Below, in pieces: positions 1 to 64,000 of a stretch of DNA of 64,000 nucleotides. The DNA comes from [Ruminococcus] torques ATCC 27756 (GTDB lineage Bacteria; Bacillota; Clostridia; Lachnospirales; Lachnospiraceae), in contig NZ_DS264349.1 in the NCBI RefSeq assembly GCF_000153925.1, positions 73,454 to 137,453 on the forward strand, written 5' to 3'. The notes under the pieces are model-generated. The model searched no databases. It was given only the letters and a program-made list of their open reading frames with translations, and was not told the DNA's origin. Made by a program: the position numbers and the translations under genes. How positions within the stretch are numbered: position 1 is the stretch's first letter; the number at the start of each line of letters is the position of its first letter.

Positions 1-10
1 TCAAGAGAAT

Positions 11-34
11 GAGTCTACAAGGGCTCTTCTTTTT
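11..34 (+). terminator. Intrinsic terminator
   Basis: A GAGTCT/GGGCTC hairpin with G-U pairs is followed by TTCTTTTT. It closely resembles the hairpin at 4891-4917, so the terminator type is reused in this element. Confidence 0.6.
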
Positions 35-115
35 GTGTGTATCGTTTTCCACTGAGGTTGTTTTAACAAATCGCAAGTCTATCCTAGAATAGCCGTTGAA
101 AGGAGGTAACAGCCA

Positions 116-367
116 ATGGAAGAAATTACATTTACACCGGGGTCTGTTCCAGTGGTAGTGGTAGCCAGAGTGTATGGAAAAGATGCTTCTTGGGTTCGTG
201 CCGGTATTATATCCGGGTGGCTACCAATTGGAAAAGCTACTAGAAATGGTAAATTGATAACCAACATTGAGGAGATGAATTCAAGATACGGACGCATCAA
301 TTTTTACATCTCTCCGAAACGGCTTTGGGAGGAAACGGGATATTTGTGGAAAGGAGAGAAAAATTAA
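116..367 (+). CDS. Phage helix-turn-helix / excisionase-like protein
   Basis: An 83-residue protein with the pattern 'PVVVVARVYGKDASWVRAG' near the N-terminus and a 'GRINFYISPKRLW' segment near the end. This layout is common in small DNA-binding proteins of gut Firmicutes phages, where a winged-helix or MerR-like fold is expected. The ATG follows a strong AAAGGAGG site 8 nt upstream. It is the first gene of the run and lies 3 nt before the next one. A DNA-binding or transcription-control role is inferred from the family resemblance; no target is visible. Confidence 0.55.
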   Translation: MEEITFTPGSVPVVVVARVYGKDASWVRAGIISGWLPIGKATRNGKLITNIEEMNSRYGRINFYISPKRLWEETGYLWKGEKN

Positions 368-369
368 AA

Positions 370-789
370 ATGGGCACAACAATTCGTCCGGAATTATCGG
401 AGAAAAATCCATATTGGATTGAACGTCATCGTTATTATGAGCTGAAGCATTTTTGTCTTCAATATCCAATCTGGAAAAAAGCATATGCAGCCTTGGATGG
501 GCTTAGCCGTCGACCTTCCGATTTAGAAGTCTTTTCGAAAAAGGGAGAGATTAGCGATCCAACTGTTCGGTGTGTAGAAGCTCGATCCTATTATATTGAG
601 CGTATGAAGACTGTTGAGCAGGTAGCGATTGCAACGGATGCGGAGTTATCCAGCTATATTCTAAAAGGAGTAACCGAAGGATGGTCTTATGACATCTTGA
701 AAGCTAGGTTAAATATTCCATGCTGCAAGGATGTTTATTACAACTTATACAGACGATTCTTCTGGTTATTGAACAAAGCGAGGGATTGA
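370..789 (+). CDS. Conserved phage protein, possible transcription regulator
   Basis: A 139-residue soluble protein. It is rich in aromatic and basic residues in its first half ('WIERHRYYELKHFCLQYP') and ends in a segment with helix-turn-helix-like spacing (about residues 105-135). The ATG at 370 follows AAAGGAG by 10 nt and avoids overlap with the upstream gene. Proteins of this size and pattern recur in Lachnospiraceae phages beside the HTH gene upstream and a zinc-ribbon gene downstream. A role in regulating transcription is a guess from context. Confidence 0.5.
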   Translation: MGTTIRPELSEKNPYWIERHRYYELKHFCLQYPIWKKAYAALDGLSRRPSDLEVFSKKGEISDPTVRCVEARSYYIERMKTVEQVAIATDAELSSYILKGVTEGWSYDILKARLNIPCCKDVYYNLYRRFFWLLNKARD

Positions 790-790
790 A

Positions 791-997
791 ATGAAAATTA
801 TAGACATAGCAGTCAAGAAGGTCTATCGTTTCAACTGTCCGAATTGTCAGAGTCGTCTGGAAGCCGACAGCAAAGAAGTGGTAGATATCGGAGGAAAGGT
901 GTGTAAATTCCACTGCCCTGTGTGCCGGAAAGAGCGGTACATTGCTTGGTCTGACATGAGAAAGAAAATCGTGTATGAGGGTGAGAATACGCAATAA
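791..997 (+). CDS. Small zinc-ribbon protein
   Basis: 68 residues with two CxxC knuckles, CPNC at about residue 17 and CPVC at about residue 42, giving a four-cysteine zinc ribbon. The start lies one base after the previous stop, which suggests translational coupling. The function is unknown; zinc ribbons of this kind often bind nucleic acid. The 3' end overlaps the recurrent intergenic motif at 989-1014. Confidence 0.55.
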   Translation: MKIIDIAVKKVYRFNCPNCQSRLEADSKEVVDIGGKVCKFHCPVCRKERYIAWSDMRKKIVYEGENTQ

Positions 998-1014
998 TTA
1001 CATCTCCTATTGTG
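989..1014 (+). repeat. Recurrent start-associated motif, copy 1
   Basis: ACGCAATAATTACATCTCCT followed by ATTGTG, directly before AAAGGAGG. It matches the consensus CGCAAAAATTACAA-TCCTATTATGG seen at six other places in this element. The copy starts inside the last codons of the upstream gene. Confidence 0.55.
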
Positions 1015-1030
1015 AAAGGAGGTCGTTTAA

Positions 1031-1258
1031 ATGATTAAATCAAAATTTGGACCGATAACAAATCCTAAAACAGGTATGAGCAAAGACATTGTTATAAATG
1101 CTTTGTCAAAAGAAAGTCTTAAAGACATTTTAATAGGTGGAGGTATTGTGATGGTAGGTATTACCTATCTAGCATTATCAACGTTTAAAAATGGAGCAAA
1201 GGCTTTTGAAACGGCGGAGTATGAAACATTGGAATCGCTTGATTTGTTTACTAATTAA
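1031..1258 (+). CDS. Small membrane protein, unknown
   Basis: 75 residues with one hydrophobic segment at about residues 36-53 (ILIGGGIVMVGITYLAL) and an acidic C-terminus. It has a good ribosome site (AAAGGAGG) 7 nt before the ATG. It is one of many single-pass membrane proteins in the first 12 kb. No family was recognised. Confidence 0.5.
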   Translation: MIKSKFGPITNPKTGMSKDIVINALSKESLKDILIGGGIVMVGITYLALSTFKNGAKAFETAEYETLESLDLFTN

Positions 1259-1299
1259 CGGTCAAAGACAAACGTCATTTAATAACAGATTTAAAGACT

Positions 1300-1325
1300 G
1301 AGCCAGCAATGGCTCTTTCTTTTTA
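1300..1325 (+). terminator. Intrinsic terminator
   Basis: GAGCCAGCAATGGCTC hairpin followed by TTTCTTTTT. The same hairpin recurs exactly at 3382-3406. Confidence 0.75.
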
Positions 1326-1437
1326 TCCTAGATTAAAATGCAGTACCGAGGTATCTGAAAGACATGTTATGTTGATATTTGAAAAAATCCCGGGTGGGAA
1401 ATTTGGAAAAAGGTTTTTTGAAAGGTGGGGACAAAAT

Positions 1438-1662
1438 ATGGAACTGATTATTTGTATTATTGTTGGCATCATTATCGGAATTGTCTTCGGACGACGAGTG
1501 TTTCGAAGCGATGTCGTGGGTTCGCTGCGAGTTGATCAATCAGATCCGGATAGCGGACCTTATTTGTTTTTGGAGCTGTCTCATGAAGGGGTAGATGCGA
1601 TATATAAGAAAAAATATGTTGTCCTAAAAGTCAACATCCAAGATTATATTTCGCACGAATAA
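1438..1662 (+). CDS. Small membrane-anchored phage protein
   Basis: 74 residues. An N-terminal hydrophobic helix (residues 2-18) is followed by the segment 'GSLRVDQSDPDSGPYLFLEL', a pattern I associate with small conserved phage proteins of Firmicutes. An upstream in-frame start exists, but the ATG at 1438 follows AAAGGTGGGG and places the helix at the N-terminus, which fits better. A cytosolic domain on a membrane anchor is expected; its function is unknown. Confidence 0.6.
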   Translation: MELIICIIVGIIIGIVFGRRVFRSDVVGSLRVDQSDPDSGPYLFLELSHEGVDAIYKKKYVVLKVNIQDYISHE

Positions 1663-1677
1663 CAAGTCCTTTTATGG
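1651..1677 (+). repeat. Recurrent start-associated motif, copy 2
   Basis: TCGCACGAATAACAAGTCCT then TTTATGG, a looser match to the consensus. It overlaps the 3' end of the upstream gene and precedes the next ribosome site at about 1700 by roughly 20 nt. Confidence 0.4.
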
Positions 1678-1710
1678 AACAGTTAATGAATTCACGAAAG
1701 GAGAACTAAA

Positions 1711-2178
1711 ATGGGTGAAAACATCAAAGAATTGTTGAACGAGGAGATAGCGGCAGAGATTCAGGCGATATCTTCTCTGGATTCAGGTAGCGAAAAGAAA
1801 TCAAAGGCTATAGAGGATTTAGCGAAGCTGTACCGTTTGAGAATCGAGGAAAGTAAAAATGAGTTAGACGCGGAAGATAAGCGAAGTCGCCGTACATTGG
1901 AAAGTGAGGCAAGTATCCGAGAACATGAGATAAAACAGTCTCAATTGGATGAACAAATCAAAGCAGATGTACAAGATGAGCAATTTAAGTCCTGCCAGCT
2001 CAACGAGCAAATGAAAGATCGATATTTCAAAGTGGGTATTGCTGCGGCAGAACTGCTTATACCGTTGATGTTCTATGGTATCTGGATGCGGAAAGGATTT
2101 AAGTTTGAGGAAACTGGAACTTATACCTCAACAACATTCAGAGGATTGTTCAATCGTTTTAGACCGACAAAGAAATAA
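1711..2178 (+). CDS. Coiled-coil protein with C-terminal membrane segment
   Basis: 155 residues. Residues 25-110 are strongly charged and helical, with a long predicted coiled coil rich in E, K, Q and R. A hydrophobic stretch at about 112-127 (VGIAAAELLIPLMFYGIWM) is followed by a basic tail. It would be a membrane-tethered filament or scaffold on the cytosolic side. The neighbours are also small membrane proteins. No named family was recognised. Confidence 0.5.
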   Translation: MGENIKELLNEEIAAEIQAISSLDSGSEKKSKAIEDLAKLYRLRIEESKNELDAEDKRSRRTLESEASIREHEIKQSQLDEQIKADVQDEQFKSCQLNEQMKDRYFKVGIAAAELLIPLMFYGIWMRKGFKFEETGTYTSTTFRGLFNRFRPTKK

Positions 2179-2195
2179 TTAACCGGTCAGAAAAT

Positions 2196-2232
2196 GAGGA
2201 GGGCGTGATTTATACATGTCCTCTTCGTTTTT
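2196..2232 (+). terminator. Probable intrinsic terminator
   Basis: GAGGA...TCCTC hairpin with a long loop, then TTCGTTTTT. It runs directly into motif copy 3. Confidence 0.45.
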
Positions 2233-2258
2233 GCGTGATTTTTACAGACGCTATTATG
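2231..2258 (+). repeat. Recurrent start-associated motif, copy 3
   Basis: TTGCGTGATTTTTACAGACG then CTATTATGG and AAAGGAG. It lies immediately after a terminator hairpin. The AAAGGAG here has no long gene directly behind it; the next gene starts at 2359 with its own ribosome site. Confidence 0.5.
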
Positions 2259-2358
2259 GAAAGGAGATGCTATAAAGAGCTCTTTGTCTCTTGACTATAA
2301 ACCGGAAGAAACCGTACAATAATAGCGGTTCTTTCGAAAATGAAAGGAGATAATATTT

Positions 2359-2673
2359 ATGAGCCACAAAATTATCAAACCAGAAGGTATTGAATTGATT
2401 GAGTACCTGAATAACGGATATGTGATTTGCAATCGGTGTGGAGCCGTCATGAGGCAAACAGAAGATCCGAAGACTGGATGCGGAATTTATATCTGTCCAT
2501 CGTGCGGATTAAAGATGGACGAAGAGGATTACGAGTATGAGTCCGATGAAGAAGTAGAGTGGACGGAAGAAATGCTCGATATGGAACAAGGAGATATTCC
2601 TCCAGCCGGATGTAGAGCCTGTGGAGGACCATATCCGTATTGCAAAACGTCATGTAAGCTATTTGATGACTAA
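2359..2673 (+). CDS. Zinc-finger phage protein
   Basis: 104 residues with a CxxC pair (CNRCG, about residue 26), a second pair (CPSCG, about residue 49), an acidic linker and a third cysteine cluster near the end (CRACG...CKTSC). This suggests two zinc-binding knuckles, the second of which may be structural. Start chosen at the ATG after AAAGGAGATAATATTT. Function unknown; RNA or DNA binding is plausible. Confidence 0.55.
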   Translation: MSHKIIKPEGIELIEYLNNGYVICNRCGAVMRQTEDPKTGCGIYICPSCGLKMDEEDYEYESDEEVEWTEEMLDMEQGDIPPAGCRACGGPYPYCKTSCKLFDD

Positions 2674-2690
2674 AAATATTATTGAGGGAA

Positions 2691-2722
2691 GGTCTATGCT
2701 TCGGCATAGGCTTTTTCTTTTT
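2691..2722 (+). terminator. Intrinsic terminator
   Basis: GGTCTATGC-TTCG-GCATAGGC hairpin with a UUCG tetraloop followed by TTTTTCTTTTT. It lies only 12 nt before the next start codon. Confidence 0.8.
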
Positions 2723-2734
2723 GGAGAATAAACG

Positions 2735-3094
2735 ATGCGATACCATTATGAAAAACCAGAGATCTATTTATCAATGTATGGGAAAGTATATTTTTGCGAT
2801 CATCCGGTCTATCATTGCTGCACGCTATTTCAAATCGGAGAAAAGGGACTGGCGATTATTCAGCAGCGATTTGATGAGAAAACGAAGAGTACCTGGTGGG
2901 GAGAAGTGGACCCATGGATTACAGATGATTTATATTTGCATCCTTGCTTTAAAGGATACTTTGATATGCGTTCTGGAATGGCTACGAACGGACTTTATCC
3001 GACCGTAACGATTCGTCAGATTATGTGGGCTTTAAAAATGAAACCGATTAAGAAAGAACGATGGGAAACTGTCTTTGACAGACGGGATATTTAA
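2735..3094 (+). CDS. Conserved phage protein, unknown function
   Basis: 119 residues, soluble, tryptophan-rich ('STWWGEVDPWITDDLYLHP') with a basic C-terminus ('MKPIKKERWETVFDR'). Another long frame overlaps it, but this frame keeps phage-like composition and begins right after a terminator. I recognise the sequence style from Firmicutes phages but know of no function. Confidence 0.5.
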   Translation: MRYHYEKPEIYLSMYGKVYFCDHPVYHCCTLFQIGEKGLAIIQQRFDEKTKSTWWGEVDPWITDDLYLHPCFKGYFDMRSGMATNGLYPTVTIRQIMWALKMKPIKKERWETVFDRRDI

Positions 3095-3122
3095 TCCGCA
3101 AAAATCACAACTCCTGTTATGG
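3095..3122 (+). repeat. Recurrent start-associated motif, copy 4
   Basis: TCCGCAAAAATCACAACTCC then TGTTATGG, directly after the stop of the upstream gene. A GAAAGGAG site follows 16 nt later. Confidence 0.6.
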
Positions 3123-3155
3123 AAAACTGATAAAAGTGAAAGGAGTTTAAGGGTG

Positions 3156-3374
3156 ATGGACGAAATGAAAATCAGCTCAAAATTTACACGGATGTTACTT
3201 TCAAAATTAGCAAAAGGAGTATTACATAAAAAACTTGGATACGACATAGATATCCAGTTAAACGAGTTAAATGCTTCGATTTCAGATGAGAAAGCACATG
3301 TGCATGTAAGTATTGACGCGGATATGAGTAAAGAAGAACTCATGAAAATTCTGAAAAAAGTCGGTTTGAATTAG
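3156..3374 (+). CDS. Small hypothetical phage protein
   Basis: About 72 residues starting at the ATG after AAAGGAGTTTAAGGGTG; a GTG one codon earlier is an alternative. It is basic at the start and has a C-terminal 'SKEELMKILKKVG' helix. No transmembrane segment and no recognised family. It ends 8 nt before a strong terminator. Confidence 0.4.
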   Translation: MDEMKISSKFTRMLLSKLAKGVLHKKLGYDIDIQLNELNASISDEKAHVHVSIDADMSKEELMKILKKVGLN

Positions 3375-3381
3375 AGGGATT

Positions 3382-3406
3382 GAGCCAGCAATGGCTCTTT
3401 CTTTTT
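3382..3406 (+). terminator. Intrinsic terminator, duplicate of 1300-1325
   Basis: GAGCCAGCAATGGCTC followed by TTTCTTTTT, identical over the hairpin and T-tract to the copy at 1300. Motif copy 5 follows within 3 nt. Confidence 0.8.
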
Positions 3407-3408
3407 AC

Positions 3409-3436
3409 TCCGCAAAATTTACAATTCCTATTATGG
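3409..3436 (+). repeat. Recurrent start-associated motif, copy 5
   Basis: TCCGCAAAATTTACAATTCC then TATTATGG. This copy is not next to a ribosome site but touches the 5' end of the tRNA-like sequence, which argues that the motif is more than a translation signal. Confidence 0.6.
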
Positions 3437-3509
3437 AGAAACAGTTAGCTCATTGGTAGAGCGCCACGCTTTTGTGGAGGTAATCGGTTCGAGTCCGATA
3501 CTGGTTCTC
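3436..3509 (+). ncRNA. tRNA-like sequence with shortened anticodon arm
   Basis: The closing stem GAGAAACAGT (3436-3445) pairs with ACTGGTTCTC (3500-3509) except for one A-G mismatch. U8-A9 is followed by a GCTC/GAGC D stem with loop ATTGGTA, a five-nt variable loop AGGTA, and a perfect T arm ATCGG-TTCGAGT-CCGAT. The anticodon arm is only 14 nt (CCACG-CTTT-TGTGG) where 17 are normal, leaving a 4-nt loop, or a 6-nt loop if the stem is 4 bp. No CCA is encoded. It looks like a degenerate tRNA or a tRNA mimic. A normal decoding tRNA is unlikely, because no standard anticodon can be placed. Confidence 0.6.
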
Positions 3510-3551
3510 TTTTATTTTTTATCAATCTTAGGAAAGGAGATTTTTAAGAAT

Positions 3552-3881
3552 GTGGTCAAAAATTTAAGTCTGGGTGATTTGGAGTTAATTTTATGCGATT
3601 GGTATGAAATGGATGAACAACTTCCAAATCCTATCTTTGAAAAGAAAGAGTTTGAACGGGTCAGTAATGGTTTATGGGCTATTGGGGAATTTCGAAATTA
3701 TGTATCAAAACAGATTTATCCAGAAACTCAAACTTCGATAAAAAATCTGAGAGAGATGGCTTGTACATTTGCAAAAAAGATGGAAATGTTTGCATCTATG
3801 AACAAAAAGAATAGTTCCATTTTCATGACTGCAAAACTGATCGGAGAAAGTATTCAAGATTTACTACACGCTATGGAGTAA
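3552..3881 (+). CDS. Small hypothetical phage protein, GTG start
   Basis: About 109 residues, beginning 'VVKNLSLGDLELILCDWYEMDEQ' style and largely helical. The GTG at 3552 lies 12 nt after AAAGGAGA. An out-of-frame ATG at 3550 overlaps it and would make only five residues, so the frame from 3552 is preferred. A longer frame upstream would run through the tRNA-like sequence and is not credible. No family was recognised. Confidence 0.5.
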   Translation: MVKNLSLGDLELILCDWYEMDEQLPNPIFEKKEFERVSNGLWAIGEFRNYVSKQIYPETQTSIKNLREMACTFAKKMEMFASMNKKNSSIFMTAKLIGESIQDLLHAME

Positions 3882-3903
3882 GACAAAACGAAAGGAGAAT
3901 ATC

Positions 3904-4683
3904 ATGCAAAAAGTTAAAATCTCAAAAAGAGTTGGGAGGCAATTGTATCGCTCTTCGCCGACCATATTAACTGTAGTGGCTTCCGTTGGAGTTGTTACAA
4001 CAACTATTATGGCTGTTCGAGCAACACCAAAGGCAATAAAAATATTGAAAGAAGCGGAGTTAGAGAAAGGGGAAGATTTAAGCAAATTAGAAATTATTCG
4101 AGCGGCTGGACCGATTTATATTCCTTCTGTTCTACTGGGAGTTTCAACCATCGCATGTATCTTTGGGGCAAACGCATTAAATCAAAAGAAACAAGCATCT
4201 TTGATGAGTGCCTATGCCATGCTTAACGAATCTTATAAGCAATATCGAAAGGCAGCCAAGACAGTTTATGGGGAGGATGCGGATGATAAAATCCATGCGG
4301 AAATGGCGAAAGACGCGATGGTATCGACATATGACTGGGGATATCAGGTTTACAACATGGATATGGATTCCGATAGCGAGAGGTTACTTTTCTACGATCT
4401 TGCTTCAAAGAAATATTTTAGAACAACGATGGCTGCTGTATTAAATGCTCAATACCATGTAAATCGTAATCTTTCAGTAAGAGGGGTTTGTCCGTTGAAT
4501 GAATATTTGTCCTTTCTTGGTCTGGATGAGGTGGACGGAGGTGATGTAATTGGTTGGGATATATGTTATATGATTGAAGAAATGGATTGTTACTGGTTGG
4601 ATTTTGATAATTATAAAACGACTTTGGAAGATGGGCTGGAATGTATCATCATTGATACGATGGCATTGAGCAAATTTGAGTGA
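3904..4683 (+). CDS. DUF6353-type membrane protein (paralog 1)
   Basis: 259 residues. The N-terminus has a hydrophobic helix at about residues 20-40 ending in 'TTTIMAVRATPKAIKIL'. A second helix follows at about 70-88 (GPIYIPSVLLGVSTIACIFGA), then a conserved 'LMSAYAMLNESYKQYRKAAKTVYGEDAD' segment and a soluble C-terminal domain. The same architecture recurs at 6112 and 8381. The family is known mainly from phages and prophages of Clostridia, and I know of no established function. The topology suggests a hairpin anchor with the large domain in the cytosol. Confidence 0.7.
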   Translation: MQKVKISKRVGRQLYRSSPTILTVVASVGVVTTTIMAVRATPKAIKILKEAELEKGEDLSKLEIIRAAGPIYIPSVLLGVSTIACIFGANALNQKKQASLMSAYAMLNESYKQYRKAAKTVYGEDADDKIHAEMAKDAMVSTYDWGYQVYNMDMDSDSERLLFYDLASKKYFRTTMAAVLNAQYHVNRNLSVRGVCPLNEYLSFLGLDEVDGGDVIGWDICYMIEEMDCYWLDFDNYKTTLEDGLECIIIDTMALSKFE

Positions 4684-4711
4684 TTCGCAAAAATTACAAA
4701 CCGTATTATGA
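4684..4711 (+). repeat. Recurrent start-associated motif, copy 6
   Basis: TTCGCAAAAATTACAAACCG then TATTATG, fused directly to AAAGGAGG. If TATTAT were a -10 box, transcription would begin inside the ribosome site, so a plain promoter reading does not fit well here. Confidence 0.6.
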
Positions 4712-4728
4712 AAGGAGGCTAATGCTTT

Positions 4729-4899
4729 ATGACGAATGGAAAAATTATCAAAACTATTGGTATTGCGGTTACCGTAATTGGGTTTGGAGTGAATATCCTT
4801 ACCGATTGGGTGAACGAAAAGAAAATGGATGAGAGAATCGAAGAGAAAGTAAATGAGGCACTTGCCAAACGAGATAGCGAAAACGAAGAGGAGTCCTAA
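4729..4899 (+). CDS. Short single-pass membrane protein
   Basis: 56 residues: an N-terminal hydrophobic helix (IIKTIGIAVTVIGFGVNIL, about residues 6-24) followed by a charged helix rich in K and E. The ATG is 12 nt after AAAGGAGG. It is too short for a usual length cut-off, but the ribosome site, composition and position between two clear genes support it. The stop codon lies inside the terminator hairpin that follows. Confidence 0.6.
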   Translation: MTNGKIIKTIGIAVTVIGFGVNILTDWVNEKKMDERIEEKVNEALAKRDSENEEES

Positions 4900-4917
4900 C
4901 AAGGGCTCTTTCTTTTT
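4891..4917 (+). terminator. Intrinsic terminator
   Basis: GAGTCCTAACAAGGGCTC hairpin then TTTCTTTTT. It overlaps the stop codon of the gene upstream and ends 18 nt before the next start. Confidence 0.75.
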
Positions 4918-4935
4918 AGTTTGGAGTAGGTGCAT

Positions 4936-5226
4936 ATGAACGATGAAGCGATTCAAAAAATTATAAGCTATGCAAACGAATATTTATTCGAACCGAGGTC
5001 AAATTGGTCTAAACAAGCCATTATGGAACGCTCATATGAAAGATGGGCAGTTGATGAGATTCTTTTAACTATTATGGATCATCCATTGACCGAAGCCGAC
5101 TTTGTGATAGAAGGATTTATTTTAAAAATGGAATTTTTTCTTCATATGTCGGGAAATCAGGCAAATAATCTTATATTTCAAGTTGCAGAAAATACGGCTG
5201 AGGCACTTCTTGGTCTTATTTTATAA
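4936..5226 (+). CDS. Small hypothetical phage protein
   Basis: 96 residues, acidic and helical. A GTG two codons upstream (4930) is an alternative start. No transmembrane segment stands out, although 'ADFVIEGFILKMEFFLHMSG' is moderately hydrophobic. No family was recognised. Ribosome site GGAG, 9 nt before the ATG. Confidence 0.45.
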   Translation: MNDEAIQKIISYANEYLFEPRSNWSKQAIMERSYERWAVDEILLTIMDHPLTEADFVIEGFILKMEFFLHMSGNQANNLIFQVAENTAEALLGLIL

Positions 5227-5260
5227 CCACAAATTTTATATTTTCGAAAGGAGAAACATC

Positions 5261-6112
5261 ATGAAGGTATTAAGAAAACAGGAAATTGAAACAGCTAACA
5301 TTCAGGTAGGAGATCAGGTAATTATTCCATTAGCAGAGATTGGCGAGTTTAGCGCAACTGCTCACAAGGTTACGGATGAAGGAATCATGTTTATATTTGA
5401 TGAGTATATTATTCGTCGTCCGATGAATAGCAAAAATACAAACAAAGGCGGCTTTGAAAAGTCTGAACTGAAAAAGTGGATGGATACGGTTCTGCTTATG
5501 GCATTCCCGGAGGAACTGCGTGATAAGATTTATGGTCTTACGCTTCCTACTGTTGGACAGATTGTGGGGCATGAAGACGAATGGAATAATAACAATTTAG
5601 AACCCGATACTGACGAGCAGCTTCCGTTGATGAAGGAACGAAAGAACAGGGTTGCTTATTTTAAAAATGATTCATCATGGGGCTGGCTGAGAAATGCAAC
5701 AAAAGAAGAAGTTTCTTCGGCTCATTTCGCTGATGTGGACTACGGTGGCGATACGTTCTTCCACGGCGCTTCGTACTCTTTTGGGGTTCGTCCGGAATTC
5801 TGGTTGGTTAAGCAGGAATCCAGGGGCCCTGTGCCCCGTGAAAGCAAGGTTTCTTATAGAAATTACTGTGGGGGAAGGAACTCAAAAGAGGTAACAAAAG
5901 AATCCTTACAGGAGGAGGTTTTTGAAAAAGAGAACGAGATCAAGCTTCTCAAACAGGAAATCAAAAATCTGGAAGAGAAAGAGGCTATGGAACAGGCGGC
6001 TCGTGAAACGAAAAAAGTGATGGATAGTTATATTCAGGCCGGATTTACGAAAGACGAGGCGTTTCAGATGGTAATGGAGCTATCAAAAACGATTCTCGGA
6101 GGAGGAAGATAA
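5261..6112 (+). CDS. DUF6273-type protein with coiled-coil tail
   Basis: 283 residues. Residues 1-200 resemble the DUF6273 domain: an early 'GDQVIIPLAEIGEF' strand pair, 'WGWLRNATKEE' in the middle and a closing 'SFGVRPEFWLV' signature, a pattern related to C-type-lectin or sulfatase-modifying-factor-like folds. Residues 215-260 form a charged coiled coil. The ATG at 5261 follows AAAGGAGAAACATC. The stop overlaps the next ATG by one base (TAATG), so translation is probably coupled. Function unknown; surface or ligand binding is the usual guess for the family. Confidence 0.65.
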   Translation: MKVLRKQEIETANIQVGDQVIIPLAEIGEFSATAHKVTDEGIMFIFDEYIIRRPMNSKNTNKGGFEKSELKKWMDTVLLMAFPEELRDKIYGLTLPTVGQIVGHEDEWNNNNLEPDTDEQLPLMKERKNRVAYFKNDSSWGWLRNATKEEVSSAHFADVDYGGDTFFHGASYSFGVRPEFWLVKQESRGPVPRESKVSYRNYCGGRNSKEVTKESLQEEVFEKENEIKLLKQEIKNLEEKEAMEQAARETKKVMDSYIQAGFTKDEAFQMVMELSKTILGGGR

Positions 6113-6882
6113 TGAAAAAAGAATTATCAAAAAGCTTTTTATTGCTTAAAACATCGATTAAAAAACATAGTCCAGAAATTCTTACAGGCATTGGTATTGC
6201 CGGCATGATTACGACAACTGTTATGGCGGTTCGTGCAACACCAAAGGCTCTTATTCTTATCGAAGAAAGAAAAGAGGAAATCGGCGTTAATCAGCTCGAA
6301 GCCGTAGATTTGATAAAGACAACATGGATGTGTTATGTTCCGGCAGCACTTACGGGGACACTTTCCATCGCATGTTTAATCGGCGCTAGTTCGGTAAACG
6401 TTCGTCGAAACGCAGCACTCGCAACAGCCTACACCTTATCAGAATCGGCTCTCAAAGACTATCAGGAAAAAGTAATAGAGATGTTTGGAGAGAAGAAAAA
6501 CGAAGCTGTAAAGGATGCTATTGCAAAAGACAAAGTTGAGAAAAATCCGGTGGTTACACGAGAAGTAATCATTACAGAAAAAGGAAATACACTTTGCTAT
6601 GATGCGGTGTCTGGGAGGTATTTCAAGGGAGATATCGAGAAAATTAAGAAAGCTGAATGTGAGCTGAATCGACAGATGAGGGATGAAATGTACATATCCC
6701 TGAATGATTTTTACTATGAAATTGGTTTGGATAATATTAAGCTGGGGGATGAACTTGGTTGGAATATTGATGACGGATATATCGACTTATCCTTCAGTTC
6801 GCAATTAGCCAGTGATGGAACACCTTGTCTGGTGATTGATTACACAATTGCGCCGAGATACGACTTTCGTAATTTGAGATAA
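6112..6882 (+). CDS. DUF6353-type membrane protein (paralog 2)
   Basis: 256 residues with the family plan: 'KKHSPEILTGIGIAGMITTT' helix, 'VMAVRATPKALIL', a second helix at about 80-100 ('YVPAALTGTLSIACLIGASS'), 'ALATAYTLSESALKDYQEKV' and a soluble C-terminal domain with 'GLDNIKLGDELGWN'. It is closest in layout to the gene at 3904 and overlaps the upstream stop by one base. Role unknown. Confidence 0.7.
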   Translation: MKKELSKSFLLLKTSIKKHSPEILTGIGIAGMITTTVMAVRATPKALILIEERKEEIGVNQLEAVDLIKTTWMCYVPAALTGTLSIACLIGASSVNVRRNAALATAYTLSESALKDYQEKVIEMFGEKKNEAVKDAIAKDKVEKNPVVTREVIITEKGNTLCYDAVSGRYFKGDIEKIKKAECELNRQMRDEMYISLNDFYYEIGLDNIKLGDELGWNIDDGYIDLSFSSQLASDGTPCLVIDYTIAPRYDFRNLR

Positions 6883-6911
6883 CCGCGCGAAAAAAACAAT
6901 TGCTTTAATGG
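6883..6911 (+). repeat. Recurrent start-associated motif, copy 7 (weak)
   Basis: CCGCGCGAAAAAAACAATTG then CTTTAATGG, straight after the stop of the DUF6353 gene. It fits the consensus only partly. Confidence 0.35.
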
Positions 6912-6953
6912 AAGAAGAATCACACATTTTCAAAAAATGAAAGGAGAATATTT

Positions 6954-7220
6954 ATGGAAACTAATGAGATCATGAACAATGAAGAGGTTATGGAGACAAC
7001 TACTGAGGAAATCGTTAAAGCGAGTTCCGGTAAAGGGTTTAAGGTTGCGGCCGGTGTTGGTTTAGCTGTACTTGCAGGTGTTGTAATCTACAAGTATGTG
7101 GGTAAACCGATGATTGCCAAAATCAAAGCTCAGAAGGAACAGCAGATTATCAATGCTGAGTGGGAAGATTCAGATGAACCGAACATCGAGAGTGAGAAAG
7201 AGGAATCCGAAGAAATCTAA
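6954..7220 (+). CDS. Small single-pass membrane protein
   Basis: 88 residues: acidic N-terminus, one transmembrane helix at about residues 31-48 (KVAAGVGLAVLAGVVIYKYV) and a charged tail. Ribosome site AAAGGAG, 8 nt from the ATG. No family was recognised. It adds to the membrane-protein-rich character of this stretch. Confidence 0.55.
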   Translation: METNEIMNNEEVMETTTEEIVKASSGKGFKVAAGVGLAVLAGVVIYKYVGKPMIAKIKAQKEQQIINAEWEDSDEPNIESEKEESEEI

Positions 7221-7244
7221 AGAGAAAACTGTGTTTCAACACGA

Positions 7245-7285
7245 GGGAGAGTATCTGTAACAAGGTACTTTCCCTTTTTTCTTTT
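7245..7285 (+). terminator. Intrinsic terminator
   Basis: GGGAGAGTATC pairs with GGTACTTTCCC around a TGTAACAA loop, followed by TTTTTTCTTTT. It lies 18 nt upstream of the next start. Confidence 0.75.
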
Positions 7286-7302
7286 ATCCGGAGGTGAATT
7301 TT

Positions 7303-7509
7303 ATGAATTTATATTTATATGATGGACCGGTGATGGAGTTCGATAACTGTGTTGCTAATCGTTGGACTGCTTCTACACGAGCGGTTTCTGAAAAGAAAGC
7401 ACGATCGAATCTTACATATCAATTTAAAAAGAAAAACAATCGACTTCCGGGTACAAAGATTATATTACCTGGAAAAATTAGTCTAGTGAGTGGAAAGGAG
7501 ACAACTTAA
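7303..7509 (+). CDS. Small conserved phage protein
   Basis: 68 residues, basic in the second half ('SEKKARSNLTYQFKKKNNRL'). The ATG after CCGGAGGTGAATTTT is preferred over a GTG nine bases upstream. Its stop shares one base with the next start (TAATG). The sequence style recurs in Clostridia phages without a known function; the basic segment may bind nucleic acid. Confidence 0.5.
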   Translation: MNLYLYDGPVMEFDNCVANRWTASTRAVSEKKARSNLTYQFKKKNNRLPGTKIILPGKISLVSGKETT

Positions 7510-8111
7510 TGGAGGAATATAAGCCAAATTCCCATAGGTCAAAGGAGGAACGAAAAGAATCTATTCCAGAAAAACATGTAGAGAAAGTAATTTCCGGAAC
7601 GGTGAAGCCCAAGAAGAAGTCAGAAATGCAGAAGTTTGCGGACGTATTCATTTCTGAGGATGTCAACAATGTGAAATCGTATATTGTGATGGATGTTCTT
7701 GTGCCGGCAATTAAAAAGGCAATTTCCGATATAGTTACCAACGGTATTGATATGATTTTGTACGGAGAAGCTGGGAAATCAAAAAAGAATTCTACAGCGT
7801 CCAAAGTATCCTATCAGAAATATTATGATGGCGGAAAAAAGGATTATGCCGTACCGAAAAGTCGGACAAGTTATGAATATAATGAACTCTTATTTGAAAC
7901 TCGCGGAGATGCAGAATCCGTTCTGGATGCTATGAATGAAATTATTGCTCAGTACGAGGTTGTCAGTGTCGCAGACCTTTATGATTTGGCGAATGTGTCC
8001 AACGACAACTATGCTGCAAATAAATATGGCTGGACGGATATTGCTGGATGCAGAGCAGTTCGTGTAAAAGATGGCTATATCTTGAAATTACCTAAACCTA
8101 CACCATTGTAA
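7509..8111 (+). CDS. Conserved phage protein, unknown function
   Basis: 200 residues, soluble. Basic N-terminal 60 residues, a moderately hydrophobic helix 'IVMDVLVPAIKKAISDIVTN' at about 60-80, then a region ending 'NKYGWTDIAGCRAVRVKDGY'. I recognise the pattern from gut Firmicutes phages but know no function. It is coupled to the upstream gene by a one-base overlap. Location just before the DUF3310 gene suggests an early or metabolic role. Confidence 0.5.
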   Translation: MEEYKPNSHRSKEERKESIPEKHVEKVISGTVKPKKKSEMQKFADVFISEDVNNVKSYIVMDVLVPAIKKAISDIVTNGIDMILYGEAGKSKKNSTASKVSYQKYYDGGKKDYAVPKSRTSYEYNELLFETRGDAESVLDAMNEIIAQYEVVSVADLYDLANVSNDNYAANKYGWTDIAGCRAVRVKDGYILKLPKPTPL

Positions 8112-8126
8112 AGGAGAAAATAGATT

Positions 8127-8378
8127 ATGTATGAATCAGAAGATAAAATGGTATCTCATCCGGAGCATTATATGTCCAAGACAGGTATGGAAGTCATTGA
8201 CGTCATTGAAGCGTTTACCGACGAATTAAAAGGTGTTGAGGCGACTGATACCGGAAATATCATTAAATATGCCTGCCGTTGGAAGAAGAAAAACGGTATT
8301 CAGGATTTGGAGAAAATCCTTTGGTACACGCAGCATTTAATTGATCATTTAAAAAATATAGAAGAGGAGAATAAGTAA
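8127..8378 (+). CDS. DUF3310 family protein
   Basis: 83 residues with the DUF3310 signature: 'VSHPEHYMSKTGMEVIDVIEAF' at the N-terminus and 'GNIIKYACRWKKKNGIQDLEK' in the middle. The family is small, almost purely phage-borne, and is sometimes called nucleotide-kinase-like after its T7 gp1.7-related members; the activity here is unproven. Start after AAAGGAG. Confidence 0.8.
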   Translation: MYESEDKMVSHPEHYMSKTGMEVIDVIEAFTDELKGVEATDTGNIIKYACRWKKKNGIQDLEKILWYTQHLIDHLKNIEEENK

Positions 8379-8380
8379 CC

Positions 8381-9340
8381 ATGAAAAAAGCAGAGATTGT
8401 TAAGAGTGTGAACGGTTTGTTTAGCAAAACAAGTTTTCAGTTAAAGAAGCATAGTCCGGAGATTCTTGTTGTAGCGGGGGTTATCGGCGTAGTCACAAGT
8501 GCGGTAATGGCATGTAAAGCGACAACGAAAGTCAACGAGATTCTGGACAAGACTAAAGAAGATGTTGAGGCAATTCATAAATGCGAAGAAGATGAATCTA
8601 TGAAAGAGCAGTATTCCAGCGAAGATGCAAAGAAAGATTTAACGATTGTATATGCTCAGACGGGCGTAAAGTTTGCAAAGTTATACGGTCCGTCTGTTGT
8701 GCTGGGAGCATTGTCAATTACCAGTATTCTTGCATCTAATAATATTCTTCGTAAGAGGAATGTCGCTTTGGGTGCGGCTTATGCAGCTATTGATAAAGGA
8801 TTTAAAGAATATCGAAATCGAGTAATTGAAAGATTCGGTGAAGAGGTTGATCGTGAACTGAAATATAATCTCAAAGCCAAAAAGTTTGAAGAAACTGTTG
8901 TAGATGAGGAAACTGGAAAAGAAAAAAAGGTTAAGAAAAATGGCTTTGTTGTGAGTCCGGCAGATATCAGCGGATATGCTCGTTTCTTTGAGAAATATAC
9001 GCAGGATGAAGACGGAAATTCTATTTTGAATCCTCATTGGGAAAGCAATAATGAGTACAATTTAATGTTTATTAAGGCACAGGAGCGTTATGCTAACGAT
9101 CTTCTGAAGGCTAAAAAGCGAGTATTTCTGAATGATGTTTATGAGATGCTAGGTCTTCCAAGAACAAAAGCTGGTCAGATTGTAGGTTGGGTCTATGATC
9201 CTGAGAGCCCGAAGGGAGATAATTACATTGACTTTGGGCTGTATGCAGACAATTTGAGTTATTCTGATTATGTCAATGGATTTGATCAGGCAATCCTTCT
9301 CGATTTCAACGTGGACGGAAATATTTGGGATTTGATGTAA
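8381..9340 (+). CDS. DUF6353-type membrane protein (paralog 3, long form)
   Basis: 319 residues, about 60 longer than the other two paralogs. It has 'KKHSPEILVVAGVIGVVTSAVMACKATTKVNEIL', a longer acidic insert (about residues 65-85), the second helix 'YGPSVVLGALSITSILASNN', 'ALGAAYAAIDKGFKEYRNRVIE' and a C-terminal domain with 'LPRTKAGQIVGWVYDPESP'. It starts 2 nt after the DUF3310 stop. The three paralogs suggest a heteromeric membrane assembly; that is inference. Confidence 0.7.
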   Translation: MKKAEIVKSVNGLFSKTSFQLKKHSPEILVVAGVIGVVTSAVMACKATTKVNEILDKTKEDVEAIHKCEEDESMKEQYSSEDAKKDLTIVYAQTGVKFAKLYGPSVVLGALSITSILASNNILRKRNVALGAAYAAIDKGFKEYRNRVIERFGEEVDRELKYNLKAKKFEETVVDEETGKEKKVKKNGFVVSPADISGYARFFEKYTQDEDGNSILNPHWESNNEYNLMFIKAQERYANDLLKAKKRVFLNDVYEMLGLPRTKAGQIVGWVYDPESPKGDNYIDFGLYADNLSYSDYVNGFDQAILLDFNVDGNIWDLM

Positions 9341-9354
9341 GAAAAAATTTTACA

Positions 9355-9395
9355 ACCATCCCTAAGAGTTGACCAATTCTTCGGGGTGGTTTTTT
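9355..9395 (+). terminator. Intrinsic terminator
   Basis: ACCATCCC pairs with GGGGTGGT across a 20-nt loop, followed by TTTTT. The next start lies 11 nt downstream. Confidence 0.75.
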
Positions 9396-9406
9396 AGGAG
9401 GATTTT

Positions 9407-9979
9407 ATGCGTAAGTTAATCAAAGTAATAGCCGTTCCAGTCTTATGTTGCATTATTCTATGTATATTGTTTTTCATGGTGGACTTCCGCTCAAATGGAG
9501 AAGAAGTTTCAGTCCCCAGAGCAATTGATGTTAGAAAGACGGAGCCAGCTATTGCGGTTTGGCAGGAGGAAAAGGAAGCTGTTCCGATTGCTATCGAGGA
9601 AACGGAGGAACTAACAGAAATTATAGAAGAAATGTCGAAAGAAGATGTGGAGTTAATTGCTCTTGTTACGATGGCTGAAGCAGAGGGCGAGTGTGAAGAG
9701 GGAAAACGACTTGTAATCGACACTATACTAAATAGAGTTGATTCTGAACATTTTCCAGATACCGTTTACGAGGTTATCTATCAGCCAAATCAATTTTCAT
9801 CTATGTGGAATGGACGAGTTGATCGATGTGAGGTTCGAGAAGATATTTGCGGGCTCGTTTATGAAGAATTAGAATCAAGAACAAATTATGACGTTATGTT
9901 CTTTACTGCTGGTGAGTACAGTGCATACGGTGTTCCTATGTTTCAGGTTGAAAACCATTATTTTTCAAGATACGAGTAA
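9407..9979 (+). CDS. Membrane-anchored SleB-like cell wall hydrolase
   Basis: 190 residues. An N-terminal hydrophobic signal/anchor (VIAVPVLCCIILCILFFMV, residues 6-24) is followed by an acidic linker and a Hydrolase_2 (SleB-type) domain from about residue 75. Visible are 'LVTMAEAEGECEEGKRLVIDTILNRV' with the catalytic-type Glu, and 'VIYQPNQFSS'. The family cleaves peptidoglycan in spore germination and is also found in phages. Outside the cell it could remodel the wall locally; in a replication-end phage cluster this is unexpected for a lysin, since no holin sits beside it. An anchored form would limit its reach. Confidence 0.75.
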   Translation: MRKLIKVIAVPVLCCIILCILFFMVDFRSNGEEVSVPRAIDVRKTEPAIAVWQEEKEAVPIAIEETEELTEIIEEMSKEDVELIALVTMAEAEGECEEGKRLVIDTILNRVDSEHFPDTVYEVIYQPNQFSSMWNGRVDRCEVREDICGLVYEELESRTNYDVMFFTAGEYSAYGVPMFQVENHYFSRYE

Positions 9980-9995
9980 GGAAAGGAGAATTATT

Positions 9996-10097
9996 ATGCG
10001 TAATTTTTTAGCAGTTGTGTCTTATACATTGGCAGCTATGTCTGGTATTTGTTTTGCTGGTGGAATCGCCATTCTGTCAGCAGGAAAGGGGCACTAA
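9996..10097 (+). CDS. Tiny membrane protein
   Basis: 33 residues, nearly all one hydrophobic helix ('FLAVVSYTLAAMSGICFAGG'). AAAGGAG lies 8 nt before the ATG. It sits between the hydrolase and another membrane protein; the size and hydrophobicity are also holin-like, but there is no further evidence for that. Confidence 0.45.
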   Translation: MRNFLAVVSYTLAAMSGICFAGGIAILSAGKGH

Positions 10098-10098
10098 T

Positions 10099-10263
10099 AT
10101 GGATGGTCTGGAGAATATAATATCGGTACTGGACTATGTTCTGGATACTAAAAGAAAAAGACATATTACAGGAGGCATTTTGTTGAGTGTTTCCTTTCTT
10201 TTTGGAGGATTAGCAATAACTGTAATGACAATCAAAAATGAGGAGGATGAGTATGAACAGTAA
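10099..10263 (+). CDS. Small single-pass membrane protein
   Basis: 54 residues with one helix at about 24-43 (GGILLSVSFLFGGLAITVMT). The ATG lies one base after the previous stop, and its own 3' end overlaps the next gene by 11 nt, so the three are probably translated as a coupled set. Confidence 0.5.
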   Translation: MDGLENIISVLDYVLDTKRKRHITGGILLSVSFLFGGLAITVMTIKNEEDEYEQ

Positions 10264-10852
10264 AAGGTGGGTTCTTCTTGCTTTTATTGCTGGAGCAGGG
10301 ATAGGCTCTGCATGTACATGGCAACTACTCAAGCGAAAATACGAGCAAATTGCCCAGGAAGAGATTGATTCTGTAAAAGCGGCTTATGCCGCAAGAGAAA
10401 ATGTAGAAAAAGCAGGGAAGAGTTTGTTAGAAGGCTTACAAGACGGTCTGAAGAAAAATGAAGCTCAAGAAAACGAAGATTTAAAAAAATATAAATCCAT
10501 CATTCAGAAAGAAGGCTATACAAATTATTCTCGCAGTGTGGAGGAAAAGAAAGGAGATCCGTTCGTGGAAAAGCCGTATGTTATTTCGCCAGAGGAATTT
10601 GGTGAATTTGAGGAATATGAAAAAATAAGTCTTACCTATTATGCGGATCAAGTCTTGACGGATGAAAACAACGAAGAGGTAGACGATGTGGAAGAAATTG
10701 TTGGAGAGGAATCTTTGACACACTTTGGGGAGTATGAGGACGATTCCGTATTTGTCCGAAACGATCGGTTAAAGTGTGATTACGAAATTCTGCTTGACCA
10801 GAGGAACTATTCTGATGTTACAAAGACGATGCCACATCGAGTGGAGGAATGA
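10253..10852 (+). CDS. Membrane-anchored acidic phage protein
   Basis: 199 residues. N-terminal helix 'WVLLAFIAGAGIGSACTWQLL' then a coiled-coil-prone region (residues 25-80) and a very acidic C-terminal half ending in 'YEILLDQRNYSDVTKTMPH'. The start is the ATG after GAGGAGGATGAGT. Similar anchored proteins occur in Clostridia phages beside DUF6353 genes. Function unknown. Its stop overlaps the next start (ATGA). Confidence 0.55.
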   Translation: MNSKRWVLLAFIAGAGIGSACTWQLLKRKYEQIAQEEIDSVKAAYAARENVEKAGKSLLEGLQDGLKKNEAQENEDLKKYKSIIQKEGYTNYSRSVEEKKGDPFVEKPYVISPEEFGEFEEYEKISLTYYADQVLTDENNEEVDDVEEIVGEESLTHFGEYEDDSVFVRNDRLKCDYEILLDQRNYSDVTKTMPHRVEE

Positions 10853-11400
10853 TGACGAAGAACGAGCTTAATGATGCATATTTTAATTGGATGTGTCAGC
10901 TTGTGTTTGATGGCAGATATTCGAAGAAATTATCGTATCGAAGACTTTTGAAGGTTCTGCATAAAATTGAGTTTACTTACAGTATTCCGATGGATGGAAA
11001 TCGTGCGGAAGATGGTATTGATTTGAGGTATCGGTTTGGATATGAGAATGGATACAGTAGCTCCATGATTTCCGCTTATTTAGACAATAAGACGTGCAGC
11101 GTTCTGGAAATGATGATCGCACTTGCTATTCGGTGTGAAGAGCATATCATGGACGATCCTGATGTGGGAAACCGAACTGGACAGTGGTTTTGGAATATGA
11201 TCGTAAATCTTGGATTAGGATCTATGAACGATTCTAAATTTGACAGAGCCTATATTGAAGAAATTGTGCAAAGATTTCTGGAACGAAAATATAGTCGAAA
11301 TGGTGCAGGAGGACTGTTTACAGTAAACCATAGTAGATACGATTTGAGAACTATTGAAATCTGGTATCAGATGTGCTGGTACTTAGACGAAAATGTTTAG
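10849..11400 (+). CDS. Conserved phage protein, unknown function
   Basis: 183 residues, soluble, with recurring segments 'YFNWMCQLVFDGRYSKKLSYRRLL' and 'RTGQWFWNMIVNLGLGSMND'. I recognise this protein type from Firmicutes phages but know of no activity. The start overlaps the upstream stop by four bases. It lies in the run leading to the replicase fusion and may be a replication accessory. Confidence 0.55.
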   Translation: MMTKNELNDAYFNWMCQLVFDGRYSKKLSYRRLLKVLHKIEFTYSIPMDGNRAEDGIDLRYRFGYENGYSSSMISAYLDNKTCSVLEMMIALAIRCEEHIMDDPDVGNRTGQWFWNMIVNLGLGSMNDSKFDRAYIEEIVQRFLERKYSRNGAGGLFTVNHSRYDLRTIEIWYQMCWYLDENV

Positions 11401-11410
11401 GAGGAACGCT

Positions 11411-11623
11411 ATGAGCCATAGTGAAGTAATGAAATGGTTTGAATATTATTTTCCAGATTATGCGGGTGAACGAATAGATGTATTCTTTCCAAATGGAAGA
11501 AATAGTATTCGGATACGCCAGAAAAATGGTCAGGAATTTATATTCACTTACCACAGTCAAAAAGAATGGAAATTAGAAACGATTACCAGTTTTTTGAATG
11601 GAATGAAGGGAGGAAAGAAGTAA
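11411..11623 (+). CDS. Small conserved phage protein
   Basis: 70 residues ending in a basic tail; 'VFFPNGRNSIRIRQKNGQEFIFTY' reads as a beta hairpin rich in arginine. Start after AGGAGGAACGCT. It is consistently compact and soluble; possibly a nucleic-acid binding accessory, but no family name can be given. Confidence 0.5.
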   Translation: MSHSEVMKWFEYYFPDYAGERIDVFFPNGRNSIRIRQKNGQEFIFTYHSQKEWKLETITSFLNGMKGGKK

Positions 11624-11624
11624 A

Positions 11625-11858
11625 ATGTGTGAGATTATGAATTATATTTTTAGGAGTTTACATAATTCGGACAGAAGGTTAGATGTTATCTCAAGAACTA
11701 TCAGAAAACAGCAAAAATTCAACAACGGTGTTGCGGTTTTTTCTGTTCTGGTTACGATGAATTTTTTTATTGGTGAGATTGAAAGACAGGAGCAGGCAGC
11801 AAAAATTAAAAAGCTTGAAAGCAAAATCGAAGAATTAAAGCGTGACAAAGGAGAGTAA
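11625..11858 (+). CDS. Small membrane protein with coiled-coil tail
   Basis: 77 residues. A basic N-terminal third, a hydrophobic segment 'VAVFSVLVTMNFFIG' and a C-terminal charged helix (KIKKLESKIEELKRD) with heptad spacing. It ends 8 nt before the replicase fusion, whose ribosome site lies inside this gene. Confidence 0.5.
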   Translation: MCEIMNYIFRSLHNSDRRLDVISRTIRKQQKFNNGVAVFSVLVTMNFFIGEIERQEQAAKIKKLESKIEELKRDKGE

Positions 11859-11866
11859 AAAATGAG

Positions 11867-14800
11867 ATGATCGACTTTTTGATGATTTCCACACGTAGTA
11901 CAAAGCGTGGTGCAATTGAAATCTATCCAAAGTTCATTATTAAAAAAAGCTCCGATCTGATGATTCGAGGTGGTGACTTCTACGCTATCTGGATTGAAGA
12001 ACGAGGCTTATGGTCTACGGACGAACAAGATGCTTTGCAGTTGATTGACCGTGAGCTGGATAGATACGCAGAAGAAAGCCGCCAACGCTTTGACTCTGAT
12101 ATTAAAGTCCTTCACATGTGGGATGCTGAATCTGGAATGATTGATTCCTGGCACAAATATTGTCAGAAACAGATGCGGGATTCTTTTCACACACTGGATG
12201 ATAAATTGATATTCTCCAACACCAAGACTGACAAAAAAGATTACGCCAGTAAAAAGCTGAAATATCCGCTTGAAGCTGGCGATTTGTCTGCTTATAACAA
12301 GTTGATGTCCACTTTGTACTCCGAGACAGAGAGGCAGAAAATTGAATGGGCTATCGGTTCCATTGTGTGCGGAGAATCAAAGAAATTGCAAAAATTTATG
12401 GTTTTGTATGGAGCTGCCGGAACAGGTAAATCTACGGTTCTCAATATTATTCAGCAGCTTTTTGAGGGATACTATTCCGTTTTTGATGCCAAAGCTCTGG
12501 GTTCATCTAGCAATTCTTTTGCATTGGAAGCATTCAAGAACAATCCTCTCGTGGCTATTCAACATGATGGGGATTTGTCAAGGATTGAAGATAATACTAG
12601 ATTGAATAGTCTGGTGTCACACGAGCTGATGACGGTAAATGAGAAATTCAAATCTACTTATTCAAACCGTTTTAAATGCTTTTTATTCATGGGTACAAAT
12701 AAACCGGTAAAGATAACGGACGCAAAATCAGGTCTAATACGACGATTAGTGGATGTATCTCCTTCCGGAAATAAATTAGGACCCAAAGAATACAAGACAA
12801 TTATGAAACAGATTGAATTTGAGCTTGGAGCAATTGCATATCACTGCCAAGAAATCTATTTGAAGAATCCTGGAATGTATGATGATTATATTCCTATCGC
12901 GATGTTAGGAGCTTCGAACGATTTTTATAATTTCATTGTCGATTCGTACCATGTCTTTAAGAGAGAAAACGGTACAACTTTGAAAGCTGCTTGGGAAATG
13001 TATAAAACTTATTGTGACGAAGCAAAAGTCGGATATCCATTTTCACAGAGAGTTTTTAAGGAAGAACTGAAAAACTATTTTCGAGACTACAAAGAACGAT
13101 TCAATATGGAAGATGGCTCAAGGGTAAGAAGTTATTACATTAGATTTCGGACAGAAAAGTTTGAAGAGGAAACTATTGTAGAGAAACAGGAAGAAAAGCA
13201 TTCGTTGTTACACTTTGACAGCATAGAGTCTGTATTTGATAGAGAGTGTTCTGATTGTCCGGCTCAGTATGCAACGGAAAAAGAAACTCCGTCAATGAAG
13301 TGGGATAATGTAAAAACCAAACTGTCAGACTTGAATACTTCTCAAATCCATTATGTTAAAGTCCCGGAGAATCACATTGTGATTGATTTTGATATTCCGG
13401 ATAAAGACGGAAATAAATCGTTTGAGCGGAATGTAGAAGAAGCAAGTAAGTGGCCGGCAACATATGCAGAGTTAAGCAAAAGCGGAAAGGGAGTTCACCT
13501 TCATTATATCTATACGGGAGATGTGAACAAATTAAGTCGTGTTTATGACGACCATATTGAAGTAAAAGTGTTCACAGGCAAAAGCTCATTACGGAGAAAG
13601 CTTACGAAGTGTAATGACTTGCCTATCGCAGCTATTAGCTCTGGTTTACCGATGAAAGGAGAAAATAAAATGGTAAATTTTGAAGCGATAAAAAGCGAGA
13701 AAGGGCTTAGAACACTGATTAAACGAAATTTGAATAAAGAAATTCATCCAGGTACTAAGCCTAGTATCGATTTTATCTACAAAATACTGGAAGATGCTTA
13801 CTCCAGTGATTTAAGTTATGATGTGACGGATATGCGTAATGCGGTATTGGCATTTGCAGCAAACAGTACACATCAAGCCGATTATTGTATTAAATTGGTA
13901 AACAAGATGCAATTCAAATCGGCAGACCCTTCCACAGCGGGGAAAAATGAAGAGGCAAAACTGGTGTTCTATGATATTGAAGTATTTCCAAATTTATTCC
14001 TTGTAAATTGGAAGATGGAGGGGGAAGGGAAACCAGTTGTGCGAATGATCAATCCAACACCAACGGAAATTGAAGAATTGATGCGATTCCGATTGGTTGG
14101 ATTTAACTGTAGGAGATATGACAATCACATTCTCTATGCAAGACTTATGGGTTATACAAATGAGCAATTATACAATCTTTCGCAAAAGATTATCAGTGGA
14201 AGTCCAAATTGTTTCTTTGGAGAAGCCTATAATGTTTCTTATACGGATGTATATGATTTTGCATCTGCTGGAAACAAAAAAAGCTTGAAAAAGTTGGAAA
14301 TTGAAATGGGAATCCATCATCAAGAATTAGGACTTCCATGGGATCAACCAGTACCGGAAGAAATGTGGACAAAAGTTGCTGAGTATTGTGATAACGATGT
14401 GATTGCTACGGAAGCAGCGTTTCGTTATCTGAAAGCGGATTGGACTGCTAGACAGATTCTGGCGGATTTAGCTGGAATGACTGTCAATGATACCACTAAC
14501 ACTCTTACTCAGAAAATTATATTTGGGAATGAGCGAAAACCGCAAGACCAGTTTCATTATCGTAACTTAGCAGAGCCAGTACATGATCTTGATGATGAAA
14601 CATATTCGTTCTTAGCGGAAGCATGTCCGGAAATGATGTCTCAAACGCATGGGGAAGAAGGAAGTCTTTTGCCATATTTTCCAGGATATAAGTACGAAAA
14701 CGGAAAGTCTACTTATCTAGGAGAAGAAGTTGGAGAGGGCGGTTATGTTTATGCAGAACCAGGAATGTATGGAGATGTAGCTCTGTTAGATATTTCTTCC

Positions 14801-15931
14801 ATGCATCCGCATAGTGCGATTGCGGAGGTATTGTTCGGAGTTAAATTTACCAAAGCATTCCGTGATATCGTAGAAGGACGAGTCAGCATTAAACATGAGG
14901 CATGGAATGAGGTCAATCATATGCTGGATGGAAAGCTGACACCGTATATTCAGAAAGTAATTGATGGAGAAATGACGGCGAAGGATTTGGCGAACGCTTT
15001 GAAGACTGCGATCAATTCTGTTTACGGTCTTACTTCTGCAAATTTCGATAATCCATTCCGCGATCCTAGAAACAAAGATAATATTGTAGCCAAACGAGGA
15101 GCTCTGTTCATGATTAACCTCAAACACGAGGTACAGGAACGGGGCTTTACTGTTGCTCATATTAAGACAGATTCTATTAAGATTCCGGACGCAACTCCTG
15201 AGATTATCCAGTTTGTTATGGATTATGGAAAACGGTATGGCTACACCTTTGAACATGAGGCTACATATGACAGAATGTGTTTGGTAAACGATGCTGTTTA
15301 TATCGCCAAGTATAAAGACGGAAAATGGACCGCAACCGGTACACAATTCCAGATTCCATATGTCTTTAAGAAACTTTTTAGTAAAGAAGAGATTGTCTTT
15401 GAAGATATGTGTGAAACAAAATCAGTAAGCAGTGCATTATATTTGGATATGAATGAGGGGCTTCCCGATGTATCTTCTTCTGAAAAGGAATTTGCAAAAT
15501 TGGAAGATCAATACAAGAAAGGGCTACTCTCAGATACAACTCTCGAGAATCTTTGTGGGGAACTGCTCGAACGTATCGAAGAAGGACACAATTATATTTT
15601 CATTGGGCGAGTTGGTCAATTCTGCCCGATTAAGCCGGGGGCTGGCGGCGGTTTATTGATGAGAGAAAAAGACGGAAAGTATTATGCTGCTACAGGCTCA
15701 AAAGGGTATCGATGGCTGGAATCAGAGATGGTTAGAGAATTATCTAAAGAAGATTCTATCGACCGTTCTTATTATGACAAACTTGTCGATGATGCAGTAA
15801 AGACCATATCTAAATATGGCGATTTTGAATGGTTTGTTTCAGAAGATCCTTACATTGCAAAGCCAAAACTTGAGGATTTTATGAACATTCCAGAAGATGC
15901 AGATGAAGAAATACCATTTAATTATAGGTAA
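11867..15931 (+). CDS. SF3 helicase - AEP primase - family B DNA polymerase fusion
   Basis: 1354 residues; a complete replisome core in one chain. Residues 150-330 form a D5-like SF3 helicase (Walker A GAAGTGKST at about 183, 'LFMGTNKPVKI' sensor region). Residues 470-600 look like an archaeo-eukaryotic primase/PrimPol: 'VIDFDIPD' with the metal-binding acids (about 503), 'SGKGVHLHY' (about 541) and 'IEVKVFTG' (about 564). From about 700 comes a DnaQ-like 3'-5' exonuclease (DIEVFPN, FNCRRYDN, YCDND), then a family B palm: motif A DISSMHPHS (about 974), motif B KTAINSVYG (about 1046) and motif C HIKTDS (about 1099), where the usual first Asp of DTD is replaced. The C-terminus ends in an SSB-like acidic tip (DEEIPF). 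An internal ribosome site and ATG lie at 13655-13672. Domain names are from motifs only. Confidence 0.8.
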   Translation: MIDFLMISTRSTKRGAIEIYPKFIIKKSSDLMIRGGDFYAIWIEERGLWSTDEQDALQLIDRELDRYAEESRQRFDSDIKVLHMWDAESGMIDSWHKYCQKQMRDSFHTLDDKLIFSNTKTDKKDYASKKLKYPLEAGDLSAYNKLMSTLYSETERQKIEWAIGSIVCGESKKLQKFMVLYGAAGTGKSTVLNIIQQLFEGYYSVFDAKALGSSSNSFALEAFKNNPLVAIQHDGDLSRIEDNTRLNSLVSHELMTVNEKFKSTYSNRFKCFLFMGTNKPVKITDAKSGLIRRLVDVSPSGNKLGPKEYKTIMKQIEFELGAIAYHCQEIYLKNPGMYDDYIPIAMLGASNDFYNFIVDSYHVFKRENGTTLKAAWEMYKTYCDEAKVGYPFSQRVFKEELKNYFRDYKERFNMEDGSRVRSYYIRFRTEKFEEETIVEKQEEKHSLLHFDSIESVFDRECSDCPAQYATEKETPSMKWDNVKTKLSDLNTSQIHYVKVPENHIVIDFDIPDKDGNKSFERNVEEASKWPATYAELSKSGKGVHLHYIYTGDVNKLSRVYDDHIEVKVFTGKSSLRRKLTKCNDLPIAAISSGLPMKGENKMVNFEAIKSEKGLRTLIKRNLNKEIHPGTKPSIDFIYKILEDAYSSDLSYDVTDMRNAVLAFAANSTHQADYCIKLVNKMQFKSADPSTAGKNEEAKLVFYDIEVFPNLFLVNWKMEGEGKPVVRMINPTPTEIEELMRFRLVGFNCRRYDNHILYARLMGYTNEQLYNLSQKIISGSPNCFFGEAYNVSYTDVYDFASAGNKKSLKKLEIEMGIHHQELGLPWDQPVPEEMWTKVAEYCDNDVIATEAAFRYLKADWTARQILADLAGMTVNDTTNTLTQKIIFGNERKPQDQFHYRNLAEPVHDLDDETYSFLAEACPEMMSQTHGEEGSLLPYFPGYKYENGKSTYLGEEVGEGGYVYAEPGMYGDVALLDISSMHPHSAIAEVLFGVKFTKAFRDIVEGRVSIKHEAWNEVNHMLDGKLTPYIQKVIDGEMTAKDLANALKTAINSVYGLTSANFDNPFRDPRNKDNIVAKRGALFMINLKHEVQERGFTVAHIKTDSIKIPDATPEIIQFVMDYGKRYGYTFEHEATYDRMCLVNDAVYIAKYKDGKWTATGTQFQIPYVFKKLFSKEEIVFEDMCETKSVSSALYLDMNEGLPDVSSSEKEFAKLEDQYKKGLLSDTTLENLCGELLERIEEGHNYIFIGRVGQFCPIKPGAGGGLLMREKDGKYYAATGSKGYRWLESEMVRELSKEDSIDRSYYDKLVDDAVKTISKYGDFEWFVSEDPYIAKPKLEDFMNIPEDADEEIPFNYR
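13655..13672 (+). promoter_or_regulatory. Internal ribosome site and in-frame start for polymerase half
   Basis: AAAGGAG at 13655-13661 is followed by an ATG at 13670 (8-nt spacing) in frame with the fusion, at residue 602, between the primase-like and the exonuclease-polymerase parts. It would produce a stand-alone polymerase of about 753 residues. It may be active or a relic of two genes that fused. Confidence 0.6.
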
Positions 15932-17665
15932 TTGCGAAACAAGTCCGCAATCCTGACTGAAAACAGGCGAAGGCTCCTGTCATGCAGGATTCTTGGGATA
16001 GGAAGTGAAAATCGTTCATTTCTTGGCACAACAAATAAACCTCATGGGCTTATGAAGTTGGTAAGTCCTATGCTATGAGTGGTTTTAAACTTCGTATGTA
16101 TTGATGCTGGTGAATTTTATCAGCAACCATGACAGTTATTAACTGAGAAATTCCTGCAAGCAACAAATCTGCATGTAGTGTTTTCTCATTTTGGGTTTTA
16201 CGACCGGCAATACAGAAACTGTCTTTAAAATGGTTGATTGATTTTTCAACGTTTACACGGATTTTATAGGTCTCATCCCATTCTACGGAACCACGTTCCA
16301 CACCGGGATAGGCACGCAGATTCTTTTCGGGGTAAATGTAAATCATTCTTCCACAGGAAGATGTGGTACAGGGGTTCTCACAGCGGCAGACACGGCGTTT
16401 CGTTTTGGTTTCACGGTTGTATTCCCATTTCATTTTAGGGCATACAAACTTCATGCTGGGAAGTTTGCTTCTCAGATGAGATTTACTCCCTTCCCGTTTC
16501 ATAGGAAGTGTGGAATCATGCGGACAGCAAGGAACACCATTTTCGTTGAAGGTGTAGCCATTTTCTTCCATTGATAGTTTTGTCCGGAGTGGAATAAATG
16601 CTTTTTCAAAGCCAAGATCATCCAAAAGGGCTTTGTAGATTTCAATGGTATCAAAAGCGGCATCGCCTAGAAAAGTTTTAGGGTTGATCAAAGGATGCTT
16701 CTGAAAGAAATCAATCAAAACAGGGAGCAGTGCCTTAGAGTCCGCAAGTGATTTATCTTCATCTGGTGAATCGGATTTCTTTTCAACAATGATATTAGGA
16801 TGAGCATTTAGGAAATCTTTATTGTAGAAGGTAATATCGCGAACAATACCAAGACCATTAGTGACAATACCAAACTTATAGGCATAGCAGAAATGTCCGT
16901 TGATGTACATCTGTTGGATAGCTGGGTTAGCAGTAGCGTGTGCAGGCATTGAGCCGTAAGCAGCTTTGTAAGGATCAAAGTTTTTATCAAAGTTGTGAGC
17001 CTTTGCAAAGGCCTTTAACTGTTTTATGATACGGTTTGCGTATTTCGGATTATTTTCTGTTACCCATGCCTCAATTCCAGAAGTATCAAAGATACTCATG
17101 GAAGCAAGGTTAGAATCAATACGTTGGCAGATCGGTTCAGTGATATCAACTAAGTGATCGAACATCGATTGTAAGTCCATAAGAAAGTCCTGTTTAAAGC
17201 GGGTAAATTTTGAGGCATCAGGAACAACACGGAAGCCACAGAAATCCCGTAGTTCCTGAGAATATTTTAAAAATATAATCAGAAGAGTATCTGTCGGGAT
17301 TGAGAAAATGCGCTGAATAAGGAGAGCCTTAATCATAGGATAAAGTGGATGCTTACGAGGTCTTCCTGTAGAAGCGTGAAAATGAGTAACAAAAGAAACA
17401 GGAACAATTTCATCAAGATTAATGGTTTGGTCAAGTAGAGAAAGAAACTGATATTTGTCATTATCGAATTTATTTTGGCAATCTTCAAAAACTTCTGCCA
17501 AAGTGAGCTGCTTATATGGTATCATATAGGTACATCTCCTTTCGGGTGGTTGGTTTATAGTTTCTAGGCAACTCTATTTTACCACAATCCGTTGAGGAGA
17601 TGTTTTGTTTTATAAAAGTTAAAATGCCGTATTTATGCGGCTTGTGGCGTTTCGCAAACACCTAT
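15924..17665. mobile_element. IS1182-family insertion sequence
   Basis: About 1.74 kb. It carries one transposase gene on the - strand and is bounded by imperfect inverted ends: ATAGGTAATTGCGAAAC (15924-15940) and its complement GTTTCGCAAACACCTAT (17649-17665), matching at 15 of 17 positions, with AAG-CCGC matches further inside. The exact tips are uncertain: the shared core TTGCGAAAC could be the true end (15932-17657), and the stop codon of the polymerase lies inside the longer version. No clear target duplication was seen. Confidence 0.7.
16068..17525 (-). CDS. IS1182-family transposase
   Basis: 485 residues, the usual length for the family, with no internal stop. It has an N-terminal DUF772-like domain ('MIKALLIQRIFSIPTDTLL') and a DDE domain: 'FDTSGIEAW' (first Asp, about 145), 'FLGDAAFDT' (second Asp, about 285) and a C-terminal 'RVNVEKSINHFKDSF' that supplies the Glu. 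A cysteine-rich insert (CRCENPCTTSSCG) precedes the Glu, as is common in IS1182 relatives. The ATG follows CGAAAGGAGATGTACCTAT. It cuts and pastes or copies the element; it looks functional. Confidence 0.9.
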   Translation of the reverse strand: MIPYKQLTLAEVFEDCQNKFDNDKYQFLSLLDQTINLDEIVPVSFVTHFHASTGRPRKHPLYPMIKALLIQRIFSIPTDTLLIIFLKYSQELRDFCGFRVVPDASKFTRFKQDFLMDLQSMFDHLVDITEPICQRIDSNLASMSIFDTSGIEAWVTENNPKYANRIIKQLKAFAKAHNFDKNFDPYKAAYGSMPAHATANPAIQQMYINGHFCYAYKFGIVTNGLGIVRDITFYNKDFLNAHPNIIVEKKSDSPDEDKSLADSKALLPVLIDFFQKHPLINPKTFLGDAAFDTIEIYKALLDDLGFEKAFIPLRTKLSMEENGYTFNENGVPCCPHDSTLPMKREGSKSHLRSKLPSMKFVCPKMKWEYNRETKTKRRVCRCENPCTTSSCGRMIYIYPEKNLRAYPGVERGSVEWDETYKIRVNVEKSINHFKDSFCIAGRKTQNEKTLHADLLLAGISQLITVMVADKIHQHQYIRSLKPLIA

Positions 17666-17694
17666 TATGTATGTATCAGGAAAGGAGAACGATT

Positions 17695-18498
17695 GTGCTT
17701 ACGATTGGAAATTATGTAAAGGCGAAAACGCCGGAAGAAGCATATGAATTAAATCAGGCGCGCAGCAGCAGGATCATGGGCGGAATGATGTGGATGCGCC
17801 TTTCAAATGCAAGAGTGAAAACATTGATCGATATTTCAGGTTTAGGATTGGATCAAATAGAAGAAACGGAAGATGAGATACGAATCGGAGCAATGTGTAC
17901 GCTGCGTCAGATCGAGCAAAGCGAAGCAGTTAAAAAATTATGCGGAGACGGAATAGAGGAGGCTGTGCGTCACATTGTCGGAGTTCAATTTCGGAATCAG
18001 GCGACGGTTGGAGGAAGCATTTACGGAAGATTCGGTTTTTCAGACGTATTAACTGCATTTTTGGCACTGGATACATATGTAGAACTTTATGACGGAGGAA
18101 GAATCTGCTTAGCTGAATTTGCAAAGAAAAAACCGGATAATGATCTGCTTCTTTTCATAGTTGTTAAGAAGAAGAAAAGACAGTTCCGTTATGATTCCAT
18201 CCGTCAGACGAAGACGGATTTCCCTGTGATCGCCTGTTCAGTGTCAAGAGAGAAAGCGAACGGGCAGGAGACATGGTATTTTGCGGTAGGCGCAAGACCG
18301 ATGAAGGCAGATATGATCGAAAAGAAATGGTCTGTCGCAAAAGATGCGTCTTTAGAGAAAATCGAGGAATATGCGGCTTTGGCAGCGGCAGAATTTAAGT
18401 ACGGTACAAATATGCGCGGAAGCGCCGGGTACAGACAGCATTTGGCAAAGGTCCTTATCAAGAGAGAAATAATGTCGATTTTATCGGAGGAAATATAA
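17695..18498 (+). CDS. xdhB: Molybdenum hydroxylase FAD-binding subunit (XdhB-like)
   Basis: 267 residues from the GTG at 17695, which follows AAAGGAG by 7 nt; a longer frame upstream would start in the IS end. It belongs to the FAD_binding_5/CO_deh_flav_C type: the flavin region includes 'GGMMWMRLSN' in place of the usual GGTD-type turn and 'FRNQATVGGSIYGRFGFSDV' for the isoalloxazine pocket. In xanthine dehydrogenase-type enzymes this subunit passes electrons from the 2Fe-2S clusters to FAD. Its stop overlaps the start of the next gene (TAATG). The absent chromosomal upstream region is replaced by the IS, so its native promoter may be lost or lie in the IS. Confidence 0.85.
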   Translation: MLTIGNYVKAKTPEEAYELNQARSSRIMGGMMWMRLSNARVKTLIDISGLGLDQIEETEDEIRIGAMCTLRQIEQSEAVKKLCGDGIEEAVRHIVGVQFRNQATVGGSIYGRFGFSDVLTAFLALDTYVELYDGGRICLAEFAKKKPDNDLLLFIVVKKKKRQFRYDSIRQTKTDFPVIACSVSREKANGQETWYFAVGARPMKADMIEKKWSVAKDASLEKIEEYAALAAAEFKYGTNMRGSAGYRQHLAKVLIKREIMSILSEEI

Positions 18499-18977
18499 TG
18501 GAGATACAGTTCGTTTTAAATGACAAACAGGTAAAAGCAGAAGTTGGCGCAGATACGATTTTGTTAAATGTGTTGAGAGATCTCGGATGTAAGAGCGTAA
18601 AGTGCGGCTGCGAGACGACAAACTGTGGATTGTGTACAGTCTGGATCAACGGAAAATCCCGCCTTTCCTGCTCGGTTCTTGCCGCAAGTATCGAGGGAGA
18701 GAGCGTTACGACTTTGGAAGGCGTTGAAAAAGAGGCTGCGCAGTTCGGAGAATTTTTGGCAGATGAAGGAGCGGAGCAGTGCGGTTTCTGTTCTCCGGGA
18801 TTTATTATGAACGTGCTCGCAATGGCAAGAGAACTTCAGAACCCGACATTGGACGAGATCAAAGAATACCTTGCGGGAAATCTTTGCCGCTGCACGGGAT
18901 ATATGGGACAGCTTCGCGCGATTAAAAAATATATAGAAGTAAAAAATGCAGAGAAAAAAGGCGGAAAGGAGGAGTAG
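18498..18977 (+). CDS. xdhC: Molybdenum hydroxylase 2Fe-2S subunit (XdhC-like)
   Basis: 159 residues. The N-terminal plant-type ferredoxin domain has 'KCGCETTNCGLCTVWING' and a following CSVLA cysteine. The C-terminal four-helix domain has 'QCGFCSPGFIM' and 'LCRCTGYMG', giving the second 2Fe-2S cluster. It moves electrons from the molybdenum site to FAD. It is the middle gene of a three-gene operon, overlapping the FAD subunit by one base and lying 2 nt before the large subunit. Full length and intact. Confidence 0.92.
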   Translation: MEIQFVLNDKQVKAEVGADTILLNVLRDLGCKSVKCGCETTNCGLCTVWINGKSRLSCSVLAASIEGESVTTLEGVEKEAAQFGEFLADEGAEQCGFCSPGFIMNVLAMARELQNPTLDEIKEYLAGNLCRCTGYMGQLRAIKKYIEVKNAEKKGGKEE

Positions 18978-18979
18978 AC

Positions 18980-21319
18980 ATGGCAGAAGGACAGAATGTG
19001 TGCAGTGAGAACAAGGAAATAAGAGAAACGATGCGGCAGATGCGTGTTGTAAATAAAGGAATCCGGAAAGTTGACGCAAAAGCGCTCGTGACAGGACGCG
19101 CCGTATATACAAATGATATCGCATCTTCAGACAGCTTAATCGTAAAGCTTGTAAGAAGCCCTCATGCTCATGCGCTGATCAAAGAGATTAATACTACACG
19201 TGCGGAGGCGCTCCCGGGAATTGAATGTGTGCTTACATATAAAGACTGTCCGAATAAACGTTTCACGCTGGCAGGTCAGACATATCCTGAGCCAAGTCCG
19301 TACGACCGGCTTATTCTTGATCAGAGAATCCGGTTCGTAGGAGATGCGGTCGCAATCGTCGCTGGAACTTCGGAAGCGGTTGTAAAGCAGGCTATGAGGC
19401 TGATCAAAGTAAAATACGAAGTATTGGAGCCGGTTTTAGATTTCAGAACGGCAAAAGATCATCCGATCCTCGTTCATCCGGAAGAAAACTGGAGAAGTCT
19501 TTGTCCTGTCGGAGCGGATAACAAACGTAATTTGTGTGCTCATGACGTAAGTGAGAGCGGAGATGTAGATGCAGTCCTTGCATCTTGCGACCATGTGATC
19601 GATCGGGTATACCATACAAAAGCAAATCAGCAGGCGATGATGGAAACATTTCGTACATATACATATATGGATGCATACGGAAGGCTGAATATTGTATCTT
19701 CTACCCAAGTGCCTTTCCATGTCCGCCGCATTCTCGGAAATGCGCTTGATATTCCGAAGCATAAAATCCGTGTTATAAAGCCGCGTATTGGCGGCGGATT
19801 CGGGGCAAAACAGACGTCGGTTTCGGAGATTTATCCGGCGCTTGTTACATGGAAAACAGGAAAACCGGCAAAGATTATTTACACAAGAGAAGAGTCTCTG
19901 ATCGCTTCGTCACCTCGCCACGAAATGGAAATCCATGTTCGTTTAGGAGCGGATAAAGAGGGAAATATCAAAGGGATTGATCTGTATACATTGTCAAATA
20001 CAGGCGCGTTCGGTGAACACGGCCCCACAACGGTCGGGTTATCCGGGCATAAATCGATTCCTCTTTACGGAAGCGCAGAAGCGTTTCGGTTCAGTTATGA
20101 CGTAGTGTATACAAATGTTATGTCTGCGGGAGCTTATAGGGGATATGGGGCGACACAAGGTATTTTTGCCTTAGAGTCTGCGGTAAATGAACTGGCACAG
20201 ACACTTCATATGGATCCGACCGTTCTCAGAGCGAAAAATATGGTGCGGGAAGGTCAGATGATGCCTGCCTACTATGGGGAGACGACGAGAAGCTGTGCTC
20301 TCGACAGATGTCTTGAACGTGCGAAAGAAATGATAGGATGGGATGAAAAATATCCCTGTTATGACTGTGGAAACGGAAAAGTCCGCGGTGTCGGCGTTGC
20401 TATGGCGATGCAGGGATCGGGAATTTCGGGAGTAGATACAGGCGCGGTTGAAATTAAAGTAAACGATGACGGATTTTACAGTTTAATGATCGGGGCGACC
20501 GATATGGGAACGGGCTGCGATACGATACTGACACAGATGGCTGCAGAATGTCTTGAGTGTGAGATGGAAGATATTGTCGTGCATGGAGTAGATACAGATA
20601 ATTCCCCGTATGACTGCGGATCTTACGCATCCAGTACGACATATGTTACGGGAATGGCAGTTGTGAAAACGTGTGAGACACTTCGGAAAAAGATATGCGA
20701 AAGAGGGGCGGAATATCTCGGATGCAGTCCTGATGATGTGGAGTTTGACGGAGAAAAAGTTGTCAATCTGAAAACAAAAGAAGAGATAACGAGAAAAGAA
20801 ATAGGAAACAAAGTAATGTGCAGCAGCAACGCGCCGCTGTCCGCAACAGAAGCCTTTTCTTCTCCTGTATCTCCGCCGCCGTTCATGGTCGGTATTGCAG
20901 AAGTGGAGATCGATAAAGAGACGGGAGTTGTTGAACCAATCGATTATGCCGCTGTTGTAGACTGCGGAACGGTCGTTAATCCGAATCTTGCAAGAGTGCA
21001 GACTGAAGGGGGAATCGCCCAGGGAATCGGAATGGCGCTTTATGAGGATATCATTTACAGCGAAAAAGGAAAGAACTACAGTAATTCCTTTATGCAGTAT
21101 AAAATACCGAGCCGTCTTGATGTCGGAGAGATCCGTGTGGAATTCGAGAGCAGTTATGAACCGACAGGACCTTTCGGCGCAAAATCCATTGGAGAGATCG
21201 TTATCAATACTCCGTCTCCTGCAATTTCAAATGCAGTTCAAAATGCAGTCGGAGTAATTGTGAGGGAGCTTCCGATCACGGCGGAGAAAGTGTATAAAGG
21301 AATGGCGGAAAAAGAATAA
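18980..21319 (+). CDS. xdhA: Molybdenum hydroxylase large subunit (xanthine dehydrogenase family)
   Basis: 779 residues. An aldehyde oxidase/xanthine dehydrogenase a/b hammerhead at about 30-140 is followed by the molybdopterin-binding domain: 'GGGFGAKQT' (about 270), 'GAYRGYGATQG' (about 380) and 'FGAKSIGEI' near the end, which carries the catalytic Glu. It would hydroxylate a purine, aldehyde or N-heterocycle at a Mo-pterin centre in the cytoplasm; the substrate cannot be read from the sequence. Selenium-dependent relatives are common in Clostridia, but no maturation genes are in view. Operon with the two genes upstream. Confidence 0.88.
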   Translation: MAEGQNVCSENKEIRETMRQMRVVNKGIRKVDAKALVTGRAVYTNDIASSDSLIVKLVRSPHAHALIKEINTTRAEALPGIECVLTYKDCPNKRFTLAGQTYPEPSPYDRLILDQRIRFVGDAVAIVAGTSEAVVKQAMRLIKVKYEVLEPVLDFRTAKDHPILVHPEENWRSLCPVGADNKRNLCAHDVSESGDVDAVLASCDHVIDRVYHTKANQQAMMETFRTYTYMDAYGRLNIVSSTQVPFHVRRILGNALDIPKHKIRVIKPRIGGGFGAKQTSVSEIYPALVTWKTGKPAKIIYTREESLIASSPRHEMEIHVRLGADKEGNIKGIDLYTLSNTGAFGEHGPTTVGLSGHKSIPLYGSAEAFRFSYDVVYTNVMSAGAYRGYGATQGIFALESAVNELAQTLHMDPTVLRAKNMVREGQMMPAYYGETTRSCALDRCLERAKEMIGWDEKYPCYDCGNGKVRGVGVAMAMQGSGISGVDTGAVEIKVNDDGFYSLMIGATDMGTGCDTILTQMAAECLECEMEDIVVHGVDTDNSPYDCGSYASSTTYVTGMAVVKTCETLRKKICERGAEYLGCSPDDVEFDGEKVVNLKTKEEITRKEIGNKVMCSSNAPLSATEAFSSPVSPPPFMVGIAEVEIDKETGVVEPIDYAAVVDCGTVVNPNLARVQTEGGIAQGIGMALYEDIIYSEKGKNYSNSFMQYKIPSRLDVGEIRVEFESSYEPTGPFGAKSIGEIVINTPSPAISNAVQNAVGVIVRELPITAEKVYKGMAEKE

Positions 21320-21321
21320 AA

Positions 21322-21412
21322 GCAAGTATGTAAAAGCAAGTATATAAAATGGAGATATTAAAAAAATATTAAAAACAAAGATATAAAAAATAAAGATATA
21401 AAAGATATAAAA
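21322..21412 (+). repeat. A-rich low-complexity tract with short direct repeats
   Basis: AAAGCAAGTATGTAAAAGCAAGTATATAAA is followed in the genome by several AAAGATATAAAA-type units. It lies between the xdhA stop and a terminator. No gene is seen; slippage-prone filler is the simplest reading. Confidence 0.5.
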
Positions 21413-21417
21413 ATAGA

Positions 21418-21460
21418 GGAGATGCGCTGTTGATTTGCGGCATCTCCTGCTTTATTTTTG
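21418..21460 (+). terminator. Intrinsic terminator of the molybdenum hydroxylase operon
   Basis: GGAGATGC pairs with GCATCTCC over a 14-nt loop, followed by TGCTTTATTTTTG. Confidence 0.8.
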
Positions 21461-21509
21461 TCGTTATGTAAAAGTTTATTCGTTTATGAAGACTATAGGT
21501 ACAACATTC

Positions 21510-22571
21510 TCACATAAATGTGTTCAACTCGTTTTCAAAAAAACCGATTTTTGTAGGATAAATATAACTGTCGCCGATTTCTTTTAAAAGGACGAGGTTT
21601 AAGTGTCCGTTTAAGTTTTTCTTATCAAGGGAGATCGCTTTGATCAGTTCGGAAACAGTCAATTTGCAGCTTGTCGGAAGATTGTAGATATCTAAAGCTT
21701 TCCGAATCTTTTCAGCGCATCCCTTTGCGGTAAGGCCGCGTTTTTCTGACATTTTCGTAAGCTGATACATGCCGATTCCGACGGCTTCTCCATGGCTTTC
21801 CCGCTCATATTGATAATATTGTTCAATCGTATGGGCCAGTGTATGACCGAAATTTAAAAGCATCCGCTCTCCGGTATCAAACTGGTCTGCTTCTACAACG
21901 ATCCGTTTGATATCAACACATCTGGCAATGATCTTTGGCAGATCCGGTTTGAGATCTTCAAATGAAGAATGAGAAAGGAGAAGATCAAACAACCCGGAGT
22001 CTTTGATGCAGCCATATTTGATCACTTCGCCCATGCCGTCATGGATGAAATGATCAGGCAGTGTGTTCAGTACAAGAGGATCGATCAGCACCATTTTCGG
22101 GTGGAAGAACGCGCCTACAAGATTTTTCCCCTGAGGAAGGTCTACGGCGGTTTTGCCGCCGACGGATGAGTCTACCTGTGCCAAAAGAGAAGTCGGTATT
22201 TGCACACATTTGATTCCTCGCAAGTAGGTAGATGCCGCAAATCCGGTCAGATCCCCGATCACTCCGCCTCCGAGAGCGATCACAAGATCGCTTCGGGTCA
22301 GTTTTGCGTCAAGCATTGCGGAGTAGACTTTCGGAAGTGTGTCGAAACTTTTTGTCGGTTCTCCATGAGGGAGGACGAGAGAATGACACTCGTAGCCAGA
22401 AAGGGAATCGCATAATTGTTTTCCGTACAGTGGAAATACATTGTCATCGGAGACGATCATAATACGCTGTCCGTGAAACAGATCGGCGATGTATTCTCCC
22501 GCGCGATTTAAAATCCCGTTTTCAATATAGATCGGATAAGAGTTTTCCTTCAGATTGACTGTTAGTTTCAT
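21510..22571 (-). CDS. aroB: 3-dehydroquinate synthase
   Basis: 353 residues, full length. It converts DAHP to 3-dehydroquinate, the second step of the shikimate pathway, in the cytosol, using NAD and a divalent metal. Seen are 'GGGVIGDLTGFAAS' (nucleotide-binding glycine-rich loop, about 100), 'PTSLLAQVDSSVGGKT' (about 125), 'MGEVIKYG' and the metal-ligand segment 'NFGHTLAHTIE' (about 245). It lies 11 nt after the DAHP synthase gene on the same strand, so the two form an operon for the first two steps of aromatic biosynthesis. Confidence 0.96.
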   Translation of the reverse strand: MKLTVNLKENSYPIYIENGILNRAGEYIADLFHGQRIMIVSDDNVFPLYGKQLCDSLSGYECHSLVLPHGEPTKSFDTLPKVYSAMLDAKLTRSDLVIALGGGVIGDLTGFAASTYLRGIKCVQIPTSLLAQVDSSVGGKTAVDLPQGKNLVGAFFHPKMVLIDPLVLNTLPDHFIHDGMGEVIKYGCIKDSGLFDLLLSHSSFEDLKPDLPKIIARCVDIKRIVVEADQFDTGERMLLNFGHTLAHTIEQYYQYERESHGEAVGIGMYQLTKMSEKRGLTAKGCAEKIRKALDIYNLPTSCKLTVSELIKAISLDKKNLNGHLNLVLLKEIGDSYIYPTKIGFFENELNTFM

Positions 22572-22582
22572 AGAATCTCCTT

Positions 22583-23596
22583 TTATAGCTGTTTTCCGAC
22601 AACCTCGGCAATTAGTTTTATTTCTTTGAGAAGTGTGTCATATTTTTCCGGTTTCAGTGACTGTGCTCCGTCGCAAAGAGCACACTCCGGATTATTGTGA
22701 ACTTCGATCATCAGACCGTCTGCGCCTGCCGCTACGGCAGCTTTTGCCATCGGTTCTACAAGCCACCATTTTCCTCCTGCATGACTAGGATCGATTACAA
22801 CAGGAAGATGTGTCTTTTTGCGAAGTACAGGAATGCTCTGTAAGTCAAGAGTGTTTCTTGTATATGTTTCAAATGTACGGATACCACGCTCGCACAGGAT
22901 AACGTTTTCATTTCCTGAAGCCATAATATATTCGGCTGACATGATCCATTCTTCGTAGGTAGCGTTCAAACCGCGTTTTAATAAGATCGGACGGTCTACC
23001 TGACCGAGCTGTTTTAATAAATCAAAATTCTGCATATTGCGGGCTCCGATCTGAATAAGATCTACTTTCTCATTGAAAACATCGAGGTATTCAGGAGACA
23101 TCAGCTCTGTTACGATCGGAAGACCGACTTCTTGTTTGACCTGACAGAGAATCTCCAGTCCGTCAAGACCTAACCCTTGAAATGAGTACGGGCTTGTTCT
23201 CGGTTTAAATGCTCCTCCGCGCAGAAGATTAGCTCCGGCGGCTTTTGCGGCTTTTGCGATCTCGAGCACTTGATCAAAAGATTCTACAGAACAAGGACCT
23301 GCGATCAATCCCATATGTCCTCCGCCGATTTTGACTCCTGAGACGTCGATCACGGAGTCTTCGGGATGAAACGCGCGGTTGGCAAGTTTGTAAGGTTCCT
23401 GAACATGCATAACTTTATCTACGGAACTGTCAACTTCAAAGAGTCGTGGGTCGATCAGCGTTGTATCTCCGATACATCCGATGATCGTCATCTCTGTACC
23501 GCGGACGATGTGTGTGTCGAGTCCCCGGTTTTTGACCATATTTTCTACACGTGTAATAGTTTCTTCTGTTGAATGTGGTTTCAGTACGATAATCAT
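22583..23596 (-). CDS. aroF: 3-deoxy-7-phosphoheptulonate (DAHP) synthase, class I-beta
   Basis: 337 residues from the ATG at 23596, which follows GGGAGGC; a longer upstream frame adds 18 residues without a ribosome site. It joins phosphoenolpyruvate and erythrose 4-phosphate. An N-terminal ferredoxin-like regulatory domain (residues 1-70, 'MIIVLKPHSTEETITRVE') precedes the barrel with 'GLIAGPCSVES', 'LLRGGAFKPRTSPYSFQG' and 'VVIDPSHAGGK'. This Thermotoga-type layout is usually inhibited by aromatic amino acids through the N-terminal domain; there is no chorismate mutase domain. First gene of aroF-aroB, with a promoter at 23707-23735. Confidence 0.95.
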   Translation of the reverse strand: MIIVLKPHSTEETITRVENMVKNRGLDTHIVRGTEMTIIGCIGDTTLIDPRLFEVDSSVDKVMHVQEPYKLANRAFHPEDSVIDVSGVKIGGGHMGLIAGPCSVESFDQVLEIAKAAKAAGANLLRGGAFKPRTSPYSFQGLGLDGLEILCQVKQEVGLPIVTELMSPEYLDVFNEKVDLIQIGARNMQNFDLLKQLGQVDRPILLKRGLNATYEEWIMSAEYIMASGNENVILCERGIRTFETYTRNTLDLQSIPVLRKKTHLPVVIDPSHAGGKWWLVEPMAKAAVAAGADGLMIEVHNNPECALCDGAQSLKPEKYDTLLKEIKLIAEVVGKQL

Positions 23597-23706
23597 AAAA
23601 ATGCCTCCCTGTATTATGAAAAATATTTTCGGCAGCGAAGGGAAGAACAAAAGCGTTCAACTTCATACTGCAAAATTTTAACTGTTTAAAGTGCGAAACT
23701 AATAGT

Positions 23707-23735
23707 ATCATAGAATACAAAAAAAAGAATGTCAA
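23707..23735 (-). promoter_or_regulatory. Probable sigma-A promoter of aroF-aroB
   Basis: On the - strand, TTGACA and TATGAT are separated by 17 nt. The predicted leader is about 100 nt. No T-box specifier or tryptophan leader peptide could be recognised in it. Confidence 0.7.
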
Positions 23736-23834
23736 TGATTTTTTTTGCATATTTCTTTTATTTCTATCTCTTTTTTCGCCTTTTAATGTGCAGATAAATG
23801 ATATATGAACAGATTTAAAGAATAGCGCCCGACA

Positions 23835-23864
23835 TTGACAGTCTTGCAAAGACAGTGGTATTTT
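23835..23864 (+). promoter_or_regulatory. Probable promoter of the CidA/CidB-like pair
   Basis: TTGACA and TATTTT with an 18-nt spacer, about 45 nt upstream of the ribosome site of the gene at 23912. With the aroF promoter it accounts for the 315-nt divergent intergenic region, which otherwise holds only T-rich sequence. Confidence 0.5.
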
Positions 23865-23911
23865 AGTAGAGTTAATGATAGGCGATCAAGAACAATTAAG
23901 GAGTTGATGCA

Positions 23912-24301
23912 ATGAAAATCATTAGACAGATCGGGATCATTTTTACAGTATGCTGGCTTAGCCTTGTGATAGAGAAACTGCTTCCTTTTACCTTTCCGGC
24001 AAGTGTGATCGGAATGATACTTCTTTTTTTATGCCTGTTTACCGGAGTTTTAAAGATAGAACATATTCAGGAAAAGGCGGATTTTCTTCTCGGAAATATG
24101 GCGTTCTTTTTTGTTCCTGCGGGCGTAAGTATTATGAATTATTTTGATGTGCTGAAACATTCGATTGTACAGTTAGTTTTTGTTTGTATTATTTCTACAA
24201 TTATTACATTTGCAGTGACTGCATGGAGCGTGAAATTGACACTCCGTTTGATGAAAAGCAGGAAACCAGAAAATCTACAGTCAGGAGGCGGAGAAAAATG
24301 A
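23912..24301 (+). CDS. CidA/LrgA family membrane protein
   Basis: 129 residues with four hydrophobic segments. 'FTFPASVIGMILLFLCLFTGVLK' and 'LGNMAFFFVPAGVSIMNYFD' are typical of the family. CidA/LrgA proteins are holin-like and are linked to murein hydrolase control and pyruvate or glycolate transport, always with a CidB/LrgB partner; here the partner overlaps by four bases. Start ATG 10 nt after AAGGAG. Confidence 0.88.
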   Translation: MKIIRQIGIIFTVCWLSLVIEKLLPFTFPASVIGMILLFLCLFTGVLKIEHIQEKADFLLGNMAFFFVPAGVSIMNYFDVLKHSIVQLVFVCIISTIITFAVTAWSVKLTLRLMKSRKPENLQSGGGEK

Positions 24302-24978
24302 GAGAATTGTGTTCTTCACCGTATTTTGGAATTGCGCTAAGCGTTCTAGCCTTCGGAATCGGGGTGAAATTAAATGAAAAGTTAAAAACACCTGTCTGTA
24401 ATCCATTGGTGATTGCCATTGTTCTTATTGTCGGGGTTCTTCTTATTTTTAAAATACCCTATGAAGATTATAATGCGGGAGGAAAGATTATTAATATGTT
24501 CCTCGCTCCGGCAACTGCCTGCCTTGCAGTGGCAATCTATACAAAAATACAGATACTCAAACAGTACTGGCTTCCGATTCTTGTCGGCTGCACGGCCGGA
24601 TCTTTGGCATCTATGGGAAGTGTTTACGGACTGTGCCGGTTATTCGGACTGGATAAAAGTCTGACAGTTTCTTTGCTGCCGAAATCCGTAACAACCCCGA
24701 TTGCCGTGAGCATATCAGAACCGGCAGGCGGCGTCGTTCCGATTACGGTTGCCGCCGTTATCGGAACAGGAATACTAGGGGGGATATTTGCGCCCCTTCT
24801 TATAAAATTATTTAAGGTATCTGATCCGGTTGCGGCAGGACTTGCCATAGGGGCATCCAGCCATGCGGTAGGAACATCGAAAGCGATTGAGATCGGGGAA
24901 GTGGAAGGCGCGATGAGCGGACTTGCAATCGGTATATGCGGTATTGTCACTGTGATTGTGTCTATATTTCTGGTGTGA
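24298..24978 (+). CDS. CidB/LrgB family membrane protein
   Basis: 226 residues, about seven membrane segments. Family marks include 'LLPKSVTTPIAVSISEPAGG' and the C-terminal 'GASSHAVGTSKAIEIGEVEGAMSGLA'. The ATG at 24298 overlaps the upstream stop (ATGA), giving the usual coupled CidA-CidB pair. The ATG follows GGAGGCGGAGAAAA. Role as in the partner: envelope or metabolite export; which of the two cannot be told from sequence. Confidence 0.9.
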   Translation: MRELCSSPYFGIALSVLAFGIGVKLNEKLKTPVCNPLVIAIVLIVGVLLIFKIPYEDYNAGGKIINMFLAPATACLAVAIYTKIQILKQYWLPILVGCTAGSLASMGSVYGLCRLFGLDKSLTVSLLPKSVTTPIAVSISEPAGGVVPITVAAVIGTGILGGIFAPLLIKLFKVSDPVAAGLAIGASSHAVGTSKAIEIGEVEGAMSGLAIGICGIVTVIVSIFLV

Positions 24979-25061
24979 AATATTTTCGGGAAGATCTTCG
25001 ATGATCTTTACGGCTTTTTGTCGGAACTGTAGAAAAAAGGAATGGAAGAAATGAGGATAAA

Positions 25062-26630
25062 ATGAAAAGAAATACATCGCATACAATAAAAAGAGCGCAG
25101 CGTTTTCCTGTTATATTGATCGGGGAAGGACTTCTCGTAGGAGCTGTCGGAGGGTTGATCGTGCTCCTTTACAGAATCGCGCTTACTTGTGCGGGAAAAT
25201 GGCTTGGTGAAGCGCTGGCGTTTATAAAAGGAAATCCACTGCGGATTGCGGGATGGTTTGCTGTTTTGATGCTGCTTGCAGTGCTTGTCGGGAAACTGAT
25301 AAAATGGGAACCGATGATATCGGGGAGCGGAATACCGCAGGTTGAAGGTGAAATACTTGGAAAATTGAATCAAAACTGGCTTAAAGTTCTGCCCGCTAAG
25401 TTTGCGGGAGGATTTCTTTGTCTGTTCGGCGGACTGTCTCTTGGCAGGGAAGGTCCGTCTATACAGCTTGGAGTGATGAGCGGACAGGGAATATCACGGA
25501 TTTTAAGCAGAGGGAAAACAGAAGAACGGTATTTGATGACGTGTGGGGCGAGCGCCGGACTGGCTGCGGCATTTCACGCTCCTTTGGCAGGCGTTATGTT
25601 TGCGTTGGAAGAACTGCACAAAGGGTTTTCGACAAGTCTGCTTATTTCGGTTATGACAGCTTCGGTTACGGCAGATTATATATCGTCTCATATTATGGGG
25701 CTTGATCCGGTGTTCCGATTTCAGTTGGAACAGACGCTTCCCCAGAATTATTATTGGATGATCCTTGTGTTGGGAGTGATTTTAGGTCTGATGGGAGCGC
25801 TCTATAATAAGGTAATGCTAAAAGCGCAGGAACTTTATAAAAGACCGAAATTTTTAAACGAGACGACTCGTCTTATGATCGCGTTTTCGGCGGCGGGAGT
25901 GCTTGGACTTTGCATGCCTTCGGTACTTGGAAGCGGAGGGGATCTGATCGTTGCTTTGACGGATAAAGAGATGGTGTTGAAAGTTGCGATCATTACGTTT
26001 CTTGTGAAATTTCTGTTTTCGGCAGTCAGTTTCGGATCCGGCGCTCCTGGCGGAATTTTTTTTCCGCTTCTGATATTAGGCGCAATGGTCGGCGGAATCT
26101 TCTCTATGACAGGAACGGAAATCTTCGGTTTAGATCCGATGTATATGAATAATTTCGTTTTACTGGCAATGGCCGGATTTTTCACGGCGATCGTTCGTGC
26201 GCCGATCACAGGGATCATACTTCTGTTTGAGATGTCCGGCTCGGTAAGTCAGATGCTTTCTCTTGCACTTGTTTCGGTGACTGCATATGTCACTGCAACT
26301 TTGGTAAGATCTGAACCGATTTATGAAAGCCTTCTGGCAAATCTGCTGCGAAGAGAAAAAGAGGAAGAACAGCCGGTTTATGCGGGCGGGCAGAAAGTGC
26401 TGAGCGAGTTTGTGATCATGGGAGGTTCTGCTCTTGAAAACCGCACCGTCATGGAAATAGATCTGCCGGACAACTGCCTTCTTGTCGCGGTAGACAGAGG
26501 CGGAAAAGAGTTTATTCCGAAAGGAAAAACATGCCTTATGGCAGGCGATAAACTGACGGTTATGGCAGATGAACGAGATGCGGGATATGTACATGACAAA
26601 ATGAAAAACTTATGTTATACTTCATTTTAG
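25062..26630 (+). CDS. ClC-family chloride/proton antiporter with TrkA-C domain
   Basis: 522 residues. The ClC core has the selectivity motifs 'GSGIPQ' (about 85), 'GREGPS' with the gating Glu (about 128) and 'GAPGGIFFP' (about 330). 'FALEELHKGF' keeps the internal proton Glu, so exchange rather than a pure channel is expected. Residues 440-520 form a TrkA-C/RCK_C-type ligand-binding domain ('GDKLTVMADE'), which in relatives senses a nucleotide or ion. It stands alone in the cytoplasmic membrane for pH or chloride balance. The promoter for pyrH lies inside its 3' end. Confidence 0.93.
   Translation: MKRNTSHTIKRAQRFPVILIGEGLLVGAVGGLIVLLYRIALTCAGKWLGEALAFIKGNPLRIAGWFAVLMLLAVLVGKLIKWEPMISGSGIPQVEGEILGKLNQNWLKVLPAKFAGGFLCLFGGLSLGREGPSIQLGVMSGQGISRILSRGKTEERYLMTCGASAGLAAAFHAPLAGVMFALEELHKGFSTSLLISVMTASVTADYISSHIMGLDPVFRFQLEQTLPQNYYWMILVLGVILGLMGALYNKVMLKAQELYKRPKFLNETTRLMIAFSAAGVLGLCMPSVLGSGGDLIVALTDKEMVLKVAIITFLVKFLFSAVSFGSGAPGGIFFPLLILGAMVGGIFSMTGTEIFGLDPMYMNNFVLLAMAGFFTAIVRAPITGIILLFEMSGSVSQMLSLALVSVTAYVTATLVRSEPIYESLLANLLRREKEEEQPVYAGGQKVLSEFVIMGGSALENRTVMEIDLPDNCLLVAVDRGGKEFIPKGKTCLMAGDKLTVMADERDAGYVHDKMKNLCYTSF
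26593..26621 (+). promoter_or_regulatory. Candidate promoter for the pyrH operon
   Basis: ATGACA and TATACT separated by 17 nt, at the very 3' end of the ClC gene and about 55 nt upstream of the pyrH ribosome site. Confidence 0.5.
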
Positions 26631-26682
26631 GTCAGCATTGATTTTAAATAGTTAATGTGAAGAAAACAAAGGAGAGTACGAT

Positions 26683-27378
26683 ATGAAAAGAGTACTGTTA
26701 AAGCTGAGCGGAGAAGCGCTCGCGGGAGATAAAAAAACAGGTTTTGACGAGGCAACCTGTATTAAAGTTGCAGAGCAGGTAAAGAAACTGACTGAGGATG
26801 GCATTCAGGTGGCGATCGTGACCGGAGGAGGCAACTTCTGGAGGGGAAGGACGAGCGAGACGATCGACCGGACAAAAGCAGATCAGATCGGAATGCTGGC
26901 AACGGTGATGAACTGTATTTATGTATCTGATATTTTCCGTTATGTCGGGATGAAAACAGAAGTGTTTACGCCGTTTGTATGCGGTTCGTTTACGTCATTA
27001 TTCTCAAAAGATGCGGCAGTAGCGGCGCTGGAAGAAGGAAAAGTGATCTTTTTCGCAGGAGGAACGGGACATCCGTATTTTTCAACAGATACAGGGGCGG
27101 TATTAAGAGCGATCGAGATTGAAGCGGACGCGATGCTGCTTGCAAAGGCGATAGACGGTATTTATGACAGCGATCCGAAAGTGAATCCGGAAGCGGTCAA
27201 ATATGACGAGATATCCATACAGGAAGTGATCGATCAGAAACTTGCCGCGGTGGATCTTACAGCATCGATTCTCTGCCTTGAAAATAAGATGCCGATGCTT
27301 GTATTCGGTTTGAACGAGGAAAACAGTATTGTGGAAACGATGAGCGGAAACTTTACGGGAACGAAAGTGACTGTATAA
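26683..27378 (+). CDS. pyrH: UMP kinase
   Basis: 231 residues, the standard length. It phosphorylates UMP to UDP for nucleotide synthesis. Amino-acid-kinase fold: 'KRVLLKLSGEAL' at the N-terminus, 'VTGGGNFWRGR' (about 46-56), 'MLATVMNC', 'GGTGHPYFSTDT' (about 127) and 'AIDGIYDSDPK' (about 160). Hexameric, GTP-activated and UTP-inhibited in bacteria. It opens the conserved pyrH-frr-uppS-cdsA-dxr-rseP order. Ribosome site AAAGGAG 11 nt before the ATG. Confidence 0.97.
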   Translation: MKRVLLKLSGEALAGDKKTGFDEATCIKVAEQVKKLTEDGIQVAIVTGGGNFWRGRTSETIDRTKADQIGMLATVMNCIYVSDIFRYVGMKTEVFTPFVCGSFTSLFSKDAAVAALEEGKVIFFAGGTGHPYFSTDTGAVLRAIEIEADAMLLAKAIDGIYDSDPKVNPEAVKYDEISIQEVIDQKLAAVDLTASILCLENKMPMLVFGLNEENSIVETMSGNFTGTKVTV

Positions 27379-27410
27379 GCGTTATAAAAAATTTGCAGGA
27401 GGATATAAAT

Positions 27411-27962
27411 ATGAATGAAAGATTGACGACATATGATTCAAAGATGACAAAAACGATCAATAATCTTGACGGAGAATTAGCTACGATCAGAGCCGGTCGC
27501 GCAAATCCACATGTTCTTGATAAATTGACAGTTGATTATTACGGATCGCCGACACCGATCCAACAGGTGGCAAACGTATCTGTCCCGGAAGCAAGGATGA
27601 TTCAGATCCAGCCGTGGGAAAAGAGCATGCTCAAAGAGATTGAGAAAGCGATCCTTATGTCAGATCTCGGCATCAATCCGACTAATGACGGTTCGACGGT
27701 TCGCCTCGTATTCCCTGAACTTACGGAGGATCGGAGAAAAGAACTGGCAAAAGATGTGAAGAAAAAAGGAGAGGCTGCGAAAGTGGCTGTCAGAAATATC
27801 CGTCGTGACGGAAATGTAGCGTTTAAGAAGTTAAAAGGAACGGAAGTTTCGGAAGATGAGATCAAAGATCTGGAAGACGATCTTCAGAAGATTACGGATA
27901 AATATATCGAAAAGATTGATAAGATGGTCGAGGTAAAGACAAAAGAGATTATGACTGTGTAA
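27411..27962 (+). CDS. frr: Ribosome recycling factor
   Basis: 183 residues from the ATG after GCAGGAGGATATAAAT. It splits post-termination ribosomes together with EF-G. The whole sequence fits the family: 'ELATIRAGRANPHVLD', 'VDYYGSPTPIQQVANVSVPE', 'SDLGINPTNDG', 'LTEDRRKELAKDVKK' and 'AVRNIRRDGN'. Cytosolic, essential. It follows pyrH by 32 nt. Confidence 0.97.
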   Translation: MNERLTTYDSKMTKTINNLDGELATIRAGRANPHVLDKLTVDYYGSPTPIQQVANVSVPEARMIQIQPWEKSMLKEIEKAILMSDLGINPTNDGSTVRLVFPELTEDRRKELAKDVKKKGEAAKVAVRNIRRDGNVAFKKLKGTEVSEDEIKDLEDDLQKITDKYIEKIDKMVEVKTKEIMTV

Positions 27963-27990
27963 TCGGATTCTTAACGCCGTTACAAAAACT

Positions 27991-28016
27991 GGGGGCTTTG
28001 ATTGTAAGCCCCCTTT
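27991..28016 (+). terminator. Hairpin between frr and uppS, weak terminator
   Basis: GGGGGCTT pairs perfectly with AAGCCCCC over a 7-nt loop, but only three T follow. It may attenuate or partly terminate transcription into uppS. Confidence 0.5.
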
Positions 28017-28036
28017 CGTATAGAGAGGAAGAAAAG

Positions 28037-28744
28037 ATGAACGTACCGCAGCATATAGCAATTATTTTAGACGGAAATGGCAGATGGGCGAAAGCAAAGG
28101 GGATGCCGCGAAACTACGGACACGCACAGGGAAGCAAAAATGTGGAGAAAATCTGTGAAGAGGCATGGCGTATGGGAATTAAATATCTGACGGTTTATGC
28201 ATTTTCAACAGAAAATTGGAGCCGCCCGGAAAATGAAGTTGCGGCTCTTATGAAACTGCTTCGTAATTATATGAAAACATGCTTGAAAACAGCGGCCAAG
28301 AATGATATGAAGATCCGTGTGATCGGAGATATTGAGCCGTTGGATGACGATATCAAAAGCAGGATTCGCGAGCTAGAAGCTGCTACCACAGACAACGGCG
28401 GTCTGAATTTTACGATTGCCTTGAATTACGGAAGCAGAGATGAGCTGACACGGGCAGCGCAAAAAATGGCGAAAGACTGTGCAGAAGGAAAGATAAAAGC
28501 AGAAGAGATTGATGAATCGGTGTTTGAGACATATTTAGATACTCATGGGATTCCGGATCCAGATATGATGATCCGAACGAGTGGGGAGCAGAGATTGTCG
28601 AATTATCTTCTTTGGCAGCTTGCATATTCGGAATTTTATTTTACGGATGTGCCCTGGCCGGATTTTACAAAAGAAGAACTTGTAAAAGCAATCGAAGAAT
28701 ATAACCACAGACACAGAAGATTCGGCAAAGTTGAGGAGGCGTAA
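28037..28744 (+). CDS. uppS: Undecaprenyl diphosphate synthase
   Basis: 235 residues from the ATG after GAGGAAGAAAAG; a longer frame runs back through the hairpin and is not used. It makes the C55 lipid carrier for wall synthesis by adding isopentenyl units to farnesyl diphosphate. Signatures: 'IILDGNGRWAKAKG' with the catalytic Asp, 'YAFSTENWSRP', 'ALNYGSRDE', 'DMMIRTSGEQRLSNYLLWQ' and 'EFYFTDVPWPDF'. Four bases before cdsA. Confidence 0.97.
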   Translation: MNVPQHIAIILDGNGRWAKAKGMPRNYGHAQGSKNVEKICEEAWRMGIKYLTVYAFSTENWSRPENEVAALMKLLRNYMKTCLKTAAKNDMKIRVIGDIEPLDDDIKSRIRELEAATTDNGGLNFTIALNYGSRDELTRAAQKMAKDCAEGKIKAEEIDESVFETYLDTHGIPDPDMMIRTSGEQRLSNYLLWQLAYSEFYFTDVPWPDFTKEELVKAIEEYNHRHRRFGKVEEA

Positions 28745-28747
28745 TCT

Positions 28748-29560
28748 ATGTTTAAAACACGGTTGTTGAGCGGCATTATGCTGATGATCATTGCATTGAC
28801 GACAGTGATTGCCGGAGGGCAAGTTTTATTTACGGTTCTTTTCGCGATCAGCCTGATCGGAATGTCAGAACTTTATAAAGTGTTTGGCATTGAGAAAAAA
28901 GCGCCGGGAATTGTCGGTTATATTTTTGCTTTCGGGTATTATGCGCTTATTTATATGGAAGAATATCTCCCGGGAGAAAAACATACATGGTTTATGCTGC
29001 TTTTTATGGCGTATTTGATCTGCCAGATGGCAGTGCTTGTATTTTCTTATCCGAAATATAATACACAGCAGATCATGGCGGCATTTTTCGGAGTATTTTA
29101 TGTAGCGGTAATGCTGTCTTACATTTACCTTACAAGAATGCTTCCGGGAGGAGTGTTTACCGTATGGCTTGTGTTTATCTGTTCGTGGGGATGCGATACA
29201 TGTGCATACTGTGTAGGCATGCTCATCGGAAAGCATAAGATGGCTCCGGTTCTGAGTCCGAAAAAATCCGTAGAAGGCGGGATAGGAGGAATTGCAGGCG
29301 CAGCCCTGATTGGTGTGCTTTATGCATTAGCTGTGAACCACTGGGGAAATGCAGGGGCGAGTATCGTTTCTTATGCAGTGATCGGTGCAGTCGGCGGCGC
29401 AATTTCCCAGATCGGCGATCTGGCGGCATCGGCGATCAAACGTTATCATAATATTAAAGATTACGGGAAACTGATTCCGGGTCATGGAGGAATTCTGGAT
29501 CGTTTTGACAGTGTCATTTTTACTGCTCCGATCATATATTATCTTGCGGTTTTATTGTAA
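28748..29560 (+). CDS. cdsA: Phosphatidate cytidylyltransferase
   Basis: 270 residues with about eight membrane helices. It makes CDP-diacylglycerol from CTP and phosphatidic acid. The C-terminal family signature is present: 'SQIGDLAASAIKRYHNIKDYG' with 'PGHGGILDRFDS' (about 230-250). An earlier 'GCDTCAYCVGMLIGKHK...SPKKSVEG' segment holds further catalytic acids and lysines. Part of the pyrH-to-rseP cluster. Confidence 0.96.
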   Translation: MFKTRLLSGIMLMIIALTTVIAGGQVLFTVLFAISLIGMSELYKVFGIEKKAPGIVGYIFAFGYYALIYMEEYLPGEKHTWFMLLFMAYLICQMAVLVFSYPKYNTQQIMAAFFGVFYVAVMLSYIYLTRMLPGGVFTVWLVFICSWGCDTCAYCVGMLIGKHKMAPVLSPKKSVEGGIGGIAGAALIGVLYALAVNHWGNAGASIVSYAVIGAVGGAISQIGDLAASAIKRYHNIKDYGKLIPGHGGILDRFDSVIFTAPIIYYLAVLL

Positions 29561-29641
29561 GACATAAGGGCATTATGAAGCCGGAAGATAAGTTTACGGG
29601 CGATATGTTACAGGACAGATGCAGAAGTGAGGTACAAAGAT

Positions 29642-30784
29642 ATGAAAAGAATCGCTGTCTTAGGGTCTACCGGCTCGATCGGAACCCAGACGCTTGAAAT
29701 TGTAAGAACAAACAAAGATATAAAAATCACGGCGCTTGCTGCGGGAAATAACATTGAACTTCTGGAAAAACAGATCCGGGAATTCAAACCGTCGATTGCC
29801 GCAGTGTGGAATGAGGAAAAAGCCGCAGAGCTGAAAATAAAGACTGCGGATCTGGATGTGGAGATCTTATCCGGGATGGACGGATTGCTTGCCGCTGCAT
29901 CTTGGAAAGATTCACAGATTGTTGTAACTGCGATTGTAGGTATGATCGGAATCCTGCCGACGATCGAGGCGATCAAAGCCGGAAAGGATATTGCGCTGGC
30001 AAATAAAGAAACACTTGTGACGGCAGGGCATATTATCATGCCGCTGGCGGAACAATATAAAGTGTCGATCCTTCCTGTAGACAGTGAACACAGCGCGATT
30101 TTTCAGTCGCTTCAGGGGGGACAGCGCAAAGCTCTCCATAAAATATTATTGACTGCTTCGGGCGGACCGTTCCGCGGGAAAAAAAGAGAAGAACTTACCG
30201 GTATACAAGTTGAAGATGCTTTGAAACATCCAAACTGGGAGATGGGACAGAAGATTACGATCGATTCTTCTACAATGGTGAATAAAGGTCTTGAAGTGAT
30301 AGAAGCCAAATGGCTTTTTGACGTTTCGGTCGATCAGATCCAAGTTGTCGTACAGCCTCAAAGCATTATTCATTCTATGGTAGAATATGAGGACGGTGCG
30401 GTGATCGCTCAACTTGGAACACCGGACATGAAACTGCCGATCCAATATGCGCTTTATTATCCGGAGAGAAGGTATCTTCCGGGAGATCGTCTTGATTTTT
30501 CCACACTTTCGCAGATTACTTTTGAGAAGCCGGATATGGAGACGTTTTACGGACTGAAGCTTGCGTATGAAGCCGGGAGAAAAGGCGGTTCTCTTCCGAC
30601 TGTGTTTAATGCGGCAAACGAGCGTGCTGTTGCAATGTTTCTCGGAAGACAGATCGCATATCTTGAGATTCCGGAGATTATTTCGGCGTGTATGGAAAAT
30701 CATAAAAATATTGCAGATCCGACAGTGGAAGAGATACTAAAGACTGAGCGGGAAACATATGAATTTATAAAAAACAGGTGGTAG
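29642..30784 (+). CDS. dxr: 1-deoxy-D-xylulose 5-phosphate reductoisomerase
   Basis: 380 residues from the ATG after AGGTACAAAGAT. First committed step of the MEP isoprenoid pathway, NADPH dependent. N-terminal 'IAVLGSTGSIGTQTLEIV', 'LANKETLVTAGH' (about 125), 'PVDSEHSAIFQ' with metal ligands (about 148), 'LTASGGPFRG' and 'HPNWEMGQKITIDSSTMVNKG' (about 200). It supplies IPP that UppS in the same cluster uses. Three bases before rseP. Confidence 0.97.
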   Translation: MKRIAVLGSTGSIGTQTLEIVRTNKDIKITALAAGNNIELLEKQIREFKPSIAAVWNEEKAAELKIKTADLDVEILSGMDGLLAAASWKDSQIVVTAIVGMIGILPTIEAIKAGKDIALANKETLVTAGHIIMPLAEQYKVSILPVDSEHSAIFQSLQGGQRKALHKILLTASGGPFRGKKREELTGIQVEDALKHPNWEMGQKITIDSSTMVNKGLEVIEAKWLFDVSVDQIQVVVQPQSIIHSMVEYEDGAVIAQLGTPDMKLPIQYALYYPERRYLPGDRLDFSTLSQITFEKPDMETFYGLKLAYEAGRKGGSLPTVFNAANERAVAMFLGRQIAYLEIPEIISACMENHKNIADPTVEEILKTERETYEFIKNRW

Positions 30785-30787
30785 CGA

Positions 30788-31819
30788 ATGGGAATCATTA
30801 TTGCAGTTTTATTATTTAGTTTTATTATCATCTTTCATGAATTGGGACATTTTCTTCTTGCAAAGAAAAACGGAATTCGGGTAGATGAATTTTCTTTAGG
30901 ACTTGGACCTACGTTATTAGGAAAACAGATCGGAGAGACAAAATTTTCTCTGAAACTGCTTCCTTTCGGCGGCGCGTGTATGATGGGCGAAGATGATGCC
31001 GACGATCTGTCGGAAGGAAGTTTCAACAGTAAATCCGTGTGGGCGAGAATGTCAGTTGTTGCGGCGGGACCGATCTTCAATCTCATTCTTGCGTGTGTTT
31101 TCTGTTTTATATTGATTATGATAACCGGTTACAGAAGTCCGGAAATAACAGGAGTGCTGGACGGCTATTCCGCGCAGGAAGAGGGACTTCAAGCCGGAGA
31201 CGTTATCACAGAGATCAACGGGCGGAACGTGCATATATGGGATGATGTCAGTCTGTATACAATGACACATGCCGATGAAGCGCCTTTCAAAGTAGAGTAT
31301 GAACGTGACGGCAAGAAATATACGGCAAAACTGGAGCCTCGACAGTTGGAAGGCGATGCCGCACCGCTGCTTGGGGTGACAAGCGGAGATATAGTAAAAC
31401 CGGGGATTTTCAAATCTGTTGAATACAGTATTTACAAAGTAAAGTACTGGATGAATTATACAGTAGACAGTTTGCGCATGCTTGTGACAGGTCAGGCAGG
31501 ACTTAAAGATCTTTCAGGTCCGGTAGGAATTGTAAATGCCGTAGACGACATGTATCAGGAAGCAGCTCCGGCAGGGTTCGGCGTTGTGATGCTCAGTATG
31601 ATGAACTTCGGTGTTCTGCTGACAACAAATCTCGGAATTTTAAATCTGCTTCCGCTCCCTGCATTGGACGGAGGACGACTTGTTTTTCTTATAATAGAAG
31701 CGATCCGTAAAAAACGTGTTCCGTCGGAAAAAGAAGGAATGGTACATTTTGCGGGATTCGCATTGCTTATGGTACTGATGGCCGTTGTGATGTATAACGA
31801 TATCATGAAGTTGTTTTGA
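30788..31819 (+). CDS. rseP: Site-2 intramembrane metalloprotease (RseP/RasP)
   Basis: 343 residues. The zinc motif 'FHELGHFLLAKK' is in the first helix (about 16-28) and the partner 'LPLPALDGGRL' in the third (about 290). One PDZ domain occupies about residues 115-180 ('AGDVITEINGR'). It cuts membrane-embedded anti-sigma factors and signal peptide remnants. Standard end of the pyrH-frr-uppS-cdsA-dxr-rseP order. Confidence 0.95.
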   Translation: MGIIIAVLLFSFIIIFHELGHFLLAKKNGIRVDEFSLGLGPTLLGKQIGETKFSLKLLPFGGACMMGEDDADDLSEGSFNSKSVWARMSVVAAGPIFNLILACVFCFILIMITGYRSPEITGVLDGYSAQEEGLQAGDVITEINGRNVHIWDDVSLYTMTHADEAPFKVEYERDGKKYTAKLEPRQLEGDAAPLLGVTSGDIVKPGIFKSVEYSIYKVKYWMNYTVDSLRMLVTGQAGLKDLSGPVGIVNAVDDMYQEAAPAGFGVVMLSMMNFGVLLTTNLGILNLLPLPALDGGRLVFLIIEAIRKKRVPSEKEGMVHFAGFALLMVLMAVVMYNDIMKLF

Positions 31820-31919
31820 TTATCATATGCTCTTGCAGAGACTCCGAATACGAAAGTTGTTCTAAACGAAAGCTTCCGCATATATATTTAGAGAGAATAA
31901 ATCTGATGAAGGAGAACGT

Positions 31920-32867
31920 ATGCGGGAAACAGAAAACAATAAGAGGTATAAAGCTGCAATGCAAGGAGTCGGGATGCAGAATGTGAAAATGCAGCAGGAG
32001 GCGGCAGATAAAGGATCATTACAGGTGAATGTAACTTCATCGGTGAATTCATATCCGATTTCGGAAGCTCGCATTTCGATTTCGTATACCGGTGTTCCGG
32101 AAAATACATTAGAACAGTTGGTGACTGATTCCTCGGGGCAGACGGATATGATTGAGCTGGATGCGCCGCCGGAAGAGTGGAGTCTGGACCCTGAAAACGA
32201 ACGGCAGCCTTATTCGGAATATACATTGAATGTAAGCGCTCCGGGGTTTGAGCCTGTGAGCATTGCGGGAACAGAAATTCTGGCAAATACAAAAGCAATT
32301 CAAAATATCAGGATGAGACCGACAGATACGGGCAGGGAAGAGGAAGAAATTTTCGTCATCCCTGCTCATACTTTATATGCAGAATATCCTCCTAAAATAG
32401 CGGAAGATGAGATCAAGCCTGTAAATGAAAGCGGAGAGATCGTTTTAAGCCGTGTTGTTGTTCCTGAATACATTGTTGTTCATGACGGTTCTCCGAGAGA
32501 TTCGACTGCAAAAAACTATTATGTGAAGTATAAAGATTATATCAAAAATGTGGCGTCCAGCGAAATTTATGCCACCTGGCCCGCAAATACGATTCGGGCA
32601 AACGTTCTTGCGATTATGTCTTTTACGCTCAATCGCGTTTATACCGAATGGTATAGAAACAAAGGGTATGATTTTACGATCACTTCATCTACAGCATTCG
32701 ATCATAAGTGGATACCGGAAAGAAATGTATATGAAAGCATTTCCGTGATCGTAGATGAATTGTTTGCAAATTATCTTTCAAGACCGAACGTGCGGCAGCC
32801 GATATTGACACAGTATTGTGACGGGAAAATGGTGAGCTGTCCGAATTGGATGACCTTTTTGTTATAA
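31920..32867 (+). pseudogene. Cell-wall / spore-type protein, 3' end removed by prophage insertion
   Basis: The remaining 315 residues comprise an N-terminal beta domain that reads like a carboxypeptidase-regulatory or Ig-like fold ('GSLQVNVTSSVNSYPISEAR'), a linker, and a C-terminal region with 'IRANVLAIMSFTLNRVYTEWYR' and 'YESISVIVDELFANYLSRPN', which resembles SpoIID/SleB-associated proteins of Clostridia. The reading frame is natural up to 'CDGKMVSCPNWMT', then changes to a three-residue tail at the point where the prophage starts. Related proteins appear to continue with a longer C-terminal part, which should lie beyond the right prophage end. Function of the intact gene is probably peptidoglycan or spore related; low certainty. 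Confidence 0.65.
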
Positions 32868-32894
32868 CCTACAAAACTGCGAAAACCCTTGATT
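32840..32894. other. Left prophage attachment site (attL) region
   Basis: Host coding sequence changes to prophage sequence around 32850-32870, directly beside the 3' end of a serine integrase gene. The core dinucleotide cannot be set without attR, which lies outside the window. Confidence 0.6.
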
Positions 32895-34376
32895 TTACTG
32901 GGATTCCGGCGCATAGTAGTAATAAACTTTCAGCTCATCTTTTGAGCGATCATATATAATCTTTTCTATCACGCTCTTTAGGATTTCATTTTTGGTTACG
33001 GGGTCCACAGAGTCAGATTCTATGATTTCATATACATTTCTTACTTTTTCCAACATAGCGATTTTAGAAGTATCAATAGTAGGTTCTGCTGGTTTTATGT
33101 CTGCAAGCTGCTTTTCCAGCATCTCTTTTTCTTCCTGAACCATGCGCTTATTTTCTTTATATTCGTCAAGTGTATCTACTCCATTACGGTACGCTTCTCT
33201 GATGCGGTCAAATTTTTCCGCATTCTTTCTTAACTGCTCCGTAATAATGACGTTTAGATCCACAGAAGTTTCCTGCACCGGTTCAACGTGCCTGTAGATG
33301 ATGTTGCCAGTGTCCAGAACTTCTTTTATGGATGCAAGTACCGCCGGTTCTAACCTTAACGAGCTTACAGATGTTTTTGCAAGGCATTTTCCTTTTGAGT
33401 ATCCATAGCATGTAAAATAGCAGTATGATTTTTGGTTATTTACTGTTTTGGCAATCATGGTTCTTCCACATACAGGGCACTTCATAAGACCTGAAAGCCA
33501 ATGTTTGTATGTAGAGGAAGGTCTGGCGCCGGATGGTTTGTATTCGCTTTTGTAACGGATCTGTGCTTTGTCAAATAATTCTTTAGATATAATAGCAGGT
33601 TGCTGACCATCAGAGACAATCCATTCTGATTCCGGCCGGATTTCGTTTGTTTCGCTTACGGTACGGTTCCACCGGATCATACCGCAGTAAGTTGGGTTCT
33701 GTAAGATGTATTCAATAGATCTGCGTTCAAACGGTTTGTTGTGAGATGTTTTAAACCCACACAAATTTAGATAGCGTGCTATGTCGAATATTCCGGTATG
33801 TTCATTTACATATTTATCAAATATGATTTTAATTATTTCAGCTTCTTCCGGTACAATAACAGGAGGTTTTCCGCGTTCTTGGATTTTGTATCCAAGCGGA
33901 GGACGCGCCTGATAGCCGCCGCGTTTTGCCTTTTCTGTCATACCTCGTGTCACTTCGCCGGAAAGACGGACGGAATAGTACTCGTCCATCCATTCAATGA
34001 TGCGCTCGATCAAAGAGCCGAACGGACCATCTACAAGAGGCTCGGAAACGCTTAAAACGTCCACATTATGCTTTTTTTTAAGAAGGGACTTATAAACGAT
34101 AGATTCTTCCTGGTTTCTGGCAAAACGGCTGAATTTCCATACGATGATACAATCGACAGGATGTTTGTCTGATTTGGCAAGAGCAATCATTTTTTGAAAT
34201 TCCGGACGTTTATCAGCTTTGCGGCCGGAGATGCCGAGTTCGTAAAAAATTTGTAAGATGATCATATCATTCTTTTTCGCGAAGTCTTTTAATAGCTTTG
34301 CTTGTGAGTCCGGAGAGAGCTCTTCTTGGCCAGATGTGGATACCCTAACATAACCATAACAATATTTAGTTTTCAT
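32895..34376 (-). CDS. Large serine recombinase (phage integrase)
   Basis: 493 residues. Resolvase-type catalytic domain with 'YGYVRVSTSGQEE' (nucleophile Ser about 12), 'GISGRKADKRPEFQ' and 'IIVWKFSRFARNQEE' (catalytic arginines). A recombinase domain follows at about 160-270 ('PTYCGMIRWNRT'), then a zinc ribbon ('CPVCGRTMI...CYFTC...CLAKT', about 300-335) and a coiled coil at about 370-430, as expected for phiC31-type integrases. It joins attP to attB and, with a directionality factor, reverses this. Its 3' end faces attL. Intact. Confidence 0.93.
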   Translation of the reverse strand: MKTKYCYGYVRVSTSGQEELSPDSQAKLLKDFAKKNDMIILQIFYELGISGRKADKRPEFQKMIALAKSDKHPVDCIIVWKFSRFARNQEESIVYKSLLKKKHNVDVLSVSEPLVDGPFGSLIERIIEWMDEYYSVRLSGEVTRGMTEKAKRGGYQARPPLGYKIQERGKPPVIVPEEAEIIKIIFDKYVNEHTGIFDIARYLNLCGFKTSHNKPFERRSIEYILQNPTYCGMIRWNRTVSETNEIRPESEWIVSDGQQPAIISKELFDKAQIRYKSEYKPSGARPSSTYKHWLSGLMKCPVCGRTMIAKTVNNQKSYCYFTCYGYSKGKCLAKTSVSSLRLEPAVLASIKEVLDTGNIIYRHVEPVQETSVDLNVIITEQLRKNAEKFDRIREAYRNGVDTLDEYKENKRMVQEEKEMLEKQLADIKPAEPTIDTSKIAMLEKVRNVYEIIESDSVDPVTKNEILKSVIEKIIYDRSKDELKVYYYYAPESQ

Positions 34377-34561
34377 GACATCACCTCGGTTGATTCATTC
34401 TATTCCTGACAGAGCAGAAAAATGAGTATAAAAATAACAGCTATCAAGAAACAAATGTTCTGATTGCGATAGCTGACCGAAGATGATACAATATTTTCGT
34501 TGATTAGGTGTATATCTTCGGATATATTCCAGAGCCGTTCCTGTTGGCGCAGGGGCGGTTC
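34377..34561. other. Intergenic stretch upstream of the integrase
   Basis: No gene was seen. It holds one long-loop hairpin, AGCTATC (34439-34445 region) against GATAGCT about 30 nt later, and the integrase leader. Together with the toxin/antitoxin locus it explains the gap between the integrase and the gene at 34890. Confidence 0.4.
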
Positions 34562-34589
34562 TTGACATTTATGGTACATTTGCTATAAT
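34562..34589 (+). promoter_or_regulatory. Strong sigma-A promoter for antisense RNA
   Basis: TTGACA and TATAAT with a 16-nt spacer. The start would be near 34597 and no gene follows on this strand, only a short terminated RNA. Confidence 0.75.
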
Positions 34590-34596
34590 GTACTTA

Positions 34597-34697
34597 ACAG
34601 GATAGCTGGAAGGTGACTGCACCTCACCCGCTCCGGCGCAACTTAAAAACTATAAGAAATAGTCGTCAGCTTTGTCAGGGCAGGACGGCTATTTTTT
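34597..34697 (+). ncRNA. Putative type I antitoxin RNA (RatA-like)
   Basis: About 100 nt from the promoter above to a terminator whose stem pairs AATAGTCGTC (34658-34667) with GACGGCTATT (34684-34693), followed by TTTT. It runs opposite the toxin gene at 34689-34772 and overlaps its 3' end, the arrangement of txpA/ratA in Bacillus. No open frame of note inside. Confidence 0.65.
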
Positions 34698-34772
34698 ATG
34701 CGTATAATTCAGAATGGCTACAACCAAAAGCGCAATGCTTACGATTAAACTGAGTTCTTCATATGTACTCAT
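34689..34772 (-). CDS. Putative holin-like type I toxin
   Basis: 27 residues: 'MSTYEELSLIVSIALLVV' followed by 'AILNYTHKK'. One hydrophobic helix with a short acidic N-terminus and a basic C-terminus is the hallmark of the TxpA/BsrG-like 'putative holin-like toxin' group of Firmicutes. A very strong ribosome site (GGAGGGGGTGGT) precedes the ATG. Such peptides damage the membrane when their antisense RNA is lost. It is far below usual gene-caller limits and easily missed. Located between integrase and repressor modules of the prophage. Confidence 0.7.
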   Translation of the reverse strand: MSTYEELSLIVSIALLVVAILNYTHKK

Positions 34773-34889
34773 AATTACCACCCCCTCCACAGGATTCTCG
34801 GAATGGGTGGGAGCTCGTCCTCCGGCTACCCGGGTAAATACAGTATTTAGTTTTTCCCCTGCACACTGTGGGGCAGGGAGGGATTTTGT
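34773..34889. promoter_or_regulatory. Toxin upstream region with palindromes
   Basis: Contains AAATACAGTATTT (about 34835-34850) and TACCCGGGTA (about 34827-34838), two palindromes that may be operators, and a CCCTGC...GCAGGG hairpin downstream of the gene at 34890. No clear -35/-10 pair was found for the toxin on the - strand. Confidence 0.35.
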
Positions 34890-35828
34890 TCATCGTTTAT
34901 ACAATAGACTTTTGTTACCATTGACAGCTTTTTCTACTTTTTTTACTTCTAATGTTTGTCCTGTTAGCCCTAATTCAAAAGAATACATTGTATGACTAAT
35001 CCAATATGTCAGTCGGGCTTTTCCAATATTTCCATCTTGCAAATAATATATATTCCCAAAAAAATCTGTTGGCGGATTAAATTCATGATATGCTGGAGTT
35101 GCATAATGAAGTATGAGCGGAAACTTCGATTTTTTTTCTGTTTTAGTATACGGCTTGCACTCAAAATAAGTAAAATATAAAGTAGTATTTGTCTTATCAT
35201 GTTTTAAGGTGTCAAATTTTAATTCGCTAGGATTTATATATAAATTATTCTCAATACACAAAGACTTACGATATGGTTCTATATAGGTATCAAGCAATGA
35301 CAAATCATGTGCAATTTGGTTTTTATTTTCATCGGAAATCAACATAATACATTTGTTATTATCATAAAAAGGTTCTTCCATTTTATAATTCTCAAAATGG
35401 AACTGCTCCATATCTGAACGCGAAATAGCATTAAGTTGAGCTTTTTCTCGAAGTTGCTCTTCTTTTTGTTTTTCTAATGCCAGCTTTTCTGAATGAGATA
35501 ATTTTTCTAGACCTTCCCATTTTATTTCGGAAATTTTGGAATAGCACACTGTTTTTAAATCTTCCGGGATGTGAGTGTAATATCTGTTTACATGCTCTCG
35601 CAGAATGGTATCTATTCCCCAATCTTCATCGTTAATTTTAAAGTGGGTTTCACAAATAGGAATGCTCGAAACGCTGTTCGGTGAATCAATATCATATTTT
35701 TCGCCTTTTATATAATAAAACCTAGGCAAGGGGGAATATTGAGAAGTCTCCTTTTCATAGACATTATGTTTATAATTTTGTTCGGGTATTTCAGGTGAAT
35801 TTTTAAAAAATTTATCAAATAGTTTCAT
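34890..35828 (-). CDS. Unknown prophage protein beside the lysogeny genes
   Basis: 312 residues from the ATG at 35828 (after GAGAGAGAACGC). AT-rich, soluble, with no transmembrane helix. The middle (about 130-155) is a charged helix ('SHSEKLALEKQKEEQLREK'). The C-terminal half is rich in beta and aromatic residues ('TTLYFTYFECKPYTKTEKK', 'HTMYSFELGLTGQTLEVKK'). No family was recognised. Position between the integrase and ImmA, and a composition poorer in G+C than the phage core, suggest accessory cargo such as a superinfection or defence function. That is inference only. Confidence 0.55.
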   Translation of the reverse strand: MKLFDKFFKNSPEIPEQNYKHNVYEKETSQYSPLPRFYYIKGEKYDIDSPNSVSSIPICETHFKINDEDWGIDTILREHVNRYYTHIPEDLKTVCYSKISEIKWEGLEKLSHSEKLALEKQKEEQLREKAQLNAISRSDMEQFHFENYKMEEPFYDNNKCIMLISDENKNQIAHDLSLLDTYIEPYRKSLCIENNLYINPSELKFDTLKHDKTNTTLYFTYFECKPYTKTEKKSKFPLILHYATPAYHEFNPPTDFFGNIYYLQDGNIGKARLTYWISHTMYSFELGLTGQTLEVKKVEKAVNGNKSLLYKR

Positions 35829-35860
35829 GCGTTCTCTCTCTTTCTCCGAAAAACACCACA

Positions 35861-36292
35861 TTAATTAAAATCCTTCAGCCGTAATTCTATTAGCTTCTTA
35901 TTGTATCCGAATAGTCGTGAGAACTGTGTTGTAGAAAAATCTAAATGCTCCTCTATTTCCTCATCAGATAGCAATAGATTCATCGCAAATCGGTTAGCCT
36001 CTATCTCGTACTTAGTAGTATTGAGTTGAGTCCGGGAGTCCATGAAAATCGCATTCGATTTCTTATGTAGGAGCATGTGACCCAACTCATGTCCACAGAC
36101 AAACAGTTTCTCTTGATCGGATAATGTTTCATCAATATAGATGATATTGTTACGCTGAAAGTACTGATAAAATCCTTTTACCCCGTGTAAGGGATAAAAG
36201 ACAACTATTACATTGAGATGCTCGATTATCTCAAAGGGATTCCGTGATTTGTACTTTCTGACCAGAGAATCCACCAGCCGTTTAATATTCAT
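35861..36292 (-). CDS. ImmA/IrrE-type metallopeptidase
   Basis: 143 residues from the ATG at 36292. The zinc motif 'VCGHELGHMLLHKK' (about 75-88) and a later Glu-rich helix ('TKYEIEANRFAMNLLLS') match the family. ImmA cleaves the partner repressor of mobile elements to trigger induction; the repressor gene ends 4 nt upstream on the same strand, as expected. The ICEBs1 ImmR/ImmA pair is the model. Confidence 0.9.
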   Translation of the reverse strand: MNIKRLVDSLVRKYKSRNPFEIIEHLNVIVVFYPLHGVKGFYQYFQRNNIIYIDETLSDQEKLFVCGHELGHMLLHKKSNAIFMDSRTQLNTTKYEIEANRFAMNLLLSDEEIEEHLDFSTTQFSRLFGYNKKLIELRLKDFN

Positions 36293-36296
36293 AACA

Positions 36297-36713
36297 TCAA
36301 TCCTTTTTATACTTTTTCGGAGTGTATTTCTCCTTGTTCTTTTTCTTCGCCATTTCCATGCCAATCTGCATAGCTGACAGAATAGACTCAATCGCCTCTG
36401 GTGATGCCGGATCACCGTCAAACATGAGCCCATCCTGCTTAAGAAGTTGCTCAGTGTTGGCAAGAATCTCTTTTATGTCTTTTTCGTCTTTAGGTTTAAG
36501 CTTTGGCTCTTTTTCAGTTTCCTCCTTTCCTGTCATAAGATAGTCAATCGAAACGCCGAAGTAATCTGCAAGTTTTTTCATATTTTCTGATTTGGGCGTA
36601 CTCCTTCCGCGTTTCCAGTCGCTTAGAGTGGACTGTGTCACTCCTGTCGCCTTTGCTACTTTGTATGCACTAACACCATACTTTTGTAGTAATTGCTCAA
36701 AAATCTCATACAT
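36297..36713 (-). CDS. XRE-family prophage repressor (ImmR/CI-like)
   Basis: 138 residues from the ATG at 36713, after AAGGTGGACAAAAA. Residues 5-62 are a helix-turn-helix: 'YGVSAYKVAKATGVTQSTLS', then 'DWKRGRSTPKSENMKKLADYFGV'. The acidic middle and lysine-rich tail have no peptidase fold, fitting a repressor that is cut by the adjacent ImmA instead of cutting itself. It should hold the lytic promoter at 36770 silent through the operators at 36743-36890. Confidence 0.88.
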   Translation of the reverse strand: MYEIFEQLLQKYGVSAYKVAKATGVTQSTLSDWKRGRSTPKSENMKKLADYFGVSIDYLMTGKEETEKEPKLKPKDEKDIKEILANTEQLLKQDGLMFDGDPASPEAIESILSAMQIGMEMAKKKNKEKYTPKKYKKD

Positions 36714-36742
36714 TTTTTGTCCACCTTTCACAAACATGGGTG

Positions 36743-36916
36743 ATACTATGAAAAACCGATAGTATTTAATTGACATTATCGAAAATACATAGTATAGTAT
36801 GAGTATGCAAAGGAAAACCGATAATCCAAATGCATACTACGGAAATGTTGAATTTATCTGACAAGTAAATACTATCACATTTCCGTAGTAATTACAACTG
36901 TTTATATACGGAAAGG
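36743..36916. promoter_or_regulatory. Lysogeny switch: operators and cro promoter
   Basis: Perfect inverted repeats ATACTAT/ATAGTAT (36743-36749, 36759-36765) and a 14-bp pair TACTACGGAAATGT (36835-36848) with ACATTTCCGTAGTA (36877-36890), plus a further TACGGAAA half-site at 36907. A + strand promoter TTGACA (36770-36775), 17-nt spacer, TATAGT (36793-36798) lies between them and drives the cro-like gene; the first operator overlaps its upstream edge. Confidence 0.7.
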
Positions 36917-36926
36917 CGGTGCAAAA

Positions 36927-37112
36927 GTGTACGAAAAATTTGCTGAATTATTGGATAAAACCAACAAGACAGCGTATCAGGTATCAAAAGATACAGGAAT
37001 ATCTCAATCAGTTTTATCTGATTGGAAACGCGGACGGAGTAACGTAAAAACTGACAAACTCAAAATTCTCGCCGACTACTTCGGGGTATCTATTGAGTTC
37101 TTCCTAGAGTAG
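36927..37112 (+). CDS. Cro-like XRE regulator
   Basis: 61 residues, one helix-turn-helix domain almost without extra sequence: 'NKTAYQVSKDTGISQSVLSD' then 'WKRGRSNVKTDKLKILADYFGV'. The HTH is very close to that of the divergent repressor ('DWKRGRS' and 'LADYFGVSI' in both), so they arose by duplication and probably read the same operators. GTG start 8 nt after GGAAAGGCGG. Confidence 0.85.
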   Translation: MYEKFAELLDKTNKTAYQVSKDTGISQSVLSDWKRGRSNVKTDKLKILADYFGVSIEFFLE

Positions 37113-37176
37113 TGTAACAGGAAAGGTGTTCGATAAGCATGACTTTGAAGCAGAAGAGAAAGGAGAGTGAGGAGGT

Positions 37177-37377
37177 GTGAAAGAAATAGCTGGATTGCAC
37201 AAATTAAAAGTAGATAACGGTATTTTCTTAGATGAAAAAAGAATTTATGGCATCAGAAAATACTCGGTTGTCCAAAAGGAAGGAGACAACCAAGCAACTC
37301 TGACAATTGAAATGGATGTCACAATTTTAGGAGACAGTCAAGCTGATAACAGCATTGATGAGCGTTGTGACAGATGA
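37177..37377 (+). CDS. Small phage protein, unknown
   Basis: 66 residues, GTG start after GGAGAGTGAGGAG. It reads as mostly beta strands ('KKEGDNQATLTIEMDVTILG'). Its last 51 bases overlap the convergent DUF2513 gene. No function known. Confidence 0.45.
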   Translation: MKEIAGLHKLKVDNGIFLDEKRIYGIRKYSVVQKEGDNQATLTIEMDVTILGDSQADNSIDERCDR

Positions 37378-37698
37378 TATCGCTATTTCGGAAAGTTTTG
37401 GTTTTATTGTATTCCAAGCAGAAGGTTTTTCGGTGGCTTCGATAAACTGATATCCTGCCATAGAAATATCTTTAATCAGTGGAAGTGGAGAATCAACATA
37501 TTTTTTCCCTTTTATGATGATACCTTCATCCATAAGTTTACGAATCCAGTACATCACTTCATTCTTTTCGTATTGTGATAGTTCAGATTCAGAAAACTCA
37601 GAAGGAGATAGCGGAACAATATATCCACTTTCATCGGGAATCAGTTTTTCGGACAGAGTTAAGAGAATGTCGCGTATGCAATTTAAATTTAGTTTCAT
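37327..37698 (-). CDS. DUF2513 family protein
   Basis: 123 residues. The N-terminus 'MKLNLNCIRDILLTLSEK' and the later 'DISMAGYQFIEATEKPSAWN' fit DUF2513, a winged-helix-like family found in phages and mobile elements. Here it is transcribed against the early genes, a sign of independent cargo expressed in the lysogen. Function unestablished. Confidence 0.75.
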   Translation of the reverse strand: MKLNLNCIRDILLTLSEKLIPDESGYIVPLSPSEFSESELSQYEKNEVMYWIRKLMDEGIIIKGKKYVDSPLPLIKDISMAGYQFIEATEKPSAWNTIKPKLSEIAISSVTTLINAVISLTVS

Positions 37699-37818
37699 GA
37701 TATTATACTCCTTTCATAATTATTCCGACTGGTACTCGGTAATTAAAGTATAGGGGATTTCATTGGACGACGCAACAAGTACAAACAGTGATTCATAAGC
37801 TTTAGAGAGGTGGTGTAA

Positions 37819-37956
37819 ATGATCATAAAAAGCATTGTAGTAATTGACGGAAAAGAAGTAGAGGTTAAGGAACTGGAAGACAAAGAGGCATTTGCAGAAA
37901 GTGTTAACCAGAGGGTTCTTTTTGACAGAAACTACATAATAGAGAAAACCGCGTAA
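37819..37956 (+). CDS. Small phage protein
   Basis: 45 residues, acidic, with 'SIVVIDGKEVEVKELEDKEAF'-type alternating pattern (shortened here to its start). The ribosome site is AGAGAGGTGG. Too short for a standard length cut-off but placed cleanly between neighbours. Unknown function. Confidence 0.5.
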   Translation: MIIKSIVVIDGKEVEVKELEDKEAFAESVNQRVLFDRNYIIEKTA

Positions 37957-37978
37957 GCGGTAGAAAGGAAGGACAAGC

Positions 37979-38203
37979 ATGGAAAAAATGAAATTACTGG
38001 CAGTGCCGGAGCTGGCACTGATCCCGATCGAACGGAGAAGCTTGCCGGAAGCGGATCACAAGCAGGAGAGCCGAAAGATCCGGAGCAAAAGAAAAGAAAG
38101 AGACAGCGCTGCAAGAGGACTGATCGCGGTAACAGTCGCAAGCATGATGTTAAATGCGGTGATGGCTGTGATTATTTATATCTTGCAGGCAGGACCGATC
38201 TAA
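37979..38203 (+). CDS. Small single-pass membrane protein
   Basis: 74 residues: a basic N-terminal half (KIRSKRKERD) then a C-terminal hydrophobic helix (GLIAVTVASMMLNAVMAVII). Ribosome site AAGGAAGG. Similar small proteins appear in early regions of Firmicutes phages; role unknown. Confidence 0.5.
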   Translation: MEKMKLLAVPELALIPIERRSLPEADHKQESRKIRSKRKERDSAARGLIAVTVASMMLNAVMAVIIYILQAGPI

Positions 38204-38217
38204 GGAGGTGAGCGAAG

Positions 38218-38400
38218 ATGATCAAAGGAGCGAAGACGATCGCAGAGTATGCGATCCGCAAGTGGATCAACCAGAACTTTTATTGTGACTGCGTACACAT
38301 CACGGAAATGCACGGAAACGAGGCATTTATAAAGGATAAAACAGGAGATTGCATGATCGTTGTTTATGATCCGGCCACAAGGCAGGTAATGGCAAAATAA
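38218..38400 (+). CDS. Small phage protein
   Basis: 60 residues, soluble, 'YAIRKWINQNFYCDCVHIT' then a beta hairpin. Start after AAGGAGGTGAGCGAAG. Common type in Clostridia prophages; no function known. A strong hairpin follows two bases after the stop. Confidence 0.5.
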   Translation: MIKGAKTIAEYAIRKWINQNFYCDCVHITEMHGNEAFIKDKTGDCMIVVYDPATRQVMAK

Positions 38401-38401
38401 A

Positions 38402-38438
38402 ATGCGCCCATAAATGAGGCGGCAACCTCTGGGCGCAT
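38402..38438 (+). other. Strong imperfect hairpin
   Basis: ATGCGCCCA pairs perfectly with TGGGCGCAT, and an inner GAGG/CCTC stem is separated by a 5-nt bulge on one side. No T-run follows, so it is not a standard terminator. It may be an RNA control element or a binding site upstream of the replication genes. Confidence 0.5.
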
Positions 38439-38488
38439 AGTTAAAAGATCAACTTTATTTTAGACGAAAAAGAGGGATTTGTAAAGAA

Positions 38489-38848
38489 ATGAAAACTGTA
38501 AAGGTAACAACTGACAATAAAGTGTCCATTATTGATGTGGATTTCTCTGATTTCAAGAGCATTCAGCAAGCAATTGGTGGTTCTTTTGAGACGGTCCATA
38601 CTCAACTCATGGCGGATTATTTCAAAAATCCGTCCGTGATTATGCTAGTCGATGAAGAGGGGCTTGTTAAAGGACTTTCGGAGAATGCATTAGGGTGCGC
38701 ATTGTATGGAACGGCAAGGCATGGTTATCCTATTGTTGGGGACTTGATTTTTGGTATTGTGGTGGGAGAAGACATTGTCGGTCCGGAAAATCCAGAAGCA
38801 ATGATAGAGAGGCTGATTGGTACATTTATCGGATTAAAAAGGGTATGA
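38489..38848 (+). CDS. DUF3846 family protein
   Basis: 119 residues. The pattern 'FKSIQQAIGGSFETV' followed by 'MLVDEEGLVKGLSENALGCALYG' and 'GDLIFGIVVGED' is typical of DUF3846, a small phage and plasmid family of unknown activity. Start after GGGATTTGTAAAGAA. First gene of the recombination module. Confidence 0.75.
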   Translation: MKTVKVTTDNKVSIIDVDFSDFKSIQQAIGGSFETVHTQLMADYFKNPSVIMLVDEEGLVKGLSENALGCALYGTARHGYPIVGDLIFGIVVGEDIVGPENPEAMIERLIGTFIGLKRV

Positions 38849-38865
38849 AGTGAGAGGAGATTAAT

Positions 38866-39825
38866 ATGAACGAGTTGACATTAAATGTGAAGCAGAATCC
38901 AGGGGTTATCGAGTTGAATTTTGATGAGATCGAAAAAGCTCTGGATGCGAAACTGGCGGAGTATAAAGGTGCGGTATTTACCGAGGAAAGCAAGAGCATC
39001 GCAAAATCAGAGGTAGCCAACCTCAGAAAGCTGAAAAAGGACTTTGAAGATGCGCGGAAGGGCGTAAAGAAAGAATGGATGAAACCCTATGAGGACTTCG
39101 AGGCGAAGATGAAGAACTTGACTGAGAAGATTGATGAACCCATCTGCCTGATTGATTCTCAGCTGAAGGACTTTGAACGGAAGAGAAGAGAGGAACGGCG
39201 TGAGAAGATCAAGGAAATCTATCAGGAAATCATTGGTGACATGGAAGAGTACTGTGACCTTGGAAGAATTTACGACACAAAATGGGAGAATGCCACTACA
39301 ACCATGAGATCTATCAGGGAGAGCATAGCTACTGCTGTAGAGAGTGCCAGAATTGCAGTAAGCACTATTTCCGGGATGCAGTCAGATGCTGTGGAAAAAG
39401 CGCTTGAGATTTATAAGGATTCTCAGGATATGGCTAAGGCAGTTGCCTACATAAACAATTATGAACAGCAGAAAGCTGAGATCATGCGCAGGGAAGAGGA
39501 GCGCAGACGTCAAGAGGAAGAAAGGAGGCGTCTTGCTGAGGAAAAACGGATCCGTGTAGCAGAAAGAGAAGCTATTGAGCGAGAAGCGAGGATTCGGGAG
39601 CAGGCGCGTCAGGAAGCAGAAGCAAGAGAATCCCAGGCCGCAAGACAGGAAGCGGCAGTTGCCCCGCTTGAGACCGAAAAGTCTGGTGGTGATGATGTGA
39701 TGCCGTTTGTGCAGCCGGACACCCGGACTGTGTTTTATCATGTGGTGGCATCCGATGAAGATATCCAGGCTATTGATATGGCACTGGATAGCATTGGAGT
39801 TTATTACGAACGGAGGGACGGATAA
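38866..39825 (+). CDS. DUF1351 family phage protein
   Basis: 319 residues. The N-terminal 130 residues match DUF1351 ('LDAKLAEYKGAVFTEE', 'ANLRKLKKDFEDARKGVKK', 'KWMKPYEDFEAK'-type). A long charged helix (about 205-260, rich in R and E) is followed by a small C-terminal domain ('TVFYHVVASDEDIQAI'). The family is found directly upstream of ERF or RecT annealing proteins, as here, and is assumed to help recombination. Stop and next start share one base. Confidence 0.82.
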   Translation: MNELTLNVKQNPGVIELNFDEIEKALDAKLAEYKGAVFTEESKSIAKSEVANLRKLKKDFEDARKGVKKEWMKPYEDFEAKMKNLTEKIDEPICLIDSQLKDFERKRREERREKIKEIYQEIIGDMEEYCDLGRIYDTKWENATTTMRSIRESIATAVESARIAVSTISGMQSDAVEKALEIYKDSQDMAKAVAYINNYEQQKAEIMRREEERRRQEEERRRLAEEKRIRVAEREAIEREARIREQARQEAEARESQAARQEAAVAPLETEKSGGDDVMPFVQPDTRTVFYHVVASDEDIQAIDMALDSIGVYYERRDG

Positions 39826-40625
39826 TGCAGGAAGGACAGGCAATGCTTCCAGGAGCACCGAAGATTTACGCGGCTATTGCAGGCGTGATCAATGACATCG
39901 GCGTGGTGTCCAAGGATAAGGTTAATAAGCAGCAGGGCTTTAAGTACAGGAGTGTGGACGACGTTTATAGCGTCCTGAATCCCGCTCTGGCAAAGAACAA
40001 AGTATTTATTCTTCCGGAGATTTTGGACGAGATCCGGGAGATTGGAACGAGCAAAAGCGGAGGCAGGGTCACTTCTGTCATTCTTAAAATGAAATATACG
40101 GTATACGCGGAAGATGGATCCCATGTTGAGACCGTCCTCAAAGGTGAGGCTATGGATACAGGGGATAAGGCTATTAACAAAGCCATGGCGATCGCATATA
40201 AGTATCTGTGCTTCCAGCTCTTCTGCATTCCGGTTGAGGATATGGCGGATCCGGATGCGGAGATCCATGACATGGATGGGAAGACGACCCAGGAAAAGAA
40301 TGCTGGAAAAGGTAAGACATCAGCACCCGCTGCAAAGAAGCAAGAATCGGCAAAAGCTCAGCCGGCCGAAAATAAAGAGGGCAATCCGGAGCAGAAGAGA
40401 GGTGCTGCGCAGGAAAGCGAAGACAGGAAGGTAACTGAGGTGATGGTGAATACGATCCGCGCTGAACAGAAGCGGACTGGTGTGTCGGATAAAATGATCC
40501 TTGATCGGTTGCATTCAAAGGCAAAGAGCATCGAAGAAATGACTGTAGAGGAATTTAAGCAAGCCATGAAGATTTTTGAAGTAACAAAGAATTTAAAGCG
40601 GGAGGCATCAGATGAGCATAAATAG
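39825..40625 (+). CDS. ERF-family single-strand annealing protein
   Basis: 266 residues. The core (about 10-145) has 'GVVSKDKVNKQQGFKYRSVD' and 'DVYSVLNPALAKNKVFILPE' and ends in 'DKAINKAMAIAYKYLCFQLF', as in ERF. It anneals complementary ssDNA for phage recombination, working with the SSB encoded 13 nt inside its 3' end. A lysine- and glutamine-rich linker (about 155-200) joins a C-terminal helix bundle. Confidence 0.9.
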   Translation: MQEGQAMLPGAPKIYAAIAGVINDIGVVSKDKVNKQQGFKYRSVDDVYSVLNPALAKNKVFILPEILDEIREIGTSKSGGRVTSVILKMKYTVYAEDGSHVETVLKGEAMDTGDKAINKAMAIAYKYLCFQLFCIPVEDMADPDAEIHDMDGKTTQEKNAGKGKTSAPAAKKQESAKAQPAENKEGNPEQKRGAAQESEDRKVTEVMVNTIRAEQKRTGVSDKMILDRLHSKAKSIEEMTVEEFKQAMKIFEVTKNLKREASDEHK

Positions 40626-41046
40626 TGTGAATTTAACAGGCCGTCTCACCAGGGATCCGGATGTGCGGTACACGGATGGCGGGACAAGCATTGCGCGGTT
40701 TACCCTTGCGGTAGACCGCCGCTTTAAACAGGACGGCGGACCAACGGCAGACTTCCCCAGCTGTGTCGCTTTTGGAAAGACAGCGGAATTTATTGAGCGG
40801 TATTTCCGCCAGGGCATGAAGCTGGAGCTGACTGGCAGGATTCAGTCTGGATCTTATACAAACAAGGACGGTGTAAAAGTATATACAACGGATGTGATCG
40901 CGGAGCAGGTCGGATTCGGGGAGAGCAAGAGTTCGTCGCAGGATTGTGGAGCCCATATGGAGTATGGCGGAGGCTTCGGACAAGAAGATGGAGACGGATT
41001 TATGAATATCCCAGACGGGATTGACGAAAAACTGCCGTTTAATTGA
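40612..41046 (+). CDS. ssb: Single-stranded DNA-binding protein
   Basis: 144 residues. OB-fold with 'NSVNLTGRLTRDPDVRYTDG', 'FTLAVDR', 'FGKTAEFIERYFRQGMKLEL' and 'GRIQSGSYTNKDG'. It ends in an acidic tip 'DEKLPFN', the site where SSB partners dock (one extra Asn). It overlaps the ERF gene by 14 nt. Confidence 0.95.
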   Translation: MSINSVNLTGRLTRDPDVRYTDGGTSIARFTLAVDRRFKQDGGPTADFPSCVAFGKTAEFIERYFRQGMKLELTGRIQSGSYTNKDGVKVYTTDVIAEQVGFGESKSSSQDCGAHMEYGGGFGQEDGDGFMNIPDGIDEKLPFN

Positions 41047-41056
41047 GGTGATGTGA

Positions 41057-41557
41057 ATGATTATACAGATTGACAGCAGGGAAAAGGCGCGGGCGATCAC
41101 GAAGATCGTGGCGGAGTTTGACCGACAGAATATTACGCATCCGGTATCAAAGCTGATGGTCGGGGATTACATGAACTATGATAATCCCCGGCTGATTATC
41201 GACAGAAAGCAGAACCTGTCAGAGCTGTGCAATAACGTCTGCAACGATCATGACCGGTTCCGAAGGGAGCTGATCCTTGCACAGAAAAATGAGATCCAGC
41301 TAGTGATCCTGGTGGAGCACGGGAAGGGGATTACCTGCCTGCAGGACGTGGCATGGTGGGATAATCCCCGCAGATGGAAGAGACAGCGAAATCGGGTCAC
41401 TGGAAAGTGGGAGGATGTCGAAACAAAGGCTATGACAGGCGATGTATTGTATAAAATTCTCTGTACTCAGGAACAGAAGTATGGTTGCCGATTCCTTTTC
41501 TGTGATAAGGACGAGACGGGAAAAGAGATTATTCGGATTTTGATGGATGGACTATGA
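41057..41557 (+). CDS. ERCC4-type nuclease domain protein
   Basis: 166 residues. The XPF-type catalytic pattern is visible: 'QIDSREK' at the N-terminus, 'LMVGDYM' and 'IIDRKQNLSELCNNV' (the ERKxxxD-like motif, here DRKQNLSEL) followed by 'RFRRELILAQ'. It would cut branched DNA during phage recombination or replication. Its stop overlaps the next start by four bases. Confidence 0.85.
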   Translation: MIIQIDSREKARAITKIVAEFDRQNITHPVSKLMVGDYMNYDNPRLIIDRKQNLSELCNNVCNDHDRFRRELILAQKNEIQLVILVEHGKGITCLQDVAWWDNPRRWKRQRNRVTGKWEDVETKAMTGDVLYKILCTQEQKYGCRFLFCDKDETGKEIIRILMDGL

Positions 41558-42039
41558 ACAGTGAAGAAATTAAGAAAACTTATAGCATGCGAGATATTTT
41601 AGGGCGGTATGGGATGCAACCGAACAGAGCTGGCTTCATCTGCTGCCCGTTCCATAAAGAGAAAACCGCATCCATGAAGATCTACCAGGACAGCTATTAC
41701 TGCTTCGGATGCGGGGCTCATGGGGATATTTTTGACTTTGTAAGCCAAATGGAAGATATCACATTCCGGGAAGCATTTTTCAATCTGGGCGGAACATACG
41801 AGCAGAAAAAAGAGACGTTCGGAGAACGAATGTCGCGGTATCACGCCCGGAAAGAGTGGGAGATGCAGCAAAGGCAGAAAGAGAATCTGGAAGAGCGGCG
41901 GAAAGTCAATAGCGAGCTGATCGACATATATCGAGACTGTCTGATACTTACAGTGCCGCTTTCTGATCTCTGGACGGAAAGCTATAACAAGCTGCAGTAT
42001 CAACTGTATTTACACGAAGTTTTAAATGAACCGAGGTGA
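41554..42039 (+). CDS. CHC2 zinc-finger primase fragment protein
   Basis: 161 residues. A DnaG-type zinc domain: 'ILGRYGMQPNRAGFICCPFH' then 'SYYCFGCGAHGDIFDFV' (cysteines about 30, 31, 50 and 53, His about 34). No TOPRIM domain follows; the rest is a charged helical tail. It probably recognises the start site while the DUF927 protein next door supplies the motor. Confidence 0.88.
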   Translation: MNSEEIKKTYSMRDILGRYGMQPNRAGFICCPFHKEKTASMKIYQDSYYCFGCGAHGDIFDFVSQMEDITFREAFFNLGGTYEQKKETFGERMSRYHARKEWEMQQRQKENLEERRKVNSELIDIYRDCLILTVPLSDLWTESYNKLQYQLYLHEVLNEPR

Positions 42040-42050
42040 TAAGGAGCGAT

Positions 42051-43907
42051 ATGAAACCTTTAAACAGTTACGATAAAAAAGGAATCCTGGCAGAGGAAGT
42101 CTTTGTGGAAATCTTTGAGCAGGAGGATGCTATAAGACGGGCACAGATGCTCCTTTCCTTTCAGGATCGTGCAAAGGAGCTCGGAGTAAAAGGGCAGTTT
42201 GACACAATGGTGAAAGCATTCGAAAAAGCTGAGAAGGAAACTCAGCAGAAACAGCGGCAGAGTCAGACACTCATTGAAAACTGGACGAATTTTACTGGGA
42301 AGTACGACTCTATGAAGTGCGGATCCTGGCTTGCCGCAGACAATGGTATACGGACATTCAATAAGGATTATTCCAACGAGGTGATCGTCTGTTACCATCC
42401 AATCATGCCGATCGGAAGGATGCGGAACCTGGAGACAGGGGAAGAACAGATCCGGCTGGCGTATAAACGTAATCACCGCTGGACAGAGATTGCCGTCCCA
42501 AAAGATATTATATCTTCGGCAAGCAAGATTGTCTCGTTGTCCAAGCTCGGTGTAGCAGTCACATCCGAAAATGCAAAATTGTTGGTGAAATATCTGTCGG
42601 ACGTAGAAAATATGAACGATGACGAGATCCCAATTCAAAGATCGAGCGCAAAACTAGGCTGGATCGGAGATGGTTTTCTGCCGTATGATACGGAGATTAT
42701 TTTTGATGGGGATATGGCATTCGGACAAGTATACGAGAGTATCCGAGAGCATGGAAGCTGGCAGGAGTGGCTGGAGCATGTGAAGGCATTACGCAGGACA
42801 GGGCGGTTGGAGATCAAATTTTCTCTAGCAGCATCCTTTGCAAGTATTCTAGTCAACCGTTTAGGTGCTCTTCCGTTTATTGTTGATCTTTGGGGCGAGA
42901 CGGAAGGGGGAAAATCTGTCTCCATGATGCTTGCGGCTTCGATTTGGGCGAATCCGGACAATAACCAGTACATAGGCGATTTCAAGACAACGGACACACA
43001 GTTGGAGATTCGCGCGGACTTACTGAACCATCTTCCTTTGATGCTGGATGATACCAGCAAGACTAGCAGTCGGATCAGAGATAATTTCGAGGGCGTCGTG
43101 TATGATTTGTGTTCTGGGAAGGGCAAGAGTCGATCCAATAAAGAACTTGGAATCCGCCGGGAGAATCGATGGAAGAATACGATCCTTACAAACGGGGAGC
43201 GCCCATTGACGTCCTATGTGTCGCAGGGTGGCGCGATTAACCGTATTCTTGAGATTGAATGTGGTGAAAAGGTATATCAGGACCCACAATATACAGCGGA
43301 GCTGCTCAAAAAGAACTATGGATTTGCCGGGAAACGGTTTGTGCAGGTCATAAAGAAGATGGGCGCGGAAGAACTCAGGGAGATACAGCAAAAGCTTCAA
43401 AAGGAGCTATTCAGCGTTGATAAAATGCAGAAACAGAGCATAGCCATGTCGGTCCTGTTGCTGGCTGATCGGATAGCAACGGATCATATCTTTTATGATG
43501 GAGAATATATCAGTGTACAGGAAGCTGAAAGCGTCCTTGTGGATAAGAGTGAGGTGTCAGAGCATGAGCGTTGTTACCACTATCTGCTTGACAAGATTAA
43601 CATGAACCGGCAGCGTTTTGATGCCGCGGCAACGACGGAGCAATGGGGGATTATTAGCGAAGGATATGCAATCATGTACCCTCAGGCTGTGAAGGAGCTG
43701 TGCCGGCAGGGAGATTATTCCTACAAGGCATTCCTCAACTGGGCGGATAAGCAGGGAATTATCCAGACAGACGGCAAGAACCAGACAAAGCTGAAGAAGA
43801 TCGACGGCAAGCCGGTTCGCTGCGTATTCTTGCAGCTGAACGAATTCCAAGACAAGGACGGATTCGAGCCGACGGATGTATCGCAGGAAGAGCTCCCGTT
43901 TAAATAA
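42051..43907 (+). CDS. DUF927 replicative helicase-like ATPase
   Basis: 618 residues from the ATG after AAGGAGCGAT. DUF927 domain at about 165-460 with 'KLGWIGDGFLPYDTEIIFDG' and Walker A 'GETEGGKSVSM' (about 288), 'LMLDDTSKT' (Walker B-like) and 'NGERPLTSY' (sensor). The N-terminal 100 residues are helical. It follows the zinc primase, the usual pairing in Firmicutes prophages, and would unwind DNA at the phage origin. The C-terminus 'SQEELPFK' copies the acidic tip of SSB, two genes upstream. Confidence 0.85.
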   Translation: MKPLNSYDKKGILAEEVFVEIFEQEDAIRRAQMLLSFQDRAKELGVKGQFDTMVKAFEKAEKETQQKQRQSQTLIENWTNFTGKYDSMKCGSWLAADNGIRTFNKDYSNEVIVCYHPIMPIGRMRNLETGEEQIRLAYKRNHRWTEIAVPKDIISSASKIVSLSKLGVAVTSENAKLLVKYLSDVENMNDDEIPIQRSSAKLGWIGDGFLPYDTEIIFDGDMAFGQVYESIREHGSWQEWLEHVKALRRTGRLEIKFSLAASFASILVNRLGALPFIVDLWGETEGGKSVSMMLAASIWANPDNNQYIGDFKTTDTQLEIRADLLNHLPLMLDDTSKTSSRIRDNFEGVVYDLCSGKGKSRSNKELGIRRENRWKNTILTNGERPLTSYVSQGGAINRILEIECGEKVYQDPQYTAELLKKNYGFAGKRFVQVIKKMGAEELREIQQKLQKELFSVDKMQKQSIAMSVLLLADRIATDHIFYDGEYISVQEAESVLVDKSEVSEHERCYHYLLDKINMNRQRFDAAATTEQWGIISEGYAIMYPQAVKELCRQGDYSYKAFLNWADKQGIIQTDGKNQTKLKKIDGKPVRCVFLQLNEFQDKDGFEPTDVSQEELPFK

Positions 43908-44137
43908 CGGTAACAAAGTAACAGGGGTAACATTCGAAAACGCCTATATATATCTGAAATATATGTATATATATCGTTCCGCACCCTATAAGGGAAAAGA
44001 GGTGTTACTAATGTTACCGCTCGGAAAAGTGCTGATAAACCTAGTAAATACGCGGGTTTGCGTGGTAACAAATGCATTTGTTACTTTTTGAAATATCGTG
44101 TTACAAAACAATGTTCTTGTTACTTTTGGAGGTATTT
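43908..44137. repeat. GTAAC/GTTAC repeat array with 20-bp palindrome
   Basis: In 230 gene-free bases the pentamer GTAAC or its complement GTTAC occurs about ten times, partly as inverted pairs. At 44065-44084 lies a perfect 20-bp palindrome GTAACAAATGCATTTGTTAC followed by TTTTT. It could be an origin, an iteron-like binding array or a terminator cluster. An open frame through it has no ribosome site and is not believed. Confidence 0.6.
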
Positions 44138-44362
44138 ATGGATAAAAAAGTGAAAGACCTGCATGAGAAGATCACAGATGTGTATAACACCATGTGGGTA
44201 GCGTATAAAAAATATCTTGAAGATGGGTATGTGCGATATATCAATGATGCCGCCTCTGATTTAGAAAAGAAATATCAAGACGATCCAGTGATCATGCAGT
44301 TTATTTGGTACCAAAAAGCATCATGGTCGGGACCAGTAGAGCAGATTAAGGAGTGGTCGTGA
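44138..44362 (+). CDS. Small phage protein
   Basis: 74 residues from the ATG after GGAGGTATTT. Helical, with 'VYNTMWVAYKKYLEDGYVRY' and 'DPVIMQFIWYQKASWSGPVE'. Common in Clostridia prophages near replication genes; no function known. The stop overlaps the next ATG. Confidence 0.55.
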   Translation: MDKKVKDLHEKITDVYNTMWVAYKKYLEDGYVRYINDAASDLEKKYQDDPVIMQFIWYQKASWSGPVEQIKEWS

Positions 44363-44522
44363 TGAAAAAAAGAAAGAGGATGCAAAGCAGGTAAAGGCAG
44401 ACGATGCAAAGATCTGCTACCTGTGCGGTGAGCTGATTGTCGGAGATTATGAATATGTTCGTACAAAACGTCGGACAGAGATGTATTTCCACAAAGGCAT
44501 GAAATGCAGAAAGGGAAAATGA
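44362..44522 (+). pseudogene. Small zinc-binding protein with frameshift at A7 tract
   Basis: The ATG at 44362 opens a frame that stops after ten codons. A -1 shift on the ATGAAAAAAAG tract gives a 53-residue protein with 'ICYLCGELIVGDYEYVRTKR' and 'MKCRKGK', a clear zinc-knuckle layout that runs to the stop at 44520. Either one A has been lost, or ribosomes slip on A-AAA-AAA. The next gene's ATG overlaps its stop. Confidence 0.55.
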
Positions 44523-44728
44523 TGGACGAGACAAGAGAAACTAAAAGAAATGTAATCCGGAGTATCCGGAAAGGCTCTGTTCAGTGGAGCGAAGAAGACC
44601 GGCTTAAAGTTGCAACATTGCTTTTAAAGGCTGGGTATGCGGTAAAACTGAACAGACAGCCGATTCCAGGAAAAGCATCCGGAAAGACGCAGCAGATGGA
44701 ATATGTGATTGAATACTGGGAGGAATAG
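44519..44728 (+). CDS. Small phage protein
   Basis: 69 residues from the first of two adjacent ATGs. Helical N-terminus ('KRNVIRSIRKGSVQWSEEDR') and a basic hairpin. No family was recognised. It overlaps the previous stop, so translation depends on how the upstream frameshift is read. Confidence 0.5.
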   Translation: MMDETRETKRNVIRSIRKGSVQWSEEDRLKVATLLLKAGYAVKLNRQPIPGKASGKTQQMEYVIEYWEE

Positions 44729-44730
44729 GC

Positions 44731-45032
44731 GTGATAAAGAAGAAAGGCATGAACCCAGCGTTGGCACGAATGACGCAGATCCAGAAGGACAACATGCTGA
44801 TCAGCTTAGGAAGATTTATTTTCCGATCGCAGAGTCCTGGAAGCTAATTCGGGAGTTCTGCGATGCGACAGGGACGCCCGTTGAGTGCTTCAAAGTGCAC
44901 GAGCGGGCGCAGGATATATATGAGAGATCAGATAAGACGCAGTTCGCCACAGAGATTGTGTCAGCTACGGTGAATCTTATAGACCGTCTCATGAGAGAGA
45001 ATGGAGGTACAGCAAAAGAATGGAGAAAGTAA
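44731..45032 (+). pseudogene. Phage protein split by a one-base deletion
   Basis: A GTG start after GGAGGA opens 'IKKKGMNPALARMTQIQKD' style sequence that stops at 44847. The remainder reads naturally in another frame: 'FPIAESWKLIREFCDATGTP', 'VECFKVHERAQDIYERSDKT'. Adding one A in GGAAG at about 44808-44814 would join them as '...ISLGKIYFPIAESW...'. The intact protein would have about 100 residues, helical, function unknown. Confidence 0.5.
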
Positions 45033-45613
45033 CGATTGATTATAATCGTCTCTGCCTAGAGTTGGAAAAACAGGGTAAGACAAAAGCAGATTTATCTAGG
45101 GACATGACGAAGAACAAGAACTTCGTCGGCTTGATGGAAAAGAATCCGGATCAGCCAGCGGAGGTAGAATGGCTTATGTGTCTGCTGCTCGGATTGGAAC
45201 AGGGGAGTCTGATCAAGCAGGAGGAAGCAACTGGATCACAGGGAGAAATCAAGATACTGGAAAACCTGCACAAAGAAATGCGAGAAATCCATCAGGCTAT
45301 TATAGAGTACGGGGAGCTTATCGAGAAAATTTGGAGTAAAGTTCATGCAAATACCCTTCAGCTTGAGAAAGTAAAGGAAGATGTTAAGGAATGTGCACAG
45401 GTGCTAAAGATGACCGATTACGACAAAGCAGTTCGTTTTTTGAAAGAGACATTGGCAGGCGGTCGGATCGATGGCGCGGAAGTATTGAGGATGGCAGATG
45501 CTACAGGGATCAAGAGAGCGGATCTCAATAAAGCAAAGAGAGATATCGGTGTAGACACAGCACAGACAGGATACGGTAAAAATCAAAAGATATGGTGGTT
45601 TTTATCTGAGTAA
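45020..45613 (+). CDS. Phage protein with coiled coil and regulator-like N-terminus
   Basis: 197 residues. Residues 5-40 look like a weak XRE-type helix-turn-helix ('EKQGKTKADLSRDMTKNKNF'), residues 75-135 form a coiled coil, and the C-terminal domain ('TGIKRADLNKAKRDIGVDTA' then 'KIWWFLSE') resembles the winged-helix segment seen in phage and plasmid DNA-binding proteins. It overlaps the previous gene's stop. A DNA-binding role is likely; the exact one is unknown. Confidence 0.6.
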   Translation: MEKVTIDYNRLCLELEKQGKTKADLSRDMTKNKNFVGLMEKNPDQPAEVEWLMCLLLGLEQGSLIKQEEATGSQGEIKILENLHKEMREIHQAIIEYGELIEKIWSKVHANTLQLEKVKEDVKECAQVLKMTDYDKAVRFLKETLAGGRIDGAEVLRMADATGIKRADLNKAKRDIGVDTAQTGYGKNQKIWWFLSE

Positions 45614-45672
45614 AAAAAAGAAAGGAGTCAGCCTCCGGCCGGGGCAATGGTATACCGGGCTTCTTGCGAGAG

Positions 45673-47056
45673 ATGAAGAGAGATTTGATAATAGACTGCT
45701 TTGCCGGTGGAGGTGGGGCAAGCGTAGGAATTGAGATGGCGCTGGGGCGATCGGTCGATATTGCAATCAATCACGATCCGGATGCAATTCTGATGCATAA
45801 AACGAACCATCCGAATACATTACATCTGACAGAAGATATTTTTAGGGTGGATCTGAAAAAATATGTGAAAGGCCGGCATGTGGCTCTTATGTGGGCATCG
45901 CCGGACTGTACGAGCCATAGCAAGGCGAAAGGGGGGGAAACCCCGTGAGAGAGGTCTAAGGATCCTTCCGTGGGCCGTGTATAAGCATACGAAGGCTATC
46001 CTACCGGATATAATCCTGATGGAAAACGTGGAAGAGATTCAACAGTGGGGCCCGCTTGACGCAGACGGACATCCGATCAAGGAGCGCCGCGGAGAGGATT
46101 ATCAGAAGTTCATAACAGCCATGAAGTCTCTCGGATATGTATTTGACTGCCGGGAGCTTGTGGCAGCAGACTATGGAGCGCCTACAACACGGAAACGTTG
46201 GTACGCAATATTCCGGAGGGATGGTCGGGAGATTGTCTGGCCGGCACCGACACATTTCAAGGATAGAGAACCACACTGGAAGGCATGCGGAGATTACATA
46301 GACTGGTCTGATTTGGGACGGTCTATATTTGATAGACCGAAGCCACTGGCAGATGCGACTATGAAGCGAATTGCAAACGGAATTCGAAAATATATCATTG
46401 AAAATCCTGCACCATATATTGTAAAGGATGGGGGAAAACTGTTTGTTTCATATTTGGACAAGGCATATGGCGGAAATTATGCAGGCTGTGGGAGCGACTT
46501 GAGTAATCCGTGTAGTACTATAACAACTGTGGATCATAACCGACTTGTAACTGCATTTTTGATCCAATACCACGGAGAGACAAAGGCAGGAGAGTCCCGT
46601 GGGCAACTTCTGACGGAGCCAATAAAGACCATAGATACCAGCAATCGGTACGGACTCGTAACCGCATTTATTACAAAGTTCTATAAAAGCGGGATCGTAC
46701 AGGGATGCGATGAACCGTTACACACCATTACAACATCGCCGGGGCATTTCGGACTGGTGAATGTAGTGTTGGATATTGAGGGGGAAAAGTATATCCTGAA
46801 TGACATCTTCCTCAGGATGCTAAAACCGGAAGAACTGAAACTGATGCAGGGCTTTCCGAAGGATTACATCATTGACCGGGATTACAGGTGGAAATCATAT
46901 CCGATTACAAAACAGGTGGCACGGATTGGGAACAGTGTTGTGCCGATTATGGCACAGAAACTGGTAGAAGCAAATTGCCCGTATCTGAAGGTTGGAGAAC
47001 GGTTGCCGAACTTCCGAACAGAGGAAGAAGGGAGTGGGCAGATTAGGTTTGCTTAA
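45673..47056 (+). pseudogene. DNA cytosine-5 methyltransferase interrupted at a poly-G tract
   Basis: Two overlapping frames join into one C5 methyltransferase of about 460 residues if the G7 tract at 45931-45937 is read as G6. Frame one has motif I 'DCFAGGGGASVGIEMAL' and catalytic motif IV 'ASPDCTSHSKAKGG', frame two has 'ENVEEIQQWGP' (motif VI), 'YGAPTTRKRWY' (motif VIII) and the C-terminal 'RIGNSVVPIMAQ' (motif X). The shift falls just after the catalytic cysteine, so the present product is a 91-residue stub. The tract length could switch (phase variation), or be decay or a sequencing error. ATG at 45673. Confidence 0.75.
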
Positions 47057-47089
47057 GTCATTCACGAGTTGATCGAAAGGAGAGTGGAG

Positions 47090-47245
47090 ATGAAAAATGA
47101 AACAAAAAGCATAGTAACGATCATTGAAGAGGTTTGTGAGGACGTTTGCGAAAACTACTGTGAGTACAGAAATACGATAGACGACTACGGTGAGTGTGAT
47201 GTGCAACGAGAGAGCGGCGAATGTCCGTTAGATCGGTTGAATTAA
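47090..47245 (+). CDS. Small cysteine-rich phage protein
   Basis: 51 residues, acidic, five cysteines ('VCEDVCENYCEYRN', later two more). AAAGGAG lies 9 nt before the ATG. Similar short Cys-rich proteins occur at this place in Clostridia prophages. A metal-binding knuckle is possible; function unknown. Confidence 0.6.
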   Translation: MKNETKSIVTIIEEVCEDVCENYCEYRNTIDDYGECDVQRESGECPLDRLN

Positions 47246-47269
47246 GTTGATTTTAATGGAGAGGTAAAA

Positions 47270-47488
47270 ATGGAAAGCGATGCGGGAAAAGACGAATCAC
47301 GGAAACGAATGTACAGAAAGTGTTACGACGTAGAGAAACTGAAAAAATACGTGAATGAAGGAAAGTCGAACGTAGAAATAGCATATTTGTTAGACATATC
47401 AGTAGCAACGGTTATAGCTGGAGTGAAAGCGTATGGATTAAAAGGGATGCGGAAACGTGGCAGACCGAAAAAGGAGCTGATACATTGA
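47270..47488 (+). CDS. Small helix-turn-helix protein
   Basis: 72 residues. 'VNEGKSNVEIAYLLDISVAT' is a good helix-turn-helix, and the basic 'MRKRGRPKKELIH' tail resembles an AT-hook. Probably DNA binding. Ribosome site GGAGAGG. Its stop overlaps the TTG start of the next small gene. Confidence 0.6.
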   Translation: MESDAGKDESRKRMYRKCYDVEKLKKYVNEGKSNVEIAYLLDISVATVIAGVKAYGLKGMRKRGRPKKELIH

Positions 47489-47643
47489 GCAATACAAACG
47501 AACCTAGCGCTGCCGCGCTGATCCGGGCGCAGGGGCAGCAGATCCGGCGGGAGACAGCGTGGGAATATTTACAGAGACGATGTGGATTAAGGGGTGATGC
47601 GGGTGGAGATAACAAAGGAGCTGCTCCAGGGATACCGGAGTAA
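47485..47643 (+). CDS. Small phage protein, TTG start
   Basis: 52 residues with 'AAALIRAQGQQIRRETAWEY' and a glycine-rich tail. The TTG follows AAGGAG by 8 nt and overlaps the upstream stop; the 3' end overlaps the next gene by 47 nt. Support is the ribosome site and the coupled layout only. Confidence 0.4.
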   Translation: MSNTNEPSAAALIRAQGQQIRRETAWEYLQRRCGLRGDAGGDNKGAAPGIPE

Positions 47644-48004
47644 AAAGGATGAGATCCTGGAGCTGGATTACATACTCAAAAACCGATGGAGAGATGAGGG
47701 GTTGATAGGGAATGACGTAATCTTTGATTACAGCAAGGGATATCCCATGCCACAGGGTGTGGTAGGATTCGACAAGGAGAAGCATGATCGCCTTCAGGAC
47801 CGGGATCAGCGACGGAAGGAGCAGCTGGAGCAGGAATGTGTGGAGATAGAGGAATGGGTGGAAGCGATAACTGATAGCATTACAAGGCGGATCTTCAGGA
47901 TGTGCTTCGTCGAGGGGAGAAAACAGAAGGCGGTTGCGAAAGCGGTACATTTAGATCAGAGCCGTGTGAGCAGAAGAATTGATGATTATTTAGAAAACGC
48001 ATAG
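47597..48004 (+). CDS. ArpU/RinA-like late transcription regulator
   Basis: 135 residues. The C-terminal 45 residues form a sigma-region-4-like helix-turn-helix ('RIFRMCFVEGRKQKAVAKAV' then 'HLDQSRVSRRIDDYL'), and a helical N-terminal half ('LLQGYRSKKDEILELD') completes the family plan. Proteins of this kind sit just before the terminase genes and turn on late transcription. ATG chosen over a GTG one codon upstream. Confidence 0.75.
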   Translation: MRVEITKELLQGYRSKKDEILELDYILKNRWRDEGLIGNDVIFDYSKGYPMPQGVVGFDKEKHDRLQDRDQRRKEQLEQECVEIEEWVEAITDSITRRIFRMCFVEGRKQKAVAKAVHLDQSRVSRRIDDYLENA

Positions 48005-48035
48005 CACGCATAAAAAGCATATGTATAATAATACT

Positions 48036-48065
48036 AGAGCCAAAAGGCAAAGCGCCTGCGGCTCT
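48036..48065 (+). terminator. Hairpin downstream of the late regulator
   Basis: AGAGCC pairs with GGCTCT and an inner GGC with GCC; TTCCCC follows, with no proper T-tract. Possibly part of a double terminator with the next hairpin. Confidence 0.4.
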
Positions 48066-48092
48066 TCCCCCTACTCTTGCATAAACCAAGTA

Positions 48093-48121
48093 AAGACGTC
48101 CTGCATTTGCGGGGCGTTTTT
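48093..48121 (+). terminator. Intrinsic terminator
   Basis: ACGTCCTGC pairs with GCGGGGCGT using two wobble pairs, followed by TTTTTTG. It closes the early region before hicAB. Confidence 0.7.
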
Positions 48122-48133
48122 TGATTTAAAGAA

Positions 48134-48187
48134 ATGCGTATAAAATGCGTATTTACTATTGACAATGGATATATTTATGCGTATAAT
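48134..48187 (+). promoter_or_regulatory. hicAB promoter with repeated operator
   Basis: TTGACA (48159-48164), 17-nt spacer, TATAAT (48182-48187). The octamer ATGCGTAT occurs three times (48134, 48145, 48177); the last overlaps the -10 box and is followed by an inverted ATACGTAT. HicB antitoxins carry a DNA-binding domain, so autoregulation through these boxes is likely. Confidence 0.75.
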
Positions 48188-48216
48188 ATACGTATAAAGA
48201 GAAAGGAGCTTGCTTA

Positions 48217-48390
48217 ATGAAACGTAGAGAATTAGTTAAGTTGCTTGAAGATAACGGGTGGTATATAAAGAGAAATGGTGGAAACCATGACATATATACG
48301 GATGGTCATAGGAGCGAACCCATTCCGAGACATCCAGATATCAACGAGAGACTTGCAAGAAACATTATTAAGAAGTTGGGACTGAAATAG
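48217..48390 (+). CDS. hicA: HicA mRNA interferase toxin
   Basis: 57 residues with the double-stranded RNA-binding-like fold of HicA: 'KRRELVKLLEDNGWYIKRNG', 'GNHDIYTDGHRSEPIPRHPD' including the catalytic His (about 24) in the G-x-H context, and 'ARNIIKKLGL'. It cleaves mRNA when free of HicB. Ribosome site AAAGGAG. The family's normal length is about 60, so it is complete. Confidence 0.9.
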   Translation: MKRRELVKLLEDNGWYIKRNGGNHDIYTDGHRSEPIPRHPDINERLARNIIKKLGLK

Positions 48391-48452
48391 TCCCACTTTC
48401 TTGAAGTTTTATTAAGTGAGAACGCGTTTATATGTGTGGAGGAGGAATCACA

Positions 48453-48863
48453 ATGAAAGAAGGAAGAAGGGCATATCCTGTTGTAATATCGAAAGAAGAT
48501 GATGGATTTTTCTATGTGGAGATCCCGGATTTTGATATTGCGACACAGGGAATGGATATTGCAGACGCAATGGAAATGGCAAGGGATGCAATCGGTCTCA
48601 TGGGAATAGACTTGATGGATGAAGGAAAAGTACTTCCGGAACCCAATATTGCAGGAATTAATGCGGCAAAAGAAGATATTGTAACATTAGTTGATGTTGA
48701 TTTTGTGGAATACAGAAGAAAGGTGGATAACAAAGCGGTAAAGAAAAATTGTACGATTCCATACTGGATGAATGTAGAAGCAGAAAAAGCTGGAATCAAC
48801 TATTCAAAATTGCTTCAGGATGCGATTATGAGCGTTCTTGGAATAACAAAAAGTGCTAACTAA
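48453..48863 (+). CDS. hicB: HicB antitoxin
   Basis: 136 residues from the ATG after GGAGGAATCACA. HicB partial RNase H fold at the N-terminus ('YPVVISKEDDGFFYVEIPDF', 'QGMDIADAMEMARDAIG') and a C-terminal ribbon-helix-helix-like or HTH segment ('PYWMNVEAEKAGINYSKLLQ'), which binds the operator. Toxin-first order is normal for HicAB. In a prophage it may stabilise the element. Confidence 0.9.
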   Translation: MKEGRRAYPVVISKEDDGFFYVEIPDFDIATQGMDIADAMEMARDAIGLMGIDLMDEGKVLPEPNIAGINAAKEDIVTLVDVDFVEYRRKVDNKAVKKNCTIPYWMNVEAEKAGINYSKLLQDAIMSVLGITKSAN

Positions 48864-48888
48864 TTCTCTAGTTATATAAATTGTGAAT

Positions 48889-48910
48889 AGCACCCTTCGG
48901 GGTGCTTTTC
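48889..48910 (+). terminator. Intrinsic terminator of hicAB
   Basis: AGCACCC-TTCGG-GGTGCT hairpin then TTTTC. Confidence 0.75.
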
Positions 48911-48959
48911 TCATACATAATTCCATTTCCTGTGCACATACTATCCCCGAGGTGATGGT

Positions 48960-49106
48960 ATGAACAAAAAGCAGCAGGAGCAGGAAAACAGACAGAAGAA
49001 CTTGAATAAGTTCAACAGCATAACGGAAAAGGTAAAACCGGAGAATCAGAACCAGACACACAATGTCCGGTCTGAAGCGGTGGAGCCGAAGAACAGACAG
49101 GTATAA
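48960..49106 (+). CDS. Small basic/acidic hydrophilic protein
   Basis: 48 residues, extremely hydrophilic (K, Q, N, E rich: 'MNKKQQEQENRQKNLNKFNS'), no hydrophobic core. It starts after CCGAGGTGATGGT. Terminators lie on both sides, so it may be transcribed alone. Similar short spore- or phage-associated proteins exist in Clostridia; function unknown. Confidence 0.55.
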   Translation: MNKKQQEQENRQKNLNKFNSITEKVKPENQNQTHNVRSEAVEPKNRQV

Positions 49107-49107
49107 G

Positions 49108-49130
49108 GCATCCGAAAGGGTGCTTTTCTA
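49108..49130 (+). terminator. Intrinsic terminator before terminase
   Basis: GCATCC-GAAA-GGGTGC hairpin followed by TTTTCT, very like the one after hicB. Confidence 0.65.
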
Positions 49131-49162
49131 ATGCAAAATTTTAAGTAGAGGAAGGTGGTGAC

Positions 49163-49630
49163 GTGGCGAATTATGAAAACATAAAAGATAAAGGATTTGA
49201 TCATCGAACAACGGACGAACTACGGATTATTACATCAAAAGGAGGTAAAGCAAGCGGAGAAGCGAGGCGTCGGAAAGCAGATTTCCGGAAGACGCTGAAT
49301 ATGCTGCTTACTGCTGAAATAGATAGTGAAGAATGGAAGCCGGTTCTAGAGGCACTTGGTGTTGAGTGTACTTTAGAGTCAGCTCTTTTGATGGCGCAGA
49401 TTAAAGAGGCGTTGGCTGGAGATACGAAGGCAGCCACCTTTGTTGCAAAATACTCTGGCCAGTCTTCTGAACCTGACGAGAACCGGTTGAACCGTGAAGC
49501 AGATACAGAGCTTAAGAAAGCACGCAAGCAGGCGGTTACTGGTGAAAATGAAACGGAAGAGGCTCTTGATAAACTGGATCAGATACTAAAAGAGGTGCGT
49601 GATAATGCAGTTAAGCAAGAAACAGAATGA
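49163..49630 (+). CDS. Terminase small subunit-like protein
   Basis: 155 residues, GTG start after GAAGGTGGTGAC. 'ITSKGGKASGEARRRKADFR' is the KGG-type N-terminal element seen in small terminase-like phage proteins, followed by helices and an acidic tail. It lies directly before and overlaps the large terminase gene. It would select the packaging site. Assignment rests mostly on position. Confidence 0.65.
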   Translation: MANYENIKDKGFDHRTTDELRIITSKGGKASGEARRRKADFRKTLNMLLTAEIDSEEWKPVLEALGVECTLESALLMAQIKEALAGDTKAATFVAKYSGQSSEPDENRLNREADTELKKARKQAVTGENETEEALDKLDQILKEVRDNAVKQETE

Positions 49631-50930
49631 GTATATTGTGAATGCGACGCATCGTTGGAATATTAAATCCGGAGCTGTGCGATCCGGAAAGTCTTATGTC
49701 GACACTGCGTTTGTGATTCCTTTCCGGATCAGAGAGCGTGCAGGCAAGCCAGGATTAAATGTGATTCTTGGCGTATCGAAAGAGTCTATCGAACGAAATG
49801 TTTTGCAGCCGATGCGAGAGATTTACACAGACAAGTTGATCGGAACGATTAACAACCGGAATGTAGCGCGGATCTGTGGAGAGGATGTTTACTGTCTAGG
49901 AGCAGAGAAAATTAGTCAGGTGGCAAAGATTCAAGGGGCATCCATTAAGTACTGCTACGGAGACGAGGTGGCAAAGTGGAACAAGGAAGTGTTCCAAATG
50001 TTGAAATCTCGTCTTGATAAACCATATTCCTGTTTTGATGGATCATGTAACCCGGAGCATCCTACACACTGGCTAAAAGAGTTTCTGGATAACATAGAGC
50101 TGGATATTTATTTGCAGAGATACACCATTTTTGACAATCCTTTCTTGCCAGAAGAATTTGTGCAGCAGCTCTGCAAAGAATACGAGGGTACAATCTATTA
50201 TGATCGGCTTATACTAGGAATGTGGAAACGTGCAGAGGGGGCAATCTATAAGCGTTTTGCGGATAATCCGGATGCATACCGATGTGAAGTTGTGGAAGAG
50301 CTGAATCCGGATGCAGAAGTGAAGCAGTTCAGGAAGGAAGATATCACATCAATAGAGATTGGTTTAGACTTCGGTGGAAATCAGTCCGGTCATTCTTTTG
50401 TTGCCAGAGGATATACAGACAATTACAGAGATGTAATTGCACTAAAATCCCGTAGAATCATGGCAAAGGATGAAAATGAGGATATAGACAGCAATATGCT
50501 GGACAAGATGTTTTGCGACTTTGTTGGAGAAGTGATTGAAGAATATGGGGTTGTTATCCGACACGGAGATTATGTGGAATATTGCAATGTGGAAACCGTT
50601 TATTATGATAATGCGGAGACGGTTCTTGGAAATTCTATTCGGAACGCAGTGGAGAAACAGTATCCTTGGATATCGGTTCGTAAGGCAAAAAAAGCAACGA
50701 TAAATGACAGAATCAGATGTACCGTCAAGCTCATGGGAGCAGGGCGGTTTTTTATTACAAAAGACTGCGAAAGCTTGAATACGGCATTTTCGGATGCAGT
50801 TTGGAATAAGGATGTGAAAGATAAGGATGATCGCCTGGATGATGGCAGCACAGATATCGACAGTTTGGATGCGTTTGAATACACGATCGAGCGTGATATG
50901 AAATACCTGATTGAAGGGCAGAGTATATAG
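49605..50930 (+). CDS. Terminase large subunit (PBSX type)
   Basis: 441 residues. ATPase: Walker A 'GAVRSGKSYVDTAF' (about 22), 'YGDEVAKWNKEVF' Walker B (about 115), 'GSCNPEHPTHW' coupling motif. Nuclease: 'SIEIGLDFGGNQSGHSFVA' (first acid about 256), 'YYDNAETV' and the C-terminal 'SLDAFEYTIERD'. It pumps phage DNA into the head. The C-terminus looks nearly natural, but the portal gene that should follow is missing, and the next frame begins inside this gene. Confidence 0.93.
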   Translation: MQLSKKQNEYIVNATHRWNIKSGAVRSGKSYVDTAFVIPFRIRERAGKPGLNVILGVSKESIERNVLQPMREIYTDKLIGTINNRNVARICGEDVYCLGAEKISQVAKIQGASIKYCYGDEVAKWNKEVFQMLKSRLDKPYSCFDGSCNPEHPTHWLKEFLDNIELDIYLQRYTIFDNPFLPEEFVQQLCKEYEGTIYYDRLILGMWKRAEGAIYKRFADNPDAYRCEVVEELNPDAEVKQFRKEDITSIEIGLDFGGNQSGHSFVARGYTDNYRDVIALKSRRIMAKDENEDIDSNMLDKMFCDFVGEVIEEYGVVIRHGDYVEYCNVETVYYDNAETVLGNSIRNAVEKQYPWISVRKAKKATINDRIRCTVKLMGAGRFFITKDCESLNTAFSDAVWNKDVKDKDDRLDDGSTDIDSLDAFEYTIERDMKYLIEGQSI

Positions 50931-51861
50931 CAAAGAAGAACTTACGACGGTGTGTGGTCTTGGAACTGTGACCGGGCTACTCGGTGCGAATTGTTATCAT
51001 ATGTATTATCCTTTTGTTCCCGGCATTTCTGTTCGGAACTGGACGGATGAATGGCTGGAAGAGCAGAATCGCAAGGAAAACACGCCGAAGAGCTTTAACG
51101 GCAAAGAATATACTCTGTATGAAGCAAAGCAACGTCAGAGACAGATGGAGACCTGTATGCGGGCGCAGCGTGAAAAGGTTGAGCTATTGAAGAAGGGTGA
51201 CGCTGATCCGGATGATGTGATGATTGCAAGAGCCAAGTATCAAGGGCAGTTGAATGAGTATAGCCGGTTCTGTAAGAAGATGGGGCTGACAGAAGAAAGA
51301 GAGCGTATCTATTACGATATGCGCGGAAGAGTAGCCACAAATTCAAAGAAACAGAATGCGCGGTATACAGCTGACATGATTCGAAATGCAGATAGAGATT
51401 CAAAGCAGTATTACCGGTACAGAAATATACTTGGAGATGATGTCGGCAGCCTTGCTGATTTCCGGCAGATGAAGTATAATGAACCTAAAGAGTTTAATTT
51501 GTTGACAGATTATAAAAATTCTGTTGCAAACGGAATGATATCCCCATTATCCGGATTTAAAAACTACAAAAAATTGCATGACAGAATAGAAAAAGAGCTT
51601 GTTGGCATGAAGACATCCAATGGGATAAAGATTTCAGGACAGAGCAAACATTTTATAGAACGTGTCATAGGTACAAAAGAAGACCCGAAGACCGAGAGAC
51701 CAAGAAGTGGAGTTGATATTGAGGATATATGGTATGCACTTTTGTACGGGGGAGTCAGAACAAGAAAGAGAGATCCTGACAGTGTTAAATTTGTTACAGA
51801 TAGGTGCATTGTATCGGTAAATCCCAATACAGGAATTTTAATTCAGTGTAATCCGCAGTAG
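50911..51861 (+). pseudogene. Minor capsid protein, N-terminus deleted, with C-terminal toxin-like domain
   Basis: The frame starts with only a TTG inside the terminase gene. From about residue 8 it matches the C-terminal half of phage minor capsid protein 2: 'GTVTGLLGANCYHMYYPFVP', 'EWLEEQNRKENTPKSFNGKE', 'YEAKQRQRQMETCMRAQREK'. The portal and the N-terminal part, some hundreds of residues, are absent. The last 110 residues are separate in style: 'SGQSKHFIERVIGTKEDPKT' and 'SGVDIEDIWYALLYGGVRTR', 'FVTDRCIVSVNPNTGILIQC', resembling the BECR-type RNase tips of polymorphic phage toxins. Expression is doubtful without a proper start. Confidence 0.7.
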
Positions 51862-51872
51862 GAGGCGATGAT

Positions 51873-52133
51873 ATGATCATAAAATTAAATAATGAGATGT
51901 CGAAACTTCTCTTAGAAGAAGTTGAAGATGCACAATCTTTGATTTTAAGCCAAAGGAAAATAGATTCTGATGCAAAAGAGTTAGAAGTGTCCGATATAAA
52001 AGAACTGCAACTTTTAGTAAACGATGAAATTGTATATAGAGGTTTAGATCATCAAGAAACTGTTAATAATTTAGGTAAGAAGTTGTATAGACTGTATGAT
52101 GAAATTCTTCATCAGAGACATTCTAGTAATTAA
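51873..52133 (+). CDS. Small AT-rich gene, candidate immunity protein
   Basis: 86 residues, acidic and helical ('MSKLLLEEVEDAQSLILSQR', 'VNNLGKKLYRLYDEILHQRH'). It starts 11 nt after the toxin-like domain ends, is lower in G+C than the structural genes and is followed at once by a terminator. Position and size fit an immunity protein to the preceding C-terminal domain. No family was recognised, so this is a context call. Confidence 0.5.
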   Translation: MIIKLNNEMSKLLLEEVEDAQSLILSQRKIDSDAKELEVSDIKELQLLVNDEIVYRGLDHQETVNNLGKKLYRLYDEILHQRHSSN

Positions 52134-52167
52134 TACCATTCATTCTTCGGAGTGAGTGGTATTTTTA
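52133..52167 (+). terminator. Intrinsic terminator inside the head operon
   Basis: ACCATTCATT pairs with AGTGAGTGGT around CTTCGG, followed by ATTTTTAT. A full terminator in the middle of the late operon is unusual and marks the end of the inserted toxin/immunity-like cassette. Confidence 0.8.
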
Positions 52168-52195
52168 TACCCATTTTTAAGAAAGGAGGATTGTC

Positions 52196-52234
52196 ATGAA
52201 ACTTTTTGAACAGGATGTAGGAAAGGAATGGTGA
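52196..52234 (+). CDS. Twelve-codon reading frame, doubtful
   Basis: An ATG 8 nt after AAAGGAGG encodes 'MKLFEQDVGKEW' and then stops; a second ATG overlaps the stop (ATGGTGA) and gives 24 more residues in another frame. It may be a remnant of a broken gene or a leader peptide before the scaffold gene. Confidence 0.3.
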   Translation: MKLFEQDVGKEW

Positions 52235-52328
52235 TCCAGTTATCTCCCGTTGAGACGCAGGGTGACGCGTCTTATTTTATTGTCTTTTTCCGGCAGACGT
52301 AAAAGAACGGAAGAAAGGAGAGTGTAAT

Positions 52329-52880
52329 ATGAAGGCAGAATTTTTAAAAGGACTTGGATTGGAACAGGATGTTGTTGACAAAATCATGGCAGAAAATGGA
52401 AAGGACGTTGCTGCGGAACAGGCAAAGACTACAAAAGCCGAGGGAGAGCGTGACAATTACAAAGACCAGCTTGCAACTGCAACAGAATCTTTGGAAAAGT
52501 TCAAGGATGTAGATCCGGCAGCCATGCAGAGTGAAATTGAAAATTTGAACAAGCAGTTGAAGGATAAGGATGAAGAATACGCTGCAAAAGAAGCAGACCG
52601 CATTTTCTCCGATACCGTCAAAGAGGCTATCAAGTCAGCCGGTGGAAGAAATGAAAAAGCAGTCATGGCTATGCTTGATATGGAAGCATTGAAAGCATCA
52701 AAAAACCAGTCTGAGGACATTAAGAAGGCATTGGAAACCGTGAAGGAGTCCGATGCTTATTTGTTTGGTTCTGACGAACCATTTATGAACGCAGTCGGAG
52801 CAACCGGAGGCAGTGCTGATGTTGGCGGAGATAATCTGTCAGCAATCAGAGCAGCTATGGGACTTCCGACAAACAAATAA
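52329..52880 (+). CDS. Phage scaffolding protein (GP20 type)
   Basis: 183 residues: long acidic coiled coil (residues 25-100), 'EFLKGLGLEQDVVDKIMAEN' N-terminus and a small C-terminal domain, as in GP20-like minor structural/scaffold proteins. It sits directly before the major capsid gene, the normal place for a scaffold. Start after AAAGGAGAGTGTAAT. Confidence 0.85.
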   Translation: MKAEFLKGLGLEQDVVDKIMAENGKDVAAEQAKTTKAEGERDNYKDQLATATESLEKFKDVDPAAMQSEIENLNKQLKDKDEEYAAKEADRIFSDTVKEAIKSAGGRNEKAVMAMLDMEALKASKNQSEDIKKALETVKESDAYLFGSDEPFMNAVGATGGSADVGGDNLSAIRAAMGLPTNK

Positions 52881-52913
52881 TTTTTATTTTTAGAAAGAGA
52901 GAGGTAAAAAGAT

Positions 52914-53507
52914 ATGGCAAATACGATTGCATTAAGAAAAGCGTATGCTACTATGCTTGATGAAGTTTATAAACTGGCATCTCTTACAGCCGTTTTGGAC
53001 GGACCGAACGAACTTGTAAAAGAGGGTGCGAACGCAAATGAAATTTTGATTCCGAAAATGACGATGTCCGGTCTTGCAAATTACAATAAGCAGACAGGAT
53101 ATGTTGCAGGTGACGTCACGCTTGAGTACGAGACTAAGAAGTGTACTTATGATCGTGGCCGTATGTTTACTGTAGATGCGATGGACAACATTGAATCTGC
53201 AGGTGTTGCCTTCGGGCGTCTTTCCGGAGAATTTTTGAGGACACAGGTCGTTCCGGAACTTGATGCTTGGAGACTTTCATCTTATGCAGGATATGCACCA
53301 TCTGAAAATAAGGTTGCGGAAGCGATCGCAGACGCGAAAGCTGGAATTGCAGCGATTAGAAAAGGCAAAACCGCTATTAAAAATGCGGAAGCAAAGCCGG
53401 AAACTTGTTATTTGTACATTTCCGCACAGCTTAAAGGGGACATATCAAAGAAAATAGTCCGAAAGGATCAGAGCAGGAAAAAAACAAATATCTGTGTGGT
53501 ACAATAA
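52914..53507 (+). pseudogene. Major capsid protein, truncated by deletion
   Basis: The first 175 or so residues read as an N4/P22-like or HK97-type capsid protein from Clostridia phages: 'ALRKAYATMLDEVYKLASLT', 'FTVDAMDNIESAGVAFGRLS', 'TCYLYISAQLKG'. Family members of this type have about 280-300 residues. After 'AQLKG' the frame runs out of phase through a tail chaperone gene and stops 20 residues later. The product cannot be a working capsid. Confidence 0.8.
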
Positions 53508-53680
53508 AGCAGTTTTTTGATGATGTGTTTGGAGAAGGAACTGGCGAAAAGGTTTGTGGGTCAGGAAATAACCTGCTGAAATATATTGCGGCGTTCAATT
53601 TGCTTGTAGAGGAACAGATCCGACAGAATGAGGCTTTTGATAAAGAAATGGATAAGATAGAAGCCTTGAAAAAACGATGA
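53438..53680 (+). pseudogene. Tail assembly chaperone (DUF6673-like), 5' end deleted
   Basis: In the frame that ends at 53680 the sequence 'QFFDDVFGEGTGEKVCGSGN', 'NLLKYIAAFNLLVEEQIRQN' and 'EAFDKEMDKIEALKKR' reads like the C-terminal part of the small protein that precedes Gp15 in Firmicutes siphophages. There is no start codon; the 5' part is replaced by capsid sequence. The stop overlaps the Gp15 ATG as in intact phages. Confidence 0.65.
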
Positions 53681-54282
53681 GCGTGCTGACGGAAGCGTTT
53701 CCGAAAAGTGTGTGGGTAAATGGGGTAGACTGTCCGGTGTCCTCTGATTTTCGCACAATTTTGAAATGCTATGAAATACAGAGCGGGAAAACAGAACTTT
53801 CTCAAGAGGAACTTCTGCAAATCCTGCTCTTATTTTATCAAAAACAGAAAATTTTCTCCGAGGAGCATGTGGATCAAATGTTTTGGTTCTTCTCCTGTGG
53901 TCGAGAACCGTCTAAGCGGAAGTTCCCAAGTAAGATTGCAGGATTGAATGATAAGCAGCCATTTGATTTTGAAGAAGATGCAGATCTGATTTATGCGGGA
54001 TTTATGCAGCAATACGGAATCGATCTACAGGAATCCGATATGCACTGGTGGAAATTCATGATTCTTCTAGAAAACCTTGGAAACGGTACGAGGTTGCAAA
54101 AGGTGATGGAGTACCGGACGATCGACACAGGGAATAAGAATCTATCCAAAACCGAACAGGAATTTTACCGAGCGATGCAGAGATATTATGGATTAGAACA
54201 AAAACTTCCACCGATGAGCGAAAAGGAAAGATTGATTGAAGAAGCGCTGATTCACGGAGGAGATGTGAGCAAATTGCTGTAG
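53677..54282 (+). CDS. Bacteriophage Gp15 family protein
   Basis: 201 residues with 'WVNGVDCPVSSDFRTILKCY' at the N-terminus and 'YGIDLQESDMHWWKFMILLE' in the second half, typical of Gp15, the longer tail assembly chaperone-like product encoded before the tape measure gene. The C-terminal tail is helical and acidic. Full length. It probably helps load the tape measure protein. Confidence 0.85.
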   Translation: MSVLTEAFPKSVWVNGVDCPVSSDFRTILKCYEIQSGKTELSQEELLQILLLFYQKQKIFSEEHVDQMFWFFSCGREPSKRKFPSKIAGLNDKQPFDFEEDADLIYAGFMQQYGIDLQESDMHWWKFMILLENLGNGTRLQKVMEYRTIDTGNKNLSKTEQEFYRAMQRYYGLEQKLPPMSEKERLIEEALIHGGDVSKLL

Positions 54283-54299
54283 AAAACAAATGAGATTCC

Positions 54300-54328
54300 T
54301 TGTCTTTCATTGTGAGCACTGGTATAAT
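54300..54328 (+). promoter_or_regulatory. Promoter of the lipoprotein gene
   Basis: TTGTCT and TATAAT separated by 17 nt, directly after the Gp15 stop. A start near 54336 leaves a short leader with the ribosome site GGAGGAAAAAGTAA. Confidence 0.65.
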
Positions 54329-54371
54329 CAAAGCGTGGTGTGGAAGGAATGAGAAATGGAGGAAAAAGTAA

Positions 54372-55349
54372 ATGAAAAAATTTTTGAGCGTGCTTCTGGC
54401 GGCATGCTTGTGCTGCGGAATGCTGGCAGGATGCGGGAAAGAGAAAAGTATTACAAATGATTTTGATTCAAGTACGAATCAAAATGAAAATATAGCAGGG
54501 TATTCTTTTGAAGTGCCAGAAGCGTGGGAGAAAGGAGAAAAATTCACTGAAAATACACTCTATTTTTACCCTTCTCAAGGTATGTTGACGGTAATGTATT
54601 CTGAGTCAGAGGTAAGTATTCTTAATGATAGTGATAGAGAATCATTTATAGAGGGGATGGCATCCGGCTTTGAAGAGTTTAAATTGGTCAATGAATCCGA
54701 GACAGTTGTTAATGATGAGAAAGCTTACAAATTTGAGATGAAAGTCAAAATGGCAGGAGACGATTATTCAGTATCAATGGTGACTTTTGATTGCGGATTT
54801 GGACTTGTGAGTTTTATGCTGGGGACTCTGCAAACTTCTGATGAAGATTACAGCGCAGATTTTGACAAGGTACTGCAAAGTATAGAAAAACCGTTACCAT
54901 TTACAAAGACAATAGACGATGTATGTTTTATGTATTCTATGTTACAGTCATCGGATGAATATAGTTTTGTTTCTGAAGGAGTACAAGAAGCGTCTGATGG
55001 GTCTACAATGGAGATTCTTTATGAATCAGAAAATGGTGCGATGATAACTATTTTGGGGGACGAAGATGAAAACTTGACTTTAGTATCAGTATCGGCAGAG
55101 GGAGAAGAATATTTTTCATCAATGTGTGTAATGGCACTAATAGGATCAGGAGTATATAACAATAATTCTTCAAAAGAAATTCCATTGAACTTATCTGCGG
55201 ATAGCTTGAAAGAGTTAGGAACAGAGCCTACAGATGCTATAATCGAAGTGGCAAACGGAATCTCATACTTCCTTCAAAAAAATGATGACGGAAGCTATCG
55301 AATGATAATACAGCGCGACGCAGAAACTAAGGAAGATTATTTGCATTAG
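54372..55349 (+). CDS. Prophage-encoded lipoprotein (moron)
   Basis: 325 residues. Type II signal peptide: 'MKKFLSVLLAACLCCGMLAG' with the lipobox LAGC and Cys at about 21. The mature part is acidic and rich in beta strands ('MLTVMYSESEVSILNDSDRE', 'AYKFEMKVKMAGDDYSVSMV'), similar to PsbP/DUF-type surface lipoproteins of Clostridia. It lies between Gp15 and the tape measure but has its own promoter and terminator and lower G+C, so it is probably expressed in the lysogen and changes the host surface. Substrate unknown. Confidence 0.8.
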   Translation: MKKFLSVLLAACLCCGMLAGCGKEKSITNDFDSSTNQNENIAGYSFEVPEAWEKGEKFTENTLYFYPSQGMLTVMYSESEVSILNDSDRESFIEGMASGFEEFKLVNESETVVNDEKAYKFEMKVKMAGDDYSVSMVTFDCGFGLVSFMLGTLQTSDEDYSADFDKVLQSIEKPLPFTKTIDDVCFMYSMLQSSDEYSFVSEGVQEASDGSTMEILYESENGAMITILGDEDENLTLVSVSAEGEEYFSSMCVMALIGSGVYNNNSSKEIPLNLSADSLKELGTEPTDAIIEVANGISYFLQKNDDGSYRMIIQRDAETKEDYLH

Positions 55350-55400
55350 AAGAAAAATGTATGCCAAGAGAAGATGGCTTAAAACAGCATAATGATAATT

Positions 55401-55436
55401 AGAACATCTATCAGAAATGGTAGGTGTTCTTTTTAT
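55401..55436 (+). terminator. Terminator of the lipoprotein gene
   Basis: AGAACATCTA pairs with TAGGTGTTCT over a 10-nt loop, followed by TTTTAT. Confidence 0.8.
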
Positions 55437-55465
55437 ACAAAAATTCAGAAAGGTAGGTGAAATAA

Positions 55466-58400
55466 ATGGCAGACGGAAAAGTTGTAATCGAAACCGATTT
55501 GGATTCGTCGGGGATAGAAAAAGGGTTAAAAAATACCGAAAAATCAATGAAGGCTCAAGCGGCAACTCTTGCGGCAGAATATCGGAAACAGGGGATGAAT
55601 GCGAGCGATGCATTCAAAAAAGCGTGGAGTGAAATTGAGCGATCATCTGGTATGTCGTCAACTTCTGCATATAAGCATTGGGAGTGGTCGAGTATCAGTA
55701 TCAGTGGTGCGGTGGAACGCATAAGCAATGTTGCTAAAAAAGGATTAAAAGTAGCAGCCGCCGCAATAACAGGAACAGCGACGGCACTTGCCGGAGTCGC
55801 AACTGCGGCAGCCAAAACCGGCGCTGATTTTGAGTCGCAGATGTCGCGTGTAAAAGCAATTTCCGGCGCAACTGGGGAAGAATTCGAAAAGTTAAAGGCA
55901 CAGGCGATCGAGCTTGGCGCAGAAACATCGTTTTCGGCATCACAGGCGGCAGAAGGGATGGAAAACCTTGCGGCGGCAGGATTTACGACAGCGGAAACAA
56001 TGGAGGCAATGCCGGGACTTCTTGACTTGGCAGCGGCATCAGGAGAGGACTTGGCAAGTAGTTCTGACATTGCAGCGTCCGCCCTGCGAGGTTTCGGCAT
56101 GGAGGCTTCAGAAGCGGGGCACGTTGCCGATGTGCTTGCGGAAAATGCGAACCGGACAAATTCTTCTGTGGCAGAAACCGGAGAGGCGATGAAGTATGTA
56201 GCGCCTCTTGCACGGTCAGCAGGACTATCTTTTGAGGAGACAGCAGCGGCAATCGGTATTATGGCGAATGCCGGCATACAGGGAAGTCAAGCAGGAACAA
56301 CGCTCCGCGGAGCAATTTCAAGATTGTCTAAGCCGACAGATGATATGCAGAACGCTATGGATGACCTAGGTATTTCTTTCTATGATGCAGATGGGAAAAT
56401 GAAATCCTTGTCTGATCAGGTTGGAATGCTTCGGAATGCAATGGCCGGAATGACGGACGAGCAGAAGAATAATTACCTTGTTACTCTTTATGGGCAGGAA
56501 TCGCTTTCGGGAATGTTGGCGTTGATCAATGAGGGCGAAGGTAAAATCAATGAACTGACAGCGTCTTATCGAACCTGTGACGGATCAGCGAAAGCTGCGG
56601 CTGAAACGATGCAGGATAACTTAAAAGGAGCGGTGGAGCAGCTTGGCGGATCAGCGGAAAGTCTTGCGATCGTCTTCTACGAAAAGGTGTCAGGAGGCTT
56701 AAAAGAGGCAGCACAAAGTGCAACAGAAAGTGTAAATCACATTACAGACGCATTGACAGACGGAGGAATTGCAGCGGCTGTGAATGTGGCGGGAAATGAA
56801 TTTGCCGATCTTGCAGTAGCAGCGGCATCACATGCCCCGGAAATGATCGATGCGGCGGTTAGCTTTATCGAGTCGTTTGCATCCGGTATCGTAAACAATA
56901 AAGGAAAATTGCTTGGAGCTGCCGGGGATGTAGCAGACGCGCTGGCCAGTGGTTTGGCGGAGTTGCTTCCGAACAGTTTACGAAAACCGGCGGAAAAGGC
57001 GATTGATGCACTTTCCGAATCGTTGGAATCAGGCGGGTTAAAAAAAGCCGGGAAAACGGCTGTAAATACGTTAGAAAATGTAATCGATGTTGTTGGGAAA
57101 CTGTCAGATGCTGCGCTTCCTCCGCTTACGAAAACCTTAGATTTTGCCGGAGATCACTTGGATTTGCTTGCCGCATCTGCAACAACAGCTTTTGTAGCAT
57201 TTAAAGGCTATAAGGTATTGACAAGTGCAAATAAAGCAGCCAAAACTTTGGCAGCGACAGCGAAAATGTTGTCCGCGGCAGAAAAAGCGAATGCTCTTCA
57301 AGTTCTTGCAGCCTCCGGAGCACTGACAGCAAAAGAGATGATTGTTGGCGTGTGCACCGGAAAGATTAAACTTGCGACGGCGGCGCAGGCTGCTTGGAAC
57401 GCCGTCATGAAGGCAAACCCGATCGGACTGCTCGTTACTGCAATCGGGGCTCTTGTTGCTGGAATCGGCGCGTATGCACTTACTCAGAAGCGCGCAGCAT
57501 CTGCCACAGGAGAACTAACGGAGAATCAAAAAGAAAATATCGAAGCGTCTAAAGAAGCAATTAAAAACATTGAGGAAGAGGCAGCAGCACGTCAGAAAAC
57601 GATTAACGCCAGCACAGTGGAAATAGATCAAGCTGAGTCCTTATGGAACGAGCTGACAAAAATCACCGATGAAAATGGGCGTGTAAAGGACGGTTATGAG
57701 GCAAGGGCGAATTATATCGCCGGTGAACTGTCGAGCGCGCTTGGAATGGAGATTGCCCTGACAGATGGGGTGATCGGTAATTATCAGCAGCTTACGGGAT
57801 CAATCCATGATCTGATTGCCGCGAAAAAAGCACAGGCGGTTATGGATTCGATGGAAAGCGAATATGCACAGGCAATCCAAGAGCAGGCTGAAAATGTAGC
57901 AAAACTGGCGCAGTCCTACAATGATGTAAACCGACTCCAAGATGAGAAGCTTGCACTGGAAGCAGAGGCGGCAGAATTAGCGAAATCGACAAACTATGCG
58001 GATGCAAGCAGGTACGCTGAAATCAAAGATGAATTGCAGGGCGTCAATAATAAGCTGAAAGAACAAAAAGCGGCTTTCGATGTAAATCAAGCGGCTGTGA
58101 AAGATAATCAGAAAGTGATTGCTGATTACAACAAACTGACAGAGGCTGTTATGAGTGGCAGTACAGAGGAAATTAACAGCGCATTGGCGGAAATACAAAG
58201 CGGACTGGATACGACTTTGGATTCCGGGTCAAAAGCAGCTCTTGAACAGGCGCAGACAACTGGGGATTCTTTATTGTCGATCCTTACGGCGCAGGAGCAA
58301 GGGCTTGCAGAGGTGCAGCAGTCTACGATTGATAGTACTGCGGATGCGATGGGAGTTGCACTTAATACAATCGGATCATCTTCCGAAAATATGAAATCGT

Positions 58401-59206
58401 TGCTTGAAAGTGTCGGTGCAGATGGCGCACAGAAATTGCTTACCGCGATGAAAAATGCAGATCTTGAAGGGAACTTAAGCGAGGAAGCGAAAAGCGGAAT
58501 GCAGGCGATGATCGCGGCAATCGAAAGCGAGGATGGAACACTTAAGTCAACCGGTAAGGATTCGGCGTCAAAATATGCGGAAGGAATGGAGAGCCAGTCG
58601 GATCGCGCAAAGACGGCAGGTAGAACAATCAACGACAGCGCAGATTCAGGGGCAAGGTCAAAGACAGGATATGATGCAGGATACGGGTTTGGTTCAGGAT
58701 TTGTGTCCGGAATCCAAGCGTGGGTCGGTCAGGGGGTTGTGGCAGCCGCAAATTTGGCGGCACAAGCGTTAGAGTCTGCAAAAACAACGATCGACTCCCA
58801 TTCCCCTTCAAAAGAAACGATGAAGCTCGGCAAGTATTTCGGGCAGGGTTTTGAGCTTGGAATTGCCGGTGAGAAAAAGCGTGTAGGAAATGCATCGAAG
58901 GAGCTTGCAAATGTAGCGCTGCAATCGCTTGATATGTCCAGTGTGACAGATCGGATGAGAGAAACGATGGCGTTGAATGCTGCGAGGGTAACAAGATCCT
59001 TTGGAATTGAAACAAACAGTATGATCTTAAATAAACACCAGGCGGAAATGATGCTGCACTTATCCGATACAGAAATAAATCGGCTTGCAAAAGCGGTTGG
59101 GAAATATACTGCAGCAGTAGTGCAGAAACAAAAGCCTGCGCCAATTTATTTGGGAACAGAGAGGATCGACAAGTCACTGCCGAAAGGAGCGATACCACGG
59201 ATATGA
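55466..59206 (+). CDS. Tail tape measure protein
   Basis: 1246 residues. The N-terminal TP901-type domain contains 'GADFESQMSRVKAISGATGE', 'ETSFSASQAAEGMENLAAAG' and 'GIQGSQAGTTLRGAISRLSK' (about 130-300). Hydrophobic helices lie around 580-680 ('VTAIGALVAGIGAYAL'), then a long coiled coil (680-1050), and the C-terminus has 'IDSHSPSKETMKLGKYFGQG'. It sets tail length and probably forms part of the DNA exit channel. Length predicts a siphovirus tail near 170-190 nm using the usual ratio of about 0.15 nm per residue. Its frame is intact. Confidence 0.93.
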   Translation: MADGKVVIETDLDSSGIEKGLKNTEKSMKAQAATLAAEYRKQGMNASDAFKKAWSEIERSSGMSSTSAYKHWEWSSISISGAVERISNVAKKGLKVAAAAITGTATALAGVATAAAKTGADFESQMSRVKAISGATGEEFEKLKAQAIELGAETSFSASQAAEGMENLAAAGFTTAETMEAMPGLLDLAAASGEDLASSSDIAASALRGFGMEASEAGHVADVLAENANRTNSSVAETGEAMKYVAPLARSAGLSFEETAAAIGIMANAGIQGSQAGTTLRGAISRLSKPTDDMQNAMDDLGISFYDADGKMKSLSDQVGMLRNAMAGMTDEQKNNYLVTLYGQESLSGMLALINEGEGKINELTASYRTCDGSAKAAAETMQDNLKGAVEQLGGSAESLAIVFYEKVSGGLKEAAQSATESVNHITDALTDGGIAAAVNVAGNEFADLAVAAASHAPEMIDAAVSFIESFASGIVNNKGKLLGAAGDVADALASGLAELLPNSLRKPAEKAIDALSESLESGGLKKAGKTAVNTLENVIDVVGKLSDAALPPLTKTLDFAGDHLDLLAASATTAFVAFKGYKVLTSANKAAKTLAATAKMLSAAEKANALQVLAASGALTAKEMIVGVCTGKIKLATAAQAAWNAVMKANPIGLLVTAIGALVAGIGAYALTQKRAASATGELTENQKENIEASKEAIKNIEEEAAARQKTINASTVEIDQAESLWNELTKITDENGRVKDGYEARANYIAGELSSALGMEIALTDGVIGNYQQLTGSIHDLIAAKKAQAVMDSMESEYAQAIQEQAENVAKLAQSYNDVNRLQDEKLALEAEAAELAKSTNYADASRYAEIKDELQGVNNKLKEQKAAFDVNQAAVKDNQKVIADYNKLTEAVMSGSTEEINSALAEIQSGLDTTLDSGSKAALEQAQTTGDSLLSILTAQEQGLAEVQQSTIDSTADAMGVALNTIGSSSENMKSLLESVGADGAQKLLTAMKNADLEGNLSEEAKSGMQAMIAAIESEDGTLKSTGKDSASKYAEGMESQSDRAKTAGRTINDSADSGARSKTGYDAGYGFGSGFVSGIQAWVGQGVVAAANLAAQALESAKTTIDSHSPSKETMKLGKYFGQGFELGIAGEKKRVGNASKELANVALQSLDMSSVTDRMRETMALNAARVTRSFGIETNSMILNKHQAEMMLHLSDTEINRLAKAVGKYTAAVVQKQKPAPIYLGTERIDKSLPKGAIPRI

Positions 59207-59991
59207 TAAAAGCATACTATGAAAATTCTAAAGGAGAAATACTAAATCTGCTGTCTTATCCATTTCTTACTGCAGAGGCTGACTGGTTTGATGCAGAATG
59301 GGAGGATGATGTCGGGGGATTTATTAGGACTGTGCAGCTTGATGTTTTTGGCGCCAACAAGGAAGATGTATCCCAAAATATGGAGCGGTTATATCGTGTT
59401 CTTGGCGTTGATGCCGAAACTGGAAAATTTGGAAAGCTGCATGTGAATGGTACATATCTCCCATGCAGGATCAAAGCGTCGAAGAAGGTTACTTGGAAGT
59501 CATTTACAGTTATCGAAACCGAACTGTCATTTACGGCAGAAAAGTTATCATGGGTGATGGTGGAAAGCAGGTCATTTTATCCGCAGACAGAAGCCAGTGC
59601 ATTAGAAGGCTTGGATTTTCCGTTTGATTTCTCATTTGATTTTACGGACGCGCGAAAAGGAACTGCAGTATGGGAAGTTGATCATATCGGATCAAACGAT
59701 TATCAGATGATAGTGTATGGTCCGTGTGTGAATCCACGTATCTTAATTAATGAGCAAATTATTGAAGTTTTTGCGACGCTCGAAAAGGAAGAGTATATGA
59801 TTATCGACAGCCGCGATTATACTGTGCAGAAATATCTCGTGAATGGAACAGTTCAAAACCTGTTTCATGATCGAGCTTTGGGAAAATCAATTTTTGAACA
59901 ACTTCCGTCTGGTTTGCTGAAGATCAACTGGTCGGGGGAATTCGGATTTGATCTTACTCTGTTCTTGGAGAGGAGGGAAGCAAAATGGTAA
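59203..59991 (+). CDS. Distal tail protein (Dit)
   Basis: 262 residues. 'SYPFLTAEADWFDAEWEDDV' and 'FGKLHVNGTYLPCRIKASKK' in the N-terminal ring domain and 'FDFSFDFTDARKGTAVWEVD' before a C-terminal galectin-like domain fit the siphophage Dit family. It forms the hexameric hub at the tail tip. Overlaps the tape measure stop by four bases and the next gene by seven. Confidence 0.85.
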   Translation: MIKAYYENSKGEILNLLSYPFLTAEADWFDAEWEDDVGGFIRTVQLDVFGANKEDVSQNMERLYRVLGVDAETGKFGKLHVNGTYLPCRIKASKKVTWKSFTVIETELSFTAEKLSWVMVESRSFYPQTEASALEGLDFPFDFSFDFTDARKGTAVWEVDHIGSNDYQMIVYGPCVNPRILINEQIIEVFATLEKEEYMIIDSRDYTVQKYLVNGTVQNLFHDRALGKSIFEQLPSGLLKINWSGEFGFDLTLFLERREAKW

Positions 59992-60974
59992 TACTGGCTG
60001 ATCAGGATTTACGAGAGATTGGCGCTGTAAAGGATGCGAATTTGACAGTGGATCTGAATGGCGATAAGAATTTTGTCTTGCAGATTGCGCGGTGTAACTG
60101 GAGACCAGAGTTGACCTTTTCAAATTATATTTATGTCATGGATACGGAGTATGGAGGGATTATCGGAGAAATACTGACAGATACGGCACTTGATTATGTG
60201 GAATTAAGAGGGCTGTCATGGCGTGGACGACTTAAGATGAAAGTGATAGAGCCGATCAGTGGATCGGATTATAAAAAGGTGTCAGGAGAATTACACGAGG
60301 TGATGAAGAGTCTGATCGAGCCGGAGTTCGATGGACTCTTTTCTGTGTCTCGGAAAGATACAGGTATCCGAGTGGATAATTATCAATTTGAACGATACTG
60401 TACATTGTACGACGGTATTGTAAAAATGCTGGAAAGTAAAGGCTATCGTATGCAGTTGAGCTTTCGCAGAGATAATCGGGAGACAGGTTATTTATTAATT
60501 GAGGCAGTTCCGGTCGTAGATTATTCTGATCGGATTGAATTGTCAAAAGACAGTCGAATTAACTATACGATGCACGATAAACGTGATGGGGTGAACCATT
60601 TGATTGTTGCAGGAAAAGGAGAAATGCAGGACAGGATGATACTGCATCTATATGCACAGCCGGACGGTAGCATATCAACAACGCAGCATTACAAAGGATT
60701 GCAGGAAATAACGCAAGTATACGAAAATACATCGACAGAGACAGAAGAACTGAGGTCAAAAGCAGAAGAATATTTTCGGAAGTTAATGAATAAAAAGAGC
60801 TTTCGGATGGATATTGCAAAATTGGGAATAGAAGCTGGAATCGGAGACGTTGTCGGTGGGCGAGATTATTTAACAGGACTGTATGGGGCAAAACAGATTG
60901 AAAATATTATCTATGAAAAGATAGATAATGTAGAATTCAAGACTTACAAATTGGAAGGAGACGGCGAAGAATGA
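59985..60974 (+). CDS. ReqiPepy6 Gp37-like tail protein
   Basis: 329 residues. N-terminal 'QDLREIGAVKDANLTVDLNG' and 'YGGIIGEILTDTALDYVELR', middle 'DNYQFERYCTLYDGIVKMLE' and C-terminal 'GVNHLIVAGKGEMQDRMILH' match the Gp37-like (Tal/hub) tail proteins of siphoviruses. It would cap the tail tip and contact the wall. Unlike long Tal proteins, no peptidase domain follows. Confidence 0.8.
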   Translation: MVILADQDLREIGAVKDANLTVDLNGDKNFVLQIARCNWRPELTFSNYIYVMDTEYGGIIGEILTDTALDYVELRGLSWRGRLKMKVIEPISGSDYKKVSGELHEVMKSLIEPEFDGLFSVSRKDTGIRVDNYQFERYCTLYDGIVKMLESKGYRMQLSFRRDNRETGYLLIEAVPVVDYSDRIELSKDSRINYTMHDKRDGVNHLIVAGKGEMQDRMILHLYAQPDGSISTTQHYKGLQEITQVYENTSTETEELRSKAEEYFRKLMNKKSFRMDIAKLGIEAGIGDVVGGRDYLTGLYGAKQIENIIYEKIDNVEFKTYKLEGDGEE

Positions 60975-61837
60975 AAATAATGACAGGAAAAGCAGGAACA
61001 CCACATGTTGCCGCGCAGCAGTTTCGACAGTTCGTGGAGGACACTGTGGGGCAGGAAAGTTATATTTTGACAAGCGGGGATCTCTTAGAGCCGGAACTTG
61101 TATCAAACAACAGCCTTAAAATCCGAAGCGGAATTATGAGTCACCACGGTAATTTATCTACGGTGGATTTAGGTACATATGACACAGTTACAATCAGAAA
61201 TGGATCACAGGGAATGAAGCGAATTGATCTCGTTGTGAACAGGTATACCAAAAACAAGGAGACCGGGATTGAGAAAAATGAGTGGATTGTAATTATGGGA
61301 AATCCGACATCAGGATCCCCGTCAGTGCCGACATATACGCAAGGAAATTTACAGGAGGGGGATCTCGTTGACGATTGTCCGGTGTTTGAAGTGCATTTGA
61401 ACGGGATTAATGTGACAGAGGTCAAGAAGCTGTTGAAGGTTATGCCATCAATCCCTACGATAAATAAAGATTTGTCGGAGTTACAGTTGTATCACGATAA
61501 AAAGACGCTCACACCGACTGATCTCGGATTGAACACTGGGATTTGGAAAGTAATAGCAAACAACTCTTACAAGATTGGTAACGCAATACATCTGAATATG
61601 GAAATCTACACAACCTCTATAATTGTTGCAAATAATGTGTACAACAATGCTTTTACGATACCGTCACAGTACCGACCGTTAATTGATACTGCTGTCAATG
61701 TAACTGCATCAGATGGAGCGTATAAAAATCCAGTTGCCTGTACCTCTTTAGCAAAAGCAAACGGCAATCTGTTTTTCTGCATCCCAAAAGCTACAAATAA
61801 TTACCTTTTTATCGACGCTGAGTGGGAGTGTGCTTGA
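60971..61837 (+). CDS. Baseplate / receptor-binding type protein
   Basis: 288 residues. The N-terminal 150 residues ('PHVAAQQFRQFVEDTVGQES', 'LKIRSGIMSHHGNLSTVDLG') are of the conserved type following Gp37 in Clostridia phages; the C-terminal 110 ('IYTTSIIVANNVYNNAFTIP') look like a variable beta-rich tip. Probably a tail fibre or upper baseplate component. It overlaps the previous gene by four bases. Confidence 0.65.
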   Translation: MKIMTGKAGTPHVAAQQFRQFVEDTVGQESYILTSGDLLEPELVSNNSLKIRSGIMSHHGNLSTVDLGTYDTVTIRNGSQGMKRIDLVVNRYTKNKETGIEKNEWIVIMGNPTSGSPSVPTYTQGNLQEGDLVDDCPVFEVHLNGINVTEVKKLLKVMPSIPTINKDLSELQLYHDKKTLTPTDLGLNTGIWKVIANNSYKIGNAIHLNMEIYTTSIIVANNVYNNAFTIPSQYRPLIDTAVNVTASDGAYKNPVACTSLAKANGNLFFCIPKATNNYLFIDAEWECA

Positions 61838-61936
61838 TAATTAATTACTTTTTGGTGTATTTAATTGTAACGCATCTTTCCTATTGCGTATTCCAATCGG
61901 AGTCAGAAAACAGATCTTTTAGAAAGGAATGATAAC

Positions 61937-62698
61937 ATGAAACTTATTTTTAATGATGCAACTGATATGCCGATACAGTCATATGAAAAAATCGGTGGTG
62001 CGGTGCGATTCTTGACAATCGGAATTGCGCCGGAAAAGCTGAAAGAAATCTTTGAGGATGCAACAAAAACAAAGGTGATGAACGTCACAGAACGTGGGCA
62101 GATCATAGATACCTTGGAAAATTACACGGGATACGATTATACTGAGATATATCCGGGTGGAATTTATGGAGTTGTAAATAATAAAGCCGGTCTGTCAACA
62201 GAGGAGCGATTGGATGACATGGGGATTAAGTTGGAAACAGCGAAGCAGGACATAGAAGCACTGAAGGAAAACGGTGGCAACGGTGGAGCACCGGGAACGT
62301 ATGCGTCTGTCTTTGCGATGGCTAAAATATCTGCAGAGAAAATTACAGATGATGAGCAGGCTCTTAAGGTAGCAGATCTGTACGATTTATGGAGCGGCGA
62401 TGGAGTAGCCTACAAGACTGGAAAGTATATTACTTACCAAGATGCGCTATATAAGGTACTCCAAAACCATACATCTCAAGCGGACTGGGCGCCGGACACC
62501 GCCTCAAGTTTATATGCTAAGGTGCTTACAGATCCGACTGGAAAAGTATTGCCGTGGGAGCAGCCAAACAGCACAAACCCATACAAAAAAGGTGATAGGG
62601 TAACACATAAAGGGAAAACGTGGGAGTCTCTTGTAGACAGCAATGTGTGGGAACCGGGTGCAGTTGGATCCGAGAGTCTCTGGAAAGAAGTTGCATAA
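61937..62698 (+). CDS. Tail fibre-like protein with carbohydrate-binding module
   Basis: 253 residues. The N-terminal 90 residues are phage-specific ('MPIQSYEKIGGAVRFLTIGI'). The rest carries two aromatic-rich repeats typical of CBM5/12: 'DALYKVLQNHTSQADWAPDT' and 'GDRVTHKGKTWESLVDSNVW' ending 'SLWKEV'. A sugar-binding function on the host wall is likely. A 99-nt gap precedes it, with a strong ribosome site AGAAAGGAATG. Confidence 0.8.
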   Translation: MKLIFNDATDMPIQSYEKIGGAVRFLTIGIAPEKLKEIFEDATKTKVMNVTERGQIIDTLENYTGYDYTEIYPGGIYGVVNNKAGLSTEERLDDMGIKLETAKQDIEALKENGGNGGAPGTYASVFAMAKISAEKITDDEQALKVADLYDLWSGDGVAYKTGKYITYQDALYKVLQNHTSQADWAPDTASSLYAKVLTDPTGKVLPWEQPNSTNPYKKGDRVTHKGKTWESLVDSNVWEPGAVGSESLWKEVA

Positions 62699-62719
62699 CG
62701 AGAAAGGAAAGTGAGGAAT

Positions 62720-63190
62720 ATGAAAATGAATTATGCAGAAGCAATTATTGACGGATACAATGCGATTGCAGGAGCGATTGTGGCGGTGTTGTCCTACATA
62801 TTAGGAGAGCACTGGATCTTATTTGCAGCCTTTTTGCTACTTAATGTAGCAGACTGGATAACCGGGTGGATGAAGAGCAAGATGGCCAACAAAGAAAACT
62901 CTGTCAGAGGCTGGAAAGGCGTCCTTAAGAAGTTGGGGTACTGGCTTATGATTATGGTTGCGTTTGGGGCATCGGCAATCTTTATCGAGATCGGTAAGGC
63001 GATCGGTGTAGATTTAGGGATCACTACATTGCTTGGATGGTTCGTACTGGCCAGCTTGCTTATAAATGAGATTCGCTCGATTTTGGAAAATTTCGTAGAA
63101 GCTGGATTTAACGTGCCGATTATATTGATTAAAGGTTTAGAGGTTGCAGACAAGGTCGTAAATAAAGATGGAGATTCAGAGGGCGAGTGA
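62720..63190 (+). CDS. Phage holin (holin_4 type)
   Basis: 156 residues from the ATG at 62720. Hydrophobic helices at about 14-50 and 75-115 with the family pattern 'LLNVADWITGWMKSKMANKE' and 'GWKGVLKKLGYWLMIMVAFG', and a charged tail ('VNKDGDSEGE'). It forms pores at lysis time and releases the amidase encoded next. Confidence 0.9.
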   Translation: MKMNYAEAIIDGYNAIAGAIVAVLSYILGEHWILFAAFLLLNVADWITGWMKSKMANKENSVRGWKGVLKKLGYWLMIMVAFGASAIFIEIGKAIGVDLGITTLLGWFVLASLLINEIRSILENFVEAGFNVPIILIKGLEVADKVVNKDGDSEGE

Positions 63191-63237
63191 TCGTCCTCTT
63201 TTGCGCCGGTGCAAATGCCGGAAGAAAGGAGAAGAAC

Positions 63238-64000
63238 ATGAGTATTTGTAGAGGAGTAGCAGGACTTAGAGGTGGAAATCCGAGAGGAATTTTTATTCAC
63301 AACGATGCAGGATCACAAAATGCAAATGCAGCGTTTTACAGAAAATGGCTGCAAACGCATCCGTTAGAAAACGGATTTGCTCACGCTTATGTAGCTAGTG
63401 ACGGGATCTTGTATGCGGAAGATGATGCCTACGCAGCATGGCACTGCGGGCAGACAGACGGAAACCGGAACTATTATTCGATCGAGGTCTGTCAGAGTAT
63501 GGGGGATTTGGAAATCTTTAAGAAAAATGAAGAGAATGCGTTGAAGCTGGCAGCGCAGAAGTGTAAGCAGTACGGTATCGTTCCAAACACGAATACAATC
63601 CGGCTGCACAAGGAGGTGTATGCAACAGCGTGTCCGCACAGATCTGTAGAGATTCATGGGGGCACATCTGGCTGTAAAACATATTTTATTAATAAAATCC
63701 GTGAGTATATGGGAATGGACAAGTTGCCGGATGCTCCGGTTGTCAGTGGAGGCGGAAGCAGTGCAGCATCCGGTGATCCCGGCATTGTGTTTACTTATGG
63801 CGTTATGTTGACCGACGGAACAATCCTGCCCTTTGTGAATAACCTGTCTGATTTTGCAGGACTTCCGGGTCGTACAATCGCCGGTATCGCGATAAAGGTT
63901 AATAAAGGTACTGTAAAATACCGCGTGCATGTAAAGGGCAAGGGATGGTTACCTTACGTAACCGGATGTAACTGGTCTGACGCAAATAACGGCTATGCTG
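63238..64000 (+). CDS. N-acetylmuramoyl-L-alanine amidase endolysin (cut by window end)
   Basis: The visible 254 residues have an amidase_2/PGRP domain: 'RGIFIHNDAGSQ' (zinc His about 21), 'GFAHAYVASDG', 'AWHCGQTDGNRNYYSIEVCQ' and 'TACPHRSVEIHGG' with the last zinc ligands. A glycine/serine linker (about 165) leads into a C-terminal domain ('LPFVNNLSDFAGLPGRTIAG', 'YRVHVKGKGWLPYVTG') seen in Clostridia prophage lysins. It cuts the bond between MurNAc and the stem peptide. The stop is outside the window. Confidence 0.92.
   Translation, partial: MSICRGVAGLRGGNPRGIFIHNDAGSQNANAAFYRKWLQTHPLENGFAHAYVASDGILYAEDDAYAAWHCGQTDGNRNYYSIEVCQSMGDLEIFKKNEENALKLAAQKCKQYGIVPNTNTIRLHKEVYATACPHRSVEIHGGTSGCKTYFINKIREYMGMDKLPDAPVVSGGGSSAASGDPGIVFTYGVMLTDGTILPFVNNLSDFAGLPGRTIAGIAIKVNKGTVKYRVHVKGKGWLPYVTGCNWSDANNGYA

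Follow-up and report, generated by a model that had tools for sequence, protein, structure and literature searches.

The window analysed here, a stretch of 64,000 nucleotides from [Ruminococcus] torques ATCC 27756, contains one long open frame without internal stop codon, hereafter the replicase, in which a helicase part, a primase domain, a four-helix domain and a polymerase part with its own exonuclease domain follow one another, and an insertion sequence (IS) lies in its stop codon (Table 1).

Table 1. Features of the replicase gene and of the adjoining IS (positions are those of the window; fractions give the sequences keeping the residue among the 179 compared).
Feature	Residues	Positions	Strand	Remarks
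HelPrimPolB/GP55-type replicase	1-1354	11867..15931	+	1354 aa now; 1352 aa if ending as in relatives L093 and L169
SF3/D5-type helicase part	1-430	11867..13156	+	Pfam DUF5906, E 1.2e-13; structure model
Walker A GAAGTGKST	182-190	12410..12436	+	K188 in 179/179
Walker B region AIQHDGD	230-236	12554..12574	+	D234 in 177/179, E in 2
Arginine finger region SGLIRR	288-293	12728..12745	+	R292, R293 in 179/179
PriS-like AEP primase domain (predicted)	about 465-600	13259..13666	+	phrog_3022; PrimPol profile
AEP motif I IDFDIPD	506-512	13382..13402	+	D507, D509 in 179/179
AEP motif II KSGKGVHLHY	538-547	13478..13507	+	H544 in 179/179
AEP motif III IEVKVF	564-569	13556..13573	+	E565, K567 in 179/179
Four-helix domain matching GP55 aHD	about 607-690	13685..13936	+	model and alignment
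3'-5' exonuclease domain	about 700-870	13964..14476	+	Exo I-III
Family B polymerase palm/fingers/thumb	about 950-1330	14714..15856	+	phrog_1252; model
PolB motif A LDISSMHPHS	974-983	14786..14815	+	D975 in 179/179; His at the usual Tyr
PolB motif B LKTAINSVYGL	1045-1055	14999..15031	+	K1046, N1050, G1054 in 179/179
PolB motif C AHIKTDSIK	1097-1105	15155..15181	+	Lys replaces first Asp
IS, DUF772 transposase ORF 16068-17525		15925..17664	-	in the replicase stop codon; outside the replicase system

The replicase is matched end to end by the profile PHROG_4210 (residues 2-1337, 2128.7 bits) and aligns over its whole length with GP55 of Lactococcus phage 1706. Since, in addition, the catalytic motifs are kept in 179 sequences, the residues essential in GP55 are present, structure models of the helicase and polymerase parts fit and the gene order is shared with phages 1706 and FP_oengus, we place it with great confidence in the HelPrimPolB (GP55) family, as a single-chain replicase of a prophage. 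An SF3 helicase, an AEP domain (recognised by motifs and profile) and a family B polymerase (PolB) are present in this order in one chain, as the preliminary description had read it; frame, motifs and the PHROG_4210 match agree on the point. This is not the conventional layout, in which the AEP precedes the D5/SF3 helicase and the chain carries no polymerase: here the helicase occupies residues 1-430, the AEP motifs lie at 506-569 and PolB begins at about 700. That description had also called the helicase-first triple fusion unusual, a view that has to be given up, the order being that of a common and described family (PHROG_4210, HelPrimPolB, GP55). Indeed, tblastn at E<=1e-5 finds matches to the replicase in 357 phage records, 252 of them over 80% or more of the query, and 165 of the 166 loci submitted gave a match. 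At 152 of these loci a single ORF holds the chain, its alignment starting no later than residue 30 and ending no earlier than residue 1290; the remaining 13 are cut by a contig end or have a broken frame. This breadth of coverage and the single ORF holding the domain order at 152 of 165 loci speak against an independent fusion, or a joining of neighbouring genes by an assembly artefact, for which we found no supporting point and to which we give next to no probability. The fusion of helicase, primase and proofreading polymerase is already known, its description going back to 2020 or earlier; we regard the find as ordinary because the arrangement is common in phages, is described, and has a relative already known to copy DNA alone.

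Conservation was counted over 179 sequences, GP55 included. The first set left out the 13 partial loci and seven identical sequences, and the second, of 44 new loci, left out five in which no matching ORF reached 600 aa, two that were partial and four that were identical. Structure models were built for residues 1-700 and 640-1354. In the helicase part, the Walker A motif was found where it had been placed beforehand (about residue 183), and the sensor 1 asparagine, N278, is kept in 179/179. The model of this part aligns with the SaPI5 primase-helicase (7ola_C) over 368 residues (Z 22.6, rmsd 4.8), so that the two share a helicase fold; in the SaPI5 protein, however, the helicase comes late in the chain (residues 316-749 aligned), whereas it comes first in the replicase. 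To our knowledge, no PolB is attached to the SaPI5 primase-helicase.

On sequence grounds, the assignment of the AEP part as a primase holds, because it presents three AEP motifs, a match to the DNA primase profile phrog_3022 (residues 465-567, E 2.9e-5) and a match by hhalign to a PrimPol profile that is weak yet specific to this stretch (P about 3e-4, probability 39-43%). Motifs I and II, read previously within residues 503-550, were confirmed, and motif III had gone unlisted. The Pfam Prim-Pol family scores 14.8 bits in the replicase, below its cut-off of 22.8, and reaches E<=0.1 in 10 of 62 relatives (best 0.021). The fold search with the model of residues 1-700 hardly probed the AEP part, since its VIA-align rows span residues 9-429 and the helicase fills the list; the Foldseek rows against the ASFV PrimPol, of about 500 columns and mostly with rmsd above 10, were not used. 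Behind the primase, the model has four helices (611-622, 630-646, 654-665 and 671-680) in the domain matching the aHD of GP55, where Y651 (174/179) and F663 (176/179) align to Y655 and F667 of GP55.

The exonuclease motifs, announced from about residue 700, were found at 702-845, and PolB motifs A-C, announced at 974-1099, at 974-1105. Exo I (702-707; D703, E705), Exo II (747-754; N747, D752) and Exo III (840-845; Y840, D844) keep each of these residues in 179/179. The profile phrog_1252 matches residues 674-1161 (E 5.7e-49), and the model of residues 640-1354 resembles KOD Pol and Pol alpha with Z up to 14.2 and a high rmsd of 7.3 over 440 residues. No Pfam family matched the polymerase part at E<=0.1, and DNA_pol_B was matched in 36 of 62 relatives; Pfam alone would miss most of the replicase chain. 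Five stand-alone PolBs served for comparison, chosen from partial matches rather than drawn at random; the YerA41 polymerase, being described as a family A enzyme, was set aside.

The polymerase centre departs from the usual motifs at two positions. In motif A, the histidine (H980) is found in 178/179 sequences, L059 having tyrosine, and in motif C all 179, GP55 included, read KTDS. The histidine that precedes KTDS is not universal, because L151, which was left out of the counts, reads ACKTDS, against H-I/V-KTDS in the 179. A literature search for KTDS gave none among the matches listed, which is no proof that the variant is unpublished; the histidine of motif A together with KTDS is a less discussed feature, and motif C of the HelPrimPolB group has already been termed profoundly different by Kazlauskas et al. 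(2020, PMC7544198). The near-invariance of both substitutions might be taken to mean that the polymerase centre is inactive. We consider this highly improbable, for GP55 carries both and yet is active, having copied M13 fully (PMC12205980), and active primer-independent PolBs whose motif C likewise has no first Asp are reported (PMC7544198). It is tempting to speculate, at rather long odds, that the His/Lys pair is a family-wide adaptation by which PolB takes over very short RNA primers passed on inside one chain; its sugar selection may be relaxed as well, and specialisation for self-priming would then extend from the fusion to the polymerase itself. Single-residue changes at these two positions could show how a self-priming replicase accepts short RNA primers.

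The IS, whose transposase ORF matches Pfam DUF772, is a unit of 1740 bp with a 100% identical copy on contig C10 and a 99.9% identical one on contig C27. The last two residues of the replicase (Tyr-Arg) and its present stop codon derive from it; the counterparts in relatives L093 and L169 end in ...PFN-stop. The right arm of the phage is on another contig, C26, and not to the right of the replicase in the window; what lies beyond 15.9 kb in the window is therefore probably not the operon of this phage. The nine bases left of the IS, ATTTAATTA at 15916-15924, recur at the end of C26, where they follow six bases of the IS end, and the phage may accordingly run unbroken through the IS. C26 carries genes for an ssDNA-binding protein, then a DNA helicase and then an exonuclease, other genes lying between them, and these come after the replicase gene in the phage's order. 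The same relative order is found in phages 1706 and FP_oengus: downstream of GP55, phage 1706 has genes annotated as single strand annealing protein, helicase and exonuclease, and FP_oengus, a Faecalibacterium phage, has three DUF6353 genes upstream and an annotated single strand annealing protein downstream of its homologue, with counterparts in this prophage. From its place in the stop codon, the IS may interfere with expression of the genes that lie behind it. A state compatible with the family assignment would be that of a gene still intact although its prophage is crippled, the IS splitting the replicase from the rest of its operon and leaving the enzyme unused. The position of the IS and the separate contig of the right arm favour this state; we nevertheless hold it to be unlikely, though a fair way from negligible, as the frame and the catalytic residues are intact, the C-terminal gain amounts to two residues, and a right arm exists to which the replicase gene may be contiguous through the IS.

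The helicase, priming, polymerase and exonuclease activities of the replicase are predicted from conservation with GP55. The N-terminal SF3 helicase would unwind the template and drive strand displacement, the PriS-like AEP domain with the four-helix aHD would synthesise short RNA primers, and the C-terminal family B polymerase would extend them, proofreading with its own 3'-5' exonuclease; an ssDNA-binding protein would be encoded beside the replicase in the phage's own gene order. For GP55, the authors propose a dimer in which one subunit primes and the other extends (PMC12205980). The coordination of priming and synthesis within a single chain, supposed at the outset, has been measured for this homologue (PMC12205980). 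GP55 is further reported to prefer UTP/dTTP for unwinding, GTP at the primer start and a CCAAC site (PMC12205980), preferences that may differ in the replicase because identity is only 43%. In positions 1-15900 of the window, neither CCAAC (8 seen, 6.5 expected) nor its reverse complement GTTGG (17 seen, 13.5 expected) is clearly enriched; in the host stretch 18001-37000 the numbers are 4 against 2.9 and 13 against 10.8.

Among known systems, the B-family polymerases include the named group HelPrimPolB (Kazlauskas et al. 2020, PMC7544198), with an SF3 helicase and a PrimPol N-terminal to PolB and a divergent motif C, as in the replicase, from which no difference was found in the parts of that paper describing the group. 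Gene 28 of FP_oengus, labelled 'helicase/polymerase' in MG711463 and 'DNA polymerase' in NC_047916, is 59.3% identical over the whole query by tblastn; according to the annotation of the record, its stop codon, unlike that of the replicase gene, carries no IS. The closest functional guide is GP55 (1317 aa), purified in 2025 and reported to have all four activities (Zhang et al. 2025, PMC12205980), which has the domain order and length class of the replicase, 43.2% identity over aligned positions, and the same histidine in motif A and KTDS in motif C; the two extra C-terminal residues from the IS belong to the replicase only. Activity is removed in GP55 by mutation of K189, D509, D712 with E714 (mutated together), D949, Y655 and F667 (PMC12205980), and all seven residues are present in the replicase as K188, D509, D703, E705, D975, Y651 and F663, in the same order. 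With the present case, a named family that already has a purified member gains a prophage from a Clostridia-type genome, and the activities of GP55 probably extend to the replicase and to other homologues with the same catalytic residues.

The replicase gene (11867-15931, plus strand) is an uninterrupted frame of 1354 codons; the one reverse frame translated across it holds many stops, and a 186-aa reverse ORF is listed within its span at 14786-15346. The helicase, primase, exonuclease and polymerase motifs of the preliminary description were all recovered within a few residues of where it had placed them, and a third AEP motif, missing from that description, completes the predicted primase centre. 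A PHROGs search matched residues 2-1337 to family 4210, "DNA polymerase" (2128.7 bits), and separate parts to the PolB family phrog_1252 (residues 674-1161, 5.7e-49), to the later parts of DNA primases of phrog_1156 (119-431, 3.8e-20) and to the early part of another DNA primase, phrog_3022 (465-567, 2.9e-5).

Features of the replicase, the adjoining insertion sequence and a second phage
Feature	Position	Remark
Walker A	residues 182-190	window protein
AEP motif I	residues 506-512	window protein
AEP motif II	residues 538-547	window protein
AEP motif III	residues 564-569	window protein
Exo I	from residue 702	window protein
Pol motif A	residues 974-983	window protein
Pol motif B	residues 1045-1055	window protein
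Pol motif C	residues 1097-1105	window protein
Insertion sequence, DUF772 transposase	window 15925-17664	1740 bp, within replicase stop codon
Integrase, second phage	window 32895-34376	(-)
Primase/helicase, second phage	window 42036-43907	phrog_8841
Terminase, second phage	window 49599-50930
Tape measure protein, second phage	window 55466-59206

The order helicase-primase-polymerase, called unusual in the preliminary description, is already known and common. In a tblastn search of 50,697 phage records, a threshold of E<=1e-5 gave 357 matching records, and in 252 of these the match covered 80% or more of the query; relaxing the threshold to 1e-3 raised the matches to 491 and left the 252 unchanged. 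Among those listed, the long matches fell in phages of Arthrobacter, Gordonia, Streptomyces, Rhodococcus, Lactococcus and Faecalibacterium and in unnamed gut phages. Pattern scans returned at least 300 stretches from viral contigs, every one a relative (the best 80 were kept), and 110 from bacterial genomes, 107 of them relatives (78 loci kept), mostly of Lachnospiraceae, Oscillospiraceae and other Clostridia, an untallied impression from titles. Of 166 loci supplied, 165 gave a hit, and in 152 of these the chain sits in a single ORF that runs from residue 30 or earlier to residue 1290 or later. It is worth recording that in two relatives (L151:12716-13868, L160:2271-2846) ORFs with NUMOD4/I-HmuI-like homing endonuclease domains interrupt the gene at an identical point, which follows DLATGEQS and separates exonuclease from palm; in L151 a Bro-N ORF accompanies them. 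Rfam detected no intron in these two loci.

Kazlauskas et al. 2020 (PMC7544198) had already named this domain order as a group of B-family polymerases, HelPrimPolB, in which an SF3 helicase and a PrimPol are fused N-terminally to PolB and motif C is divergent. Our literature search turned up no other user of that name, as far as the accessible texts go. According to the available portions of Zhang et al. 2025 (PMC12205980), who purified the homologue GP55 of Lactococcus phage 1706, its helicase is driven by UTP or dTTP, its RNA primer synthesis prefers GTP and the site CCAAC, and it also shows PolB extension and 3'-5' exonuclease; strand displacement relies largely on the helicase, the protein is mainly a dimer in solution, primase and polymerase can work in trans, and PSI-BLAST found more than 1000 homologues. 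The earlier proposal that one polypeptide coordinates priming and synthesis is well supported by this homologue.

AlphaFold2 models were built with 62-row alignments in two overlapping pieces, residues 1-700 (mean pLDDT 86.2, pTM 0.57) and 640-1354 (90.9, 0.81). The first resembles the SaPI5 primase-helicase 7ola_C (Z 22.6, rmsd 4.8, 368 aligned, the primase part hardly covered) and poxvirus D5/E5 and NrS-1 helicases (Z about 17 to 19), and the second archaeal and eukaryotic B-family polymerases (Z up to 14.2; for KOD, 440 aligned at rmsd 7.3). Against a 23-sequence PrimPol profile, two overlapping cuts of the primase stretch gave P 2.5e-4 and 3.1e-4, with a probability of only 43% and 39%, over 65 columns spanning motifs I to III; for seven stretches elsewhere in the chain, P lay between 0.06 and 0.67. 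Four helices predicted at 611-680, after the primase, fit the GP55 aHD, which consists of two helix pairs according to the available text of PMC12205980.

At the 3' end, the gene of relatives L093 and L169 closes with AAT TAA, and that of the window reads AAT TA before entering the insertion sequence (IS), giving Tyr-Arg-stop. In L093, the 10 kb that follow align with another contig of the window's assembly (C26:198509-209184) in ten pieces of 68-87% identity. C26 ends with CACCTA, the six bases of the right end of the IS, then ATTTAATTA, identical to the nine bases at window 15916-15924 left of the IS; the window's right flank, TTATGTATG, differs from these nine. The phage therefore probably runs on across the IS into C26. 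The assembly holds three full IS copies, two identical and one at 99.9%. From 17.6 kb the window encodes xanthine-dehydrogenase-type subunits, 3-dehydroquinate synthase and DAHP synthase, which probably adjoin the phage through recombination between IS copies or a wrong assembly join; at the IS, that is, the window is either rearranged or misjoined. A second phage occupies 32895-64000.

Beyond the IS, C26 encodes first a phage ssDNA-binding protein (Pfam E 8.3e-58), then a methylase-like protein and a phrog_62 DNA helicase, with an exonuclease farther along; the relative order is that of phage 1706 and Faecalibacterium phage FP_oengus. Some 0.6-1.4 kb before the window begins there are repressor-like genes (L084:18616-19368), which fits a temperate phage. 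Three phrog_2152 paralogues lie upstream of the replicase (3904-4683, 6112-6882, 8381-9340), the single one tested carrying Pfam DUF6353; in FP_oengus, too, three DUF6353 genes precede the replicase. A tRNA-like gene at 3438-3509 scores 48.1 bits against the tRNA family of Rfam, with a two-base anticodon left unassigned by ARAGORN; relative L151 has a similar tRNA match (L151:3282-3353).

GP55 and the window protein share 43.2% identity at aligned positions. The available text of PMC12205980 reports the loss of an activity (helicase, primase, exonuclease, polymerase or priming) on mutation of GP55 K189, D509, D712, E714, D949, Y655 and F667, of which D712 and E714 were changed jointly; these seven align with K188, D509, D703, E705, D975, Y651 and F663 of the window protein. 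Across 179 distinct sequences (146 plus 33 from a second set), K188 of Walker A, N278, R292 and R293 of the helicase, D507, D509, H544 and E565 of the primase, D703, E705, N747, D752, Y840 and D844 of the exonuclease, and D975, K1046, N1050 and D1102 of the polymerase are invariant; the same residue is kept at Walker B D234 in 177, at Y651 in 174 and at F663 in 176.

The usual motif A Tyr of B-family enzymes guards against ribonucleotides. Here motif A reads S-M/L-H-P in most of the 179 sequences, with His at the Tyr position in all except L059, which has Tyr, and motif C is KTDS in every one, so that its first Asp is replaced by Lys. Five stand-alone PolBs were hand-picked from among the partial phage matches for comparison: those of Listeria P40, Enterococcus EF-M80, Eggerthella EL753P1, Pantoea Vid5 and JenP2. 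All five retain the motif A Tyr, and their motif C reads NTDG in four and NTDA in one. The accessible text of the GP55 paper (PMC12205980) contains none of the terms "steric", "KTD" or "motif C". GP55 has the same variant centre as the window protein, His in motif A and KTDS in motif C, and its published activities therefore belong to a variant polymerase centre.
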